NCBI GenBank assembly: GCA_036346225.1
Contig: JARFIW010001216.1
Span: 1,028,501 to 1,092,500 of the forward strand
Direction of reading: 5' to 3'
Source of the DNA: Platerodrilus igneus
Taxonomy: Eukaryota > Arthropoda > Insecta > Coleoptera > Lycidae
DNA: 64,000 nucleotides
The notes beneath the pieces are model-generated. The model worked only from the letters and a program-made list of their open reading frames with translations. It was not told the origin of the DNA and did not search any database. A program made the position numbers and the translations under genes. Below, in pieces: positions 1 to 64,000 of this stretch; position 1 is the stretch's first letter, and the number at the start of each line of letters is the position of its first letter.

Positions 1-106
1 CAAAAGAGTGAGACTATCCAACGAATAATCCGTGAATAACCCAACCTGGAACAAAAAGGGCCTTGGAACCCGCACAAAGAGAAGACGACGTAACCCGACC
101 CAAAAC

Positions 107-319
107 CAAATCGTTGTGCCTCCATAGGCACACTCCGACGTGATATATGGTTTCCACAACACGGCTGGCCATTCGGGCAGTGAGAAAACCTATCATGTTC
201 TCAGCGAACGATATTTCTGGACAAAAGTCGGCGATGCAATAAATAAATATGTTGCCCGATGCTGGACCTGTGCAACCTGCGCATCTCTCCGACCACACCA
301 ACCACCAGTCAGACCCTAA
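107..319 (+). pseudogene. Ty3/gypsy-type integrase zinc-binding domain remnant
   Basis: Reading forward from 107, the translation shows QIVVPP, a stop at 125-127, then an HHCC zinc-binding module with spacing H-x4-H-x29-C-x2-C (starting FHNTAGHSG, containing ERYFW, ending CWTC). That spacing and the QIV-P lead are typical of the N-terminal domain of LTR-retrotransposon and retroviral integrases, mostly Ty3/gypsy, where it helps the enzyme bind the ends of the cDNA. No catalytic core follows: a stop comes at about 317. It is a broken fragment of an element extending off the left edge. The minus-strand ORF across it is a shadow. Confidence 0.7.
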
Positions 320-1959
320 TTCGGTGTCAAATAAACAGGACCAAATAAAATCCAAAGAAAAGCCGTTCCATACATCTACTGCCGACACCATGCCGGTAAA
401 ATACTCAGTTGATTAGAATTTAGAGTATCAATTGGATGGTTACCAATTTAAATCCTGCCGCTGAGCCTAATTTTCCATGTTTGAATTATCAGCTAGATTT
501 GAAGTGACCACATAGGCTATGAATAAAAAAATCTACATTTTAATTCATTTTATTCTATATGCTGCAACCGAGCCAACTGGATACCACCTTTCTCTTTTCT
601 TTTTTCTTGAACTACTTCGCTTTATTTCAAATGCAGGTTGTGGATGTTTAATAATTCGACGAAGGCATTAATTTTCACTGGAGTACTCTAAGTCTCTTCC
701 AGGATTAATGTTTTTCATTTATGTAATTTTTCTAAGAGACGGTGGCTCCTTTTGTATTTTAATCAAATTAACGATAACCTTCTTTATATTCGCAAGGCTG
801 TATGGAGCCTGAGCTACGCCGGAAAATATATTTTTCTTTTTATCTTCATTCTACAAAAAGAGGAGCAGATCGACGTTTCCTTACGAGTAATGAAAACGTT
901 GAATGCTGCAAAAATCAGGATCAAAATCTGCGTTGTCTAGTCAACAGTTTCCGATTTCAAATCAGACCCAAAGCTCTTGAAATGCAAGAAAGCCGAGATG
1001 TCAGACTGTGTTTTTCTGACCTCAGAGCCTAATAATGCACTCGTTTTGTTAAAGGCTCATAAATTTTAAAAAATGGACCATTGATATATTTATCATAACT
1101 GAATTTCATACCTGAGTAAGCCTTTAACCCAGATTTATTTTTGACCCACGGTCACTATCACCTTTTTCTTTTTTTGTGATTTTCTGGCTTTAAAATGACC
1201 TGCTTTATTTTCGATAGAAATGTTCTTCTAATGGTCTTTTTTACTTACTATTGTCCCGCTTTCTAGTTTATTTCTATGCGGAAGTGTGATTGTTAAACCT
1301 GTAAAAAACTTTTTACTGACAACAGAGTTGCTTTCATCCCTGTTAGAGAAGTTTTTAGACCTTACATAAACATCGCGCGGTTGAGTAAATAATCCTCGTA
1401 TGCTTGATCTTGCTTGAATTCTGATATCTTCATCTATCGAAGATGTTCTTTCGTCTCGTCTCGTTTTTAAGTTGCACTTCTCAACTTTAGTCCTATCGGT
1501 TACCTGATAGACAGAAACACCCCTATTATTATTATGATTATTAATCGATCTCAATTTCTCGAGAGGAGTATATCTTAAAAGAATTCACAAATGTGAGTTC
1601 TATGGTTGTAACATATGAGAGAAAAGAGGATGAGAGATTGATAACTGTTACACTCTGCTGTTGAGATAACTCGTTTACGAAATTGAAGCCTACTCTGGCA
1701 TTCCCCCTAGAAGAAGCTAGTTACAGTCAGTTTCTATAGTAAAGTAAAACAATTTTTTGTATGTTCAGCTATGACTGGAGTAAATTAAAAATGTGAAATG
1801 GCGATTACTTTAACACAAAAACTATTCTGGTCTAATTTATGTATTTGTGTTGGTTTTTGAGAGCTAGTTTTTAGTTGCGTTCAGAGCGAACTTGCGCTAG
1901 AACGGTTAGAACAGCTAGCGCGTTTCGGTAGGCTACAGAGCCGAACTATATGTTTAACC
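320..1959. other. AT-rich stretch without a recognised gene
   Basis: Short ORFs occur on both strands (for example 752-1032 and 1228-1554) but none shows a recognisable motif or sustained coding character. I see no RNA gene and no clear repeat unit. Confidence 0.4.
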
Positions 1960-4900
1960 AAATTAGTGGGGTCTAACAGTGAGGAACAAAACTAAGACAG
2001 GTCACCGAAATAGGGCAACGGCTATTTCGGTATTAAGAGTGGCAGAGACCATAGGGGGCGGTATGGCATTCTAAAACACACTACTGCGATGTAGAAGAAA
2101 ACGGGAAACCACCAGGATACATCCCAAGTACACAGCGTACCAAAGACGTTTTCAGAAATGATGACAGCCTTCGGGGTGAAAGATTTCGAAGTTAAAATAA
2201 TCCCTTATTCGGATCTCCGAGAAGGACTACTTCGGAGGACGTAATCGGAATACTCAATAAGAAGAAAAGAAGAACTGGGATGGTCGTTCGAGTCGGAACA
2301 TAGAATGTTAGAAGCATGAAGCAAGTAGGCAAGCTAGAAAATTTGAAAATTAAAATAGATAGGCTAGCATAAGATACAATAAGGATTAGCAAAGTTAGGT
2401 GGCCAGAAGCAGAGGATTCTTGGAGCGTAGACTTTAGAGTAGCTCATGCAGAATCAGAGAAAGGAAATTTGGGTGTGGGGATACTTATGCGGATAGGGCA
2501 CTGCCTAGAAAATTACGTAGGAAAGAACGAATGAATTACTCATAGTTAAACTACAATCTAATCCGGTAAATATACATGCCCACCTTTAGCTACAATGAGA
2601 AAGAGGTAGAAGCAATCTATAAAGATATCAAAAACATACGTACTAAGACTCTTAAAAGGACAAGAAAATTTAATAATTATGGGAAATTTTAATGCAGTGG
2701 TAGGTGAGGATAGAAAAAGAACGGTATATGTTTATTTAGTTTAGGCACGAGAAACGACAGGGAAAATAAGCTGGTAGAATTTTGTAACAAAAACAATTTA
2801 ACAGTCACAAACACATTATTTCAACACCATGCTAGAAGACGATGTGAAATACACTTGGAGACATAAAGAGACAACAAATTGGTTACATTCTTGACAAGGG
2901 TTTAAAAATCAAGCAAAAGACTGTAGAAGCTACCAAGAAGCAGATATAGGCACCGATCACAACACAGTACTTGTGAAAATTGCCCATAAATGTAAAAAAT
3001 TTGAAAAAAGAACGGAAAAGGGCACTTTGAACTCGAGAAACTGAAAAATGCCCAAAACATAGTAATTATGAAAGCCGGTCTTAAGTTTAAAAATTTGAAA
3101 AAAAAAGGAAAAGAAAAATGTAATTTTACTTTGAGAAACTAAAAGATATAGATACCCACAAATGATTTGAGGAAAATCAAACGAATTACTGAAAGATATC
3201 AAAATTCTGATACTAAGGAAGTAGAAGCAAAGTTGAATAACATTAAATCCAGTTTAAACATGACGGCCAGAGAAATTCCGCGTTACAAACAAGAAGAAAA
3301 TAAGAATCCATGGGTAACAAAGAATATTCCAAATATAATAGATGAAATGCGAAAATACAAACATAAACCAGACGAAGCAGGAAAACAAAAATGCAAAACC
3401 ATAAAATGGGAAATTTTTCGCAAAGGCAGGAAAGTTAAAGAACACTGGATTGAGGAAAAGTGCAAAGACGTACAAATAAGAAGGAAATAGAAAAGACAGA
3501 TAAAGCATACAAACTAATTAGAATGAATTTTAGGGATATAAAACCGTATAGCAAAAATATAAGGGACGCAGGGAGAAGCGTCATTATATAAAATGTAGGA
3601 AAAGTGGATAGATGACAAAAATATATAGGGAATTTATATGCAAGGTAGGAACTAATAGCACTAGAGCAAAAATCAGACACTGCAAAGAATGCCTTAGGAT
3701 ATCTTATACTTAGAGATGAGTTTGAACTAGCATTAAAGAGTCTGCAAAATAATAAGGTGCAAGTAGAAATTTTAAAAGCTGCTGGACAAGCAATAACAAA
3801 ACATCTATTCCAACTTATTTGCTACATGCATAAGACAGGTGAGATACCCAAATATTTTAAACGAAATACCAAAAAAGAGAGGTGTGAATAGATGTGAAAA
3901 TTTGCGAACAATAAGTTTGACAGCACACGTGTCAAAAATATTAACTAGAATTGTACAAAGTCGGATAGAAAAACGGGCTCAAAATATATTAGAGGATCAA
4001 TTTGGTTATAGGCTCAATCGGAAATATTGAAGGCTATTTTAGCTTATTGGGTGATAATGCAGAAAACAATAGAAAAAGGAGAAAACGTGTATATAGGGTT
4101 TGTAGATCTAGATAAGGCATTTGATAAAGTAAAATAGGACAAATTTTCGAAATCCTCAAAAAGATAGGAATGAGTTATATACATAGCTTATACAAAAAGC
4201 AAATAGCGATAATAGAATTAGAGCAGAAACGTAGAGAAGTAAGTATTAGGAGAGGGGTGAGAAAGGGATATGCGCTATCCCTGTTAATTTTTAACTTATA
4301 TATCGAAGAAGCAACGAATACTGTCAAATGCAGAAAGACGTTTAACATTTTTTAGCAGGGACAAACGACAAACGATCGATATGCTTAGCTTTCAAGATGA
4401 TATGGATGTATTAGCATCTACGAAGCTCTTCATGAAGTGGAATAGAACTAACAGAAAGATTCTCAATAAAAATTAACAAAAATAAAACTAAAATACTAGT
4501 ATGTAAAGGGGAAAATAAGTAAAAGATCTCAGTAAAAGATTGGAAACGAGAATTCATAAGAAGATAAGGATATTTACTACCTAAGAAGCCAAGTAACGTA
4601 AGAGAAGAAAATTGCAAAAGTATAAATGAAAGGAATAGCACAAGGTTGTGCTGCATTTAATAAGAAAAAGCTACTACTATGTTTCAAAACAACAAACATA
4701 GGAACAAGGAAAAGATTGTTGAAAGCATATATGTGGAAAACCGCACTGTACGGCAGTGAAACATGGGCAGTAGGACAGGTAAAAGATACAAACCTTTAAA
4801 AGGAGGTGCTACAGCACAAACAAAATTAAGAACAAAGGGTAGTAGAATGGTAGGGGAAGAAAGAAATATGTAGAAAACACTACAGAAAAGAAAAGATAGG

Positions 4901-5140
4901 ATGATAGAACACGTACTGAAGTATGTAGGAATAATGCAGGCTAAATTAAAAAAAGAGAAAAGAAAAAAAGAGAGGGAGAGGTAGACTTAGATTAGACTAA
5001 TGCACATGGATAGTAAGAGATGAAGGCTATGAAAATTTCAGAAAAATGTGTATTTTAATTCAGAATAAGAAACAACAATGGGGGGTACGCGTCCAACCAC
5101 TTCCAGGACTGAAAACAAAATAATAATGATGATGTTGAGA
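1960..5140 (+). mobile_element. RTE-like LINE, copy A, degraded
   Basis: This is the longest RTE-like LINE copy. From about 2270 the reading frames give the start of an apurinic endonuclease (NVRSMKQVGKLENL), VRWPEAED, and near 2680 the nuclease motif MGNFNA, where the usual GDFN aspartate is Asn. Reverse transcriptase follows: a P-K-K-gad-RCEN block near 3880, SLTAHVSKILTRIVQ near 3920, EDQFGYR near 3990, GVRKGYALSPL-like near 4260 and a catalytic FQDD at about 4390. The C-terminal module (SETWAVG, KKRLLKAY-like) ends near 5100 and the 3' tail has short ATGATG-type repeats, as in RTE elements. Many stops and frameshifts make it dead. Clade assignment is tentative; family membership is secure from the matching copies at 48.8-53.2 and 57.8-60.1 kb. 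Confidence 0.75.
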
Positions 5141-5575
5141 TTACAATTCGAATTTTAAATTTTATTTAAAGTGAAAAAGCTCACTCTTATGTATATAAAG
5201 GGCACTGTAGATTGCAAAAAGGATATCTATATTCTTTTCTAAAACATGTGAGGTAAAAGAATGATCATACCCATAGAAAGAAATATAATCAGATACATAG
5301 TTAATCGCATATTTTAAAACTGATTATAAATGTTTTAACAATATATATGTACCTATTAAAGAATTTTAATAATCGCAGAAATTAGAAAATCACCTAAGCG
5401 GCTATGATGTGCAGCATTAGCCCAAGATCAAAACTTATACACTAAGAGTGGTGTTTCGCTGTGATCTATTAAAAAAGTTAGCTAAGAGCGAGCCGAGCTC
5501 GCACTATTAGGGTTCCGTACCAATACTACAGTGAGCAATCAATAAACCAAATTAAGCTGTTTTATTTTTTCATCA
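5141..5575. other. AT-rich spacer, no gene seen
   Basis: About 430 bases of AT-rich sequence between LINE copy A and a minus-strand LINE tail. No ORF with recognisable content and no clear repeat. Confidence 0.4.
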
Positions 5576-7338
5576 TCATCATTAGGTCTTCATTACTGGA
5601 ACTGGTTAAACGCGTACCATCATTGTTTCCTATTCTGAACTAACCTACAGATTTCCCTGAAATTTGCACAGTCTGCATCTATCACTATCCTACCTAGGTC
5701 TACATCTACCTCTTTTTTCCTATCTCTGCTTGTAATATATCCAATACTATTCCCCAAAAATGCCTTAGAACGTATTCTGCCCTTCTCTTATCTTTTTTCC
5801 CAGATATCCTTGTTCCCCTACTATCTCTATAACCTATTTGTTATTATCTTTGTCTGTCCGTGCTATCGTCACCATACATCTGAAGCACAGCATTTCAAAA
5901 GGCTGTTACCGTTTTTCTGTCTGTGTTTTAGACTGCCCGTATTTCATAGGCATACTATGTTGTGCTCCACACATATGCTTTCAACAATTTTCTTCTTGTT
6001 CTGTTTGTTGTCTTTCCTCATAGGCGCTGTTCCTTCTTGTTAGATGCAGTTCGGTCACCTTCTATTGTTTTATAGTAATATACCCTATTTCTCCGACCTT
6101 CAGTGGTTGTGAAGGTAGGTAAACAGCCTGTGGCTGCCAATTTCCTCCAATACTTAACCATTTACCGATTTAATATATTTTCCAATATATCTTTTCGCAC
6201 AGTCAACATTAGTTGCAGATATTTTGCAACCAACAACTAGTTGTTTATACTAATCATCAGATTTATCTGCGCTTATTTTTTCGTCATTAGGCTTTCCGTC
6301 TCAAAACTGGTTGGACACGTACCTGCACTTATTTATATTCTGAGCTAGCCAAAATAGTTCCCTGAAATTCTCACACAGCATGTGTATACAGCTCGTTCCC
6401 CATCTATTGTTTTCTAATTTTATGCCCTATTTCACCGAGATTCGGTGAAGGGGGTTAAGCAACCTGTGGCTACCAAGATTCCCCAACACTTATACATTTG
6501 CTGAAATAATGGTTTTTCAGTAAATCCTTTTACACATTTAACATTATTTGAGAATATTGCTCAACTAATTCTTGTAGTTACTTATAATAATCACCATGTT
6601 TAAGCACAGTTATTTTTACGTCATTAGTTTATCCATCTCGAGATTGGTTGGATGCGTACCTCCATTGATTTCTATTCTGGCCTAGCCTACACATCCCCCT
6701 GAAACCCCTACAGCCTACATCTTTTACTATCTGTGTGCAGTAGTCTAACCTAGGTCTGCCTCTTCTTATCTTTTTTCCTATCTCTGCTTCTAATATATTC
6801 CGCACTATTCTCTCATGCCGTAGTATGTGGTCTATCATCCTATCTCTCCTATTTTTTGCCGTTTTCCTCATATTTCTTCCGTCCCCTACCATTTTTAGTA
6901 CCTCTTCCTTTTTAACTTTTTCTGTCTATGATATTTTCATCATACGTCTGTAGCACCACATTTCAAAGGCTTCTACCTTTTTCTTATCCGCTTCTCCTAC
7001 TGTCCAGGCTTCACAGCAGTACAGTGCTGTGCTCCACACATGTGTTTTAAGCAATCTTTTCCTTGTTTCTATGTTTGTGGTCTTTAAGGACAGTAGTTTC
7101 TTTTTCTTGTTAAATGTAGCACGACCTTGTGCTAATCTTTATTTTATATCTTTTGTGATTTTGCCATCTCGCGTTATTTGGCTTCCTAGGTAGCAGAAAT
7201 CCTTATCCTCTTGTAAGGTCGTGTTATATACTTGTATTCTTGTTTTTGATTTATTTTTCTTACCTTTGCATACTAAAACTTTAGTTTTAGTTTTGTTAAT
7301 TTTCATACCGCATCTCTCTGTTAGAACCGTTTCTATTT
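5576..7338 (-). mobile_element. RTE-like LINE, copy B, 3' part with repeated tail modules
   Basis: Minus-strand LINE sequence. 7139-7338 encodes the region just after the RT core (TVLTERCGMKINKTKTKVLV, then YLGSQIT), and 6629-6892 encodes the C-terminal module (NRRDRMIDHILRHERIV, GRPRLDYCTQIV, NQWRYASNQSRDG). Downstream (lower coordinates) lie two diverged tail modules of about 280 bp (6330-6620 and 6045-6330), each with a GGTGAAATAGGG-like core, and then another C-terminal fragment (5590-6045). The 5' portion of this LINE continues at 27602-28270; the BEL/Pao insertion separates the halves. The tail modules match 60141-60760 in the opposite orientation. Confidence 0.7.
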
Positions 7339-7339
7339 G

Positions 7340-7748
7340 TGTGGTACACGTTGGAGTGTATAAAAATCGGGACAGCTCCAGAACGTTTTCCAAAGCGTAA
7401 AGCTTAGCAAATGGACTGTAATTGTATGCAATTGGAGGTAAGCGCGAAAAACAGTAACATAGGTCAAACCGTAATTAATGCTTTGCTTACCTTGCAATGT
7501 TGTTCACCAATTTACTCCCGCGAAGATAGGTGTTGTTTACCGGTCGACGCAACTTGGTCGGGCAGCACCACATATGCACTCGCGGTTATAGTTATTAGGT
7601 GTTGAGTCGGTGAAGAACGATACGAGAGTGTCATGTTGGTCAAGCTAAAAGGCTTTATCGCTCCGCCATATGTGTAGCACAACAACAATATACGATAAGG
7701 CCATCTATACTGTCAATCGCTGACCTCCAACTGTATGAAGTTTTAACA
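7340..7748 (-). repeat. BEL/Pao 3' LTR (complete, ~409 bp)
   Basis: Complete left LTR. It matches the right LTR from TGTGGTAC through CAGCACCACA, then over TATACGATAAGGCC to GTTTTAACA. Bases 7577-7683 have no counterpart in the right LTR, where the 13.5-kb element sits. In element orientation the LTR reads TGTTAAAAC...GTACCACA, a TG...CA structure. Confidence 0.85.
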
Positions 7749-7760
7749 TACCCCCCACCC
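7749..7760 (-). promoter_or_regulatory. Polypurine tract next to the 3' LTR
   Basis: Plus-strand TACCCCCCACCC is GGGTGGGGGGTA on the element strand and sits directly against the LTR start. This is the expected place and composition for the plus-strand primer of LTR retrotransposon reverse transcription. It fixes both the orientation and the LTR edge. Confidence 0.8.
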
Positions 7761-7949
7761 AAAATGGTAAATTTTGTTGAATACCGTGAAATGAATGGGA
7801 GAAAAAATAAAAATAGAAATTTTAAAAAAATGTTTAGGTATGTATAAATTATTCGAGTACTCTGCATTTTGCTTCCTGCACTAAAATATAAAATAAAACA
7901 TAATTTGTAGAGAAAGAAAAAAAAATAGCATGTTAGAATGCTGAATTAC

Positions 7950-9500
7950 TTATGGTGGAGGAAGTGGTACCACCTTGTTAATTGGGCGGACCGCTTCGCC
8001 TGTGGGTGTTTTTAGGTTTACAACTCTTGTTACATAATCTTAACCCGGTAAAAGCTTCGCCACTCTCGCCAAAGGCCAATACGCCGGGGGTGAATCGGGA
8101 GTAAAAAAAAGTACTAGATCCCCTTCTTCTATGGTTTTGGAAGGGGTGTTCCACTTAGGCCTTTGCTGTAAGCTGTGCAAGTACCCTATGGACCAGCACT
8201 TCCAAAAGCTCTGTACAAGTTGTTGGGGCATTTGCCAACGACTAAGCCGATTCGCAGGAACTTTTTGTAAGTCCACTTCACACCGCGTAATTAAAGGTCC
8301 ACCAGTTAGAAAATGGCCCGGAGTCAAGTCATCCGTGCCTTCGTCAGGTGACGTTGTAAGTGCGCAAAATGGACGGGAATTTAAGATTCCTTCTATGCGG
8401 GTCACAACTGTGCTAAATTGCTCCAGAGAAAGTTTCGTTCTACCCACTATTCGTTTTAAGTGAAATTTAGCACTCTTGATGCCGGCTTCCCAAAGCCCCC
8501 CAAAATGGGGTGCATAGGGAGGGTTGAAACACCAATCTATACCCCTAGAAGATATGTAGTGCGCAATGACGGGGTTAGCTTGATCAAAATGTTTATATAT
8601 TTCTAACATTTCTCTAGCCGCCCCACGAAAATTGCGGCCCTGATCGGAGTATATGTTCGTGGGTAACCCGCGTCTGGCTATAAATCTATCTAACGCAGCA
8701 AGACAGGCTTCCGTTGTTAAAGCTGTCACAACCTCCATATAAATGGCACGTGACACCATACAAATAAAGAGGGCAATATATGCCTTTTGAAATTTTGTCG
8801 ATCGCAACGAGGATAGCTTGATTGTAAAAGGACCGGCATAATCCAAACCGGTATGCGTAAAGCATCGTCCGGGTTCGAGGCGATAAAGCGGAAGATCTGC
8901 CATAGGAGGCTGAATAGGCTCCCCTTGGAAGCGATAGCAAGTCAGGCAGCGAAATATTCTACTTCGAATTAATTGACGGATACAAGGAATCCAAAATGTA
9001 CGGGTAACTAATGATTGAGTTAGCCGCGGACCCCCATGACCTGAATATATGTGATAGTAATCACATATTAATACAGCTAACCTGCTGTTTTTTGGGATAA
9101 GCTAGGGATGTTTGCTAGTTATGGAAAGGCTGGAATGGCGCAAACGGCCCCCCGCCATGACTAATCCCGTAGGAGAGAGAAAAGGTGACAACGGACGGTA
9201 TATTTTTGTGCTAGGTTGCCCTTTTTCTAGTAAGACGATATCGTCGTAGATGTGCTCGTACTGAGTAATTCTAATGGCAAATGTGAGAGCGCTACGATAC
9301 TCAGAGGCATTTAACGGACCAGCAGTCCTTGCAAGATTACGTTTGCGTGCAAGGCAGTTAAACGTGAACCTTTTAACGTACGCAAAAATTCGTTGAACTT
9401 TTAGCAAGTTCGAGGACCTTTGTAGTACTACCAAGTATTGTTTCACATCAACAGTAGAGACGAGTGCGTATTGTACGGCTTTAAAACCGTCTGCAATATT
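7950..9500 (-). pseudogene. BEL/Pao Pol C-terminal part: integrase
   Basis: Joins element cDNA to host DNA. An open stretch of 287 codons ending at 8040 has a DDE core at D21 (GLDYAGPF), D87 (YSDQGRNF) and E139 (FGGLWEAGIK), typical of BEL/Pao integrase; a zinc-module tail (RCLTCYRF) lies just upstream of its first ATG. Position 88 is Gln where Asn is usual in SDNG. After LLPG comes an in-frame TAA (about 8040), and the frame then continues through DYVTRVVNL to PLPP and a stop at 7950-7952, so the real C-terminus is about 30 residues further on. 9102-9446 holds the upstream region (RTAGPLNASEY, PFLSPTGLVMAGGRLRHSSL) in another frame, so there is a frameshift near 9100. Confidence 0.85.
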
Positions 9501-9521
9501 GTGTGTGTAGTTATCACTTGG

Positions 9522-10860
9522 CTAATCACAGTAATCGCGGTATAAAAAATCAGGACCCTGCCACCAGAGCGTACAATTCAGTATTTCGGATGGCCTCAAT
9601 CCTCGGCTTGCAGGATCAGAAGCATTCGCAGAACTGGAAACGTATCTCCATATGGCTGTGGGTTGATTTTCATGAATTTGCACCACTCGGTTCGCAAAAA
9701 ATAATTTTAACTGATAAGGTGGCGTACAAATCCACGTCAGTGTGTTTGTAGAGTCACTAAAGCATATTGGATCTAGTAAATTGATGAAGTCAAATGTTAA
9801 TGCTGTATGTTTCATTAGTTTTGCCAAAAGACATGCCGCTCCTAATTCAAGACGAGGAATGGTCCACGTTTTCAAAGGGGCTACACGGGTTTTGGAAGCT
9901 ATCAAATGTACATATATTTTTTCATCAACTTCTAATCGCAGATACACAACAGCGGCCATCGCTACGGAACTGGCGTCGGAGAATCCGATTAAACGGGCTT
10001 GACTATTGCCGATTTTCCAAATAGATCGTGGTATTGTTATGTATTCGAGAAGTGGCAGTTCAATTTGAATTTGCTGCCATTCTTGAAGAATTTCTGCGGG
10101 CAATTGTTCATCCCAATCCACCTTTTGTAGCCATAGGCGTTGCATAAGGCATTTGAGAAGAACCGTAAATGAACTTAAATAACCATTAATATCGAATATG
10201 CGTGCTATGCGTGACAAAATTCCTCGCTTAATAGGGATGTCTGCAATATTTGGAACTTTACATCTTAAAGTATCGGAACCCATATCCCAACAGAGACCCA
10301 GAACATCACGTGTTGTCAAAGTGGGATTAGAGTTCGGTAGATTTAGAACGTCCGTCTCCGACTTATCAATAACTGAAGTGTGTGAACTTCCCCATTTTCC
10401 TAAGTTGAAGTTACCTAGTTTTAGTAAATTGATCAATTCATTTTTTAGAAGGAGAGTTTCTTCTACAGAATCGGACCCAGTCAAAATATCATCAATGTAA
10501 GTTGATGATCTAAGGGCTCGGGAAGCCCGGGGGTACGAGTGACCCTCGTCTTCTACCAACTGCTGTAGAACACGAAGGGCAAGGAAAGGGCTACAGGTAG
10601 CGCCAAAAATAACGCGGGTATGTTCATATTCCGTTAAAGGTTCACAAGGGTGAAACCTCTAAAGAATATGTAAAACTTTTCTATCTTTTGGGTGAACGAC
10701 TATAGATCTAAACATTTGTCGAATATCGCAAGTGAGTGCGACTTGAGGTATTCGAAATCTTGTTATTACAAGACCAATATCAGATTGTAATTTGACACCC
10801 GGTAAAAGAATATCATTGAGACTTGTACCATTAATATTCCTATCGGCAGGACTAAACACG
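9522..10860 (-). pseudogene. BEL/Pao Pol: reverse transcriptase and RNase H
   Basis: Copies element RNA into DNA. 10659-10859 carries the RT core start (SLNDILLPG, then ALTCDIRQMFRSIVVHPKDR, with the first catalytic Asp in CDIRQMF). After a frame break near 10640, a 345-codon open stretch (9522-10559) begins close to the second RT motif YIDDILTG (Y21, D23, D24) and runs through the connection into RNase H (GFSDASSVAMAAVVYLR, WTIPRLELGAACL, CFSDSTNTLTW). The RNase H Asp-Glu-Asp set is visible. The frame shifts between blocks make it a pseudogene, although catalytic motifs survive. ORFs on the plus strand here are shadows. Confidence 0.85.
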
Positions 10861-11020
10861 ACTCGACTTGAGTACTAGAGGGCTTTTTTTTAACCACGCC
10901 GTGGTGAGTCATGATATATAAGGACTGTTTCACAGCGGGAGTAAGTTGTCCCTACGATATATAATTAGCAATATTTTTTTAATATAATTTATAAAAGTTT
11001 TTGTCGCGTGCAAATCGCGC
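10861..11020 (-). pseudogene. Decayed junction between gag-pro and RT
   Basis: Minus-strand translation still shows pieces expected between BEL protease and RT: RFARDKNFY, GQLTPAVKQ, MTHHGVVKK. At least three stops interrupt it. This explains why the gag-pro ORF ends at 11021 rather than continuing into RT as one polyprotein. Confidence 0.6.
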
Positions 11021-13216
11021 TTATAGTTTTAGAAAGCGATTGGTAGCTAATTCTCGTGTTGAACCTAATGTTCGGGAAATGTTTTCTATGAACGGTAGTC
11101 GAACCACACACTGGCCTAACTCGTTTCGTATAGGAGTGGACTTGAAATAATTTTCACAAGCCACGTTTTCAGGCGACATTGGCGGCGTAAATGGTATTTC
11201 TTCAGCTTCCCAGAAGGCACGAATGGTGTCGCTATGGGACGGTTCTTCCGATATGCTAGTGTACAACGCAACCCCTGAATACGGTTGACTTAAAGCTGGT
11301 ACATCACCCATAATAACCCAACCAAACGAGGTAAGAAGCGCCGATGGCTTGCCTGTTAAACGCAACGAATCGTTTGGTGTGGCATCTAAGACAGCTTGCA
11401 CACCTAACAGCATATCGACAGGAGCGGATATGTGAAATTCAGGATCCGCTAATTGTAGGGACGAAAATATGTCTATTAAATGCTTAGATAAATTTGCTAT
11501 CGGAAGATCTGCGGTAATACGAGATAAAACAACAGCCTGTAAATTTAAAGAAACGTTTTGATCATATATTGATGCAACGTTACAGGTAGCAATTCCATGA
11601 ACCTTTTCTAGCGGAGATTGGCCTACACCACGTATTTCAAAAGGACATTTCTTGCGTTTAAGACCTAACTTGTTAGCTAAAGATAATGTGATGAAATTAG
11701 AATGCGACCCTTGATCTAAAACCAAGCGACAGCGATGCCAACTACCGTCACAGGCTAAAATTCGTACCTGCGCCGTGGCTAAAAGCGCAACGGTTCCCTG
11801 TTCATTTGCACAGGAATGAACAAGAGAGACTGGAGCAGGAAAATGTTCAGCCGAATTAGCGGCACCTGAAGAGTGTCCTACCGCGCTTTGTGGCGGAGTT
11901 GGAGTACTGCATGAAATTGGTGCCTCGATACACAGTAGCGTATGGTGCATTTTACTACCGCACCGTTTGCACTGATATTTTGACTTACAAGTCGAAAGGG
12001 GATGTGGTGATAAACACGCAAAACATCTATGATATTGCTTTACCATGTATTGCCTTTCTAGAGTTGATAAAGCTAATAATTTTGGACATCTGTAAAATTT
12101 GTGGAACTGATCGTCGCAGGCAGGACAGAGCTTAGAAATGGCCTGCTTGGCATTAAATTGTCGTGAAGTAACTTTCTGTGCGGACATTGTTACACGCTTA
12201 TTGTTTACAGAATTTGTATAATATGGTCGAGGGTTAGCCCTTTGTGGTGGACTAGACACATTTTTTGATGGTGATGTATTATTGTTACCGCTCACCAGTG
12301 CTAAGATAGAACATTTGTTGGGTAAATATTTTATAAAATCGTTAAATTTCGGAAATGTTTGATTTAAATGTTCCTTTTCGAATTCTTGTCTCGACTTCGG
12401 GTCTAATAAACCGAGGGACAAAAATAAAAATATGTAATCGGCCAACTCAGGTAGCTGCATGTCGATAAGAGCTGTGACTTTGGCTTGCAGGGTTTCACAT
12501 AAATCACTAAGAACTTTTGGGGAATCCGTCTTTAGTTGAGTTAGTGAAAATATTTTGGATAAATAATGATTAGCAATTAGCCGTTTATTAGTGTAGCGTT
12601 GAACTAAGAGATTATAAACAACCATATAATTTTCTGGAGCAAATCGAACAGATTGTGCTAGCTTTAATGCCGTCGCATCCAAATAAGAAAGCAAATATGT
12701 GAATTTTTCGCAATCATTAAGTGCGTTATTGTTGTGAATAATGTTGTCATATAGAGATTTAAACGCACCGAATTTCTCGGGGTCACCTCGAAATATATCT
12801 ATTTTTATTTCTGGTAAATGAACTTTAGATCTGGTATTTCCAGAAATATCAATAGTATTTACATTGGGCGTTGTGTCTGGAGCGACATAGCGCGCCGCAT
12901 TAGCTAAAATGTCATAGTACATAGTATTGAACGTAGATTCTAGATTAACGGTATCCGTAAATAAGGTTTTATAAACGTCAGAGAGTGACGATAATTCATC
13001 TAAGACATCTAAAAATTTTGTTCTTACGTCATTCAGCTGACTAACACGAGCTTTAAATTGATCAAGATTAGTTGGTAACGTTGAAATTAAATCGTAACAA
13101 TCTTGCAAACATCGCCAGTACCTTTCTTTGCGATTTGTTAATCGTTTAAAATCAAAAATAACTTCACGTTCTGGTTCCATATTGTACCAGGTATACTCGT
13201 AACAAATTGAAATCAC
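11021..13216 (-). CDS. BEL/Pao Gag-protease polyprotein, open 731 codons
   Basis: Forms the element's particle and cuts the polyprotein. The N-terminal third is helical gag; the DUF1759-type gag block covers roughly residues 135-290 (PEIKIDIFRGDPEKFGAFKS, LLSYLDATALKLAQS). Around residue 400 comes a Cys/His-rich region (LCPACDDQFHKFYRC) followed by a zinc knuckle CX2CX4HX4C (CKRCGSKMHHTLLC). The aspartic protease follows (LVLDQGSHSNFIT), with Gln in place of the usual second residue of D-S/T-G. Then SFGWVIMGDVP, a typical BEL post-protease motif. The ORF ends at ATNRFLKL by a stop where RT linker should begin. The first ATG (13216) may be preceded in use by MEPEREV 11 codons on. It is one of the few long open frames here, so the insertion is not extremely old. 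Confidence 0.85.
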   Translation of the reverse strand: MISICYEYTWYNMEPEREVIFDFKRLTNRKERYWRCLQDCYDLISTLPTNLDQFKARVSQLNDVRTKFLDVLDELSSLSDVYKTLFTDTVNLESTFNTMYYDILANAARYVAPDTTPNVNTIDISGNTRSKVHLPEIKIDIFRGDPEKFGAFKSLYDNIIHNNNALNDCEKFTYLLSYLDATALKLAQSVRFAPENYMVVYNLLVQRYTNKRLIANHYLSKIFSLTQLKTDSPKVLSDLCETLQAKVTALIDMQLPELADYIFLFLSLGLLDPKSRQEFEKEHLNQTFPKFNDFIKYLPNKCSILALVSGNNNTSPSKNVSSPPQRANPRPYYTNSVNNKRVTMSAQKVTSRQFNAKQAISKLCPACDDQFHKFYRCPKLLALSTLERQYMVKQYHRCFACLSPHPLSTCKSKYQCKRCGSKMHHTLLCIEAPISCSTPTPPQSAVGHSSGAANSAEHFPAPVSLVHSCANEQGTVALLATAQVRILACDGSWHRCRLVLDQGSHSNFITLSLANKLGLKRKKCPFEIRGVGQSPLEKVHGIATCNVASIYDQNVSLNLQAVVLSRITADLPIANLSKHLIDIFSSLQLADPEFHISAPVDMLLGVQAVLDATPNDSLRLTGKPSALLTSFGWVIMGDVPALSQPYSGVALYTSISEEPSHSDTIRAFWEAEEIPFTPPMSPENVACENYFKSTPIRNELGQCVVRLPFIENISRTLGSTRELATNRFLKL

Positions 13217-13704
13217 AAATAACTAATGGAAAATGTAACGCAGTTGCAAAGTCTTAAAGGTAAACACAGTACTCGTGGAGAGGCAATGTTAATGTTGGTA
13301 CGGACTTAAATTAATATAAGTGAATTCAGAACTCTAAGAAATAAAGTGCATTAGGTACGAAATATTTACAAACAAAAATGTAAACAAACAGTTTCGTTAA
13401 AGTCCTTTGACTTATTTTGTTATCTACACAGCTGATTGATAAGCGTAGTAACAAGATGTTAATGAACTACAAACTTTAAATAAATTGGAACAAGTTTTTG
13501 AACACCTGTGATGCTAAATGCAAAGTACTCGTTTTGTTGATAATAATTCAAGTTTGAAATCTTTAATAGAAATCATGCATTTTAATATTCAAACCCACTT
13601 TTAGAAAATAGTTTAGAAAATGAACTAATGTAATAATTTAAATTTTAATGATCCCGCTAATGAATTATATTAATTTTGACTATAATTCAAAGCTTATTTG
13701 TTCA
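13217..13704 (-). other. BEL/Pao 5' untranslated leader
   Basis: AT-rich segment between the gag start and the primer-binding region of the element. No coding content; it belongs to the element because it lies between PBS and gag. Confidence 0.6.
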
Positions 13705-13781
13705 GTAGGACCACTTTTTGTGGTATGGGGCTCAGATGGACCACTTTTTGTGTGGTATCCGGCTCGACGGGCCACTTTTTG
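13705..13781 (-). repeat. Iterated PBS/LTR-edge unit (~31 bp, three ends)
   Basis: GG(A/C)CACTTTTTGTG(TG)GTAT followed by a GGCTC core occurs three times in a row, the last copy running straight into the LTR. Each unit contains the tRNA-complementary stretch plus a few bases of LTR edge. So the element has tandem copies of its own primer-binding region. Confidence 0.75.
13758..13774 (-). promoter_or_regulatory. Primer-binding site, tRNA-Tyr-like
   Basis: On the plus strand this reads TCCGGCTCGACGGGCCA. It matches the 3' end of insect tRNA-Tyr as I remember it (TCCGGCTCGAAGGACCA) at 15 of 17 places, including the CCA. It lies 6-7 bases inside the 5' LTR, the expected place for the minus-strand primer. 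Confidence 0.65.
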
Positions 13782-14018
13782 TGTGGTACATGTTGGAGTG
13801 TATAAAAATCGGGACAGCTCCAGAACGTTTCCCAAAGCGTAAAGCTTAGCAAATGGACTGTAATTGTATGCAATTGGAGGTAAGCGCGAAAAACAGTAAC
13901 ATAGGTCAAACCGTAATTAATGCTTTGCTTACCTTGCAATGTTGTTCACCAATTTACTCCCGCGAAGATAGGTGTTGTTTACCGGTCGACGCAACTTGGT
14001 CGGGCAGCACCACAAATG
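13782..14018 (-). repeat. BEL/Pao 5' LTR, outer-interrupted part 1
   Basis: Matches 7340-7576 nearly base for base, ending CACAAATG where the other LTR has CACATATG. The LTR then stops, because the inverted-repeat element begins with AGTAGACC at 14019. The remaining 65 bases of this LTR are at 27536-27600. Confidence 0.85.
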
Positions 14019-14119
14019 AGTAGACCATTTTTGGGAATCCCACCGCCTCATTTCCACCAGCTTCCCTCATTTCCACACACATCTGGACCAAAAAGTTTTC
14101 TTCGACTAACCATTTTTCA

Positions 14120-14800
14120 TCTTTCGAGATAAATATCTTAAATTTTTCATCTTTCGAGATAAATGAGCATCCTCATTTCCACACACGAGATAAACCTATC
14201 TTGTTTGGTATCGATTAATATTAGAATTTTCTCAGCTACCCGAATTTCTAGGAATTTTTTAGATAGCATCATCCCCCAGGGAGCTACCCTAATTTTAAGA
14301 TTTCTTACAAAGACCGATTTCTAACCGTCCGCATAAATTTTTTTAGTCATGCAATACATCTTGTTAGTCTAAAATTTTACGCACATCCCGAATCTGCAAA
14401 CAGATTTGAAATCGGACCACGCCCTGCAAAGTTATACCCCTTTAAAGTCCTGATCTTCTAATTTTGCTATTTGCTCTATAAGCAAACCTAACAAATAGTT
14501 TTCTTCGTCTAGCCATTGCATCTTTCGAGATAAACCTATCTTGTTTGGTATTAATCAATATTAGAATTTTCTCAGCTACCCAAATCTCTAGGAATTTTTC
14601 AGATTGCACCATCCCCAAGGGAGCTACCCTAATTTTAAGATTTCTTACCTGTAGCGACTTTTGAGCGTTCTTATAAATTTTCTTAGTCATGCGATACATC
14701 TTGTTAGTCTAAAATTTTACACAGAATTTGAATCTGCAAACAGATTTGAAATCGGACAACGCCCTGCAAAGTTATACTTTAAAGCTCTCAAACCTCTTTA
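14120..14800 (-). repeat. ~300-bp tandem units inside the left arm
   Basis: Two adjacent units share the same landmarks in the same order: GATAAACCTATCTTGTTTGG, TTAGAATTTTCTCAGCTACC, GGGAGCTACCCTAATTTTAAG, CAGATTTGAAATCGGAC, CGCCCTGCAAAGTTATAC. A third, very degenerate unit is near 17780-17900. ORFs through this area look accidental. Confidence 0.75.
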
Positions 14801-15245
14801 AAAAATTTTGCTCGTATATATTTAACCCCATTTTTTAAAACCTTTTTCGCTACCCAAGACATATGCTTTAACCAACATAAATAAATTAAACACGCAAAAT
14901 TTTAATAATTTATTTATCCAACTTACAGTTTAATAAACTTATAGAATGCAATTTTTACAAAGTATAACATTATTTCCTGTGCGTAGCCGAAAGTTTAACC
15001 TGTAACAAAAAAGAGATTAATGTGTTGTTTAAATAGACCTGTAACAAAATGAGATTAATGTAAAAAAAGAGGAGACGCGTTTTCGGTTAATAAGACATAT
15101 TATCGTTAACCTAACAATATGTTTTACCGTCCAGCAACACCACGTGGAGGTAAACACATTCCAATGTAATGGGTTTTAAATAGGAAAGTACGCTAAATGC
15201 TAGTCAATTAACAGCAATTAAATATTGCTTACTGACCTACCTTAA

Positions 15246-15817
15246 TTAGGTTGCTGTACTATTAGGAATGATGTTTAAGACCTCGTACGTATTTTCCGGA
15301 TTATATGTTGTATTCTTTTTTTATTAAGTAATCGAATAAATCGTTCCTTCTGCTTCCAAAGAAACTCGGACACTCTATTGTCGACGCTGGCGTTATTTAT
15401 GCGATAGCTAGCCATGCAGTTGTTAAACGCTGTGCTAATCATTTCTACGCCATCTTCGTTAGTAGCGGTAACTGATGCATTTTATGTTTGTTGCTCCTTA
15501 AGTGTGCGGCGTACGTAGTTTTCCATTTCGAAATCGCATACTGTACACATAATTCGTGGTTGTTTCGTACAAGACCCTTTAACAGCTGGTGGCGTTGAAC
15601 GTTTACGGCTTAATAACATACCGTGCTTTTTCCTTGTGTCGCTGTGAGCTATTCTCGTAAAAGCGATACCGCAAGACCTAGAGTTTAAGTACTTTGCTGC
15701 GGACGGCAACCCTGGGCGATGTTACACTACGACATTTGTTCTGGTGCCGTTTGAGAGCATTTTTCCAGGTATAGGAAGCACCGCAAGGTTGCACTTATAA
15801 ACGTTTGCAGGTACCAT
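15246..15817 (-). pseudogene. Zinc-finger-like ORF in the left arm
   Basis: Minus-strand copy of the gene at 25462-26033. The recognisable part encodes RKRSTPP, then CTVCDFEMEN (a Cys pair); in the next frame AAHLRSNKHK supplies the His pair of a C2H2-like finger, and further on there is AFNNCMASYRI and FLWKQKERFIRLLNKK. The cysteine and histidine halves are in different frames, and an early stop follows the proposed start MVPANVYKCNL. Both arm copies have frame breaks, so they may be remnants. From memory only, this finger followed by an AF-x-SYR block resembles the N-terminus of insect proteins labelled Polinton/adintovirus-type DNA polymerase B. Confidence 0.5.
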
Positions 15818-16249
15818 TTTAGTACAAAACAAAACCCGCACTATAGCACTTTAGTTAAACTTGTAATCGAACTAACTAAAAAGCTTACTCGAGCGTACCT
15901 GATTTATGCTCCTTATAGAATGCAAACCGAAGGTTTCCGAAGACGACCGAACGATGTTGAGGATTCGGCGGGGAACTAAATGATGTCATAATCCTCGCTG
16001 CTCGTCCAATACATTTAGCGCTAATGCATGCACCTGGTTCGCTTCGTCGATGGTGCGTATGCCGTTAGTAGAAACACCGGAAAACGTCTTCCATGTTATA
16101 CGGATCGTGTGCATATTAAAAATCCAAAGAGGGCTAGCACACGCACACAAGTTGTCTGCAAGTCGTGCTGTAGAATATGCAGTGCTACTATAACCAAAAC
16201 ACTTTAAACCATTACTAAGAAAATACCAACTTGTTGTCTACAGGATACT

Positions 16250-17490
16250 TACAACAATTTAATTTTAAATAACTTCTACGTCATACTTTAGGAAATAATA
16301 GGCTTGAATATTTTCCAAATGAATCACCAAGCGAAAGTATATGCTTAGCACTATTAAAATTACCCATTAATTTCCCATTTTTACGACCGTGGTTAATTAT
16401 AGATTAAAATTTAATTTGTGCACGTTCGAGCTTCTCGTAAACTAACATATTTTATAGCAACAATGCGCTGTATAATACATGCATACCCCTTCGCCGCGCT
16501 ACTGCTATTCTTGTAATTGCTAGAAAAGTCACTCTCCTTTTACTGTTAGGAGCGATGCAAAGCACCATTTTTTATACTTTCTATAGCACATTGCACACTT
16601 TTCGTCTGATAATTAAATTTTGCTTCTGTAGGCTTTTACACTTTCGCATAGCGGTCAATCGCACGTAATGATTTCTAGAACCGGTAAGTACTCGATATTG
16701 TCCAAATAGAGAATTAGATGCTCGATGTCTGTCAATTTCCGATTCCCTCGTAAAGGTAGGAAAAACCAGTCAATAATCCATTATACTTCAACCCGCTCCT
16801 GTTCTGATAATTTACAAACATTTTCAAACGACAATGGGCCGAGAATTTTTAAACCTCCGAGGATCTTTAAGTCGTGATCAATTACACATCCGAGCTACGC
16901 GTAAACTGACATATTTTGCAGCAACTGTATAATACATTGCATACCCCCTTCTCTGCGCTACTGCTATTCTTGTAGTTGCTTGGAAAAATCAGTTGCCCTT
17001 TTTACTGCTAGGGCTGCTAAAAAAACACCATTCCATACTTTCTTTATAAGTGTAGCACATCGCGCACTTTTTTGTCGGTTAATTAATTTTTGTTTATGTA
17101 GGCTTTTACACTTTTGCATATTTAAACATCTAATACGACCGATTAACCACTTTCGATTATTCTAACGGAGACTACCATACATACCGCTGCACCGTTCTTT
17201 TTGATTCCAACGATCCTATGGGCTTCCACGCACTAACACCTGACGTATCTTTCCTACTATTTGTTAAACAAAAACTACCGGTATCGATATTGTGGACGTA
17301 AACAGATGTTTGTGGATGTGTACGAGAGTATGTAACCATATACATTAACCAGTCTAAGCTATTTTATTTAGTCCACGAAAATTATTATTTTTCTAAACCA
17401 TAATTAATAATCGCCTTTATAGGTTCCACATTTCGATCATTTCCCAATGACTGGTGCTACGTACATGGAAAGTTTAATTTTTTATTGGAG
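16250..17490 (+). repeat. Inner, older repeat layer (left)
   Basis: This stretch matches, inverted and with many changes, 22320-23300. Landmarks include TGTTAAACAAAAACTACCGG / CGATATTGTGG (17265-17300) against 22490-22530, and CGACAATGGGCCGA (16830) against 22835-22855. Within it, about 16430-16690 is duplicated in direct orientation at about 16870-17130 (shared GCGCTACTGCTATTCTTGTA). Confidence 0.65.
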
Positions 17491-17494
17491 AGAA

Positions 17495-17600
17495 TAAGAA
17501 TTCTCCCACGCACTGCTGCGTAGTTGCATGCCTACCCCTTTTGGGAATATATGCTCGTTATAGGTTGTAGCACCCGCGGTTTTACTTAACTACACTTTGT
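17495..17600 (-). pseudogene. Fragment duplicated from the interior gene
   Basis: TAGTTGCATGCCTACC, TTTTGGGAATATATG and TTATAGGTTGTA here match 18985-19055, part of the interior gene at 18637-20524, in the same orientation. It is an extra partial copy of that gene lying 1.4 kb away. Confidence 0.65.
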
Positions 17601-18349
17601 GAGATCCCTTTAATCTTTTTAATCGTATCTTTCTCGCCTACAATACACTCGGACTTAGCCCTACTACCAACAAATTCTAATACTGGACCCCCATTAAATA
17701 TGTCTTTAATTTTCCCTACAACTTTTTTTTTGTTGACAAGTGTTATATTGTATTTATTATACGCGGGGTAGTCACTCTTTTAAGATAAATATATTTTGTT
17801 TGGTATCAACTAATATTAAATTTTTCTAGGGACCCCAAATCTGTAAATAGATTTTAAATAGGACCACCCCATACAAAGTTATGCCTTTTAAAGACCCAAA
17901 TCACTGATTTTTGCCCATCTTTATTTAACTCCATCTTTAAAACCCTTTTTTTCGCTAACCAAGACATATGCTTTAACCAACCGTTTCCCTAGAAATCTAA
18001 AACCGCAGTGTCCCGCGAATACCACGTGGAGTTAACACGTATACTCCGTCAACCAGGATAGAAGCAGGAAGGATTTGGAAGGTGGGAGAAGAACTTAAAA
18101 ATTATGGAATCTTAAAACTAATATATACAATAGATTTACAAATCCATACAAATATAAACAACTATGTTATATCTTTACACCTCCATGCGTAGATTGTTGT
18201 ACTATTAGGAATGATGTACTTTTTGTCATCTTCCTCGATAAACTAATTTTATTAATAAGCTGCGTATGCAAATCGTATTCTTTTACTCCGGATACATACG
18301 CAGACAAGTACTCCACACCAAATAAAGAATTGGATGCTTGGTGACTGTT
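17601..18349. other. AT-rich interior segment of the 13.5-kb element
   Basis: No gene seen. It holds a degenerate piece of the ~300-bp arm unit (about 17760-17990) and, near 18005-18040, an ACCACGTGGAG(G)TTAA stretch resembling the arms at 15140-15160. Confidence 0.4.
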
Positions 18350-18480
18350 AACATCCGCCTCCCTCGTGTACGCCCAGACACATCCCAGCCCATGAGCACC
18401 CCTGCGCATGCACACCCCAAGCCATGCGCGCCCATGCGCGTACGCACCCTGCCCATGCTCGCTGCCCATGGCACCCCTTT
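18350..18480. repeat. GC-rich CCCATG-type repeat patch
   Basis: A ~130-bp patch with repeated CCCATG/GCGCATG words (AAGCCATGCGCGCCCATGCG and similar) that is strikingly GC-rich against its AT-rich surroundings. Overlapping ORFs on both strands here come from the lack of stops and look accidental. Confidence 0.6.
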
Positions 18481-18636
18481 CTGTGCGACTGCTATTTCGG
18501 GTAACGTTACAGCCTTTTATAAATAAAGAACAATGTTATATACTATTATAAAATGTTTATTCTGACATTATACATAACAAATTTAAAAATATTTAATACC
18601 AAGCATGGAGTCATTTAACTTAATTTTAATACAAAG

Positions 18637-20524
18637 TTATACACAGAAGACAGTCCTTTCTTTATGTTTGTTTGCAGTGGTTTTAATTTTATCTAATTTT
18701 ATTCGCAGCTTAAAATTTAAATCGACACCCAAGTCTTCTATCTCCTTTTCTAACCAATAGTTTGATACATAAAGACCGTCTAGGTTTTCGAACTGTAAAA
18801 TGTACCGAAGTTTGCCTCTATATTTAAAGTCTTTGATTCCACCGACAACCAGATCCATTCCTTCGTGTAATTCTTGCAGCTTGTGACAATCTTTTAATCG
18901 CAGCTTTCCCACTATATCCTGCATACGTATCTTGTTAGCTTGATCGACTTCTTCTTGTCGGTATTGGAGGAAATCCTTTTTCCCACACACCGTTGTGTAG
19001 TTGCATATCCACCACTTTTGGGAATATATGGTTGTTATAGGTTGTAAGACCCTCGGTTTTAAATGATCCGAAAGGTTCTTTACTGGGCAAATATACAATG
19101 TTTAGCAGAACCCCTTTGCGTGTGGTGTACGCCAAGGTTACGAAACCCGCATTCCTTAGTTCGTCTTTGTTATCTGCCATTTTGATAAATACGTTTTTAG
19201 AATAACCTTTTAAAAAGTATACGGATTTAGTACCATCCTTTTCTACAAGAAGACCTACATAACTAAAAGAGTCTTTCTTACTAACCGCAAATGCATACAG
19301 CTTGTACAACCCGGATGTATCTAAGTCAGTCCATCGACACATAAAATAATCTTTTAATTCTTCCTCATTTTCTCTAATAAGATGTTCTTTGTCTAACACA
19401 TCTTTGTATTGTTCGCGTATCGTCGCAGTGTTTTCCATGTAGTCAATTTTCGCCTTTTGCATCCATTTCCTCTAATTCCAGTTGTCTTTTCCTTCCACTT
19501 ACTGCGTATGGCATACATAATGGGGTAATTTCCTTTAGCGTAAACGGATAGAGTTTACTACCAATATTTGCGCGTTGTCGTACAACCTCTGGGCGAATGT
19601 TAGGTGTATTATCAATCCCAATTCCGAAATGACTATTTCTTTTGGAATTGTAGAATATGGTGTTGCAGATTGTGTAAAATATGTACTACCTGCTTTAATG
19701 TAGCACTTGTGTAAGATTTTTATTTTATCTTGGCTGTCTTCCTCCTCTACTATCTCCAAATAATTTACGGGTAAATAGTTAAAACTAAAAGCCAAAGCAC
19801 ATACTTTATCAATGTTTCCCTTTCTTTTGGTTTTCGGACAACTTAATTTGCAAGCCCGTCAATTTCTTTGTATTACCATTACCCCAATACACGTACTGTA
19901 GCAGGTTATTATACACTAAACAGCAGCTATTTTGTAGCTTGTCCGATAGCTTACTCCACATTTTGGCAAGTGGTACCGAGTACATTGGCGCCTTTAGGAA
20001 GTATAACACTATCTTCCAATAACGTTAAACAGTCTTTTAAGGGATTATACACCCGTTCCGCACTGACATAGCTTCCAATTGCACAATTGTATATTGTCGC
20101 TTCCAATCGCGTAATACCATGTTCTTTAGCCAAAGTAGACGCAAATGTTTCCCTTAAACGTACATCTGGACAACGTAAAAAATCTAGTATATGATTGCCA
20201 AGTTGTTTATTAACACCAGGACTTGTTATCTGACACACAAATTTGTTGTATATCTTAATTCTTGCATTGGTTGTTAGCCATGTTAAACAATCAATTCCTA
20301 CAGTTTTATCGTTGTCAACTATAATATTACACTTTTCTTCGTATTCGCCCTTATAGCAAAAGTTATGGTTTGTAGTTAAATAATTACACATCTCCATCTT
20401 GCTAAATATACCCGCAAAATCTTGGGTTACATCCATGTCAAAAAGATAGAAATAATCTTTTTTCGAGTTCGTCTAATATATCTGGTAGTTCCTCAAAAAG
20501 TTTCCAACTTAACATCTGCTAGTT
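18637..20524 (-). pseudogene. Interior gene of the 13.5-kb element, KIYNKF/TRLEATIYN protein
   Basis: The only sizeable coding region in the element's interior. Adjacent minus-strand frames (20436-19951, 20009-19809, 19795-19535, 19462-18935, 19098-18637, plus an upstream piece to about 20524) read as one protein of about 620 residues broken by at least four frameshifts. Motifs in order: YLFDMDVTQDFAGIF, TVGIDCLTWLTT, RIKIYNKFVCQ, GNHILDFLRCPDVRLRETF, HGITRLEATIYN, then YSVPLAKMWSKLSDKL, LQYVYWGNGNTKKLTG, FNYLPVNYLEI and a C-terminal region near YILQFENLDGLY. A conserved K-x-YNK followed by an R-x-E is reminiscent of some rolling-circle initiator families, but I cannot show an HUH motif, so a replication role is only a possibility. 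I do not otherwise recognise the family. Confidence 0.6.
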
Positions 20525-21120
20525 CCACTTTTATGGAAAATTAAGGAATTTTAAAATTTTTATTAATGCATTAGGTCTCTTTCGATAATTTCTTTTAATT
20601 GGCCCATTTGTTTTTTTTGATGAAAAGGAATTAGTTTTAAACACATTTTTCTCGAACAAATCGCAAACTTTCTTCTATCTGGTAATGCACCAAAATTTTT
20701 AGGTAAACTCCTGTTTGCGGGTTTGTCGGCGTTAAAATCGAAATTTTAACAACATTTTTGTCAAAAAGGTTTTAATGTGTTAAATCACAAGATGCAAATC
20801 GATAACAAATATTACCAATATCTGTTACCAGATTTTGTTCCTATTTTCTATTACAGCCATAATCCAAATGCATTTGTCGGTTTCACTTTATTCCCAAAAA
20901 GTTGTAGAAACGTTAATCACCTTGAGACGCTCATGTTTACCGTTCTAGCTACTATCGAAATAAATTAAAAAAAAAATTGTTCTCTTATGTATTCTACAGA
21001 GTTGGGCGTATATTGTACCGAAGATAGTCGAATATGTTGTATCCGATCCTAAAGCCAGGACAGGAGATGCGTCATACGACAGGTTATCCGGATATATGTA
21101 GGATGTTAAATTAGGTGAAA
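20525..21120. other. AT-rich interior segment, no gene seen
   Basis: Lies upstream of the interior gene (which reads away from it), so a promoter could be here, but I see no defined element. Short ORFs have no recognisable content. Confidence 0.35.
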
Positions 21121-21126
21121 TTGCCC

Positions 21127-21173
21127 ATGACCACATGACCACATGACCAATGACCATTATGACATGACCACAT
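21127..21173 (+). repeat. ATGACCAC short tandem repeat
   Basis: Five or six imperfect copies of ATGACC(AC) in 47 bases, immediately outside a cluster of stem-loops. Nothing similar occurs elsewhere in the window. Confidence 0.75.
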
Positions 21174-21234
21174 GAAAATTGATAGTATGGCTTTTTATTA
21201 ATGGTTAATATCTATAAAAACCATTAGCTAATTG

Positions 21235-21350
21235 TTTTAATGAGTTTTCTCATTAAAAACTCGTTTAACACTAATTGCTTTTAATGAGTTTATCATTAAA
21301 AACGCTCATGTAAAACGTGTCGCGAATTGCTCTTAATGAGTTTTCCTTTT
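21235..21350 (+). repeat. Cluster of TTTTAATGA stem-loops
   Basis: TTTTAATGAG-TTTT-CTCATTAAAA (21235-21258) is a perfect 10-bp stem. TTTTAATGA-GTTTA-TCATTAAAA (21279-21301) is a perfect 9-bp stem. A third imperfect copy is at about 21331-21355. They recur every ~45-50 bp in the middle of the element. Confidence 0.75.
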
Positions 21351-21379
21351 AATCTTAACACTGGGTCAAGGTTAAAAAA

Positions 21380-24300
21380 ATCTAATAACTAAGTGCATGG
21401 TATTAATGAAGTAAATCGTTAGCATTAGAAGCACTGTTCAGACTCGATAGAGTGGCGAATATGATAACATGTGCAAAAGTAGTTCGCGTGCTATGTGTAA
21501 TTGTAGCAAGACTTATGTGCATGTGTAATGTTAAATATGCGGGTTGGATATGCTGTTCTGATGGCGGATTGACATGGCATTGTTCTGATTCGAGCTCGGT
21601 TCATCGATTACGGTGAAGTTCGAATTCGGAGTCAAGTGCTGAATTGAATGGTTGATGTGAAAATTGTGTCGGCATGTGCAGTGACTGTGCGAGGGCATGA
21701 CGTATTGCGGTATGCGTTCTGACTGACGGATGGATGTTTATCTAAGAAATTGTGGTTGGATCGTGTATCTGGGTATAATGTGTAGATCGTGCAGTAAGTA
21801 TGAGAAGTGAACTGCGGTCGTAAATCAAATCTGTGTTCCAATGGAGACATGGTTGAAATGGACCGGAAATGAGAATCGGTGTTCTGTGACTGTGTGGATG
21901 TGACGAGGATCGTTGGACGTCGAGTGAGTGTATGGTTGAAGCTTTGCAGGCGAACAGAATGTATGGTTGACGGCAAGCGATAAAGTGTGTACTATGCTGA
22001 AGAATGCAGTGGATTGATGTGAGTGTTCTTGGTAATGAACGGCGCAAATGCTGCGTTGACGTTGATAGGCGTTGACGTTGCTGTGACGTAGGTGTACGCG
22101 ATTGGCGGACAATGATGTCGGTGACGGTGGCGACGACAAACTGTTTAACGTTGGGAAGATAATTAGTTATGCTAAAGGGCCATGCTCGTTGCAAATTTAA
22201 TGGGTCCAGATAAATTGTGTGTGGTATCTTATTGCAGAAAGTAGATTAAAAATTAAGGGACCCAGTTACGTTAGTAAACCGGGTCTTAAACTAAACGAAT
22301 TTTCCTAAAGGTGCACAATGGATGCCGAGAATAAATTTCAATAGAAATTAAAGTTCCAGATGCACCGCATTGGGAAATGATGAAATGTGAACTATAAAGG
22401 GATTATTAATTATGGTTAGAAAATAAATTTCTGGACCAAATAAAATACTTAACTGGTAATGTATATGGTTACTACTGATCCAAAAATCTGTTTACTCCAC
22501 AATATCGATACCGTATTTTTGTTTAACAAATGTAGAAAGAACTCAGGTTTATCTGAAGCCCTAGGATGTTGATTAAAAAAATACTATGTTTAATGGTTTT
22601 CCTTAATAACGGGTTAACGCTTGGTTTATGAAAATCAAATGTAAAGCCTCTAAAAATTAATTAATGAAAAATGCCTGACATTTAAGAAAGTATGAATGGT
22701 TTAGCAGCCTGCGTAAAAGGACATTTTTCCAGATCAGAATAGCAGTACAGAAGGGGTGCAGTATTCGTTGCTGCAAAAAGTTGTTTCGTGCGGATGTAAT
22801 TGTCGTTAAGATCTGGAGGTTTAAAAATTCGGCCCATTGTCGTTGAATGTGAATTCGACGGGCGGGTTGAAGATAATGGTTATTGCTGAGTTTTTCCTTT
22901 CGAGGGAACGGAATTGAGACTGAGATCTAATCTATTTGGCATATGAGACTTACGGTTCTGAAAATTCTGGTTGACCTATGCAAAGTGTAAATCAGAAGCA
23001 AATTTAATATCCGAAAATGCATGTGTTGAAGTATAAAAATGGTGCTGGTGCAAAGTAAAGGGTGACTTTTGTCGAATAGATGCGTGCGGCAGGGTATCAT
23101 GATAACGCATTGTCATAAAATTGTTGTTTAGGAAGTCGAACGTGACATTATTACATATTAACCGGCGTAAAATGGGAAATATGGGTATCTTAAAGAGATT
23201 ATTTGCTGGTGTTCATTGAAAATATTCAGCATTTTCCAGTTGCGTGAAGTATTAAAATTAATTTGTAGTTCTGTGACAACAATGGTTTCTAGAAGGTAAA
23301 GTGTTTGATATAGTCTGCATTCGACGATTGCAATTGTGGTGTCCCTTTTGTTAATGCACGACGATACATGGAAGGTTACCGTGTTCAGGAACGACTGGAA
23401 CGACAGTCGTAGTATTATTGACGATGGATTGACAATGTCGGATCCAACTGTTGGTGAATGTGTCTAGACAAGCGTGCAGTGAGTAATACGATAAGTAATG
23501 GTTGACGTTGGTACAAAGTCTGAGTATAGTAACTGTGCTTCTGAATAGGAGAATGTGAGATCGTCGTTGGTCAACGGCAATCTACTTGCGTTGATCAGGC
23601 GTGTGAAACGTGCGCGACGATGTATAGCGTTGAAGCGCAACTGTGTGCGGTGAAAATGCGTGCGGTTGTGAAACGTTGCGTTGGAAGATAAGTGATGACT
23701 CAAAGGCGCAATGCTGGAAATGGTGATCGGACAGCTAACTGCTGTTTAAGCTGTATGTACTTGATGACATGGAATTGACGGGACTGACGTAAGTGTCGAG
23801 AAAGGTAAGTGATGTGCTGGACTACTGTTCCGTATGTTGGAATGTGGGAGAGCAGATAAAAAAATCTTACCAATGTCTTCGATAAGCGGGTGGTCATGTT
23901 TAGCAATCTGCAACTGTTCTGATTCAAAATAGTCATTCGGGATGAATGATTCGCTCGGCACGGTGAGCGTGCCGGAAATGATGGCTGTCCGTAGCGAGTG
24001 GTAGTGCATAGGAAGCAATGGATGAAATGGTGGCAAGTGGACTGACTGGCTGCGCGATGTGTGACAGGCTGATGAAAATGTGAGAAAGATGATTTTAGTG
24101 TCGATAGACTGACTCGGTAATGTTGCTGGGTTGAAGACTCTTTGACTGTCTGTGAAAGGATGTTAAATCCGTATGCGGTTATTCTAAAACGTGTTGTAAA
24201 TGCGAACAGATGACTGACGACGTGCGGGTCACGCACAAAAGTGCATGTTCTGGATGCGTAACTTTCGGATCATTGAGCTTGACACATTGTTCCCAAAAGT

Positions 24301-24500
24301 GTGGATATACTGCGCGTGGAGGATTTCCTAGCGAAGAAGTCGTCAACGTATGCGGAATGTGGGGCTGCGATGGTGTCATGGCTGAACGAAATGGTCGTGT
24401 CGGCAGAATCAAAGATAGGGGCAAACTCGCGTCATTCGAGCTGAAGCGATCTATGTCGATTGAAAGGAGATGAAACGAGTCGTTGGAAAGCTGCGAATAA
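21380..24500. other. G-over-C skewed, apparently non-coding block
   Basis: The plus strand is visibly rich in G and T and poor in C across this block. Minus-strand ORFs of 80-178 codons appear because the skew removes stops; they translate to Ser/Thr/His/Arg-rich strings in several overlapping frames and show no domain. About 22320-23440 is the right half of the older inverted-repeat layer. Confidence 0.5.
22320..23440 (-). repeat. Inner, older repeat layer (right)
   Basis: Inverted and diverged match to 16250-17490, and thus also a diverged direct copy of part of the right arm (for example 23275-23430 against 25035-25230). The right half of the element therefore holds an old and a young copy of the inner arm sequence in tandem. 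Confidence 0.6.
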
Positions 24501-25461
24501 ATGAATAGTTAAACCACTGCAAATACGAGGGAATCGGAAATTGACAGACATCGAGCATCTAATTCTCTATTTGGACAATATCGAGTACTTACCGGTTCTA
24601 GAAATCATTACGTGCGATTGACCGCTATGCGAAAGTGTAAAAGCCTACAGAAGCAAAATTTAATTATCAGACGAAAAGTGTGCAATGTGCTATAGAAAGT
24701 ATAAAAAATGGTGCTTTGCATCGCTCCTAACAGTAAAAAGGAGAGTGACTTTTTCTAGCAATTACAAGAATAGCAGTAGCGCGGCGAAGGGTATGCATGT
24801 ATTATACAGCGCATTGTTGCTATAAAATATGTTAGTTTACGAGAAGCTCGAACGTGCACAAATTAAATTTTAATCTATAATTAACCACGGTCGTAAAAAT
24901 GGGAAATTAATGGGTAATTTTAATAGTGCTAAGCATATACTTTCGCTTGGTGATTCATTTGGAAAATATTCAAGCCTATTATTTCCTAAAGTATGACGTA
25001 GAAGTTATTTAAAATTAAATTGTTGTAAGTATCCTGTAGACAACAAGTTGGTATTTTCTTAGTAATGGTTTAAAGTGTTTTTGGTTATAGTAGCACTGCA
25101 TATTCTACAGCACGACTTGCAGACAACTTGTGTGCGTGTGCTAGCCCTCTTTTGGATTTTTAATATGCACACGATCCGTATAACATGGAAGACGTTTTCC
25201 GGTGTTTCTACTAACGGCATACGCACCATCGACGAAGCGAACCAGGTGCATGCATTAGCGCTAAATGTATTGGACGAGCAGCGAGGATTATGACATCATT
25301 TAGTTCCCCGCCGAATCCTCAACATCGTTCGGTCGTCTTCGGAAACCTTCGGTTTGCATTCTATAAGGAGCATAAATCAGGTACGCTCGAGTAAGCTTTT
25401 TAGTTAGTTCGATTACAAGTTTAACTAAAGTGCTATAGTGCGGGTTTTGTTTTGTACTAAA

Positions 25462-26033
25462 ATGGTACCTGCAAACGTTTATAAGTGCAACCTTGCGGTG
25501 CTTCCTATACCTGGAAAATGCTCTCAAACGGCACCAGAACAAATGTCGTAGTGTAACATCGCCCAGGGTTAAGCCGTCCGCAGCAAAGTACTTAAACTCT
25601 AGGTCTTGCGGTATCGCTTTACGAGAATAGCTCACAGCGACACAAGGAAAAAGCACGGTATGTTATTAAGCCGTAAACGTTCAACGCCACCAGCTGTTAA
25701 AGGGTCTTGTACGAAACAACCACGAATTATGTGTACAGTATGCGATTTCGAAATGGAAAAACTACGTACGCCGCACACTTAAAGAGCAACAAACATAAAA
25801 ATGCATCAGTTACCGCTACTAACGAAGATGGCGTAGAAATGATTAGCACAGCGTTTAACAACTGCATGGCTAGCTATCGCATAAATAACGCCAGCGTCGA
25901 CAATAGAGTGTCCGAGTTTCTTTGGAAGCAGAAGGAACGATTTATTCGATTACTTAATAAAAAGAATACAACATATAATCCGGAAAATACGTACGCGGTC
26001 TTAAACATCATTCCTAATAGTACAGCAACCTAA
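25462..26033 (+). pseudogene. Zinc-finger-like ORF in the right arm
   Basis: Plus-strand copy of the left-arm gene. It opens MVPANVYKCNLAVLPIPGKC, stops after about 30 codons, and later reads (in another frame) MCTVCDFEME and, in a third frame, YAAHLKSNKHKNASVT, DGVEMISTAFNNCMASYRI, FLWKQKERFIRLLNKK, ending at TAA 26031-26033. An extra A in a run after the Cys pair, compared with the left arm, shows the break is variable between arms. A start-to-stop protein does not exist in either arm. The arrangement suggests the N-terminal part of a longer protein whose remainder is missing from the element. Confidence 0.5.
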
Positions 26034-26479
26034 TTAAGGTAGGTCAGTAAGCAATATTTAATTGCTGTTAATTGACTAGCATTTAGCGTACTTTCCTATT
26101 TAAAACCCATTACATTGGAATGTGTTTACCTCCACGTGGTGTTGCTGGACGGTAAAACATATTGTTAGGTTAACGATAATATGTCTTATTAACCGAAAAC
26201 GCGTCTCCTTTTTTACATTAATCTCATTTTGTTACAGGTCTATTTAAACAACACATTAATCTCTTTTGTTACAGGTTAAACTTTCGGCTACGCACAGGAA
26301 ATAATGTTATACTTTGTAAAATTGCATTCTATAAGTTTATTAAACTGTAAGTTGGATAAATAAATTATTAAAATTTTGCGTGTTTAATTTATTTATGTTG
26401 GTTAAAGCATATGTCTTGGGTAGCGAAAAGGTTTTAAAAATGGGGTTAAATATATACGAGCAAAATTTTTAAAGAGGTT

Positions 26480-27450
26480 TGAGAGCTTTAAAGTATAACT
26501 TTGCAGGGCGTTGTCCGATTTCAAATCTGTTTGCAGATTCAAATTCTTGTAAAATTTTAGACTAACAAGATGTATCGCATGACTAAGAAAATTTATAAGA
26601 ACGCTCAAAAGTCGCTACAGGTAAGAAATCTTAAAATTGGGGTAGCTCTTGGGGATGGTGCTATGTGAAAATTTAAAGAGATTTGGATAGCTTAGAACAT
26701 TCTAATATTGATTGATACCAAACAAGGTAGGTTTATCTCGTGGGTGGAAATGTGGAGAAAGATTTATCTCGCAGAGGGTATATGTGTAACTTTGCAGGGC
26801 GTGGTCCGATTTTAAATCTGTTTGCAGATTCGTTGTGTAAAATTGTAGACTAATTTAATGTATTGCATGTATAAAAAATTTATAAGAACGCTCAAAAGTC
26901 GCTACAGGTAAGAAATCTTAAAATTAGGGTAGCTCCTTGGGGATGGTGCAATCTGAAAATTCCTAGAGATTTGGGTAGCTGAGAAAATTCTAATATTGAT
27001 TAATACCAAACAAGATAGGTTTATCTCGAAAGATGCAATGGCTAGACGAAGAAAACTATTTGTTAGGTTTGCTTATAGAGCAAATAGCAAAATTAGAAGA
27101 TCAGGACTTTAAAGGGGTATAACTTTGCAGGGCGTGGTCCGATTTCAAATCTGTTTGCAGATTCGGGATGTGCGTAAAATTTTAGACTAACAAGATGTAT
27201 TGCATGACTAAAAAAATTTATGCGGACGGTTAGAAATCGGTCTTGGTAAGAAATCTTAAAATTAGGGTAGCTCCCTGGGGGATGATGCTATCTAAAAAAT
27301 TCCTAGAAATTCGGGTAGCTGAGAAAATTCTAATATTAATCGATACCAAACAAGATAGGTTTATCTCGTGTGTGGAAATGAGGATGCTCATTTATCTCGA
27401 AAGATGAAAAATTTAAGATATTTATCTCGAAAGATGAAAAATGGTTAGTC
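26480..27450 (+). repeat. ~300-bp tandem units inside the right arm
   Basis: Three units with AACTTTGCAGGGCGT, CAAATCTGTTTGCAGATTC, TAAGAAATCTTAAAAT, GGTAGCTC and GATAGGTTTATCTCG landmarks, at about 26500-26745, 26785-27030 and 27118-27370. The middle unit is the one absent from the left arm. Confidence 0.75.
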
Positions 27451-27535
27451 GAAGAAAACTTTTTGGTCCAGATGTGTGTGGAAATGAGGGAAGCTGGTGG
27501 AAATGAGGCGGTGGGATTCCCAAAAATGGTCTACT

Positions 27536-27600
27536 AACAATATACGATAAGGCCATCTATACTGTCAATCGCTGACCTCCAACTGTATGAAGTTTTAACA
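27536..27600 (-). repeat. BEL/Pao 5' LTR, part 2
   Basis: AACAATATACGATAAGGCC to GTTTTAACA matches 7684-7748 in the complete LTR. It is the outer end of the interrupted 5' LTR and directly borders the split LINE. Confidence 0.85.
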
Positions 27601-27601
27601 C

Positions 27602-28270
27602 CATTTCATTAAGAGCAGCTTCTAACTCTTCCTTGCTAGACGCTAATACCGCTATATCATCTGCAAATCTAAGCATATCAATTTTTGTCCCTGCATAGTA
27701 ATTCCAAATGTCTTCCTGCATTTGATAGTATTCATTGCCTGTTCTATGTACAAGTTAAAAATCAATGGGGATAGGGCACATCCCTGTCTCACCCCTTTCC
27801 TAATGTTTACTTCTGTACGTTCCTGCTCTAATTCTATTACTGCTGTTTGCTCTTTGAATAAGCTATGTACTATTCGTCTGTCCCTATAACTCATTCCAAT
27901 CTTTTTGAGTATTTCGAACATTTTTTTCCATTTTACATTGTCGAATGATTTTTCCAGATCTACAAACCCTACATACACGCTTCCCCCTTTTTCTATTGTT
28001 TTCTCCATTATCACTCTCAGAGCTAAAATAGCCTCCCGCGTTCCCCTGTTTCGCCTAAACCCAAATTGGTCTTCTAGTATTTCTTCAGCCAGTTTTTCCA
28101 TTAGTCTTTGCACAATTCTAGTTAATATTTTTGACACGTGTGTTGTCAAACTTATTGTTCGAAAATTTTCACATCTATCCGCGCCTTGCTTTTTTGGTGT
28201 AGTTACTATGATGCTATGTTTGAAATCTTTGGGTATCTCGCCTGTCTCATTTTTTATGTATATTTAAATC
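27602..28270 (-). pseudogene. RTE-like LINE, copy B, reverse transcriptase part
   Basis: A 165-codon open stretch (27652-28149) gives RT motifs: HVSKILTRIVQRLMEKLAEE, EDQFGFRRNRGTREAI, YVGFVDLEKSFDNVKW (first catalytic Asp region), GVRQGCALSPLIFNLYIEQA. Upstream in the same strand, in another frame, are IPKDFKHSI and KKQGADRCEN. The catalytic FADD is not in frame (CLDLQMI region, frameshifted). The 3' continuation is at 7338 and below, separated by the BEL/Pao insertion. It is 5'-truncated near 28270. Confidence 0.8.
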
Positions 28271-30399
28271 TTATCCAAATTTGATTGTGACAACTGAAAA
28301 ATGAATATATTGTCCCACATTGTAGTGCTACATTAGTAAGTACGTTGTCTATTACTGTGTTTGAAATTTTTTTTCCAGTAACTATTACACCGACAAAAAA
28401 ATCTGCAGTTTTCCGATAATCTATGACTCAATAGCTACTATCTCTATTAAAATCAACATTTTAGCTTTGGAAATGTAGGAGAACAACAGGAGGCGGTCAT
28501 TTTTGACACATTTTGAGCTATATCATGAAGACTATTAGACCGAAAATTATAAAAAAATATTTTTAGAAGCCTTTTAAAATCCTCTTTCAAATGATACCTC
28601 ACACGATATATTTATTAAAACTTTTTTTCTTTTGACCGAATTAACCCCCACCATTTTAATCTAAAAATATTGTTTATTTTCCGACTGTCGATATATGTGC
28701 GCGCCATAAAGACCTAGCATTGTGCCAAATTTCAAATTCTTACGTTACATAGTTTTCGAGAAAAACCTCAGTGACAGACGGACGGACACGAGAGTGTTTC
28801 ATATTTAAGCCGCCCATTATGAGTACTTGAAAGGAAACTCTATTTCTTGGTGAACATTACGATAAACTAGCTACATGGAACAAAGCTCGTGCCTTTTTTG
28901 ACAAAAACGCTAGAAAGGTGTTTCGCAGTTAAGAATAGACAGATGAATAGCTTCTGGGAATATATTTGCATAACTCTTTCATCATGAATATAACCATAAT
29001 AAAAACCGCACAAAAATAGCATGCTTAGAATCCTTTTACCTGTACAACGTCGGTAATTAGCTGATAAATAATGAACAAGGAAAATCTTTTTAGAACAGAC
29101 ACAATTTTAAGAGCAAATTTTAAGTTTTCAGTACACCCTTCGCTGCGAGGTATTTAGTTGTTATTCCAAATAATCATAAACCCTGGATATTACTTCACGG
29201 TCACTTATTATTAGCTAAAGCACTACACAACATTTATTTCACTGGCTACATACACAAATGAGAACGTGTTCACTCATAAATATTTCAAACGATGTACATC
29301 GATATAAAACACGACTTTAAAAGCCTGTAATCCGATACTTTACTAAACGCCCCATTGTGGTTTATGTATAGAGTATATTGTTCACTCAATACGACACTGC
29401 ATGTTATAGGAAGGAAATAAATGTTTTAGTGTACTTTAGGTACATATTGGCTGAATAACAAGATAATTTAATGGAGCACAATCTTCCCCTGCAACTTTTT
29501 CAGTCTTCTAGGTTTAAAAAAAAACAAATTTATTTTCAGAAACATTTAAATATGAAAAAATGGAGCGGCGAAGCAACCGCCTCTCTCAATAATATAACAA
29601 ATGAATTAGTTATTTGGAAAACGCTATAAATTCATTTTTCAAACTTTGCAGATCGAGGTAAAGAGAAATCATATTAAGAAGAACCCACAGCATTTGGCAG
29701 ATTGTGCAGAAATGTAGTAACAGTGGCGTAATTACGATCATGGTGGGTGGGGATTGAGTTTTGTATATACTTGTGCACACATAAATGAAACAACGTAATT
29801 TAGTTCTAAAAAGAACTGTTTTATATTATAATTTGAATAAAAGCCGCTATGCCTGCGGCCACGTCCCCAATGCTCCACCCGAAGGTACTACATTGGGTTT
29901 AAACGCGAAAATATAAACGTGCTTCAAATGTAATCTACCTTCAAAATTAATCAATCCTAAATAAAAATTTAACAAAATAAAACAAAAAGTAGAAATAGGA
30001 TTTGAGATCAACAAGACACAAGCAAAGGTAAAATGGGAGGGCTCCGTAATACCAGATAGTAGTCGCCCGCTCTGCTTACCGGTGCGACCTGAAGGGTCGT
30101 CTTAAAACTATCCAAATCTAGCTAGCTAATTTTAAAAATGGATTCAAATTTTCTAAGCATTCGTCAAATATTTTAATAGTGAATCCAGCTATTTTCCCTA
30201 CTCTATAAATTTATAAATTCGTGCTCCCTGGTATAAGTATTTAATTCTAAGTAAATCCTATATTCGTCCCTAACGTTCCCTATTGTTCCATAACCCGACA
30301 TATTATAATTATATTCTTCGTTCTTACAAATACTACGTCCAAAAAATAGGCGGCAGAAAGTGAAACTAATTATATCAAGCTACAAAACAATACAATGCA
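28271..30399. other. AT-rich stretch; possible old transposon debris
   Basis: No gene seen. 28700-28800 (TTTTCGAGAAAAACCTCAGTG, then GACAGACGGACGGACA) resembles non-coding debris common in insect repeats. A SINE 3' end lies at 29862-29892. Confidence 0.4.
29862..29892 (-). mobile_element. SINE 3'-end fragment
   Basis: CCAATGCTCCACCCGAAGGTACTACATTGG is the complement of the SINE tail seen at 55735-55765 and 43998-44030. Only the tail module is present. Confidence 0.6.
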
Positions 30400-32086
30400 G
30401 GCAAAAATAAAAATGTTAAAATAAATAAACATCTAAATAAGCAAAAGTATGTAACAGTACATAAATTAGCAAAAGCATCAGCCAAATTATCAGTTGCACT
30501 CCCATAAACATTATGACAGCTAGCGCCATTACACACAAAAAACGTGCTCATTAAATTATTTTAAAATCTTCTTATTAATACAAAGCAATGCTTATGCGAG
30601 TACAGCCGCCACAATTTTATTCCTATCTCGCATATAGATTTTTCTGGTCGTCTTCTTACGTCTGTTGATATCTTACTTCAAAGAGAGTTGAATATACACT
30701 GTTAAAGTCCTGGTGGGTATGCACTAAACGTCTGGGGGGTTCACAATCACTATAACTTTAAAAGTTCTGGGGGCAGTTTCACTCTATTTTATTTCCTTTA
30801 TTAATTTTACTGATTTAAATTAATGAGGGTTTTCTGATTAAGTTTGTCATTATAAATTTACGTTGGATTTATTCCCGATTTTCCGCGCGTTTAAGGTTCG
30901 ACAGTGATTATTTTAGTGGTGGTGGTGGTGGGGGAGGGGTATCCTCGTGCATAATAGATTTTTGGTTATTGAATTTTTGCTTTTGTTTTTGCTTTTAATT
31001 TTTTTCTATTTTTAATTTTTTTTTATTTTAATTTTCTTTTTATTTAACAAGTTTTAAATCGTGCTCATATATCGTGCCAAGTCAAATCCTAGTTCTCCAA
31101 TCCTTCCGTCGCCCCCCCCCCAGCCCCCGACTTACGCGCGGCCAGGCTCTTTGGCTATGCTAGCCCTACTATAGCTAACTTCCCATCAGCCAACCCTCGA
31201 TTTGCCAACTCGTGCGGGCAGTCGATGAGCACGTGCTCTGCGCTTTCTGTGCTCCCACCGCATTCGCAGCGGTCATTGTCGGTTAAACCGAATCTTTACA
31301 AATACGCCTTCAAGGCTCCATGCCCTGTTATCTGTGCACCATTTTATGGTCGAGCTTCACCTCGATCTTATCTCTAGCTACTATACTCGGTATGAATTTA
31401 TGTGCCAACCTGCCCGTGGCAGCGTTGTACCACCTCTCTTCCCATTGTCGTATTAATTTTTCTCGCAGCTTGCTCTTAATCACAGACCTCGGTATCAACG
31501 AGTGCGATATCCGTAAGTCGCCCATCACGGCCTTTTAGTTAATTCATCAACCCTATCATTTCCTACGTTACGATCGTGCGATCCAACCCAACACAACTAT
31601 AAATGTCAAAACAGGAGCGCCGTAAGTGCTACCATTCAGACGTCTGCTAGGAGGTCTGACGAGGTGTTTATATCTGTTAGGGCCGTCAGCGCTGATTTAC
31701 TATCGCTGATGATGTAATACACGTTTCTACGCATGTGATTTATCACAAAACCGAGAGCTTCCCGTATAGCAACCAATTATCACTGGAAGATAGTGCTCCA
31801 GTTCGGCAATTTGGTATGAAACCAAAACCTTGTGCTTATTATATACGACAAACGCCGCGCCTGCTTGCCCATCATCCATACGCGAACCATCCGTGTAAAT
31901 CCTGATCCCTACCGCGTCCCCATTAGCTTCGACAAATTCGATACCACTAACAATGGCCGGGTGCCCTAACTCTGATACAACGATTTTCCTATCAACTTCC
32001 CTATTTGCAAGATTCATACTCTCTATAATTTCATATCCTTTCTCTGTATTAATTAATCTTCTATCTCTGATCTCCCTAACAAATGT
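30400..32086 (-). mobile_element. R1/I-like LINE 3' fragment, left copy
   Basis: Minus-strand RNase H and C-terminal part of a LINE. 31727-32017 encodes RKIVVSELGHPAIV and IYTDGSRMDDGQAGAAFVVY, with the first RNase H Asp intact; 31328-31528 encodes GDLRISHSLIPRSVIKSKL and RQWEERWYNAATGRLAHKF. The frame is broken elsewhere. The sequence from 30400 to about 31100 is non-coding and matches the 3' side of the plus-strand copy (34030-34600). It ends (5' side) near 32086, where the plus-strand copy would be at 32836. Confidence 0.75.
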
Positions 32087-32725
32087 TTTATAGCAGGAAA
32101 TGAAATAACATACAAAAGATGAAAAACAGCTGATGTAAATTTCCAGGTTGAAATTCCGAGTGAAGGTTTGTCGCGCGAGGTGGAAAGGGAATGCCCGCAG
32201 GGATCATGCTCTGGCCCCACATTTTGAAAGTTGTTGTATGAGAGCATCTTTAGGATCAAGTTGCCCACAGGATGCTCAATCGTTAGGTTTACGGATGATA
32301 CGCTTTTAATTGTTTGATTGCGATTGTTAATGGATAGGCGCACTAAACCGAACGAGGCGCTTAATAAACTACACAAGTGGTGGCAGGCGGTAAAATTAAA
32401 ATTTAACACGGCGAAATCAGAGGCGCTTTATTTCGAAAAGAAACAGGGACAGCGACCCCCTAGGCTAGAGCTGGGAGAGGAGAAAATACCGTTTAAGGAA
32501 GCAATTACATACCTCGGGGTAAAGATTGATGATAAGTTAAATTGGAAAGCTCACGTGCAGTAAGTTAAAATCAAAGGCAGCGAAATATCAAACAAAATTA
32601 TGGCAGCGGCGAAATTAAACTGGAGTTTCAGGGGCAAATCGCCGAGGACGATTTATGCCGCAGCAATTGAGCCGGCAATGTTGTACGCAGCTTCTGTATA
32701 GGCAGAAGGTTGTAAAATCCGGGAA

Positions 32726-33778
32726 ATGCGTCAATTGATAAGCGTTCAACACATAACCGCAGTGAAAGCGGCCAGGGCGTACAGGACCACCTCCATGGTG
32801 GTGGTCCTGGTGACTCTCCCTATCGAATATCTCATTAGAGAGATTAGAGATAGGAGACTGATAGATATAGGGAAAGGGCGCGGAATTATCGAAGACATTC
32901 ATCTTGGTAATAGGGAGGTAGAGAGAAGGATCGTCGTATCGGAGTTGGGGCACCCAGCCGATATAAGAAGAATCGAGTTTGTCAAAGGCGATGGAGACGC
33001 GACGGGTATCAGCATTTACAAGAACGGTTCACGCATAGATGACGGGCAAGCAGGCGCGGCGTTTGTCGTGTTTAAGCAGGAAAGAGAGGTGTTTTGGTAT
33101 CAAACCAAACTCGCAAACTGGAGCACTATTTTCCAGTGCGAATTGGTAGCCAAACGAGAGGCAATCAATTACGTCATAAACCACACGGGCAGAGATGAAT
33201 ATTATATAATCAGTGACAGCAAATCAGCGCTTACGCCTTTGACAATTATGAACACCTTGACAAACCTTCAGGCGGACGTCTGGAGGATAGCGCATACGGT
33301 GCTGGAGTTTCGACGTTTAAAGTTTTGTTGGGTTAGGTCGCACGATGGTAACGTAGGGAATGATAGGGCTGACAAATTAGCTAAAGAAGCCGCGACGGGC
33401 GACTTTCGGATATCCCATTCGTCGATACAGAGGTCTGTGATTAAAAGAAAGCTGCGCAAAAAGTCAATTCGACAATGGGAAGAGAGGTGGAACAACGCTG
33501 CCACGGGCGGGTTGACCCACAAACTCATAACGAGCATAGAAGCTAGAGGTAAGTACGAGGTGAAGCTCGATCATGGAATGGTGCAACTGTTAACAGGGCG
33601 CGGGCACGGCGCCCTGAAAGCGTATTTACAAAGATTTGGTTTAACCGATAATGACCGCTGCGAGTGCGGTGAGGGCGCAGAGAGCGCAGAGCACATACTC
33701 TTTGACTGCCCACTTGAGGTGGCAAATCGAGAGTTAGCTGATATAAAATTAGCTATCGCAGGACTAGCATGGCCATAG
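32726..33778 (+). CDS. LINE ORF2 C-terminus: RNase H and zinc motif, open 350 codons
   Basis: Removes RNA from RNA-DNA hybrids during LINE reverse transcription. RNase H spans about residues 92-222: ISIYKNGS (Asn100 where the catalytic Asp of YTDGS is expected), FQCELVAKREA (Glu139), YYIISDSKSAL (Asp164) and WVRSHDGNVGNDRADKLA (Asp214). The C-terminus has C-x-C-x8-H-x4-C (CECGEG...HILFDC), the zinc motif of R1/I-group ORF2 proteins. It is the longest open LINE frame in the window, but with its first catalytic Asp replaced it would not be expected to be active. The start shown is simply the first ATG; the frame is only part of ORF2. Confidence 0.8.
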   Translation: MRQLISVQHITAVKAARAYRTTSMVVVLVTLPIEYLIREIRDRRLIDIGKGRGIIEDIHLGNREVERRIVVSELGHPADIRRIEFVKGDGDATGISIYKNGSRIDDGQAGAAFVVFKQEREVFWYQTKLANWSTIFQCELVAKREAINYVINHTGRDEYYIISDSKSALTPLTIMNTLTNLQADVWRIAHTVLEFRRLKFCWVRSHDGNVGNDRADKLAKEAATGDFRISHSSIQRSVIKRKLRKKSIRQWEERWNNAATGGLTHKLITSIEARGKYEVKLDHGMVQLLTGRGHGALKAYLQRFGLTDNDRCECGEGAESAEHILFDCPLEVANRELADIKLAIAGLAWP

Positions 33779-34574
33779 AGCCTAAAGAAAGTCGGCGAAG
33801 TGGCTAACCAGAAGGCGTTCTGGACAGCTTTCAAAGAATTTTCGGGAAAAGTCGCAAGATTTGACGGTGGTAACCGCGCGTAAATCCGACGTGAGAGCGG
33901 AAGGAGGATTAAAAATTTTTTACTTTGACTTGGCGTGAGAAATGATATGAGTTTGATAACCATAACCTGTAAAAAAAAAGATAATAAAATAATAAGAATA
34001 ATAATAATAATAATATAAAAATAATAATTAAAAGTATAATATGCACGGCGAACCCCCCACACCACTAAAACAATCGCTATCCCACCATTTACGCGCGGAA
34101 AATCGGTGATAAACGGAAAACAAATAAATAATAACCAACTAAATCAGAAAACCTCATTAATTTAAATCAGTGTAATAAATAAAGAAATCAAATAGAGTGA
34201 AATCGCGCATCCCCCAGGACTTTTAAAGTGATAGTGATTGTGAAACCCCCAAAACGTTTAGTGCATACCCTCTAGGACTATAACAGTGCATAACCATCGC
34301 CCTAGAAGTAAGAAACAAATAGATGCAGGCAGACAACCAGGTACTCGGATGCTGGGAAAATGTATAATGAAGGTAAGAATAAAACTGTTGCGGCTGTACT
34401 CGCATAAGCATTGATTTGTATTAATAAGAAGACTTTGAAATAATTTAACAGGCACGTTTTTGTGTGTAGTGGCGCTAGCCGACATAAAGCTTATGCGAGT
34501 GCACCTGATAAATTATTTGGCTGATGCTTCTGCTAATTGCACTGTTACATGTTTATACTTTTAGATGTTTATTT

Positions 34575-34578
<4 letters not shown>

Positions 34579-34616
<38 letters not shown>
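34579..34616. repeat. (AT)19 microsatellite
   Basis: 38 bases of uninterrupted AT dinucleotides at the 3' end of the R1/I-like copy. The IYIYIY ORFs here are artefacts of this run. Confidence 0.95.
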
Positions 34617-34619
<3 letters not shown>

Positions 34620-34787
34620 ATATTTATTTATATTTTATATTTATTTGCATGTATTGAAATATTTTGGGGCTTCAATTGTTTTTTTCGTTCTGCCGTTATT
34701 TTTGGTGGCAGCATTTTAATAGGAAGGAGAAATGTACTAGAGAAGTTTGTAAATATAATATAAATCAGTTAGGGCTTGATAAGGAAA

Positions 34788-34863
34788 GCTAGAAGGAAAA
34801 ATTGATAGGTTAGGTCAGCGCCACGACGCTGACTTAACCTATCAATTTTTCCTTCTATCTAGC
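34788..34863. repeat. Long hairpin, 33-bp arms, 6-base loop
   Basis: GCTAGAAGGAAAAATTGATA continuing to 34820 pairs with 34827-34863 around a CCACGA loop; the right arm has a 4-base insertion near its outer end (CTATCTAGC) and one mismatch. The arms include TAGGTTAGGTCAGCG. Confidence 0.85.
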
Positions 34864-35470
34864 CTAAGTCCACACAAGTCCAACTAACCTAACCTAACTC
34901 CAGACAACATTAGCTAACATAACTCCTAACAAGTCCAGCTAACCTAGCCAAACCTAACTTTAGACAACACCGACTAACCTAACTCCAAACAACGTAAACT
35001 ACCCCAAACCCTCCTCCCTCCACCCTACTTTGTCCTTCTCTTTCGCATCCGTATGACATACATCCAACATACATTCAAACTATATCCTACATACATCCGA
35101 CATATGTCCAGTATACATCCTATATATTCGACAAATGTTGAACATATGTCCAACATATGTCCAACATATGTCAGCCATGTCCGCTATATGTCTGATATAT
35201 GTCCAACATTCGGACTAACTCTAAATCCGATCTAGGTGGAATTTTCATCCGACCTAGGTCGTAGGCAATTTCACCCTATAGAGCAATTTCACTTTATGAG
35301 GCAATTTCACTCTATAAGTCAATTTTACCCTACGAGACAATTTTACCCTATAAGGCAATTTCACCCTAACCTAACATTCTACATATATCCGACATATAGT
35401 CAGACATATGTCGATGCGAACCCCTGCCCAGTCCGACCTAAGTCGGATTAAATCCGACTTACGTCGGATA
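34864..35470. repeat. Minisatellite cluster with telomere-like, ACATATGTCC and GGCAATTT units
   Basis: Three repeat kinds follow each other. 34870-35000: imperfect CTAACCTAACTCCAGACAACA units. 35045-35215: degenerate CATATGTCCAA / CATACATCC units. 35265-35370: about six 18-19-bp copies of GGCAATTTCACCCTATAA. 35420-35470 adds CCGACTTACGTCGGAT-type palindromes. CCTAA words recall the insect telomere repeat TTAGG, but they are embedded in longer units. Confidence 0.8.
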
Positions 35471-35622
35471 ACAAAACTGTTCCTAAACAAGAGAATGTAA
35501 GCGATATAGCGGTGTCCGACATATTCGGGTATCTTCGGTAATATACGCCCCCACTCTGTAAAGCACATAAAGGCAATTTTTCGTATTCAATTTAGTATTC
35601 GGCAGTAGTTAGAACGGTAAAC

Positions 35623-36108
35623 ATGTTCGTTTCCAAGGTGATTAACGTTCCTAAACTTCTTGGGAATAAAGTGAAATCAATAAATGAGCGACTTGGATTG
35701 TGGCTGCTGGCAGAAAATATATGCAACAATAATCTGGTTACAGATACTGGTAATATTTGTTATGTCGAAGGCGAACAGATGCTGACTGGTGGAATACATA
35801 CACCAATTACAGAACAATTTTGTGACCATATAATGTTCGTTAAAATTTGCGACCCTTCTGACGCCGAGCAAACAACTGCAAACAAAAGGATGTTTATCCT
35901 AAAAAAGAAATTTGTGGTGCATTTAACAGCTATTTACGAAGAAAGTTCGACTGATTTGTTTCCGCTAGGCATGGTGTTAAAGCTAAGCTTCCGTTTTCGC
36001 TTACTCCCAGTAAGAGAAATTATCGGAAAAGAAGGCCTCGAAAGCATTAATAAAAAATTCCAAAATGCTAATCGAAGAAAACTATTTGGTTCGGAATGTT
36101 ACCGGTAA
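35623..36108 (+). CDS. Orphan 161-codon ORF, function unknown
   Basis: An intact ORF with mixed, protein-like composition (MFVSKVINVPKLLGNKVKSI at the start, FRFRLLPVREIIGKEGLESI near the end). No signal peptide, membrane segment, zinc motif or repeat is visible; the middle has FVKICDPSDAEQT and ILKKKFVVHLTAIYEE. It follows the minisatellite cluster directly and stands alone, with no neighbour to suggest a role. An ORF of this length is not expected often by chance in DNA this AT-rich, but it could still be a fragment of an unrecognised transposon or an exon. The start is the first ATG, preceded by GGTAAAC. Confidence 0.45.
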   Translation: MFVSKVINVPKLLGNKVKSINERLGLWLLAENICNNNLVTDTGNICYVEGEQMLTGGIHTPITEQFCDHIMFVKICDPSDAEQTTANKRMFILKKKFVVHLTAIYEESSTDLFPLGMVLKLSFRFRLLPVREIIGKEGLESINKKFQNANRRKLFGSECYR

Positions 36109-38339
36109 AAATTTTTAAAATGAGGGTATAAATCCCACAAGGAGGGAACAAGGAGGAAATTCCCAGTAAATGTCCGAAGTAGGTTCACTTCCAAAGAATT
36201 TACATGTAAATTCCCATAAGCAGGTGGATTCGGTGGATTCTATAGGTGGATTCCATAAGGTGGATTTGTCCCAGGAACGTCCAATTCCTCTACTAGCGGG
36301 CTTACTATAGTAGTATTTTTTGTCCTCTACTATAGGGCAACATAACCGAACATAATTAAAATTTTTATGCGTTCAGTTTCTGTTAAATGAACCATTTTTA
36401 TTTTTCGATGTACCAACTTACTTAAATAAACAAGATTCTGTCACATTTATAGGCTACATTCAATTGTTAAAATAAATAAAAGAGATTTCGGATATCTAAT
36501 TCATGTTATTGCGAAATTATTTTAATAAACAATTTTTACATTTTTTCCAAAAATTTTCTGGTATAAGGGTACTAAGATTTTACATCATCTAGAAGAGTAA
36601 AAAATCTCTATCAAAATGAACCTAATGAAAGGGCACATTGCTATTTAAAAAAATGAAAGTGTTATTCGTTACTCAAATTGTTTTCTGAAATAAAAACAAT
36701 TAAATGTTGTCTTATTATGGAAATTAAAATGTCAAAGAACTTTTATTTAAAAATTCATAGTAAAAAGTCGATACTTATCGAGATATACACTATATTCCAT
36801 ATATTATGGGCACCCTGTATTGGTAAAAATTAGTGGATTAGCAAACTCAATGGCATTTGAATTAGGTATGGCGTTATCCAAATATTTTCCTAGTATTAAC
36901 AGCTTATTGCCCTACTCGAATAGACTGTTAAATAGTTAACAGTTTGATAAAAATAAAACCTAGTTTTCCATTCCGTTGTGTAATATCGAAACAAAGTAGA
37001 AAAATTCTCCTTCAGTTTGCTGCACCTAGGTCAAGACCTATTCGATCTTCTCCACAAGCCATCCTTATTTCAAAAGTTTTGTAAAACCTTAAATTGGTAT
37101 ATAGATTTGAAAACTAGATGGCACTACTTTGTCTGATACATACAACGGTAATTTATTCACGCCATACTTCTAACCACTGACGACCCTGAACTTTTCGTAG
37201 TTTAATTTATGTAAACGTTATTCATTTCGGCTTTCATGCTCTGTGACACTCAAATAAAGTATAAAACAATAATTTCCTTATAAATTATCAAGCTACACGA
37301 CATTTAAATTTGTTTTGCATAGATTTACACGGTACTGTACGAGGAAAAGGAAGCGCAACTGTATTCTTCTTGTAAATGATGCGGGCATAATTATGGCTTG
37401 TAAGCATAAGGGTTAAGTGCTTGGTAATTGTTCTTTAAATGTACAAAAAACTGTTGAGTTGGTCAGGAATGGTTGAAGGAAACACGGATATTCAATTCAA
37501 ATGACATAATATGTAAAACATATTCCTTTGCAGCTGTTGGATTAATGAGAATGAGCTAAGAGAATTATTTTCTTAATTACTTTATATTCCTTTTAGTGTA
37601 TATGTGCAATTAAAATATTTTTAAAACATTGCTACAAATAAAATAACTACAGATCCCAGCAAAATTTTCAGTACCCTTTAACATTTAAACTTAGTCTTAA
37701 AATATCATTAATAAAAAATCATTTCCAAAAATATAGTCGAAAAATTTCTAATCGGGATCCTGTTCCGTTTAAATAATTTATTGCGTTTTAATATATAGCT
37801 TGTCGATTATAGTTCGTTTTCCCCTTCATAATTATATTACAATTTTTTATTGAGATAATCATGTGGTTGATTTATGGCTCATTCTATATAATAAAACTCC
37901 TTTTGATTCCCTGTTCGAAATGTCTATCGAATTGATGTACAGTGCCACCAAGCAAACATAGAACCCGGAAAATATGTGAACTAATTTCCAACAACATATG
38001 GAACCAATCAGAAAGCGATTTGTTTCAAAGTACACTGCGAGAATAAAGCATTCTTAAGCAAATTTAAAATTCCATGGTGTGTGTTATGTCATGTTATTGT
38101 TAATTAAATCTTCTAAAATTATTAAAGATGTAAAAATACACGAATGCCATTAATGTTAAATATTAATAACCTAACCTTACAAATATTTCAATTTGACAAT
38201 TAAAAGCTTTCTACTTTGAGTATATTTCTTAGCAGGCAGCGACACCCAGGACACACATCCCAAGTCCTCTATTTTCTCGGTGGCGCTATATAAATAGCGC
38301 ATGTATTTCAGTAGAGGATAGTTACTGCCTAGATTTTTA
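36109..38339. other. AT-rich stretch, no gene seen
   Basis: Contains small GGTGGATTC repeats at about 36220-36265 and otherwise unstructured AT-rich sequence. No ORF of note on either strand. Confidence 0.45.
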
Positions 38340-39507
38340 AGGAGCAACATATATCTACCACCGCCTCCGGCGATCAAAGGTGAGCAGCAGAACGGTGACG
38401 AGTGACGACTCGAGGGAGTTCTCCAGCTATGCGGGGCGCCGAGGAATGGGAACACAAGTGAAGTCGTTGGGTATGCACATCCGTCAGTCCTGTTAGACGA
38501 GCTACATGACGATGGAGCAGCCTGTGGCGAATAGCCATCCTGTCGATCGAAAACCACCGGCCAATGGACCCAGGGTTCGGATATCGTGTAGTTGGAAAGC
38601 AACCAAGGGGAAGATCCGGGAAACAGCTCACTGCATCAAAACAAGAGGATTCCAGGAGCAGGCCTCGTGAAGTTCAGTCCAACAATTTATTAAGAAGTCC
38701 AACCAAGAAACAACACATCAATCATCATCAACAAGCCAAAAAACTCGTGGAGTTATAAGGCACTATAACGCCGATGTCCGACGGAGGCTAAGGGACGGCG
38801 ACCCTCAGGAAATCGACCCCCACCACAGTTGAAGAAGTCAAGGACCTTATCAAGGCCTTAAGGGTCAGAAAGGCTCCTGGACCGGACGGAATCTCCAATC
38901 GGACCCTGAAAGCGCTGCTGAAAAAGCCCTTCGGGTGATAACCGAAATCATCAATGTCATGTTGAGACTCCGCCACTTCCCATCCACGTGGAAGATGGTG
39001 AACGTCGCAGTGCTCCGGAAAGCAGGCAAATCTGCGACATTCCCGCAGAACTGCCGGCTAACTAGCTTGCTGTCGGTGGTTGGGAAAATAGCGGAAGCCG
39101 TTTTCCTAAGGAGGCTCCAAGCAGTGATGTAGGAACACCACGTGATCCAAAACAAGCAGTTTGAGTTCAGTAAGGGGCATTCCACCGTTCACCAGATACT
39201 GCGAATGGTGCACAATGGAGCACATCGCGGAAGGCTTCAACTGGCGGCAGTGAACAGGCGCGGTGTTCCTGGATGTGTCTAAAGCTTTCGACAAGATTTG
39301 GCAGTAGGGCCTACTCTACAAGATGCTAGAGAAAGGATTACCACGCGCTCTCGTCCAACTGACAAAATTCTATCTTCACGATAGATGGTTTTGCATCAGG
39401 TTGGACGGCGTGCGCTCTACCAGGCGGAGAATCTGGGCTGGTATCCCCCAAGGCTCTCTCCAATCACCGGCACTCTTCGACATCTTCGTGAGCGACTTAC
39501 CGAAAAC
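38340..39507 (+). pseudogene. Jockey-like reverse transcriptase, N-terminal part
   Basis: Markedly less AT-rich than its surroundings. From about 38815 the frames read VEEVKDLIKALRVRKAPGPD, PSTWKMVNVAVLRKAG, FPQNCRLTSLLSVVGKIAEA, FEFSKGHSTVHQILR, GVFLDVSKAFDKIW (catalytic region 1) and GIPQGSLQSPALFDIFVSDL. These are the Jockey-clade RT blocks in order. Stops occur (for example after LRRLQAVM near 39130) and several frame changes are needed. It ends at 39507 in ...DLPKT, exactly where another element is inserted, and resumes at 42432. 38340-38815 is upstream Jockey sequence with weaker coding signal. Confidence 0.8.
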
Positions 39508-39970
39508 GTAACTAGTTCGTTGCGGAATACGGACGTGTTTCGAGTGCTCTTTTATCAATTAATATTATTATTATTGTTAGACTTCATTGTAATCTATAAA
39601 ACTGTAAATTGTGCGAAATAAGTCAAACCAGTGCGCGACCGTTAATAACAACACACAGAAACACACATAAAAATTTTCGGTGGGTTTTGCACCCCTAACC
39701 AGGTGGAAACCACTTCAATAAATAACACCTGCAGATTACAAGGCTGATAACAACAACTATTACAGCCACGCCGGCACGGTACGCGCGACACTACGTTAGT
39801 TGGTAGCAATATTAGATAATGTAAAGATGAGGCGCAAATTATAGATGACGCCACACAACATGCAAATTATTGCAACACAATTACACAAATTTTAAAGAAA
39901 ACCCCAACGGGGTACTCACGTGAACATGTAGGGCTTCTCGCAGGATTACTCCATGATGGTCGGCGGCGGC

Positions 39971-40028
39971 TTCGCTAATCTTTCTCGGGCGTCGGCTGCT
40001 TCGCTAATCTTTCTCGGGCGTGTGTGAT
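39971..40028 (+). repeat. 29-bp tandem duplication in the element leader
   Basis: TTCGCTAATCTTTCTCGGGC occurs at 39971 and again at 40000, followed each time by GT. It lies in the 5' leader of the inserted R1/I-like element, where promoter repeats are common in LINEs. Confidence 0.85.
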
Positions 40029-40473
40029 TGGTTGGCCCTGGTCGAATCCAAATTTAAATAGTCTTCTTTTTATATGTAGGGAACAGGGAACGACAGGAAA
40101 CTGGTTTATAAGGAACGATAGTCAAGAGAAGGCAAAAGGGACCTACATAACAAAAAAAGATACGATAACACACAAAAGACAACAACACTTGTTCACATCT
40201 CGGAGGCTAGTTCAACACGTATGCCGGAAATCCACCACTTCCTTCTTGGCCCACCGCGTCGGCGCAAATCTCGCGCAATCTGAAGTAACGGAAATACGCG
40301 CACAAATTTTTTTAAATTTATGGCGCGAAATTCTTACAAATTAAAACTTAATTGGGATGTTTAGTGCCAAATTTTTCGGCACGTAACACAACATCCATAG
40401 AACACAGCAATAATAGAAAGTAACCAAACAACATATCCTATTTAATCAACAGGTAAATACATACAATCACAAC

Positions 40474-41265
40474 ATGCCAACGTCAGACGAAGGGATGAAC
40501 ATATCTGCTCAGAGAAAGACATCGCCATCACCATACAGTCAGATGCCTCCACCACCAGCATTTGTTGATGCAATAACGCCTTTCCAACAATATGGAGCCA
40601 CTACGAGGAAGCCAGCAGAGCCTAGATCCAGGGCCCCTTCTACAAGTTCAAATCCTACAAAACGCCAGCGCGATGACATGGATGATGTAGAAATTCTATA
40701 CCTCGCGATCGCCAAAATTTGCCAGATTAAACAAGAAGTGGCAGCCTTCGTGTATAAAGATTCAAATAAAATCTCTCGGAAATGCGGACACTTCTTACTC
40801 CAAAAGGTGGAGCAATTAGCCTTAATAGCACACGAAGCTAATAACCTACACTCTACAGCTGAGGCTAAGATAGCGACATTTGAGAGATTGCTGAAGAAAT
40901 TAGATAAACAGCAACAGAGAGTAAGTAAAATCTCAGAAACACAACCTTCTACATCTACTATAGCTAACACACCTCAAACAAGTCAAGCACCACAGCCTCT
41001 TACGTACGCCAATATAACCACTTTTCCATCATTACCTACGTCCCAGCGCGCTCCGCTTACAAGACCCCCAGCTAAAACCATTACACTTAAACCCATTGCC
41101 TCCGAAGCTCCACCCACTGAACTTTTAAAAATAATTAAAAGCAGCCTTCAACCATCCATCTCCAAAATGAACATCCAGTCAATCCGACCCACGAAAACAT
41201 CCGTCACCATACGGCTGCCCTCAAGGCTCCTGTTTATCACAAACCATCTGGAACATAGCCATTAA
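40474..41265 (+). CDS. LINE ORF1 (gag-like), fused to RT sequence at its end
   Basis: Open 263 codons, of which about 248 are true ORF1. A Pro/Ser/Thr-rich N-terminus (PSPYSQMPPPPAFVD) is followed by a helical block (ILYLAIAKICQIKQEVAAFV, then AKIATFERLLKKLDKQQQ), a second low-complexity linker, and the beginning of a globular part (LKPIASEAPPTELLKIIKSS, then TKTSVTIRLP). R1/I-type ORF1 proteins bind element RNA and usually carry C-terminal CCHC knuckles; these are missing because the sequence jumps at about 41217 into ORF2 RT DNA in another frame, so the last ~16 residues are junk. Confidence 0.65.
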   Translation: MPTSDEGMNISAQRKTSPSPYSQMPPPPAFVDAITPFQQYGATTRKPAEPRSRAPSTSSNPTKRQRDDMDDVEILYLAIAKICQIKQEVAAFVYKDSNKISRKCGHFLLQKVEQLALIAHEANNLHSTAEAKIATFERLLKKLDKQQQRVSKISETQPSTSTIANTPQTSQAPQPLTYANITTFPSLPTSQRAPLTRPPAKTITLKPIASEAPPTELLKIIKSSLQPSISKMNIQSIRPTKTSVTIRLPSRLLFITNHLEHSH

Positions 41266-42374
41266 TCCCTTACTCATACACAACATCCCCAACGTCACCA
41301 CCCTCGCATACGCAGATGACGTCATTTTCCTTATCCATGGTAACTCTAGATCATCTATTGAACAAACAGCCTTAAAATTAACATCCCTCATAGAATCCTG
41401 GTCCATCTCAAATAAGTAACTACTATCCCCATTCAAATCAAAACTCCTCTTGCTGAAAGGCTTCCTAAACCCACAACGTCTTCCCAAGATCAAGATCCTA
41501 AACACCCTGCTTAGATTCTTCCCCTACGTACGATACGTAGGACTGTATATAAATACCCGACTGTACACACACGCACTTAACCAAACTAAGAACAAAAGCA
41601 CAGATTATATTACAGAACCTTTAGCAATCACTCCCAACTTCAATACATTAATCCACACACAGTCGACGCCTGATTCTTTCCCAAATTATAATCCCTATCA
41701 TACAGTTCGCATCTGACACCTGGTTGCTATTAACCCCACCTTCTTCTAGAACGAAACTAAATACAATAATCCGTCCCTTCCTAATATATACATCTCGAGC
41801 ATACAGAACCACATTCACGCTAGCGCTATATACCATTCCTCAAATCCCTCCCATATAATTACAACTCAACGCGGTCCTACAATTCCGAAACCTGAAGCGA
41901 AACCTTCCAATCTAGCTCCACGACACCATCCTAACTCCTGACAACTACAGTATTCGTTCCTGGTTAAACCATTCCTGGCAACAACTCTGGTCCACATCCC
42001 CATCCGGCCGATACACATACGACCTGTTCTCCGATCTACTTGAAATCCCACAACACGTATCACACTCTAGCCATCAAACGATACAATTCCTAAGCTCTCA
42101 CGGCAAATTTCGATTCAAACTTCACTCCTTCAACATCACCCCATCCCCATATTGTCCTTGCGACAACTCCTCACCTGTGACTTTTAACTATCTCATCTAT
42201 GCATGTTCACTTCTATTCACCTCCCGCTCAAACTTCAAATCCGCACTAAACCTAGATTCCTTCACTCCATTACCTAGCATAACACACCTCATCACGCACA
42301 ATCCTGAGCTACTAAACAAATTCCTCACCGACATACTAAACACAAAACCCCCAAAAAACAATTACACACTCTAA
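41217..42374 (+). pseudogene. LINE ORF2 second half: RT palm and C-terminal zinc motif
   Basis: Starts at the RT block CPQGSCLSQTIWNIAINPLL, then LAYADDVIFL (catalytic YADD intact) and LTSLIESWSISNK, followed by a stop near 41420. Later frames keep KILNTLLRFFPYVRYVGLYI and, near the end, FKLHSFNITPSPYCPCDN, a C-x-C zinc-type region, ending ...LTDILNTKPP with TAA at 42373-42375. Several frame changes. Confidence 0.7.
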
Positions 42375-42431
42375 TACATAACCTACCCCACATCCCACAC
42401 TCCACACATTGCACAACACCAGTGCTTACTC

Positions 42432-43140
42432 CCCTACATCGAGCATCCAGACACTGCGATGCCACTAAACGCCGACGACACAGCCATTCTAGCCAGGTCT
42501 CGTGTTCCGCACCTCATCATCCAGAGACTGCAAACGGCGATGGATGCTCTCAAGGAGTGGGCAAGACTCTGGAGAGTCGAGGTCAATCCAGAAAAGGGCA
42601 CGGCAGTTTTATTCTCAAAGCAACGTCATCGACCTGGAGACGACATCAGAGCATTCGACGAACCGATACCTTGGCGTTCAAATGTCAAGTATCTAGGGGT
42701 AATCCTTGATTCGAAACTCACTTGGAAAGCTTACATCGAGTATGCGGCAAACAAGGTCAAGGGAGTTATGGCTCTGCTATACCCCATTGACCAATCGCCA
42801 AAGTAGGGTAAACGCTTCAAACAAGCATAGGCTCTGCAAGGCGATAACCAGACCGACATTAGCATACGTATCAGCGTTGTGGGGCAACGCAGCGAAAACG
42901 CACATGCGTAAGCTTTAGGTGATCCAGAACAAGACCCTAAGAAGAGTTTTAGGAGTTTTCTGGTTCATACAAAACGCTAAGCTTAACAGAGAGGCAAACC
43001 TGCAGACCGTCAAGGAATGGCTCCGGACAAACGCAGAGCGGTTTTACGGATCTCTTGCATGTTGATATGACAACATTTACGCTCGTGACGTAAAAGATTG
43101 TCACACCGAGTAAAGGAGGCACCACATTGATTGACCAAGG
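42432..43140 (+). pseudogene. Jockey-like reverse transcriptase, C-terminal part
   Basis: Continues the RT interrupted at 39507. MPLNADDTAILA is the catalytic box with Asn in place of Tyr before A-D-D; then ALKEWARLWRVEVNPEKGTA, VKYLGVILDSKLTWKAYIEY, and after a stop near 42805, frames with KTLRRVLGVFWFIQNAKL and TVKEWLRTNAERFYGSLA. These are the thumb and C-terminal blocks of Jockey ORF2, ending about 43140. Confidence 0.8.
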
Positions 43141-43169
43141 AGTGAGAGTATATCGATAAAAACGCGCTA

Positions 43170-44440
43170 AACCAAGAGTCAAGGACCACAATCAGACAGT
43201 GTCTGTGACGACTCCACTGTCCGAAGGTAAATAGGTAGGTAGACCCATGAGTTAGGAAGTGGGTCAATAGGTCAACACCAATTGGAGGTAGGTCAACTAT
43301 CTTGGTCAGAGACTAGATTGAGGACACTGTCTGAAAGTATGTCACTAACACGGTCATCGAACCTCGGCCACATATAGTGACTCGTCCGATACAAGCACGC
43401 AAAATCAAAGATCAACGACCATATCCAAGCAGTGCCCACTGCAATGACTACTCATACGCCACAAGCACGTGAATCTAAAAGTCAACAAACCCACCTCTGA
43501 CAGGTTATTGACCCCAGTTTGCAGTAGCCTAGTCACACGAAAAAAACGCGGGAAAACCATGGTCAACCACATTCTTCAAAAAACAATCGCAAAAAGGGAG
43601 AACACAAAGACCGCGCAAAATTAGTGGTCAATGACACTTAACCAAGCAGTGTCTGCGACGACCCCACTGTCCGGAGGTAAAAAGTCAACAAACCCAACCA
43701 CCGAAATATCGTTGATACGCCCACTGGCAGCAGCTTGCGGCACGTGAGAAACGTGCAAAAAAACCCGGGTCAATCTTCGGAGAAAGTAGAACTCAGCAAA
43801 AAAGTGGGACTATCCTCTTCCGGAGAAACTAGAACTCGCACACCGAAAAAGAGGCTAATAACCTCATCCGGGGAAAGTAGAACACGCACACCCCGAGTGT
43901 GGTGACGTCACTCAGGTGAATAACCTCCTGCGGAGACGCCAAACTCCGCATACCGAAAACAAGCAGGACAACATAAAGGCCAATGATCGTACATTTACAT
44001 TTCCAATGCTTCACCCGAAGGTACTACATTGGCCAGGAGGCAAGTTTTTTTGCCTGGAAATTTAGAATTTTGCCGAACCCTTACCGTTTTGGCAAGGTAG
44101 GGATCTTCAACGTGCGTGACAACACTCGCACACGGAACCTCCATTTAAGCTCTCATCCGAACGAGGGCGTAATTTTTGTGATGGATGCTCACCTGCCATT
44201 TTTCAAGCCGTTGGCCGTGTCGGGATTCGAACCCAGGATCTTGGGATTCGTAGTCTTACGCTTACTACATTGATCCACGGTGACGCCTAAAGGTGTTTAA
44301 TGTGACGTCACCCACAAAGGTCGATGAATCCGCATTATAGCGTCACTAGGGGACAATAATCTACTCTGCAGGAACCAAAACCCCGCATATTTACTAGCTT
44401 CAACCAATTAGAATGTATGATGTAGAGAAGGGGTTTCACA
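43170..44440. repeat. Diverged repeats with CACTGTCCGGAGGTAAA core, interrupted by a SINE
   Basis: AGTGTCTGTGACGACTCCAC (43195-43220) recurs with changes at 43648-43670, and GTCAACAAACCCA at 43481 and 43687. Short blocks such as GGAGAAACTAGAACTCGCAC and GGGGAAAGTAGAACACGCAC (43820-43880) recur as well. GTGACGTCAC occurs on both sides of the SINE (43901 and 44302). Probably the 3' flank or an old copy of an unidentified repeat; no coding. Confidence 0.5.
43985..44288 (-). mobile_element. tRNA-derived SINE, diverged copy
   Basis: Complement of the SINE at 55481-55779: tail ATGTAGTACCTTCGGGTG-type at 44010-44030, AAATTTAGAATTTTGCCG body, and a pol III B box GGTTCGAATCC (complement of 44223-44233). 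The A box side is more changed. A possible short target duplication TAAAGG flanks it (43974-43979 and 44288-44293), but with extra tail bases, so I hold this weakly. Confidence 0.75.
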
Positions 44441-44765
44441 AGTAGGCGGGAACGAGTGCCATGATCTGACAGATTACGTTGGGCTACTTTATTAAACAGA
44501 GGAAGTGACCAGTCAGTGCGTGTAACACAGTGAAGTTACCTGCGTCATTCTTTGCCTTCCTTATCTCTTAATGTCTTATGAATCCCCTGTTTTAAATGTT
44601 AGGTTAACAACAACTTTGCTGCAAATTGCTGAATAAAGGCTGTGGAAACTTGCCCACCCTGACGTATGTTTAGATGAATAATACACGGTAATGCAAAGAT
44701 CTGGTAATTTGGTTCTACTTTAACTAAACTACCAAAACACGTAAGCCGTTTCATTGTGTTACTTA
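44441..44765. other. Spacer, no gene seen
   Basis: Unstructured sequence between the repeat cluster and the solo LTR. Confidence 0.4.
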
Positions 44766-44769
44766 TTAT

Positions 44770-45295
44770 TGTTGCGATCCACTATTAGGCAACCCGTCAA
44801 ACATACAAACGCTCGGGGCACAGCGCCTTCTCAAGGATTCCAGAATTCTTCTAGAAATTACGGGAGCATGAGTTATCCTTGTAATCCAGAGTATATATAA
44901 GACCGCTAATGAATGCAAGAGTCAGTCTACAGAAGAATGTCGTATATAAATTATAACGTGTTAAAGTAATAGTAGTTTTGAGCTTTTAGAAGTTTACATA
45001 AATGTGATATGCTGTGTCTAATGTGCATGCAGCTTGTAGTATACATAAATAAATAGAAGTGTATAAACAAATAGTTGTGTTAGTGTTGTTAATGAAACTA
45101 TGGTAAAGAAGATAGTTTAAGAAGATATTAGTGCTTGTAAATTCATTAGTGTAATAGTGCTTCATTGTTAAGTGTCCTGAAAACATCTATAAATAAGGCA
45201 TATACTGTTAATTAGACTTGTGAACAGTAAGTAATAAAGACGTTTGTTATTACTTGTTTTAAATTAAAGAAACGCGGTAGTATTAGCCCGCTACA
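44770..45295 (+). repeat. Solo LTR, 526 bp, with 4-bp target duplication
   Basis: Begins TGTTGCG and ends CGCTACA (near-perfect 7-bp inverted ends, TG...CA), flanked by TTAT at 44766-44769 and TTAT at 45296-45299. Inside are TATATATAA (44892-44900), an initiator-like GTCAGTC about 25 bp on (44921-44927), and AATAAA (45234-45239) about 55 bp before the end. Spacing of TATA, start and poly-A signal suits an LTR of Ty3/gypsy or similar type. No internal region is present, as after LTR-LTR recombination. Orientation follows from the TATA and poly-A order. Confidence 0.75.
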
Positions 45296-45299
45296 TTAT

Positions 45300-48200
45300 T
45301 ATACTTTTTGTATTAAAAATCTATGCAGTGTTATTACGCCCTCTGTACTACCATATTACGAATTATTGTAGCTATTATTTGTCAAGTTGGCAAGTAATAA
45401 TTCTTACTTGAAGCTTGAAAATAACCATCTAGTTTAATGTTCTTACTTGTCTGTCTCTTCATGGATGTTAACAGTATATTTTTAAACAATTATAAACAAA
45501 ATGTTCTCACATCGGAGTTCCCTTTGGTTTACAAGCTTCGGAAATTATTCCAGTCTCTCACCGCCTGTTATCAGCGCCTGCGGTCGTATACATTTAAAAA
45601 TTATATCAGCTTAAGATAGCGTAATATTAAAAATTTTAATTGCTAAAAGCATTCTTTTGTTATAAGCGCAAAGTTTTCTGATTTTTGAAAAACGAAAGCG
45701 AAGTTAAAGCGAGGATGACTATTGCCGTAGATAATTCATAGCGCTTTCAGATAAACAATACAGAGATTATGCTTGGGCGTTGTAACTCAAAAATATATTT
45801 GAAATTTATAGCGTATTGCACAATATTATTGTGTAGTCACCAACAAATATAAGGGAAATGACATAAAGAGACGTGACCAGAATGTACATGTTGAAAACTT
45901 GTATATTTTTGGATCGTTAATTATACATAAATTTAACCATTTAACTTTCATCTCTAGGATCTCATTAAGAAACGTGGGCTATTCAACCAGCCAACCAGTG
46001 AGTCAATACGACATTAATCCTTTGAACTAATGTAATTTTTATGTATAGAAAATATTAGTACGCCGGCATATTCAACTTCTAGTGTAAACTTTATGTACAA
46101 ATTGAAGGGGTCATTGATTGCAGAGCTCACTTCAATAAAATCTATTAGTTTTGTTTACTTTCACACAGTACTGAACGTTTAATTAAAACCTTTATTATTA
46201 GATAGGTACACACACCATTGACAACGTTACTATCACCCTTCTTTTGTTTGCCAAAATAGACGATTTTGCTTACTCTTTGATATAATAACATTATTTTACT
46301 TTAGGTAATAAAACACGCATCGATTATATCATTCACGTTCGTCAAATCATGCTGTAACACCAGGACTAGACATAGCTTTTAAGCAAGTCCATGCAAAGGT
46401 ATATACGGGGTCATTCGGAAAGTAAAGAACGTTTGGTTGTATTTTATTACAGCCAAACAAAATATCGAAGCGGAAACGTGGGGATATTTAAAAAAATCCT
46501 AAATCAAATGAAAATATTTATCAGAGTACCATTGAACGTAACAAGTTCGACGTCATTATCACCTGTAAATTCCACTAATGTTTGTTTTTTATTAATCAAT
46601 AATCACCGAGTGTCAAAAACAAAGTTGTTCTAATAACGCCTTTTATTATTTGCAAATTGTTACGGTAACTTTTTGAAATAGAGCAATTCTGCATTTAGCT
46701 GCAACCACCTTAATTAAAAATGCTAATCTAAATCCATTTTATATTATTCTCAAAGTATACAAACATAACAAATACGCTTTGCTTAAAATTGTTCCTAAGT
46801 ACGTAAAATATATCCTATAACTGTTTATCAATTCGTTAAAAACAAGCAAGCATTTGATTCTTCTAAACACTTTAATTTGTTAAAATGTTTACTGGTCAAA
46901 AACCACTTCTAAAATCTAGAAGCTCGCCTTAGCAATTCCTCCTAATACATTATATCCGCTGCGTGTTATTTCAAATAGTTATTCGTCGGAAGATTAAAAC
47001 TTCTCCCTCATTAAATACTTGAATTGAGTTGTCTATTCTACGAAAACATGTTCGAGAACAACTGCTTTGTATAAAAGCATCGTTATATCTGCACGTGTTC
47101 GATCGCTCAAATTTTATGGGTAATAATATCATTCCTCCTAATTAACTCATTTCAGGTATATTTGTAGCGTAGATTGATAATCATACAAACCTCTATTCTT
47201 TTCTAAAAGTCAAGGCAAATTATTTACTTGGCCGTGTTTTAGGTGGCATAACTCGCAGGGATGTTTTAAGTTATACTTTGCTTTCCCATGCTAACACGAA
47301 ATTCAATGGAATTAATTATTGTATTTTGCATTCGCTGTTGCTTGTATTCCAGGAAGGCTTTGGCGTTGTCTGGAATATATATTTTTGTTTACTCTCGTAA
47401 AACATAACAACCGAGTGCTGGGAATGGTTTTATGTTGTTCCTTCTATAGTTTCAAAGTTGTATAAATACAAATCCAACTTTGAAAAAGCTCTCTTACCTA
47501 CTTGTTCATCGCTCTATTACTTCTTCATTTTCTCCTGTTATACAACGTCCTTTGAGCATTGTAAAATCGCGCTTCTAAAATGCGTTCGTGCTAGTACAGT
47601 TAATTAAGTTGTTTCAGCACCCAGCCGTAGACGAATACAGGCGCATTTCCTCATCCTAAGATGGAACTAGAAGAAAATAGCTCCAAGTACAGTGTATTTA
47701 TCTGTTTGTTTTATTTGTGTTGTTGTTTTGGACGATAAACACCTCTTTTTGATTGATTCCGCAATAAATTGCGGACCAAATGCACGCTTACAACACAAAC
47801 AATTATGTACTTATTCTTAAAACTTGCTATTTGAAATTTTAATGCGTTAGAGCACTTTTCTACTGTTTATCCTTTTGAATTAGTGTTAACGTTAACAACT
47901 TGCTGTCTAAAATTTTAATGTTACAAGATGCGCTTGCTAAGGCAAATGTCACTGTTACTATTTTATTATTTGATTTCTTGTACATATTTAGGGTTGAAAT
48001 AGGTTTTAAGTATGCTTATATTTAGATAATAAGATTTTATTGTTGATATTTTGGAGGTTTAGGTTATACCGTATTACATGTAAATTGACGCTTTGTGTAC
48101 ATCACGTTGTAGCAAGCGATTATCTAAATGTATTTTTGACGTTTGTAAATATTCTTTTCCTATAATTTCGTACCATAAATTTTTTGTTACTAAGGTTTCG

Positions 48201-48789
48201 AATTCTTTTCTTTCTAGGTCACCCACCCCACTCTACGTCCTTTTTGAGCTAGCCCGAACTCTGATCCTTTTGAAGATTGATTCTACCATTCTATCCTTGT
48301 GTTTTGTTGCGGTTTTTGGTGTAGGCGAGATTCTTTAGTTACTTTGCTGCTTTCTTTCTTGTCTGCACGGAATACCCTAACAAAATGTTTGGTTTATACG
48401 ATGAAAATTTGCTGGCCCACATAATCACTTAAAAGTAGTACGTTCGCAATAAAATTTGTGATTCTCAATTTAACATTCACGTGACTCTTTCTACATTCAC
48501 GCAATGCCATTAATGCCATTAATACTTTCCGATGAATGAAACATATACATAAAATGTTTCTCAATTTCTCCAACATAAAACACGCTTTTAATAAAGGTTT
48601 TTATCTTCTATACTTGTTGATAACTTTCAATGATAAAGGAATGAAAGGAAGGTTATAAAATGTCCTTTAATTTCACTTACATAAAGGGCATTTTCAAATT
48701 ACCTTGAGTTAGTATTTAACCCTTGTGAACTAAGTGGGCACGTCCTTTTCTAAGCAATATATATTGCTATGATAATAGGGCTATTTAAG
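45300..48789. other. AT-rich stretch, no gene seen
   Basis: Over 3 kb without a recognisable gene. The only structured piece I noticed is a mariner-end-like string at 46407-46433. Short ORFs (45437-45619, 48093-48338) have no recognised content. Confidence 0.45.
46407..46433 (+). repeat. Possible mariner-type terminal repeat end
   Basis: TACGGGGTCATTCGGAAAGTA followed by AAGAACG resembles the outer ends of some mariner-family elements, preceded by a TA dinucleotide. No partner end and no transposase lie nearby. Confidence 0.25.
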
Positions 48790-49965
48790 GGCATATAAGG
48801 TCACAAGCAAAGAATACTTCAAGTAAATATCCATATAGGATCAGAGGAAGAAAATTCGGGTCTGGATAGTTATGTGAAAGAAATAGGACACTGTGTAAAA
48901 ATCGACATACAAAAAAACAAAAAAATATTCATGGTTAAATTATAATCTACACCGGTAAAAACAGTAATAATACAAGTATACATGCCCACCTCTAGCTACA
49001 GTGGGGAAGAGGTAGAGACGATTTACAAAGATATCGAAGACATACTTAGATACGTAAAAAGAACATGAAAATTTAATAATTACGGAGAATTTTAATGCAG
49101 TGGAAGATGAGGGTAGTGAAGGAGCGGTAGTAGGTTTATTTGGTTTAGGCACGAGAAACGATAGGGGAAATAGACTGGTAGAATTTTGCGTAAAAAACAA
49201 TTTAACCATCACAAACACATTATTTCGATCTCACGTTAGAAGACAATACACATGGAAGATGCCAGGAGATATATGAAGATATCAAATAGCTTACATTCTT
49301 GTTAGACAACGGTTTAGGAATCAAGTGAAAGACCGTTGAAGCTACCCAGAAGCAGATATAGACACTGACCACAACATCCTAATTATGAAGGCCGTTCTTA
49401 AATTTAAAAATTTAAGAAAAAAGAAGAAAACAAAACAGTTAGACTTTGAGAAACTAAAAGATAAAAATACCCTCGAAAGATTTGAAAAAAGTCAAATAAA
49501 TTGCTGAAAGATTCAGGAAAATTTTTGATACTAGAGAAGTATAAACAGAATGGAGTAACATTCAATCCAGCTTAGACATGGCGGCAAGAGAAATTCGGGG
49601 ATATGCACAAAAAGAAAATAAGGAACCATGGATAACAAAGGATATTCTGAATTTAATAGAAAAAAAACGAAAATACAAAAACAGACCAGACGAAGCTGGA
49701 AAACAGAGATACAAAGCCATAAAATGGGAGACTATTTGCAAACGCAGGAAACCTGGAAACAATGGATCGATCAAATGTGTAAAGAAATGCAAACTATGAT
49801 GGAAATAAGAAAGACAGACGAAGCATACAAACTAATTAGAATGAATTTTAGGGGTATAAAACCGTATAGCACAAATATGAGGGGCGCGGAAGAACACATC
49901 ATTATAGAAAACGTAGAGAAAGTGACTAGATGGCAAGAATACATCATGATCATTAAGTCTTCAGT
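48790..49965 (+). mobile_element. RTE-like LINE, copy D, 5' part
   Basis: Endonuclease half of the family: YMPTSSYSGEEVETIYKDIE near 48980, a GDFNA-equivalent reading ITENFNAV near 49085 (catalytic Asp lost), and LFGLGTRNDRGNRLVEFC near 49140. Then the linker region (49578-49950) with AREIRGYAQKENKEPWITKD and KTDEAYKLIRMNFRGIKPYS. Truncated at about 49965, where an inverted LINE piece begins. Confidence 0.75.
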
Positions 49966-50540
49966 CTTGGAACTGGTTAGACGCGTACCCTCATTGTTTC
50001 CTATTCCGAACTAACTTACACATTTCCTTGAAATTTGCACAGTCTGCATCTATCACTATCTGATCCAGGTCTGCCTCTACTTCATTTTTCATATCTCTAC
50101 TGGTAATATATTCCACACTATTCCCCAAAAATGCCTTACAACGTATCCTGTCCTTCTAGTACTCCAATTTTTTTCTTGCTTCCACAGATATCTTTCTTCC
50201 TCTACTATTTCTATAACTTATTTGTTATTAGCCTTGTCTGCCCATGCTATCATCCATATACATCTGAAACACAACGTTCCGGAAGACTTCTATCTCTTTC
50301 TGTCTGCTTTTCCTACTGCTCCTATTTCATAGACGTACTGTACTGTGCTCCACACGTATGTTTTGAACAAGTTTCCTCTTGTCTCTATTTTGTTGTCTTT
50401 GAACATATCCAATGTTCTTTTTTATTAGATGCGTTCGGTCACCTTCTATTGTTTTATAGTTTTATACCCTATTTCCCAGATATTCCGTGGTGTGTGAAGG
50501 GGGGTAAGCAGCATGTGGCTGCCAAGTTGCCTCAGCACTA
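49966..50540 (-). mobile_element. RTE-like LINE, copy D', inverted 3' tail piece
   Basis: Minus-strand C-terminal fragment plus tail module. CTTGGAACTGGTTAGACGCG and the following bases match 5595-5640; the end (GGTAAGCAGCATGTGGCTGCC) matches the tail module near 6120. It joins copy D tail-inward, as at 5.1-6.1 kb. Confidence 0.65.
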
Positions 50541-51010
50541 AAATTATTAAATCAAATGAATTGTAGTTTTATTCATATGTCTCTGTGGCAGTTTAAACAT
50601 ATGTTAAAATTGCGACTTTTTAATGAATGAGCTATGTTATACTTACTCATTTAGGTGAATAATTGAATAATTGAATAATTGAACAATTGAATAATTTAAT
50701 AATTTCATGGTTGCTGTGTGCTCAATTATATATACTATTGTTTATAATGCTATTTTTTATGTATAGTATGTGCCAGGGCTTGATTCATATAGTGGTTAAG
50801 TGTAAGAATAGCTTGTAGCTAAACTTCGCCACTTATGAATTTAGACCTATTGCATATGTATGCGGTTTTTATTTATCTATCTATATTACTCATTTATACT
50901 TATATATTATATTATATCTTTCAGAATATGTATTCTTTTAGAATACATATACTACTTGGTAGTTCATTATATAATCTTATTCCTTCAAAATAATAAAGAC
51001 ATATTATTAT
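50541..51010. other. AT-rich spacer with a TGAATAATTG minisatellite
   Basis: 50655-50705 is a run of about five imperfect TGAATAATTG units. The rest is AT-rich without a gene. Confidence 0.5.
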
Positions 51011-51700
51011 TATTAATATATTCCGCACTATTTCCTCATGTCTTAGTATGTGACCTATCATCCTATCTCTCCTATTTTTAACTGTTTTAGAGATATTTCT
51101 TTCTTCTTCTACCATTCCTAGTACCTCCTTATTCTTAACTTTGTCTGTCCATGATATCTTCATCATACGTCTGTAGCACCACATTTGAAAAGTTTCTACC
51201 TTTTTCTTGTCCGCTTCTCCTACTGTCCAGGCTTCACAGCCATACCGTGCTGTACTTCACACATATGTTTTAAACAATCTTTTCTTTGTCTCTATGTTTG
51301 TTGTCTTTGAATACAGTAGTTGTTTTTTCTTGTTGAATGTAGCACGACCTTGTGCTAATCTTTGTTTTATAGCTTTTGCGCTTTTCCCATCTTGCGTTAT
51401 TTGGCTTCCTAGGTAGCAGAAATTCTTAACCTCTTGTAAGTTCTCGTTACCTATTTGTAGTCTTCTTTTTGATTTATTTTCTCGTCCTTTGCATACTAGT
51501 ACTTTAGTTTTAGTTTTGTTAATTTTCATACCGTATCTCTCTGTAAAAACTGTTTCCATTTCATTAAAAGCAGCTTCTAACTCTTCCTTGCTAGGTGCTA
51601 ATACCACTATATCATCTACAAATCTAAGCATATCAATCTTTCGTCTCTGTATAGTAATTCCAAATGTCTTCCAGCATTTGACAATATTCATTGCCTCCAA
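51011..51700 (-). pseudogene. RTE-like LINE, copy E, RT end and C-terminus
   Basis: Minus strand. 51257-51700 is open for 147 codons: WKTFGITIQRRKIDMLRFVD and the catalytic FVDDIVVLA (both Asp intact), ELEAAFNEMETVFTERYGMK, VKNFCYLGSQITQDGK. Downstream, 50921-51184 holds NRRDRMIGHILRHEEIVRNI. It is cut at its 5' side at 51700 and directly abuts copy F, in opposite orientation. Confidence 0.8.
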
Positions 51701-53225
51701 GAATATATAGAAAATTTATATGCAGGAGAGGAATTAACAGCATTAGAACAGGAATTAGATATTGAAAACAAAGGCTTAGGATATCCTATACTTACAAGTG
51801 ACTTTGAATTAGCATTAAAAGTCCTGAAAAATGAAAAAGGAATAGATAAGGTGCAGGCAAAAACTCTAAAAGTAATATGTACAAGACAGGCGACATACCC
51901 AAAGATTTCAAACGTAACATCAATCGCTACACCAAAAAAGGAAGGTGCGGATACATGTAAAATTTTCGAACAATAGGTTTGACAGCACATGTGTCAAAAA
52001 TATTAACTAGAATTGTACAAAGACGAATGTAAAAACAGGCTGAAGAAGTAAGTACTAAGAGAAGATCAATTTGGGTTTAAGCAAAACAGGGGAGCACAGG
52101 AGGCTATTTTATCTCTGAGGGTGAAAATAGAGACGACAATAGAAAAAGGAGAAAGCGTGTATATAGGGTTTGTAGACCTGGAAAAAGCTTTTGACAATAA
52201 AAAATGATGAAAAAGTTTCCGAATACTCAAAAAGAGAAATGAATTTTAGGGATAGACGGATAGTACATAGCTTATATAAAGAGCAAATAGCTGCAATAGA
52301 ATTAAAGCAAGAACGTAGAGAAGTAGATATAAGGGAAGAAGTGAAACAGGGGTATGTCCTATACCCGTTAATTTTTAACTTGTACATCGAAGTGGCAATG
52401 AATACTGTCAAATGCAGGAAGACATTTGGAATTATTATGCAGGGACAAAAAATTGATATGCTTAGATTTGCAAATGATATAGCGGTATTAGCATCTAGCA
52501 AGGAAGAGTTAGAAGCAGCTTTTAATGAAAGGAAAACAGTTTTAACAGAAAAATACGGTATGAAAATCAACAAAAATAAAACTAAAGTACTAGTATGCAA
52601 AGGAAGGGAAAATAAATTAAAAACTAAAATACAAATAGATAACGAGAACTTACAAAAGGTTAAGGATTGCTGCTACCTAGCAAGCCAAATAATGCAAGAT
52701 GTGAAAAGCGCAAAAGATATAAAACAAGAATTAACACATGGTCGTGCTAGATTTAACAAGAGAAAGCAACTACTGTGTTCAAAGACAACAGACATAGAAA
52801 CAAGGAAAAGATTGCTTAAAACATATGTGTGGAGTACAGCATTTACGGTTGTGAAGCCTGTAGAGTAGAAGAAGGGGACAATAAAATTTGGTGCTATAGA
52901 CGTATGATGAAGATATTATAGACAGACAAAGTTAAGAACAAAGAGGTACTAAAAATGGTAGAGGAAGAAAGAAATATGTGGAAAACAGTAAGAAATAGGA
53001 AAGATAGGATGATAGGTCACATATTAAGACATGCAAAAATAGTGCTGGATATAGTAGAAGCAGAGATAGGAGAAAAGAGAAGCAGATGTAGTCCTAGGTT
53101 AGACGATTGCACACAGATAGTGAAAGATGTAGGATGTTGGAATTTCAGGGAAATGTATAGGCTAGCTCATAATAGAAATCGATGGAGGTACGCATCCAAC
53201 CGGTCCCAAGAAAATAAATGTACTT
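51701..53225 (+). pseudogene. RTE-like LINE, copy F, RT and C-terminus
   Basis: Plus strand. Begins in the linker (EYIENLYAGEELTALEQE), then frame-broken RT up to EDQFGFKQNRG, GFVDLEKAFDN. An open stretch of 225 codons (52191-52868) follows: RRIVHSLYKEQIAAIELKQE, VKQGYVLYPLIFNLYIEVAM, MLRFANDIAVLASSKEE where the first catalytic Asp of FADD is Asn. 52955-53227 gives the C-terminal module (NRKDRMIGHILRHAKIVLDI, then RNRWRYASNRSQ). The tail is cut shortly after the coding end. Confidence 0.8.
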
Positions 53226-55467
53226 AAACAGGATTGTAAGGAAGTACTTCCTTTTAAATTACAGCAAAGTGGCAGTTGGGTGGAGTCTTAAGATTTAGCA
53301 GTCCAGGTAAGCTTCTTTGAAAGTTTTTCAAGGCATTTACAAAGTATAGCGTTGCAGCCGAAGACAACTACATAATAATTAATATAATACATTTATAGCT
53401 GAGAAATGGACACCATCTTAGTGTATAAGAGCTATTTACCAGCCCAGAGTAGATTATAAAGAAGCAAACCTTTACTCGAAGCGTTATGCACATCCTTTCA
53501 TTCTTTAGCATTAAAAGTTATTAATAAGTATGAAGAAGTAAAAATTTTATTAAAAATGCGCTTTATATAAGAAAAAATGGTAAACATTTCATACATATTT
53601 GTCATTCATTTAACATAGAAAGTTTTTAATGAGATAAGGGCATTGATTCTAGTTGCAAATTGCGTTAAAGTAGAAAAAATCATACAATTATTAAAATTAA
53701 GTTAAGGTTTAAATTTTTATTATAAATATACTACTTTCAAATGATCCCGTAAGCGAGTTAATTTTTGTCGTTTAATTCAACACTTGCTAGTGATACATGC
53801 GTTATCAAAATAAATTTTTTATTTATACTCGGTAATCGAATCAATAGAAAATGAAGATTATTAGAATTTACGTATGATAATGACGTCAAATTGAAGAGAC
53901 CTAAAGCATTCAACGGATAGAATCCTATGTTTTTAAATTGCAGATCTCGCATTAGACACGGCGTACGCGCCAATTATCAAGTTTAGCACAAGATGTAGAA
54001 TGAATATTTTGCTGGAACAAATAGCTCGTAATCAGAATTAAACATTATAAATAACAGTAGATTAACTTAGAAAGAATAATTGTTGATATTTCCGTAAACC
54101 AGTGAAGATCAAAAATAATAAAGTGCTAAAATTAAGTAAGAATAAAAATATTTTATTTTGAAAAGTGTAATTAAAGAGTAATTGGACTTAGCTGATTTAA
54201 AATCGTAAGTAAAATTTGAATGTTTAAATTGTTCTGGTAATCGAGTTGTTCTAGGGATCTAAGTTGTATCCCAAGTAGCATTCTGAGTTCGACTTTTAGA
54301 CTTCAAAAGCGTTTCAACTGAAAATTTAAAGAGTAATGCAAAATATTTTTTTGATTATTAATACTTTCCTAGCTTCACTGAATGATTTCTAACTTTACTG
54401 AGAACATTCATTCTAATGACATTGGTTTGTTAGTGCCGGAATAAAATTTATTGCGAATTGAGTTTTGGATTCAAACTGGGTGTCAGCTTTATGCAACTTT
54501 GTTTGAATAACAATTCTTGAGATAGACATCTGTGTAGGTAAGTAGTTTAACTGGACATCATTCAATGCCACTGTAATCTAGGTCATATTTGTTTTAAAGT
54601 TTTGTTTTTCTATAAAGTACTATTGAAAATGTGCTTCGTGTATTCTATAATTTAATGTGAAATCTTGTTAAATCAAATATTTATTTAGGAAATAGTTTAT
54701 AACAAAGAGCAATCTACACAAAATTAATTTTTTGTTCCAATGTATATTTTTAAAGAAATAATCTGAGGTAAGACTACTATGACCCTGAAAAGTCATTACC
54801 AATATATGCCAAGTGTAAGCTGATACTTGGTGTATTTTTTGTAAATTTTATGTGATTTGTTTTGCATTACTTCTGAATATTTTTTTGTTATTGGTACTAA
54901 CTGTAAATGTTTGTACGCCTGAAATTTTTGTGGGGCTTAATGCACAGTTTATTTGAGTGGGAGATAGTTTATGTTCTACAAACTAAATAGCTGTGGAAGT
55001 GTTTTCTTTTTTAATTTAGATAGGAGATTATGTGACTGTTGGATAAAGCAAATGACTACGAGTTCAGGAGAAAATGAAACTTATCACGCGGCGTAGGGGA
55101 TTATCTTCGTTATAACAATAAGTTTGCTCCCAAATCGTGGAGCTTATTCAATAGATCAATATCAATATCAATATCAATTTCGCGGGGGTCAGATTTTAAT
55201 AGCACGACAGTAAATTGACGCACAAAGTGTGGGGCTCAATAACACTTCGTAGGCTTCCAATATCACAACAGGAATATATTGCTATGATATTGAAATAAAC
55301 ATCCCTGTACAACGCAAAATCTCAAACCTAAATTAAAGAAACCAGTTCCACAAGTATTTCAATTGGTAGAACTCTCCTGCTCAAATAAATTAATATATTA
55401 ACTCTTACTAAATTACTTAGTGTACAAATATTTACATATAATAATATAGAAAAATAAAAATTAATGC
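53226..55467. other. AT-rich stretch, no gene seen
   Basis: More than 2 kb of AT-rich sequence without recognisable coding or strong repeats; a small ATCAAT(ATC) run is at 55157-55183. Confidence 0.5.
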
Positions 55468-55480
55468 AGTATAAATCACA

Positions 55481-55779
55481 AGGCGGCTCCGTGGCGTAGT
55501 GGTATGTGTGTGATCTACTACGCCCAAGGTCCCGGGTTCGAATCCCGACACGGTCCGCTGGAAAAATGTTATGCGAGCATTTTTAACAAAAATAAACCCT
55601 CGTTCGGCTGAGAGGTAAAATGGAGGTCCCTTGTGTGAGTGTTGTTACGCACGTTAAAGATCTCTACCTTGCTTGCAACAGTAAGGATTCGGCAAAATTC
55701 AAAATTTTGCAGGTAAAAAAAAACTCGATTCCGGACAAATGTAGTACCTTCGGGTGGAGCATTGGAAAATCACATGTAA
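55481..55779 (+). mobile_element. Complete tRNA-derived SINE with 13-bp target duplication
   Basis: Flanked by perfect direct repeats AGTATAAATCACA (55468-55480 and 55780-55792). The head is tRNA-like with a pol III A box TGGCGTAGTGG (55492-55502) and B box GGTTCGAATCC (55535-55545), 32 bp apart, followed by a ~200-bp body. The tail reads ATGTAGTACCTTCGGGTGG and closes with CATTGG, which pairs with a CCAATG-like start in the other copies. The length is about 299 bp. It has no long A-tail, so the partner LINE is unclear. Two other copies are at 43985-44288 and 29862-29892. The 70-codon ORF across it is accidental. Confidence 0.85.
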
Positions 55780-55792
55780 AGTATAAATCACA

Positions 55793-57794
55793 TAAGAAAA
55801 ATAACCAAAGTTTCGTCTTACACTCCGAATAAAATTTCATGGACTTCCAGGTTTTGAGTACTCTCATCACCGTGCTTTCTTTAAAAATATCCCCTTTATC
55901 AAAGACTTGTGTAAATGCCGTTTACTATAACTAATTTCCTAAATGAAATTTTGTATTAATTAAACCTTATAGCTACACTTTCTTACAATAAAATTATCGA
56001 ATACACTATACTCATTTCATGAAGTCCTTTACAAAAAAACACTATTCTTAAAAGATAATCTGACCTTTGAACTCATGAGCCTTGAATTAATTTCAGATCA
56101 ACAATTTCTTAATGCTGTAAAACTTTGAACGCGAGCTTCTGTTGCAGGGATTGATTCTTGAATAAACCTATAAAAGAGCTTCACCAGGACAAAGTCAAAA
56201 ACTAATTTGCAAAAAATTCAATTGCAGCAGAATTAAATCAAATTGATTTTAACCAAATCAGTATAAGCCTTGAACTTGATCAATGACTAAAAGTTTAAGC
56301 TAATATTTGAAGTATCATTTGAAGTGCTATTTGGAGTCGATTTTAAATCGGCGAAAATCAAACTAACGGAAGAATACTTTTAATTATAATATTTGTATTT
56401 GTATAAAATTTTATTTAGTACTGTCTTCTAAATGGCTTCACTCGTTAGCAAAAATATAGCAATCGTTATTTAAAAGTAAATTCAATACAAATTACAAACA
56501 ATCATATTGTTTAGTAAGTTTCATTCTATCAAAGTATTAAAACCCGCAAAGAGGTACGTATTCCACACCAATAAGAATCATTCAGTTCATAATAGGCGAT
56601 CTCATTTGTCAAACGCTGATTACAACAAAATCGAGTTCACCTTCTAGACGCGAATCCCTATCATATAAAGTAGTAAACGCTCCAATTGTTGCTTTCATAC
56701 ACAACAAAACTTGCTTTCAAATCGCCATTAGCACGCAAATGTTGGTTTTTATACAATGTAATAACAAAAACTACGTGATTATATACCAGAAATAGTTTAT
56801 ATTAAATTAGAATTCAACTTTACAGTAAAGTAAATTACTCTTATTTTTTAATACATGGAAACTGCTGACTAGAAGCCGGCGTACTAGACACAATCTGTTA
56901 GCTACTTCAATAATTATGATGACGGTTAAGAAATCACGTTATCACGTTATGACATTAAGATTTTTAGTTGATCTTTTGCTTTCCGAACAGGTTTTTTTTA
57001 GTTACTTGATATCTATTTAGGGAAAAGTAATATTCTACTAAATTATTCATCACGAAACCCACTCCTGCTCTAGTTTAATAGTTGCTGAAACTTGTAGGTC
57101 TCTTATCTGCGATCCATTTTCCCAAGTTTTGCACTGCATCAAAAATTGCGAGAAATTCAATACAAAATGAATACAGTAAAATATGTTTCTTATTAAAAAT
57201 AATGAACTGTAACCTGTTTTACGTGTGACTGGTTATGAAAAAAATTTTCTCTGCGATACATTTAATGAGCATTCCGAAATAAAGCCTTCAGTAATAAAGT
57301 GCTACAAGCAGTACATTCACTCAACAGATCTGAGAATTAAAAGCTCCAACCAAGCAACCCCATTTGAACCCTGTCATCTTAAAATATCCAAGCCTGAAAA
57401 TTAATTCATCGAGCGTTTTTACACTTTTAACAGTGACCACTTGAAGCAGAGACTGAGCCACTCACAGCGTTAAAATTACGAATAAAACCATTTTCATAAA
57501 GTGGAACGATAAATGAGATAATTAAACAAACAATGTAAGTGGATGTGAAATTTTGAAGCTTGTTGGTTACTACATTTGTTCTGAGCAATTCCATGGGAAT
57601 AAGCTCCCTAATGTAATACTTGAGGAAGAGAAACGTATAAACGATAATTGAAACGAATTTAATAAATTAGTGTAGTTAGTCTTTCTCGAGTATAAATTCT
57701 AAATTGGATCAGATATTCCAACACGAATAATGTTATTATTTAGTTCAGTCAAAGTTTCTCATCATATGCAATACACACTTGTGGAGAATAAGAG

Positions 57795-57797
<3 letters not shown>
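55793..57797. other. AT-rich stretch, no gene seen
   Basis: About 2 kb without recognisable coding sequence, RNA gene or repeat family. Confidence 0.5.

Positions 57798-57841
<44 letters not shown>
57798..57841. repeat. (TC)22 microsatellite
   Basis: 44 bases of uninterrupted TC. It forms the exact 5' border of LINE copy G, so the LINE either inserted in it or it grew at the junction. Confidence 0.95.
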
Positions 57842-57843
<2 letters not shown>

Positions 57844-60140
57844 GACATGAAAATTTAATAATTACGGGGGATTTTAATGCAGTAGTAGGTGAGGGTAGGG
57901 AAGGAGCGGAAGTGGGTTTATTTGGCATAGGCAAGAGAAACGACAGAGGAAATAGGCTGGTAGAATTTTTGTAACAAAAACAATTTAATCATCACAATCA
58001 CTTTATTTCAACATCATGCTAGAAGACTATATATACGTGGAAGGTGCTGGAAGATATAGGAAGATATCAAATAGATTACAGTCTTGTTAGACAATATTTT
58101 AGGAATCAAGTAAAACACTGTAGAAGCTGCCCAGAAGCACATATAGACACTGACAACAAAATCGTAATTATGAAGGCCTCACTTAAATTTAAAAATTTGA
58201 AAAAAGAACGGAAAAAGGCACTTGGGCTTAGAAAAACTAAAAGATAAAGATATTCAAGAAAGATTCGAAAAAAAGTCAAATGAATTGCTCAAAGATATAG
58301 GGAAAATATCTGATACTACACACAAAAAGAAAATAAGAAACCATCGATAACAAGGGATATTCTGAATATACTAGAAGAAAGACCAAAATACAAAAATAAA
58401 TCAGACGAAACAGGAAAACAGAAATACAAAGCCATAAAATGGGAAATTATTCGCAAATGCAGGCAAGCTAAAGAACAAGGGATTGATGAAAAGTGCATAG
58501 AGGTACAAACTAAGATGGATGTAGGAAAGACAGATGAAGCATACAAACTAATTAGAATGAATTTTATGGATATAAACCCATATAGCAAAAATATAAGGGG
58601 CACGTAAGAAAACATCATTATAGAAAATGTAGAGAAAGTGAGTAGATGATAAGAATATATAGGGAATCTAGATGCAGGAGAGGAACTAACTGTATTAGAA
58701 CAGGAATCAGACATTAAAAATGATGACTTGGAATATCCTATACTTAGAGATGAGTTTGAATTAGCATTAAAGGGTCTGAAAAATGGTAAGGCGCTGGTAC
58801 AGATAAGGTGCAAGCAGAAACTCTAAAAGCCGCTAGACAAGTAGTAACAGAACGCCTCTTCCAACTTGTACGCTATATGTATGAGACAGGCGAGATACCC
58901 AAAGAGTTCAAACGTAACATCATAGTAACTATACCAAAAAAGAAAGGAGCGGATAGATGTGAAAATTTTCGAACATTAAGTTTGACAGCACACGTGTCAA
59001 AAATATTAACTAGAATTGTACAAAGACGAATGGAAAAACGGGCTGAAGAAATACTAGGAGAAGCCCAATTTGGGTTTAGGCGAAACAGGGGAACACGGGA
59101 GGCTATTGTAGCTCTGAGAGTGATAATGGAGAAAACAATAGAAAAAGGGGAAAGCGTGTATATAGGGTTTGTAGATCTGGAAAAAGCATTCGACAATGTA
59201 AAATGGAAAAAATGTTTGAAGTACTCAAAAAGATTGGAATGAGTTATAGGGATGGACAAATAGTACATACCTTATACAAAGAGCAAACAGCAGTAATAAA
59301 ATTAGAGCAGGAACGTAGAGAAGTAAATATAAGGAAAGGAGTGAGACAGGGATATGATTGATATGCTTAGATTTCCAGATCATATAGCAGTATTAGCGTC
59401 TAGCAAGGAAGAGCTAGAGCTGCTCTTAATGAAATGGAAACGGTTCTAACAGAGAGATACGGTATGAAAATTAACAAAAATAAAACTAAAGTACTAGTAT
59501 GCAAAGGAGGGAAAAATAAATCAAAAAAAGAATACAAATATGTAACACGAACTTACAAGAGGTTAAGGATTTCTGCTACCTAGGAACTCAAATAACGCAA
59601 GATGGGAAAATCACAAAAGATATAAAACAAAGATTAGCACAAGGTCGTGCTGCATTTAACAAGAAAAAGCAACTACTGTGCTCAAATACCACAAACATAG
59701 AAACAAGGGAAAGATTGCTTAACATATATGTGTGGAACACAGCACTATTCGACTGTGAAGCCTGGACAGTAGGAAAAGCGGACAAGAAAAAGGTAGAAAC
59801 CTTAGAATTGTGGTGCTACAGACGTATAATGAAAATATCATGGACAGAAAAATTTAAGAACGAAGAAGTACTAAAATGGTAGGAGAAGAAAGAAACATGT
59901 GGAAAACTGTAAAACATAGGAACGATAGGATGATAAGCCACATACTACGGCATGAGGGTATAGTGCGGAATATATTAGAAGCAGAGATAGGAAAAAGAAA
60001 AGAAGAGGTAGAGCTAGGTTAGACTACTGCACACAGATAGTGAAAAATGTAGGCTGTAGGAGTTTCAGGGGGATGTGTAGGCTAGCTCAAAATAGAAATC
60101 AGTGGAGGTACGCATCCAACCAGTCCCAAGAGGGATAATC
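57842..60140 (+). mobile_element. RTE-like LINE, copy G
   Basis: 5'-truncated at the microsatellite, directly before the endonuclease motif: LIITGDFNAVVGEG (catalytic Asp intact), FGIGKRNDRGNRLVEF. Linker 58040-58800 is frame-broken. 58808-59242 is open for 144 codons with IPKEFKRNIIVTIPKKKGAD, TLSLTAHVSKILTRIVQRRM, GFRRNRGTREAIVALRVIM and IGFVDLEKAFDNVKW. A deletion then removes the stretch between RQGYD and the FADD box (DMLRFPDHIAVLASSKEE). The C-terminus (KHRNDRMISHILRHEGIV, NQWRYASNQSQEG) ends about 60135, followed by ATGATGAATAAAG. Confidence 0.8.
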
Positions 60141-60760
60141 TAATGATGAATAAAGTAATGACGAAGAAAGTAACTGCACTTAAACATGATGATTATTATA
60201 AGCAACAAATATTGGTTGGGCAATATTCTCAAATAATATTAATTATGTGAAAGGATTTACTAGAAAACTATTAATTCGACAAATGTCTAAGTGTTGAGGG
60301 ATCAGCCACAGGCTGTTTAACCCCCTTCACTGAATGTCGGTGAAATAGGGCATACAATTAGAAAGCAATAGAAAGCGAACTGAGCTGAATAGATACATGA
60401 TGCTGTATGAGAATTTCAGGGAATTGTGTAGGCCAGCTCAGAACATAAATAAGTGCAGGTACGTGTAAAACCAGTTTTGAGACGGAAACCTAATAACGAA
60501 AAAATAAGCGCAGATAAGTCTGATGAATATTATAAACAACTACAGGTATTGGTTGTGAAATATCTGCAACTAATGTTGAGTGTGCGAAAAGATATATTGG
60601 ATTTTTTTTTAAATCGGTAAATGTTTAAGTGCTGGGGGAACTTGTCAGCCACAGGCTGCTTTCCCCCCCTGACGACCACTGAATGTCGGAGAAATAGAGT
60701 ATATAATTGTAAAACAATAAAAGGGGACCGAACTGCATCTAACAAAAAAGAATAGCGTCT
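60141..60760 (+). repeat. Two 3' tail modules of the RTE-like family
   Basis: Two successive, diverged modules of about 280-300 bp: 60141-60420 and 60421-60760. Each runs from a C-terminal coding scrap through TGATTATTATAA or TGAATATTATAA, AAATATTGGTTG or GGTATTGGTTG, to AGCCACAGGCTG. They match 6045-6620 in inverted orientation. Confidence 0.7.
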
Positions 60761-60779
60761 ATGATGAAAAACAACAAAC

Positions 60780-61988
60780 ATAAAATGTTACGTCATCATC
60801 GAACAATTCGGTATTTTGTGACAATAAATACCATCAGTGCGTGCATCCTACAGTTGTCAGTGAAACATTATATACCGGCAGTGAGTGCGTGAAGTGACAG
60901 TCGTACTCGAGCCTTTACAGAAGCAAGTCGCATTCGAACCCTTGCAGAAGCCGGTTGTATTTAGAGCTTTGAAAGCGAGACCGACACCATTCGTGCGTGT
61001 TACTGGTTCTCCGTCGAAAGCTTTTGTGCGTGAACGTTTTTTATTGCCCACAGCGGCACAGGATAAAAGGTATTTATACCCTTTATTAAGTAGTTTGATG
61101 TAGTTGTTTTTTAGTTATTACATAACCGCTCTACTGCTATCGTTATTGCTTGCAAAAAGCAATTGGTCCTTCCCTGTAATTAGCATATCTTTATCAATTT
61201 ATATCACCTCATTCACCCCCCCCCCCCGATGCATTGGTCCTATAAGTCGATCCGGATTCACAAGTCCTATGGTATACGCATGTCCTAAATTAAATATCAT
61301 TTTGCACACCAGCGAGCTTTTAAGTAATTATTTTAGTTTTAAATTTGTGTTCAAGCTCCATATTTAGCGGGTTAAAATATGTATAGTATTAGCTACATAC
61401 TTTCGTTAGACTAAATTAAGTGATTTCGCCGTAATTAAAACCAGCAAGCGTTTTAATTACAAACAAATCCTTAATATAAAATTTGTTAGTTTTCAGTTTT
61501 AAATTTATTTTAGCGGTATAAAGCACACAGCAACCTGAAAATTATAGTCGCTTTATACTTCTTAAATAAAAAAGGAAAGGGATTTGCTTTGTATTTAAAA
61601 GCTATTGTACGTTTTCTATCACATGCAACCCTTTTCAGTCGGTTTGCGGTAAAATATTGAACATCTGCAGAGGAATAAGGTTGTAAAGTCGCATCTTTCG
61701 GCAAATATGTTAAAACCACATGTTTCTGTGAGCTTTTGATGTAAAGGCCGACCGTAACCGTAAACGGTACATCTTATCTTCACGCTTTGTTTGACAAACC
61801 CTTGTTTTCGACGTCTCGTTTTAAGACCACGTTGCAGGCTACTAGTCATAAAACGTGATTTATTGGTTTATACGCTGTCTTACCTTTTCGTGCCTTGAAC
61901 AATTCATAATATTTTAATATTTCTCAGTGCACATTTAGCTTTACCGTTTTACAACATTTTATTGTAGATCTTTCAAATAACAGTCACT
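60780..61988 (+). other. Leader of second BEL/Pao element; LTR edges unclear
   Basis: Sequence upstream of a BEL gag ORF. TGTTACG at 60786 and ATTATATACC at 60867-60876 could be an LTR start and promoter, but I find no second LTR copy to test this. A run of nine C is at 61218-61227. No clear PBS. Confidence 0.3.
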
Positions 61989-62897
61989 ATGGCTCCAAAG
62001 AAGGCACATGTAGTAGAACTAGAATTACTGAAAACACGTATTATAGAAATGTTTGAGCTTTGTAACACTATACAAAGTGACCCAAGTTTAAAAACGTTGT
62101 TCCTTATTCAAACAAGGGGAGTAACTGAACTTTATACAAATTTCAGCAAAATTTTAATTTCTGTCTTAGCTTCATGTGACGATGTAGAATCATTAAATTA
62201 CAACGCTGTACGGAAGGAAGTAGATTTCGCTTATTTTTGCATACTGCTGCATCTCGAAACGATGCAAGAAACGCGGGCACAAATTACGGAAAATGCTCCA
62301 AGCAGCACGGTATCAAAATTGGTACCGTTAAAGCTCCCAAGCTTTAATAATGAGGTAACTGAGTTTACATCTTTCATCGATTTATTTGACAGTCTGGTCT
62401 ATAATAACGCGTCGCTGTCCAATATCGAAAAATTAAATTATCTTATCAGTTGCTGTACCGGGGAGTCTTTAAAAATCGTTAAATCTGTACCCATTTCGGG
62501 GGATAATTTTATTATTTCCTATAACGCCTTGCGTGAGCGATTTAGCAACCCGCGTTTATTGGCAACTTTGCATTGGAGAGCTATGAAAGACTTTCCACCT
62601 TTAAAATCAGAAGACCCTAAGAAACTTAGGGCACTTATTGATTGTTTTTCAGAGAACCTTGCTGTTCTAACTAACTTAAAGTTTCCCACTGAACATTGGA
62701 ACTTTATTCTAGTCGATTTGCTTTTAGAAAAACTCGATCCGTTCACTAGAAAACGCTTCGAACTCCAATCGGATCCGAAGCAAATACCTAATTTCGAGGA
62801 TTTGAGATATTTTTTAACTCAACAATGTGCAGCGTTGGAAACCTTTTCTTCAACCGCACCTGTTTCTTATTCGACGACTGTCCATACATCTCACTAA
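61989..62897 (+). pseudogene. BEL/Pao Gag N-terminal part, second element
   Basis: Open 302 codons. The DUF1759-type gag block spans about residues 110-270: KLVPLKLPSFNNEVTEFTSF, LSNIEKLNYLISCCTGESLK, NALRERFSNPRLLATLHWRA, LRALIDCFSENLAVLTNLKF, FTRKRFELQSDPKQIPNFED. This is the same domain as in the element at 7.3-14 kb (LLSYLDATALKLAQS there), but the two are clearly different families. The ORF ends in TAA where satellite DNA starts; the zinc knuckle, protease and pol are absent. It is therefore a truncated gag, not a complete element. ATG context CACTATGG. Confidence 0.8.
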
Positions 62898-64000
62898 GAA
62901 AGTTTTGAAGTTTACAGGGGTCGATTTTGATACCCATACGGGTCGCAAATAAATTTGGTTTTTGCAGGTAGATTAAGGAAGGTCTTAGCAATATATGTGC
63001 CAAAGCGCAAGGTGTAACTCGATGACCTTCTGCTACTTTTAATTTTTTTCCTATTTATATCATTAAAAGATGGTTTTTGAAGCTTACACGGGTCGAGCTT
63101 GATACCCATACGGGTCGCAAGTAATATTGGTTTTTGCAGGTACATTAAGGAAGGTCTTAGCAATATATGTGTCAAAGCAGAAGGTGTAACTCGATGGCTT
63201 TCTGCTACTTCTGATTTTTTTCCTATTTATATCATTAAAAGATGGATTTTGAAGCTTACAGAGGTGAAATTGATACCCATACGGGTCGCAAGTAAATTTG
63301 GTTTTCGCACGTACATTAAGTAAGGTCTTAGCAATATATGTGCCAAAGCAGAAGGTGTAACTCGATGGCCTTTTGCTACTTCTGATTTTTTTTCCTATAT
63401 ATATCATTAAAAGATGGTTTTTGAACCTTACAGGGATCGAGTTTGATACCCACACGGGTCGCAAGTAAATTTGGTTTTTGCTGGTACATTAAGGAAGGTC
63501 TTAGCAATATATGTGCCAAAACAGAACGCGTAACTCGATAGCCTTCTGCTACTTCTGATTTTTTTTCCTATTTATATCATTAAAAGATGGTTTTTGAAGC
63601 TTACAGGGGTCGAGTTTGATACCCATACGGGTCGCAAGTAAATTTGGTTCTCGCAGGTACATTACGGAAGGTCTTAGCAATATAGGTGCCAAAGCAGAAA
63701 ATGTTACTCGATGGCCTTCTGCTACTTCTGATTTTTTCCTATTTATATCATTAAGTGATGAATTTTGAAGCTTATACGGGTCGATTTTGATACCCATACG
63801 GGTCGCAAGTAAATTTCGTTTTTCCAGGTACATTAAGGAAGGTCTTGGCAATATATGTGCCAAAGCGGAAGGTGTAACTCGATGACCTTCTGCTACTTCT
63901 GATTTTTTTCCCTATTTATATCATTAAAAGATGGTTTTTGTAGCTTACAGGGGTCGAGTTTGATACCCATACGGGTCGCAAATAAATTTGGTTTTTGCTG
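62893..64000. repeat. Satellite array, ~172-bp monomer, >=6 copies
   Basis: GATACCCATACGGGTCGCAA (with small changes) starts at 62929, 63101, 63272, 63445, 63618, 63789 and 63962, giving spacings of 172, 171, 173, 173, 171 and 173. Each monomer also has GGAAGGTCTTAGCAATAT, GTAACTCGATGGCCTTCTGC and TATTTATATCATTAAAAGATG blocks. The length variation lies mainly in T runs. The array runs off the right edge. ORFs through it are not real genes. Confidence 0.95.

What the first reader, a model, noticed from the sequence alone, without database searches (positions are those of the whole stretch)
14019..27535. 13.5-kb element with ~3-kb inverted arms, AG...CT ends, inserted in an LTR retrotransposon
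Two arms of 2.7 and 3.0 kb run inward from AGTAGACC, with near-identical sequence, around a 7.8-kb interior. Elements with AG ends and long inverted repeats include Polinton/Maverick and relatives, but their integrase, capsid and full polymerase are not visible. What is present (arm-borne zinc-finger-like ORF, interior KIYNKF gene) does not match a textbook DNA transposon. It may be a decayed or reduced virus-like element, or a new kind of large inverted-repeat element.
Basis: partly seen in the sequence, partly recalled or inferred. Interest (0 to 1): 0.88.

Follow-up and report, generated by a model that had tools for sequence, protein, structure and literature searches.

The report
Polinton hitchhiker with its own nickase
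This 13.5-kb stretch of a likely insect genome is one of many copies of a mobile element that shares its ends with virus-like Polintons, and in sister copies their six-base insertion footprint too, but lacks their virus genes and so likely rides on their machinery; it also carries a broken copy of a gene whose protein is predicted to nick DNA the way bacterial plasmid starter proteins do.

Summary
In detail: 14019-27535 has 2.7/3.0-kb inverted arms, 97-98% identical, with AGTAGACC ends, inside a Bel/Pao LTR. It is a repeated element; matches to its end are paired 13-19 kb apart on many contigs. Of ten paired copies fetched, five are Polinton/Maverick elements (polB, integrase, ATPase, DJR capsid, protease, PLA2). 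Both kinds share up to 1.1 kb of terminal repeat and 6-bp target duplications (5 of 5 Polintons; 7 of 7 KIYNKF copies with both ends seen). The window copy has no target duplication and 107 bp of LTR is missing. KIYNKF copies keep only polB scraps. The KIYNKF protein (795 aa when intact; broken here) has relatives in insects and Tritrichomonas. The family libraries tried do not name it. Its predicted N-terminal domain resembles TBP and the Rep_trans rolling-circle initiators, with the Asp/Asp/Glu/Tyr/Lys active-site pattern nearly invariant; its C-terminus resembles OB folds only weakly. Best reading: a helper-dependent Polinton satellite with its own predicted Rep_trans-like replication protein, a family reported so far from bacteria and archaea. 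Nicking, helper dependence and the route to palindromes are inferred.

The parts
14019..27535 (.). whole element, AGTAGACC...GGTCTACT
14019..16752 (+). left inverted arm
24524..27535 (-). right inverted arm (with a tandemly repeated 288-bp unit at 26496-27028)
14019..15162 (+). outer left arm shared with Polinton copies of the same genome (about 84-94% DNA identity, in pieces; only about the first 0.57 kb at the left ends of C824, C447 and C1231)
26117..27535 (-). outer right arm shared with Polinton copies
15431..15871 (-). decayed polB N-terminal (C2H2 zinc-finger) fragment, left arm
25408..25895 (+). decayed polB N-terminal (C2H2 zinc-finger) fragment, right arm
17588..17776 (-). polB C-terminal remnant (71% aa identity over 63 aa to Polinton polB); a further DNA match at 18010-18299 (about 70%)
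18640..20934 (-). broken KIYNKF gene (homologous along residues 1-795 of P0001, in several frames), predicted Rep_trans-like/OB protein
22339..23314 (-). older, diverged copy of the inner arm (69-73% to 16187-17487, inverted)
7333..7748 (.). uninterrupted LTR of the host Bel/Pao element (its coding ORFs 8040-13222, minus strand)
13775..14018 (.). left remainder of the interrupted LTR; right remainder 27536-27600; 107 bp between them missing
35519..36070 (+). second, truncated 5' fragment of the KIYNKF gene in the window (residues 1-156, 66% aa)

Best explanation
The element at 14019-27535 is a copy of a family that shares its terminal repeats with Polinton/Maverick elements of the same genome, lacks their capsid, ATPase, integrase, protease and polymerase core, and likely spreads by being copied and inserted by Polinton proteins made elsewhere. 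Shown: same AGTAGACC ends and up to 1.1 kb of shared terminal repeat; 6-bp target duplications in sister copies of both kinds; only N- and C-terminal scraps of polB left; a dedicated 795-aa gene (KIYNKF) that is free of stops in 20 of 57 scored sister copies and broken in this one; in five of five long-armed copies compared, the two arms of one copy are more alike than arms of different copies. Inferred: (1) Polinton polB starts protein-primed synthesis at the shared ends and Polinton integrase inserts the linear product, which explains ends and footprint; (2) the KIYNKF protein is a Rep_trans-type tyrosine nickase (predicted TBP-like fold, predicted catalytic Y256 and metal ligands D68, D195, E305) with OB-type single-strand-binding parts, acting on the displaced strand or on a hairpin formed by the arms; (3) the displaced strand folds back and is copied on itself, which makes both arms from one strand and yields the 14-15-kb palindromes. 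The window copy is a 13.5-kb member with about 3-kb arms and an older, degenerate inner arm. Its missing target duplication and the 107-bp loss point to a rearrangement at or after insertion.
Confidence: 0.6

Rival explanations
1. An autonomous element: the KIYNKF protein itself is the transposase/replicase of a rolling-circle- or rolling-hairpin-type transposon, and the Polinton-like ends were picked up by recombination.
For: Dedicated conserved gene, without a stop in 20 of 57 scored copies, dN/dS 0.28-0.39 in 5 of 6 pairs; predicted nickase fold and active-site pattern; relatives in other insects and Tritrichomonas; more loose gene candidates than exact AGTAGACCATTT ends.
Against: 6-bp target duplications at 7 of 7 KIYNKF copies with both ends seen, the length reported for Mavericks (PMC8097293 passages); helitrons, which use a rolling-circle nickase, make no direct repeats (PMC5714925 passages); ends shared with Polintons in the same genome.
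Confidence: 0.17
2. A merely decayed Polinton: a dead deletion derivative whose KIYNKF gene is passenger cargo, with palindromes made by occasional inverted duplication.
For: The window copy is broken, has no TSD and keeps polB scraps; the KIYNKF genes in the palindromic copies are also broken into pieces.
Against: The same gene set in 9 copies, a reading frame under purifying selection, stop-free copies, and palindromes at 98-99% arm identity with their own TSDs.
Confidence: 0.13
3. The palindromes and arm similarity reflect host gene conversion between arms, or assembly error, not the element's own replication.
For: Gene conversion between palindrome arms is known elsewhere (recalled); no raw reads were available here; the window junction lacks a TSD.
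Against: Five long-armed copies carry their own exact 6-bp duplications at both outer ends on five contigs, and the fetched Polintons show a similar within-copy likeness of their shorter repeats (96.1-99.8%).
Confidence: 0.07
4. A fold-back transposon (FB/Galileo type) unrelated to Polintons.
For: Long inverted arms with internal tandem repeats.
Against: Ends, outer arm and polB fragments are Polinton's; no transposase family among the Pfam hits of the ten interior and arm ORFs tested.
Confidence: 0.02

Closest known systems
Polinton/Maverick (adintovirus-like) elements, here the five same-end copies C1096, C1009, C824, C447, C1231
   Same: AGTAGA... ends, up to 1.1 kb of terminal repeat, 6-bp target duplication (in sister copies), polB-derived sequence
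   Different: No capsid, ATPase, protease, integrase or polB core found; arms of about 3-7.5 kb instead of about 0.5-1.7 kb; carries the KIYNKF gene, which was not found in the five Polintons
Rep_trans (PF02486) rolling-circle initiators (RepDE 4cwc/4cwe, RepSTK1 4cij; MobT relaxases)
   Same: Predicted TBP-like catalytic fold; D / DxD / KxYxK / RxE in the order of D46 / D142 / RxYxK / R212xE214
   Different: No sequence-level match; DxD instead of RxD; a long OB-like C-terminus; eukaryotic host
Rep-Arvir (DUF7845) archaeal initiators (PMC13107129, passages)
   Same: Also linked to Rep_trans only through structure, with a conserved tyrosine and acidic residues
   Different: Archaeal viruses and plasmids; different motif around the tyrosine; wHTH instead of OB parts
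Helper-dependent satellites and hitchhiker elements in general (virophages on giant viruses, non-autonomous TEs, defective adenovirus palindromes; the last recalled)
   Same: Keep the helper's cis ends and drop its proteins
   Different: Here the satellite keeps a conserved predicted replication gene of its own, unlike a plain deletion derivative

Membership tests
Polinton/Maverick, autonomous | terminal inverted repeats with AGT/AG...CT ends | tested here: met
   end motifs (AG)3 and (AGT)2 in PMC8097293 passages
Polinton/Maverick, autonomous | 6-bp target site duplication | tested here: not met
   window copy: none; sister KIYNKF copies with both ends seen 7 of 7
Polinton/Maverick, autonomous | protein-primed polB | tested here: not met
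   only N-terminal zinc-finger and C-terminal fragments
Polinton/Maverick, autonomous | integrase, DJR capsid, packaging ATPase, protease | tested here: not met
   no tblastn match in the window element with the genes of same-genome Polintons
non-autonomous Polinton derivative | cis ends shared with an autonomous family in the same genome | tested here: met
non-autonomous Polinton derivative | mobilised in trans by Polinton proteins | not testable with these tools
   inferred from ends and TSD length
Rep_trans (PF02486) | profile match | tested here: not met
   P0001: 0 Pfam families at E 10; PF02486 is not among the 25 of 37 families shown for the 42 alignment members (P0001 and 41 relatives)
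Rep_trans (PF02486) | TBP-like catalytic fold | tested here: inconclusive
Rep_trans (PF02486) | catalytic Tyr with Lys (YxK) plus Asp/Asp/Glu metal ligands and RxE | tested here: met
   by order and conservation in the sequence, not by superposition; 3 of 20,000 shuffles hold the pattern, whose spacing was chosen after seeing the protein
Rep_trans (PF02486) | site-specific DNA nicking | not testable with these tools
   needs enzyme assays
Helitron/Replitron (HUH) | HUH nuclease domain | tested here: inconclusive
   P0001 has no Pfam or NCBIfam hit; no HUH motif sought separately

The most novel reading that the evidence does not exclude
KIYNKF is the first eukaryotic branch of the Rep_trans rolling-circle initiators, spread from parabasalids to insects, and drives a class of giant palindromic 'satellite Polintons': they keep the helper's ends for integration but swap protein-primed replication for their own nick-and-fold-back replication, which rewrites both arms at each cycle.
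Probability: 0.35. Interest if true: 0.88.

Novelty: new variant of a known kind. Interest (0 to 1): 0.72.

Why it matters
Rep_trans initiators were described in 2026 as apparently restricted to bacteria, with archaeal kin found by structure (PMC13107129, passages). A eukaryotic branch with a conserved active site would extend this enzyme class to a third domain and add a non-HUH nickase to eukaryotic transposons. The element would also be a hitchhiker of Polintons with its own replication gene, in a genome where gene and helper are both very numerous, so helper dependence and interference could be tested directly. Palindromes whose arms agree better within than between copies give a readable trace of how such DNA is copied.

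Tried and rejected
Pfam, PDB and phage searches with the window's broken KIYNKF ORF found nothing of use. IMG/VR scans with the insect and the Tritrichomonas-branch alignments, and GTDB contigs with the insect alignment, found no relative, so no natural virus context was obtained. Fold-back, Helitron and MULE readings were dropped once same-end Polintons appeared. LEF-3, the top PDB hit of the whole model (E 2.9e-3), has TM 0.07 and aligns by VIA only to residues 568-678, so it was not used as a name. CD1/MHC hits in the same list are treated as chance. Intein_splicing hits 1 of 42 alignment members and was not followed. What fills 21300-22338 and 23315-24523 stays unexplained; the genome search for 21400-22300 did not complete. 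Paper searches, seen as listings, showed no described element of this kind and no eukaryotic Rep_trans; five papers were then read in passages and two matching passages of a sixth, which reports that some prokaryotic DJR viruses carry polB, others Rep_trans or HUH initiators. Subscription papers and Repbase are not covered.

Rows dropped before counts: C1069 has no end in the fetched stretch and is left out of the TSD tally, and it was not. C81 and C266 were paired but not fetched. One search gave 43 relatives; alignment A1 holds P0001 and 41 of them. In one search two of six stop-free loci (L046, L048) were dropped because the script read the wrong strand, and L045 was not used. TSDs were read by eye from the printed flanks. 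For C1598 the match requires five extra terminal bases at the right end. For C1267 it was read next to the AGTAGAGG ends, which lie 15 bases inside the BLAST boundary that the script had used.
Full report
OBSERVATION. The palindrome is real. AGTAGACC begins at 14019, its complement ends at 27535, and neither string occurs elsewhere in the window. The arms are 97.5-98.3% identical. The element interrupts one LTR of a Bel/Pao retroelement.

MANY COPIES. The first 582 bases of the arm give 69 matches (40 of 4,985 candidates scored), with inverse pairs 13-19 kb apart on many contigs. AGTAGACCATTT occurs 965+945 times against 249+276 for the reversed control. I fetched ten pairs, picked by eye from the best-scoring matches.

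TWO KINDS WITH THE SAME ENDS. C1096, C1009, C824, C447 and C1231 share up to 1.1 kb of terminal repeat with the window element. Among ten of their ORFs scanned, Pfam finds DNA_pol_B_2, a phospholipase A2 domain, a Pox_A32-type ATPase and a double-jelly-roll capsid, and in further ORFs an integrase (rve 7.7e-5 on a fragment, below the curated cut-off) and a C48-like protease (0.0042, also below cut-off). By tblastn, with queries taken from these copies themselves, all five carry the full set, many genes with frame changes. They are Polinton/Maverick elements. C858, C385, C1180, C1087 and C89 share the same ends but carry KIYNKF; in C858, C385, C1087 and C89 a (broken) KIYNKF gene lies in each of two 6.7-7.5-kb arms that are 98.3-99.1% identical. 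C1180 is longer and less regular. C1598 and C1267, picked because their KIYNKF frame is longest, have a single gene between long arms, 3.98 kb and 98.7% identical in C1267. None of the nine KIYNKF copies examined, window included and C1069 only in part, gave a match to integrase, ATPase, capsid, protease or PLA2 within the element; all have polB C-terminal fragments, and all except the partly fetched C1069 have the zinc-finger N-terminal fragment. In the arms of C1598 and C1267 the zinc-finger frame stops just before the polymerase part.

FOOTPRINT. Six-base duplications flank 5 of 5 Polintons (taggat, aataca, aatatg, catgtt, gcttaa) and 7 of 7 KIYNKF copies with both ends seen: catatg, tatgtg and aacgct, gatatc and tctgac, tatgtg in C1598 if five extra terminal bases are counted, tccgga in C1267. 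Six bases is the length reported for Mavericks, whose end motifs include (AGT)2 (PMC8097293, passages). The window copy is the exception.

THE KIYNKF PROTEIN. The intact frame is 795 aa. The genome search listed 150 matches of 16,562 candidates with the window piece and 57 of 33,050 with the whole protein, 20 of these 57 without a stop. Four stop-free copies give dN/dS 0.28, 0.28, 0.31, 0.38, 0.39 and 0.79 in six pairs. Relatives: 43 proteins, among them Schistocerca, Planococcus and Cacopsylla, 55 with the profile, and 78 with a profile of distant members, with Tritrichomonas musculus as the named species. The family libraries tried give no name for it. The host is therefore likely an insect; this is inferred from relatives.

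MECHANISM. The shared ends and the 6-bp footprint say how these elements most likely get in: by Polinton integrase acting on a linear DNA with Polinton ends. The shared ends also make Polinton polB the likely copier. The dedicated protein is then most likely a nickase and strand binder that favours its own DNA. In five long-armed copies the arms of one copy agree at 99.07-99.93% while arms of different copies agree at 92.1-99.2%, and in 5 of 5 the partner arm is the closest. This is expected if one strand folds back and is copied on itself just before insertion, and it also fits arm-to-arm gene conversion. The window copy has shorter similar arms and an older inner-arm copy at 22339-23314; with the lost TSD this suggests rearrangement.

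WHAT IS NOT SHOWN. Helper dependence, nicking, and the route to palindromes are inferred. The polB scraps are less like the fetched Polintons (about 29-75% aa) than the ends are (about 84-94% DNA), so the ends may have been exchanged with today's helper. Two listed KIYNKF loci lie within 16 kb of a listed capsid hit (by eye, capped lists); at C1295 the ordinary KIYNKF arm lies between, C646 was not checked.

NOVELTY. A non-autonomous transposon riding on a helper is a known sort of thing. One with its own conserved predicted Rep_trans-like gene, in palindromic form, on Polinton ends, was not found in the searches named under Tried and rejected. The 2026 paper read in passages says that Rep_trans enzymes appear restricted to bacteria. 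Hence: new variant of a known kind, with a bolder reading that would extend the enzyme class to eukaryotes.

Noticed in passing
window 35519-36070: A second, truncated 5' piece of the KIYNKF gene (residues 1-156, 66% aa; 86-87% DNA to L029/L030).
   Followed up: partly
window 43986-44171 and 55587-55791: Scraps of the KIYNKF-element arm (end of the zinc-finger ORF region of L029).
   Followed up: no
window 62903-63998: Tandem array of a 173-bp unit, 6.4 copies, 89% matches.
   Followed up: no
whole genome G000: PF21738 double-jelly-roll capsid: 9,709 loose candidates, 126 scored, all 126 over the family cut-off; Polintons are very numerous in this genome.
   Followed up: partly
C1598:4580500-4594500 (L031, L029, L032), right end: Right terminus reads AGTAA before AGTAGAG, as if a few terminal bases had been added; it recalls slide-back at protein-primed ends (inferred).
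   Followed up: no
members of alignment A1: One of 42 members of the KIYNKF alignment matches Pfam Intein_splicing at E 4.3e-4.
   Followed up: no
L019:3926-4678: A Polinton ORF between integrase and the 4695-5456 ORF matches the phage T7 tail-fibre N-terminal domain (PF03906, 1.3e-6).
   Followed up: no
window 57842-60147, 51699-53211, 2657-7338: Several mutually similar stretches on both strands (about 70-87%) around the Bel/Pao element; another repeat family, also present at 27604-28250 just outside the element.
   Followed up: no
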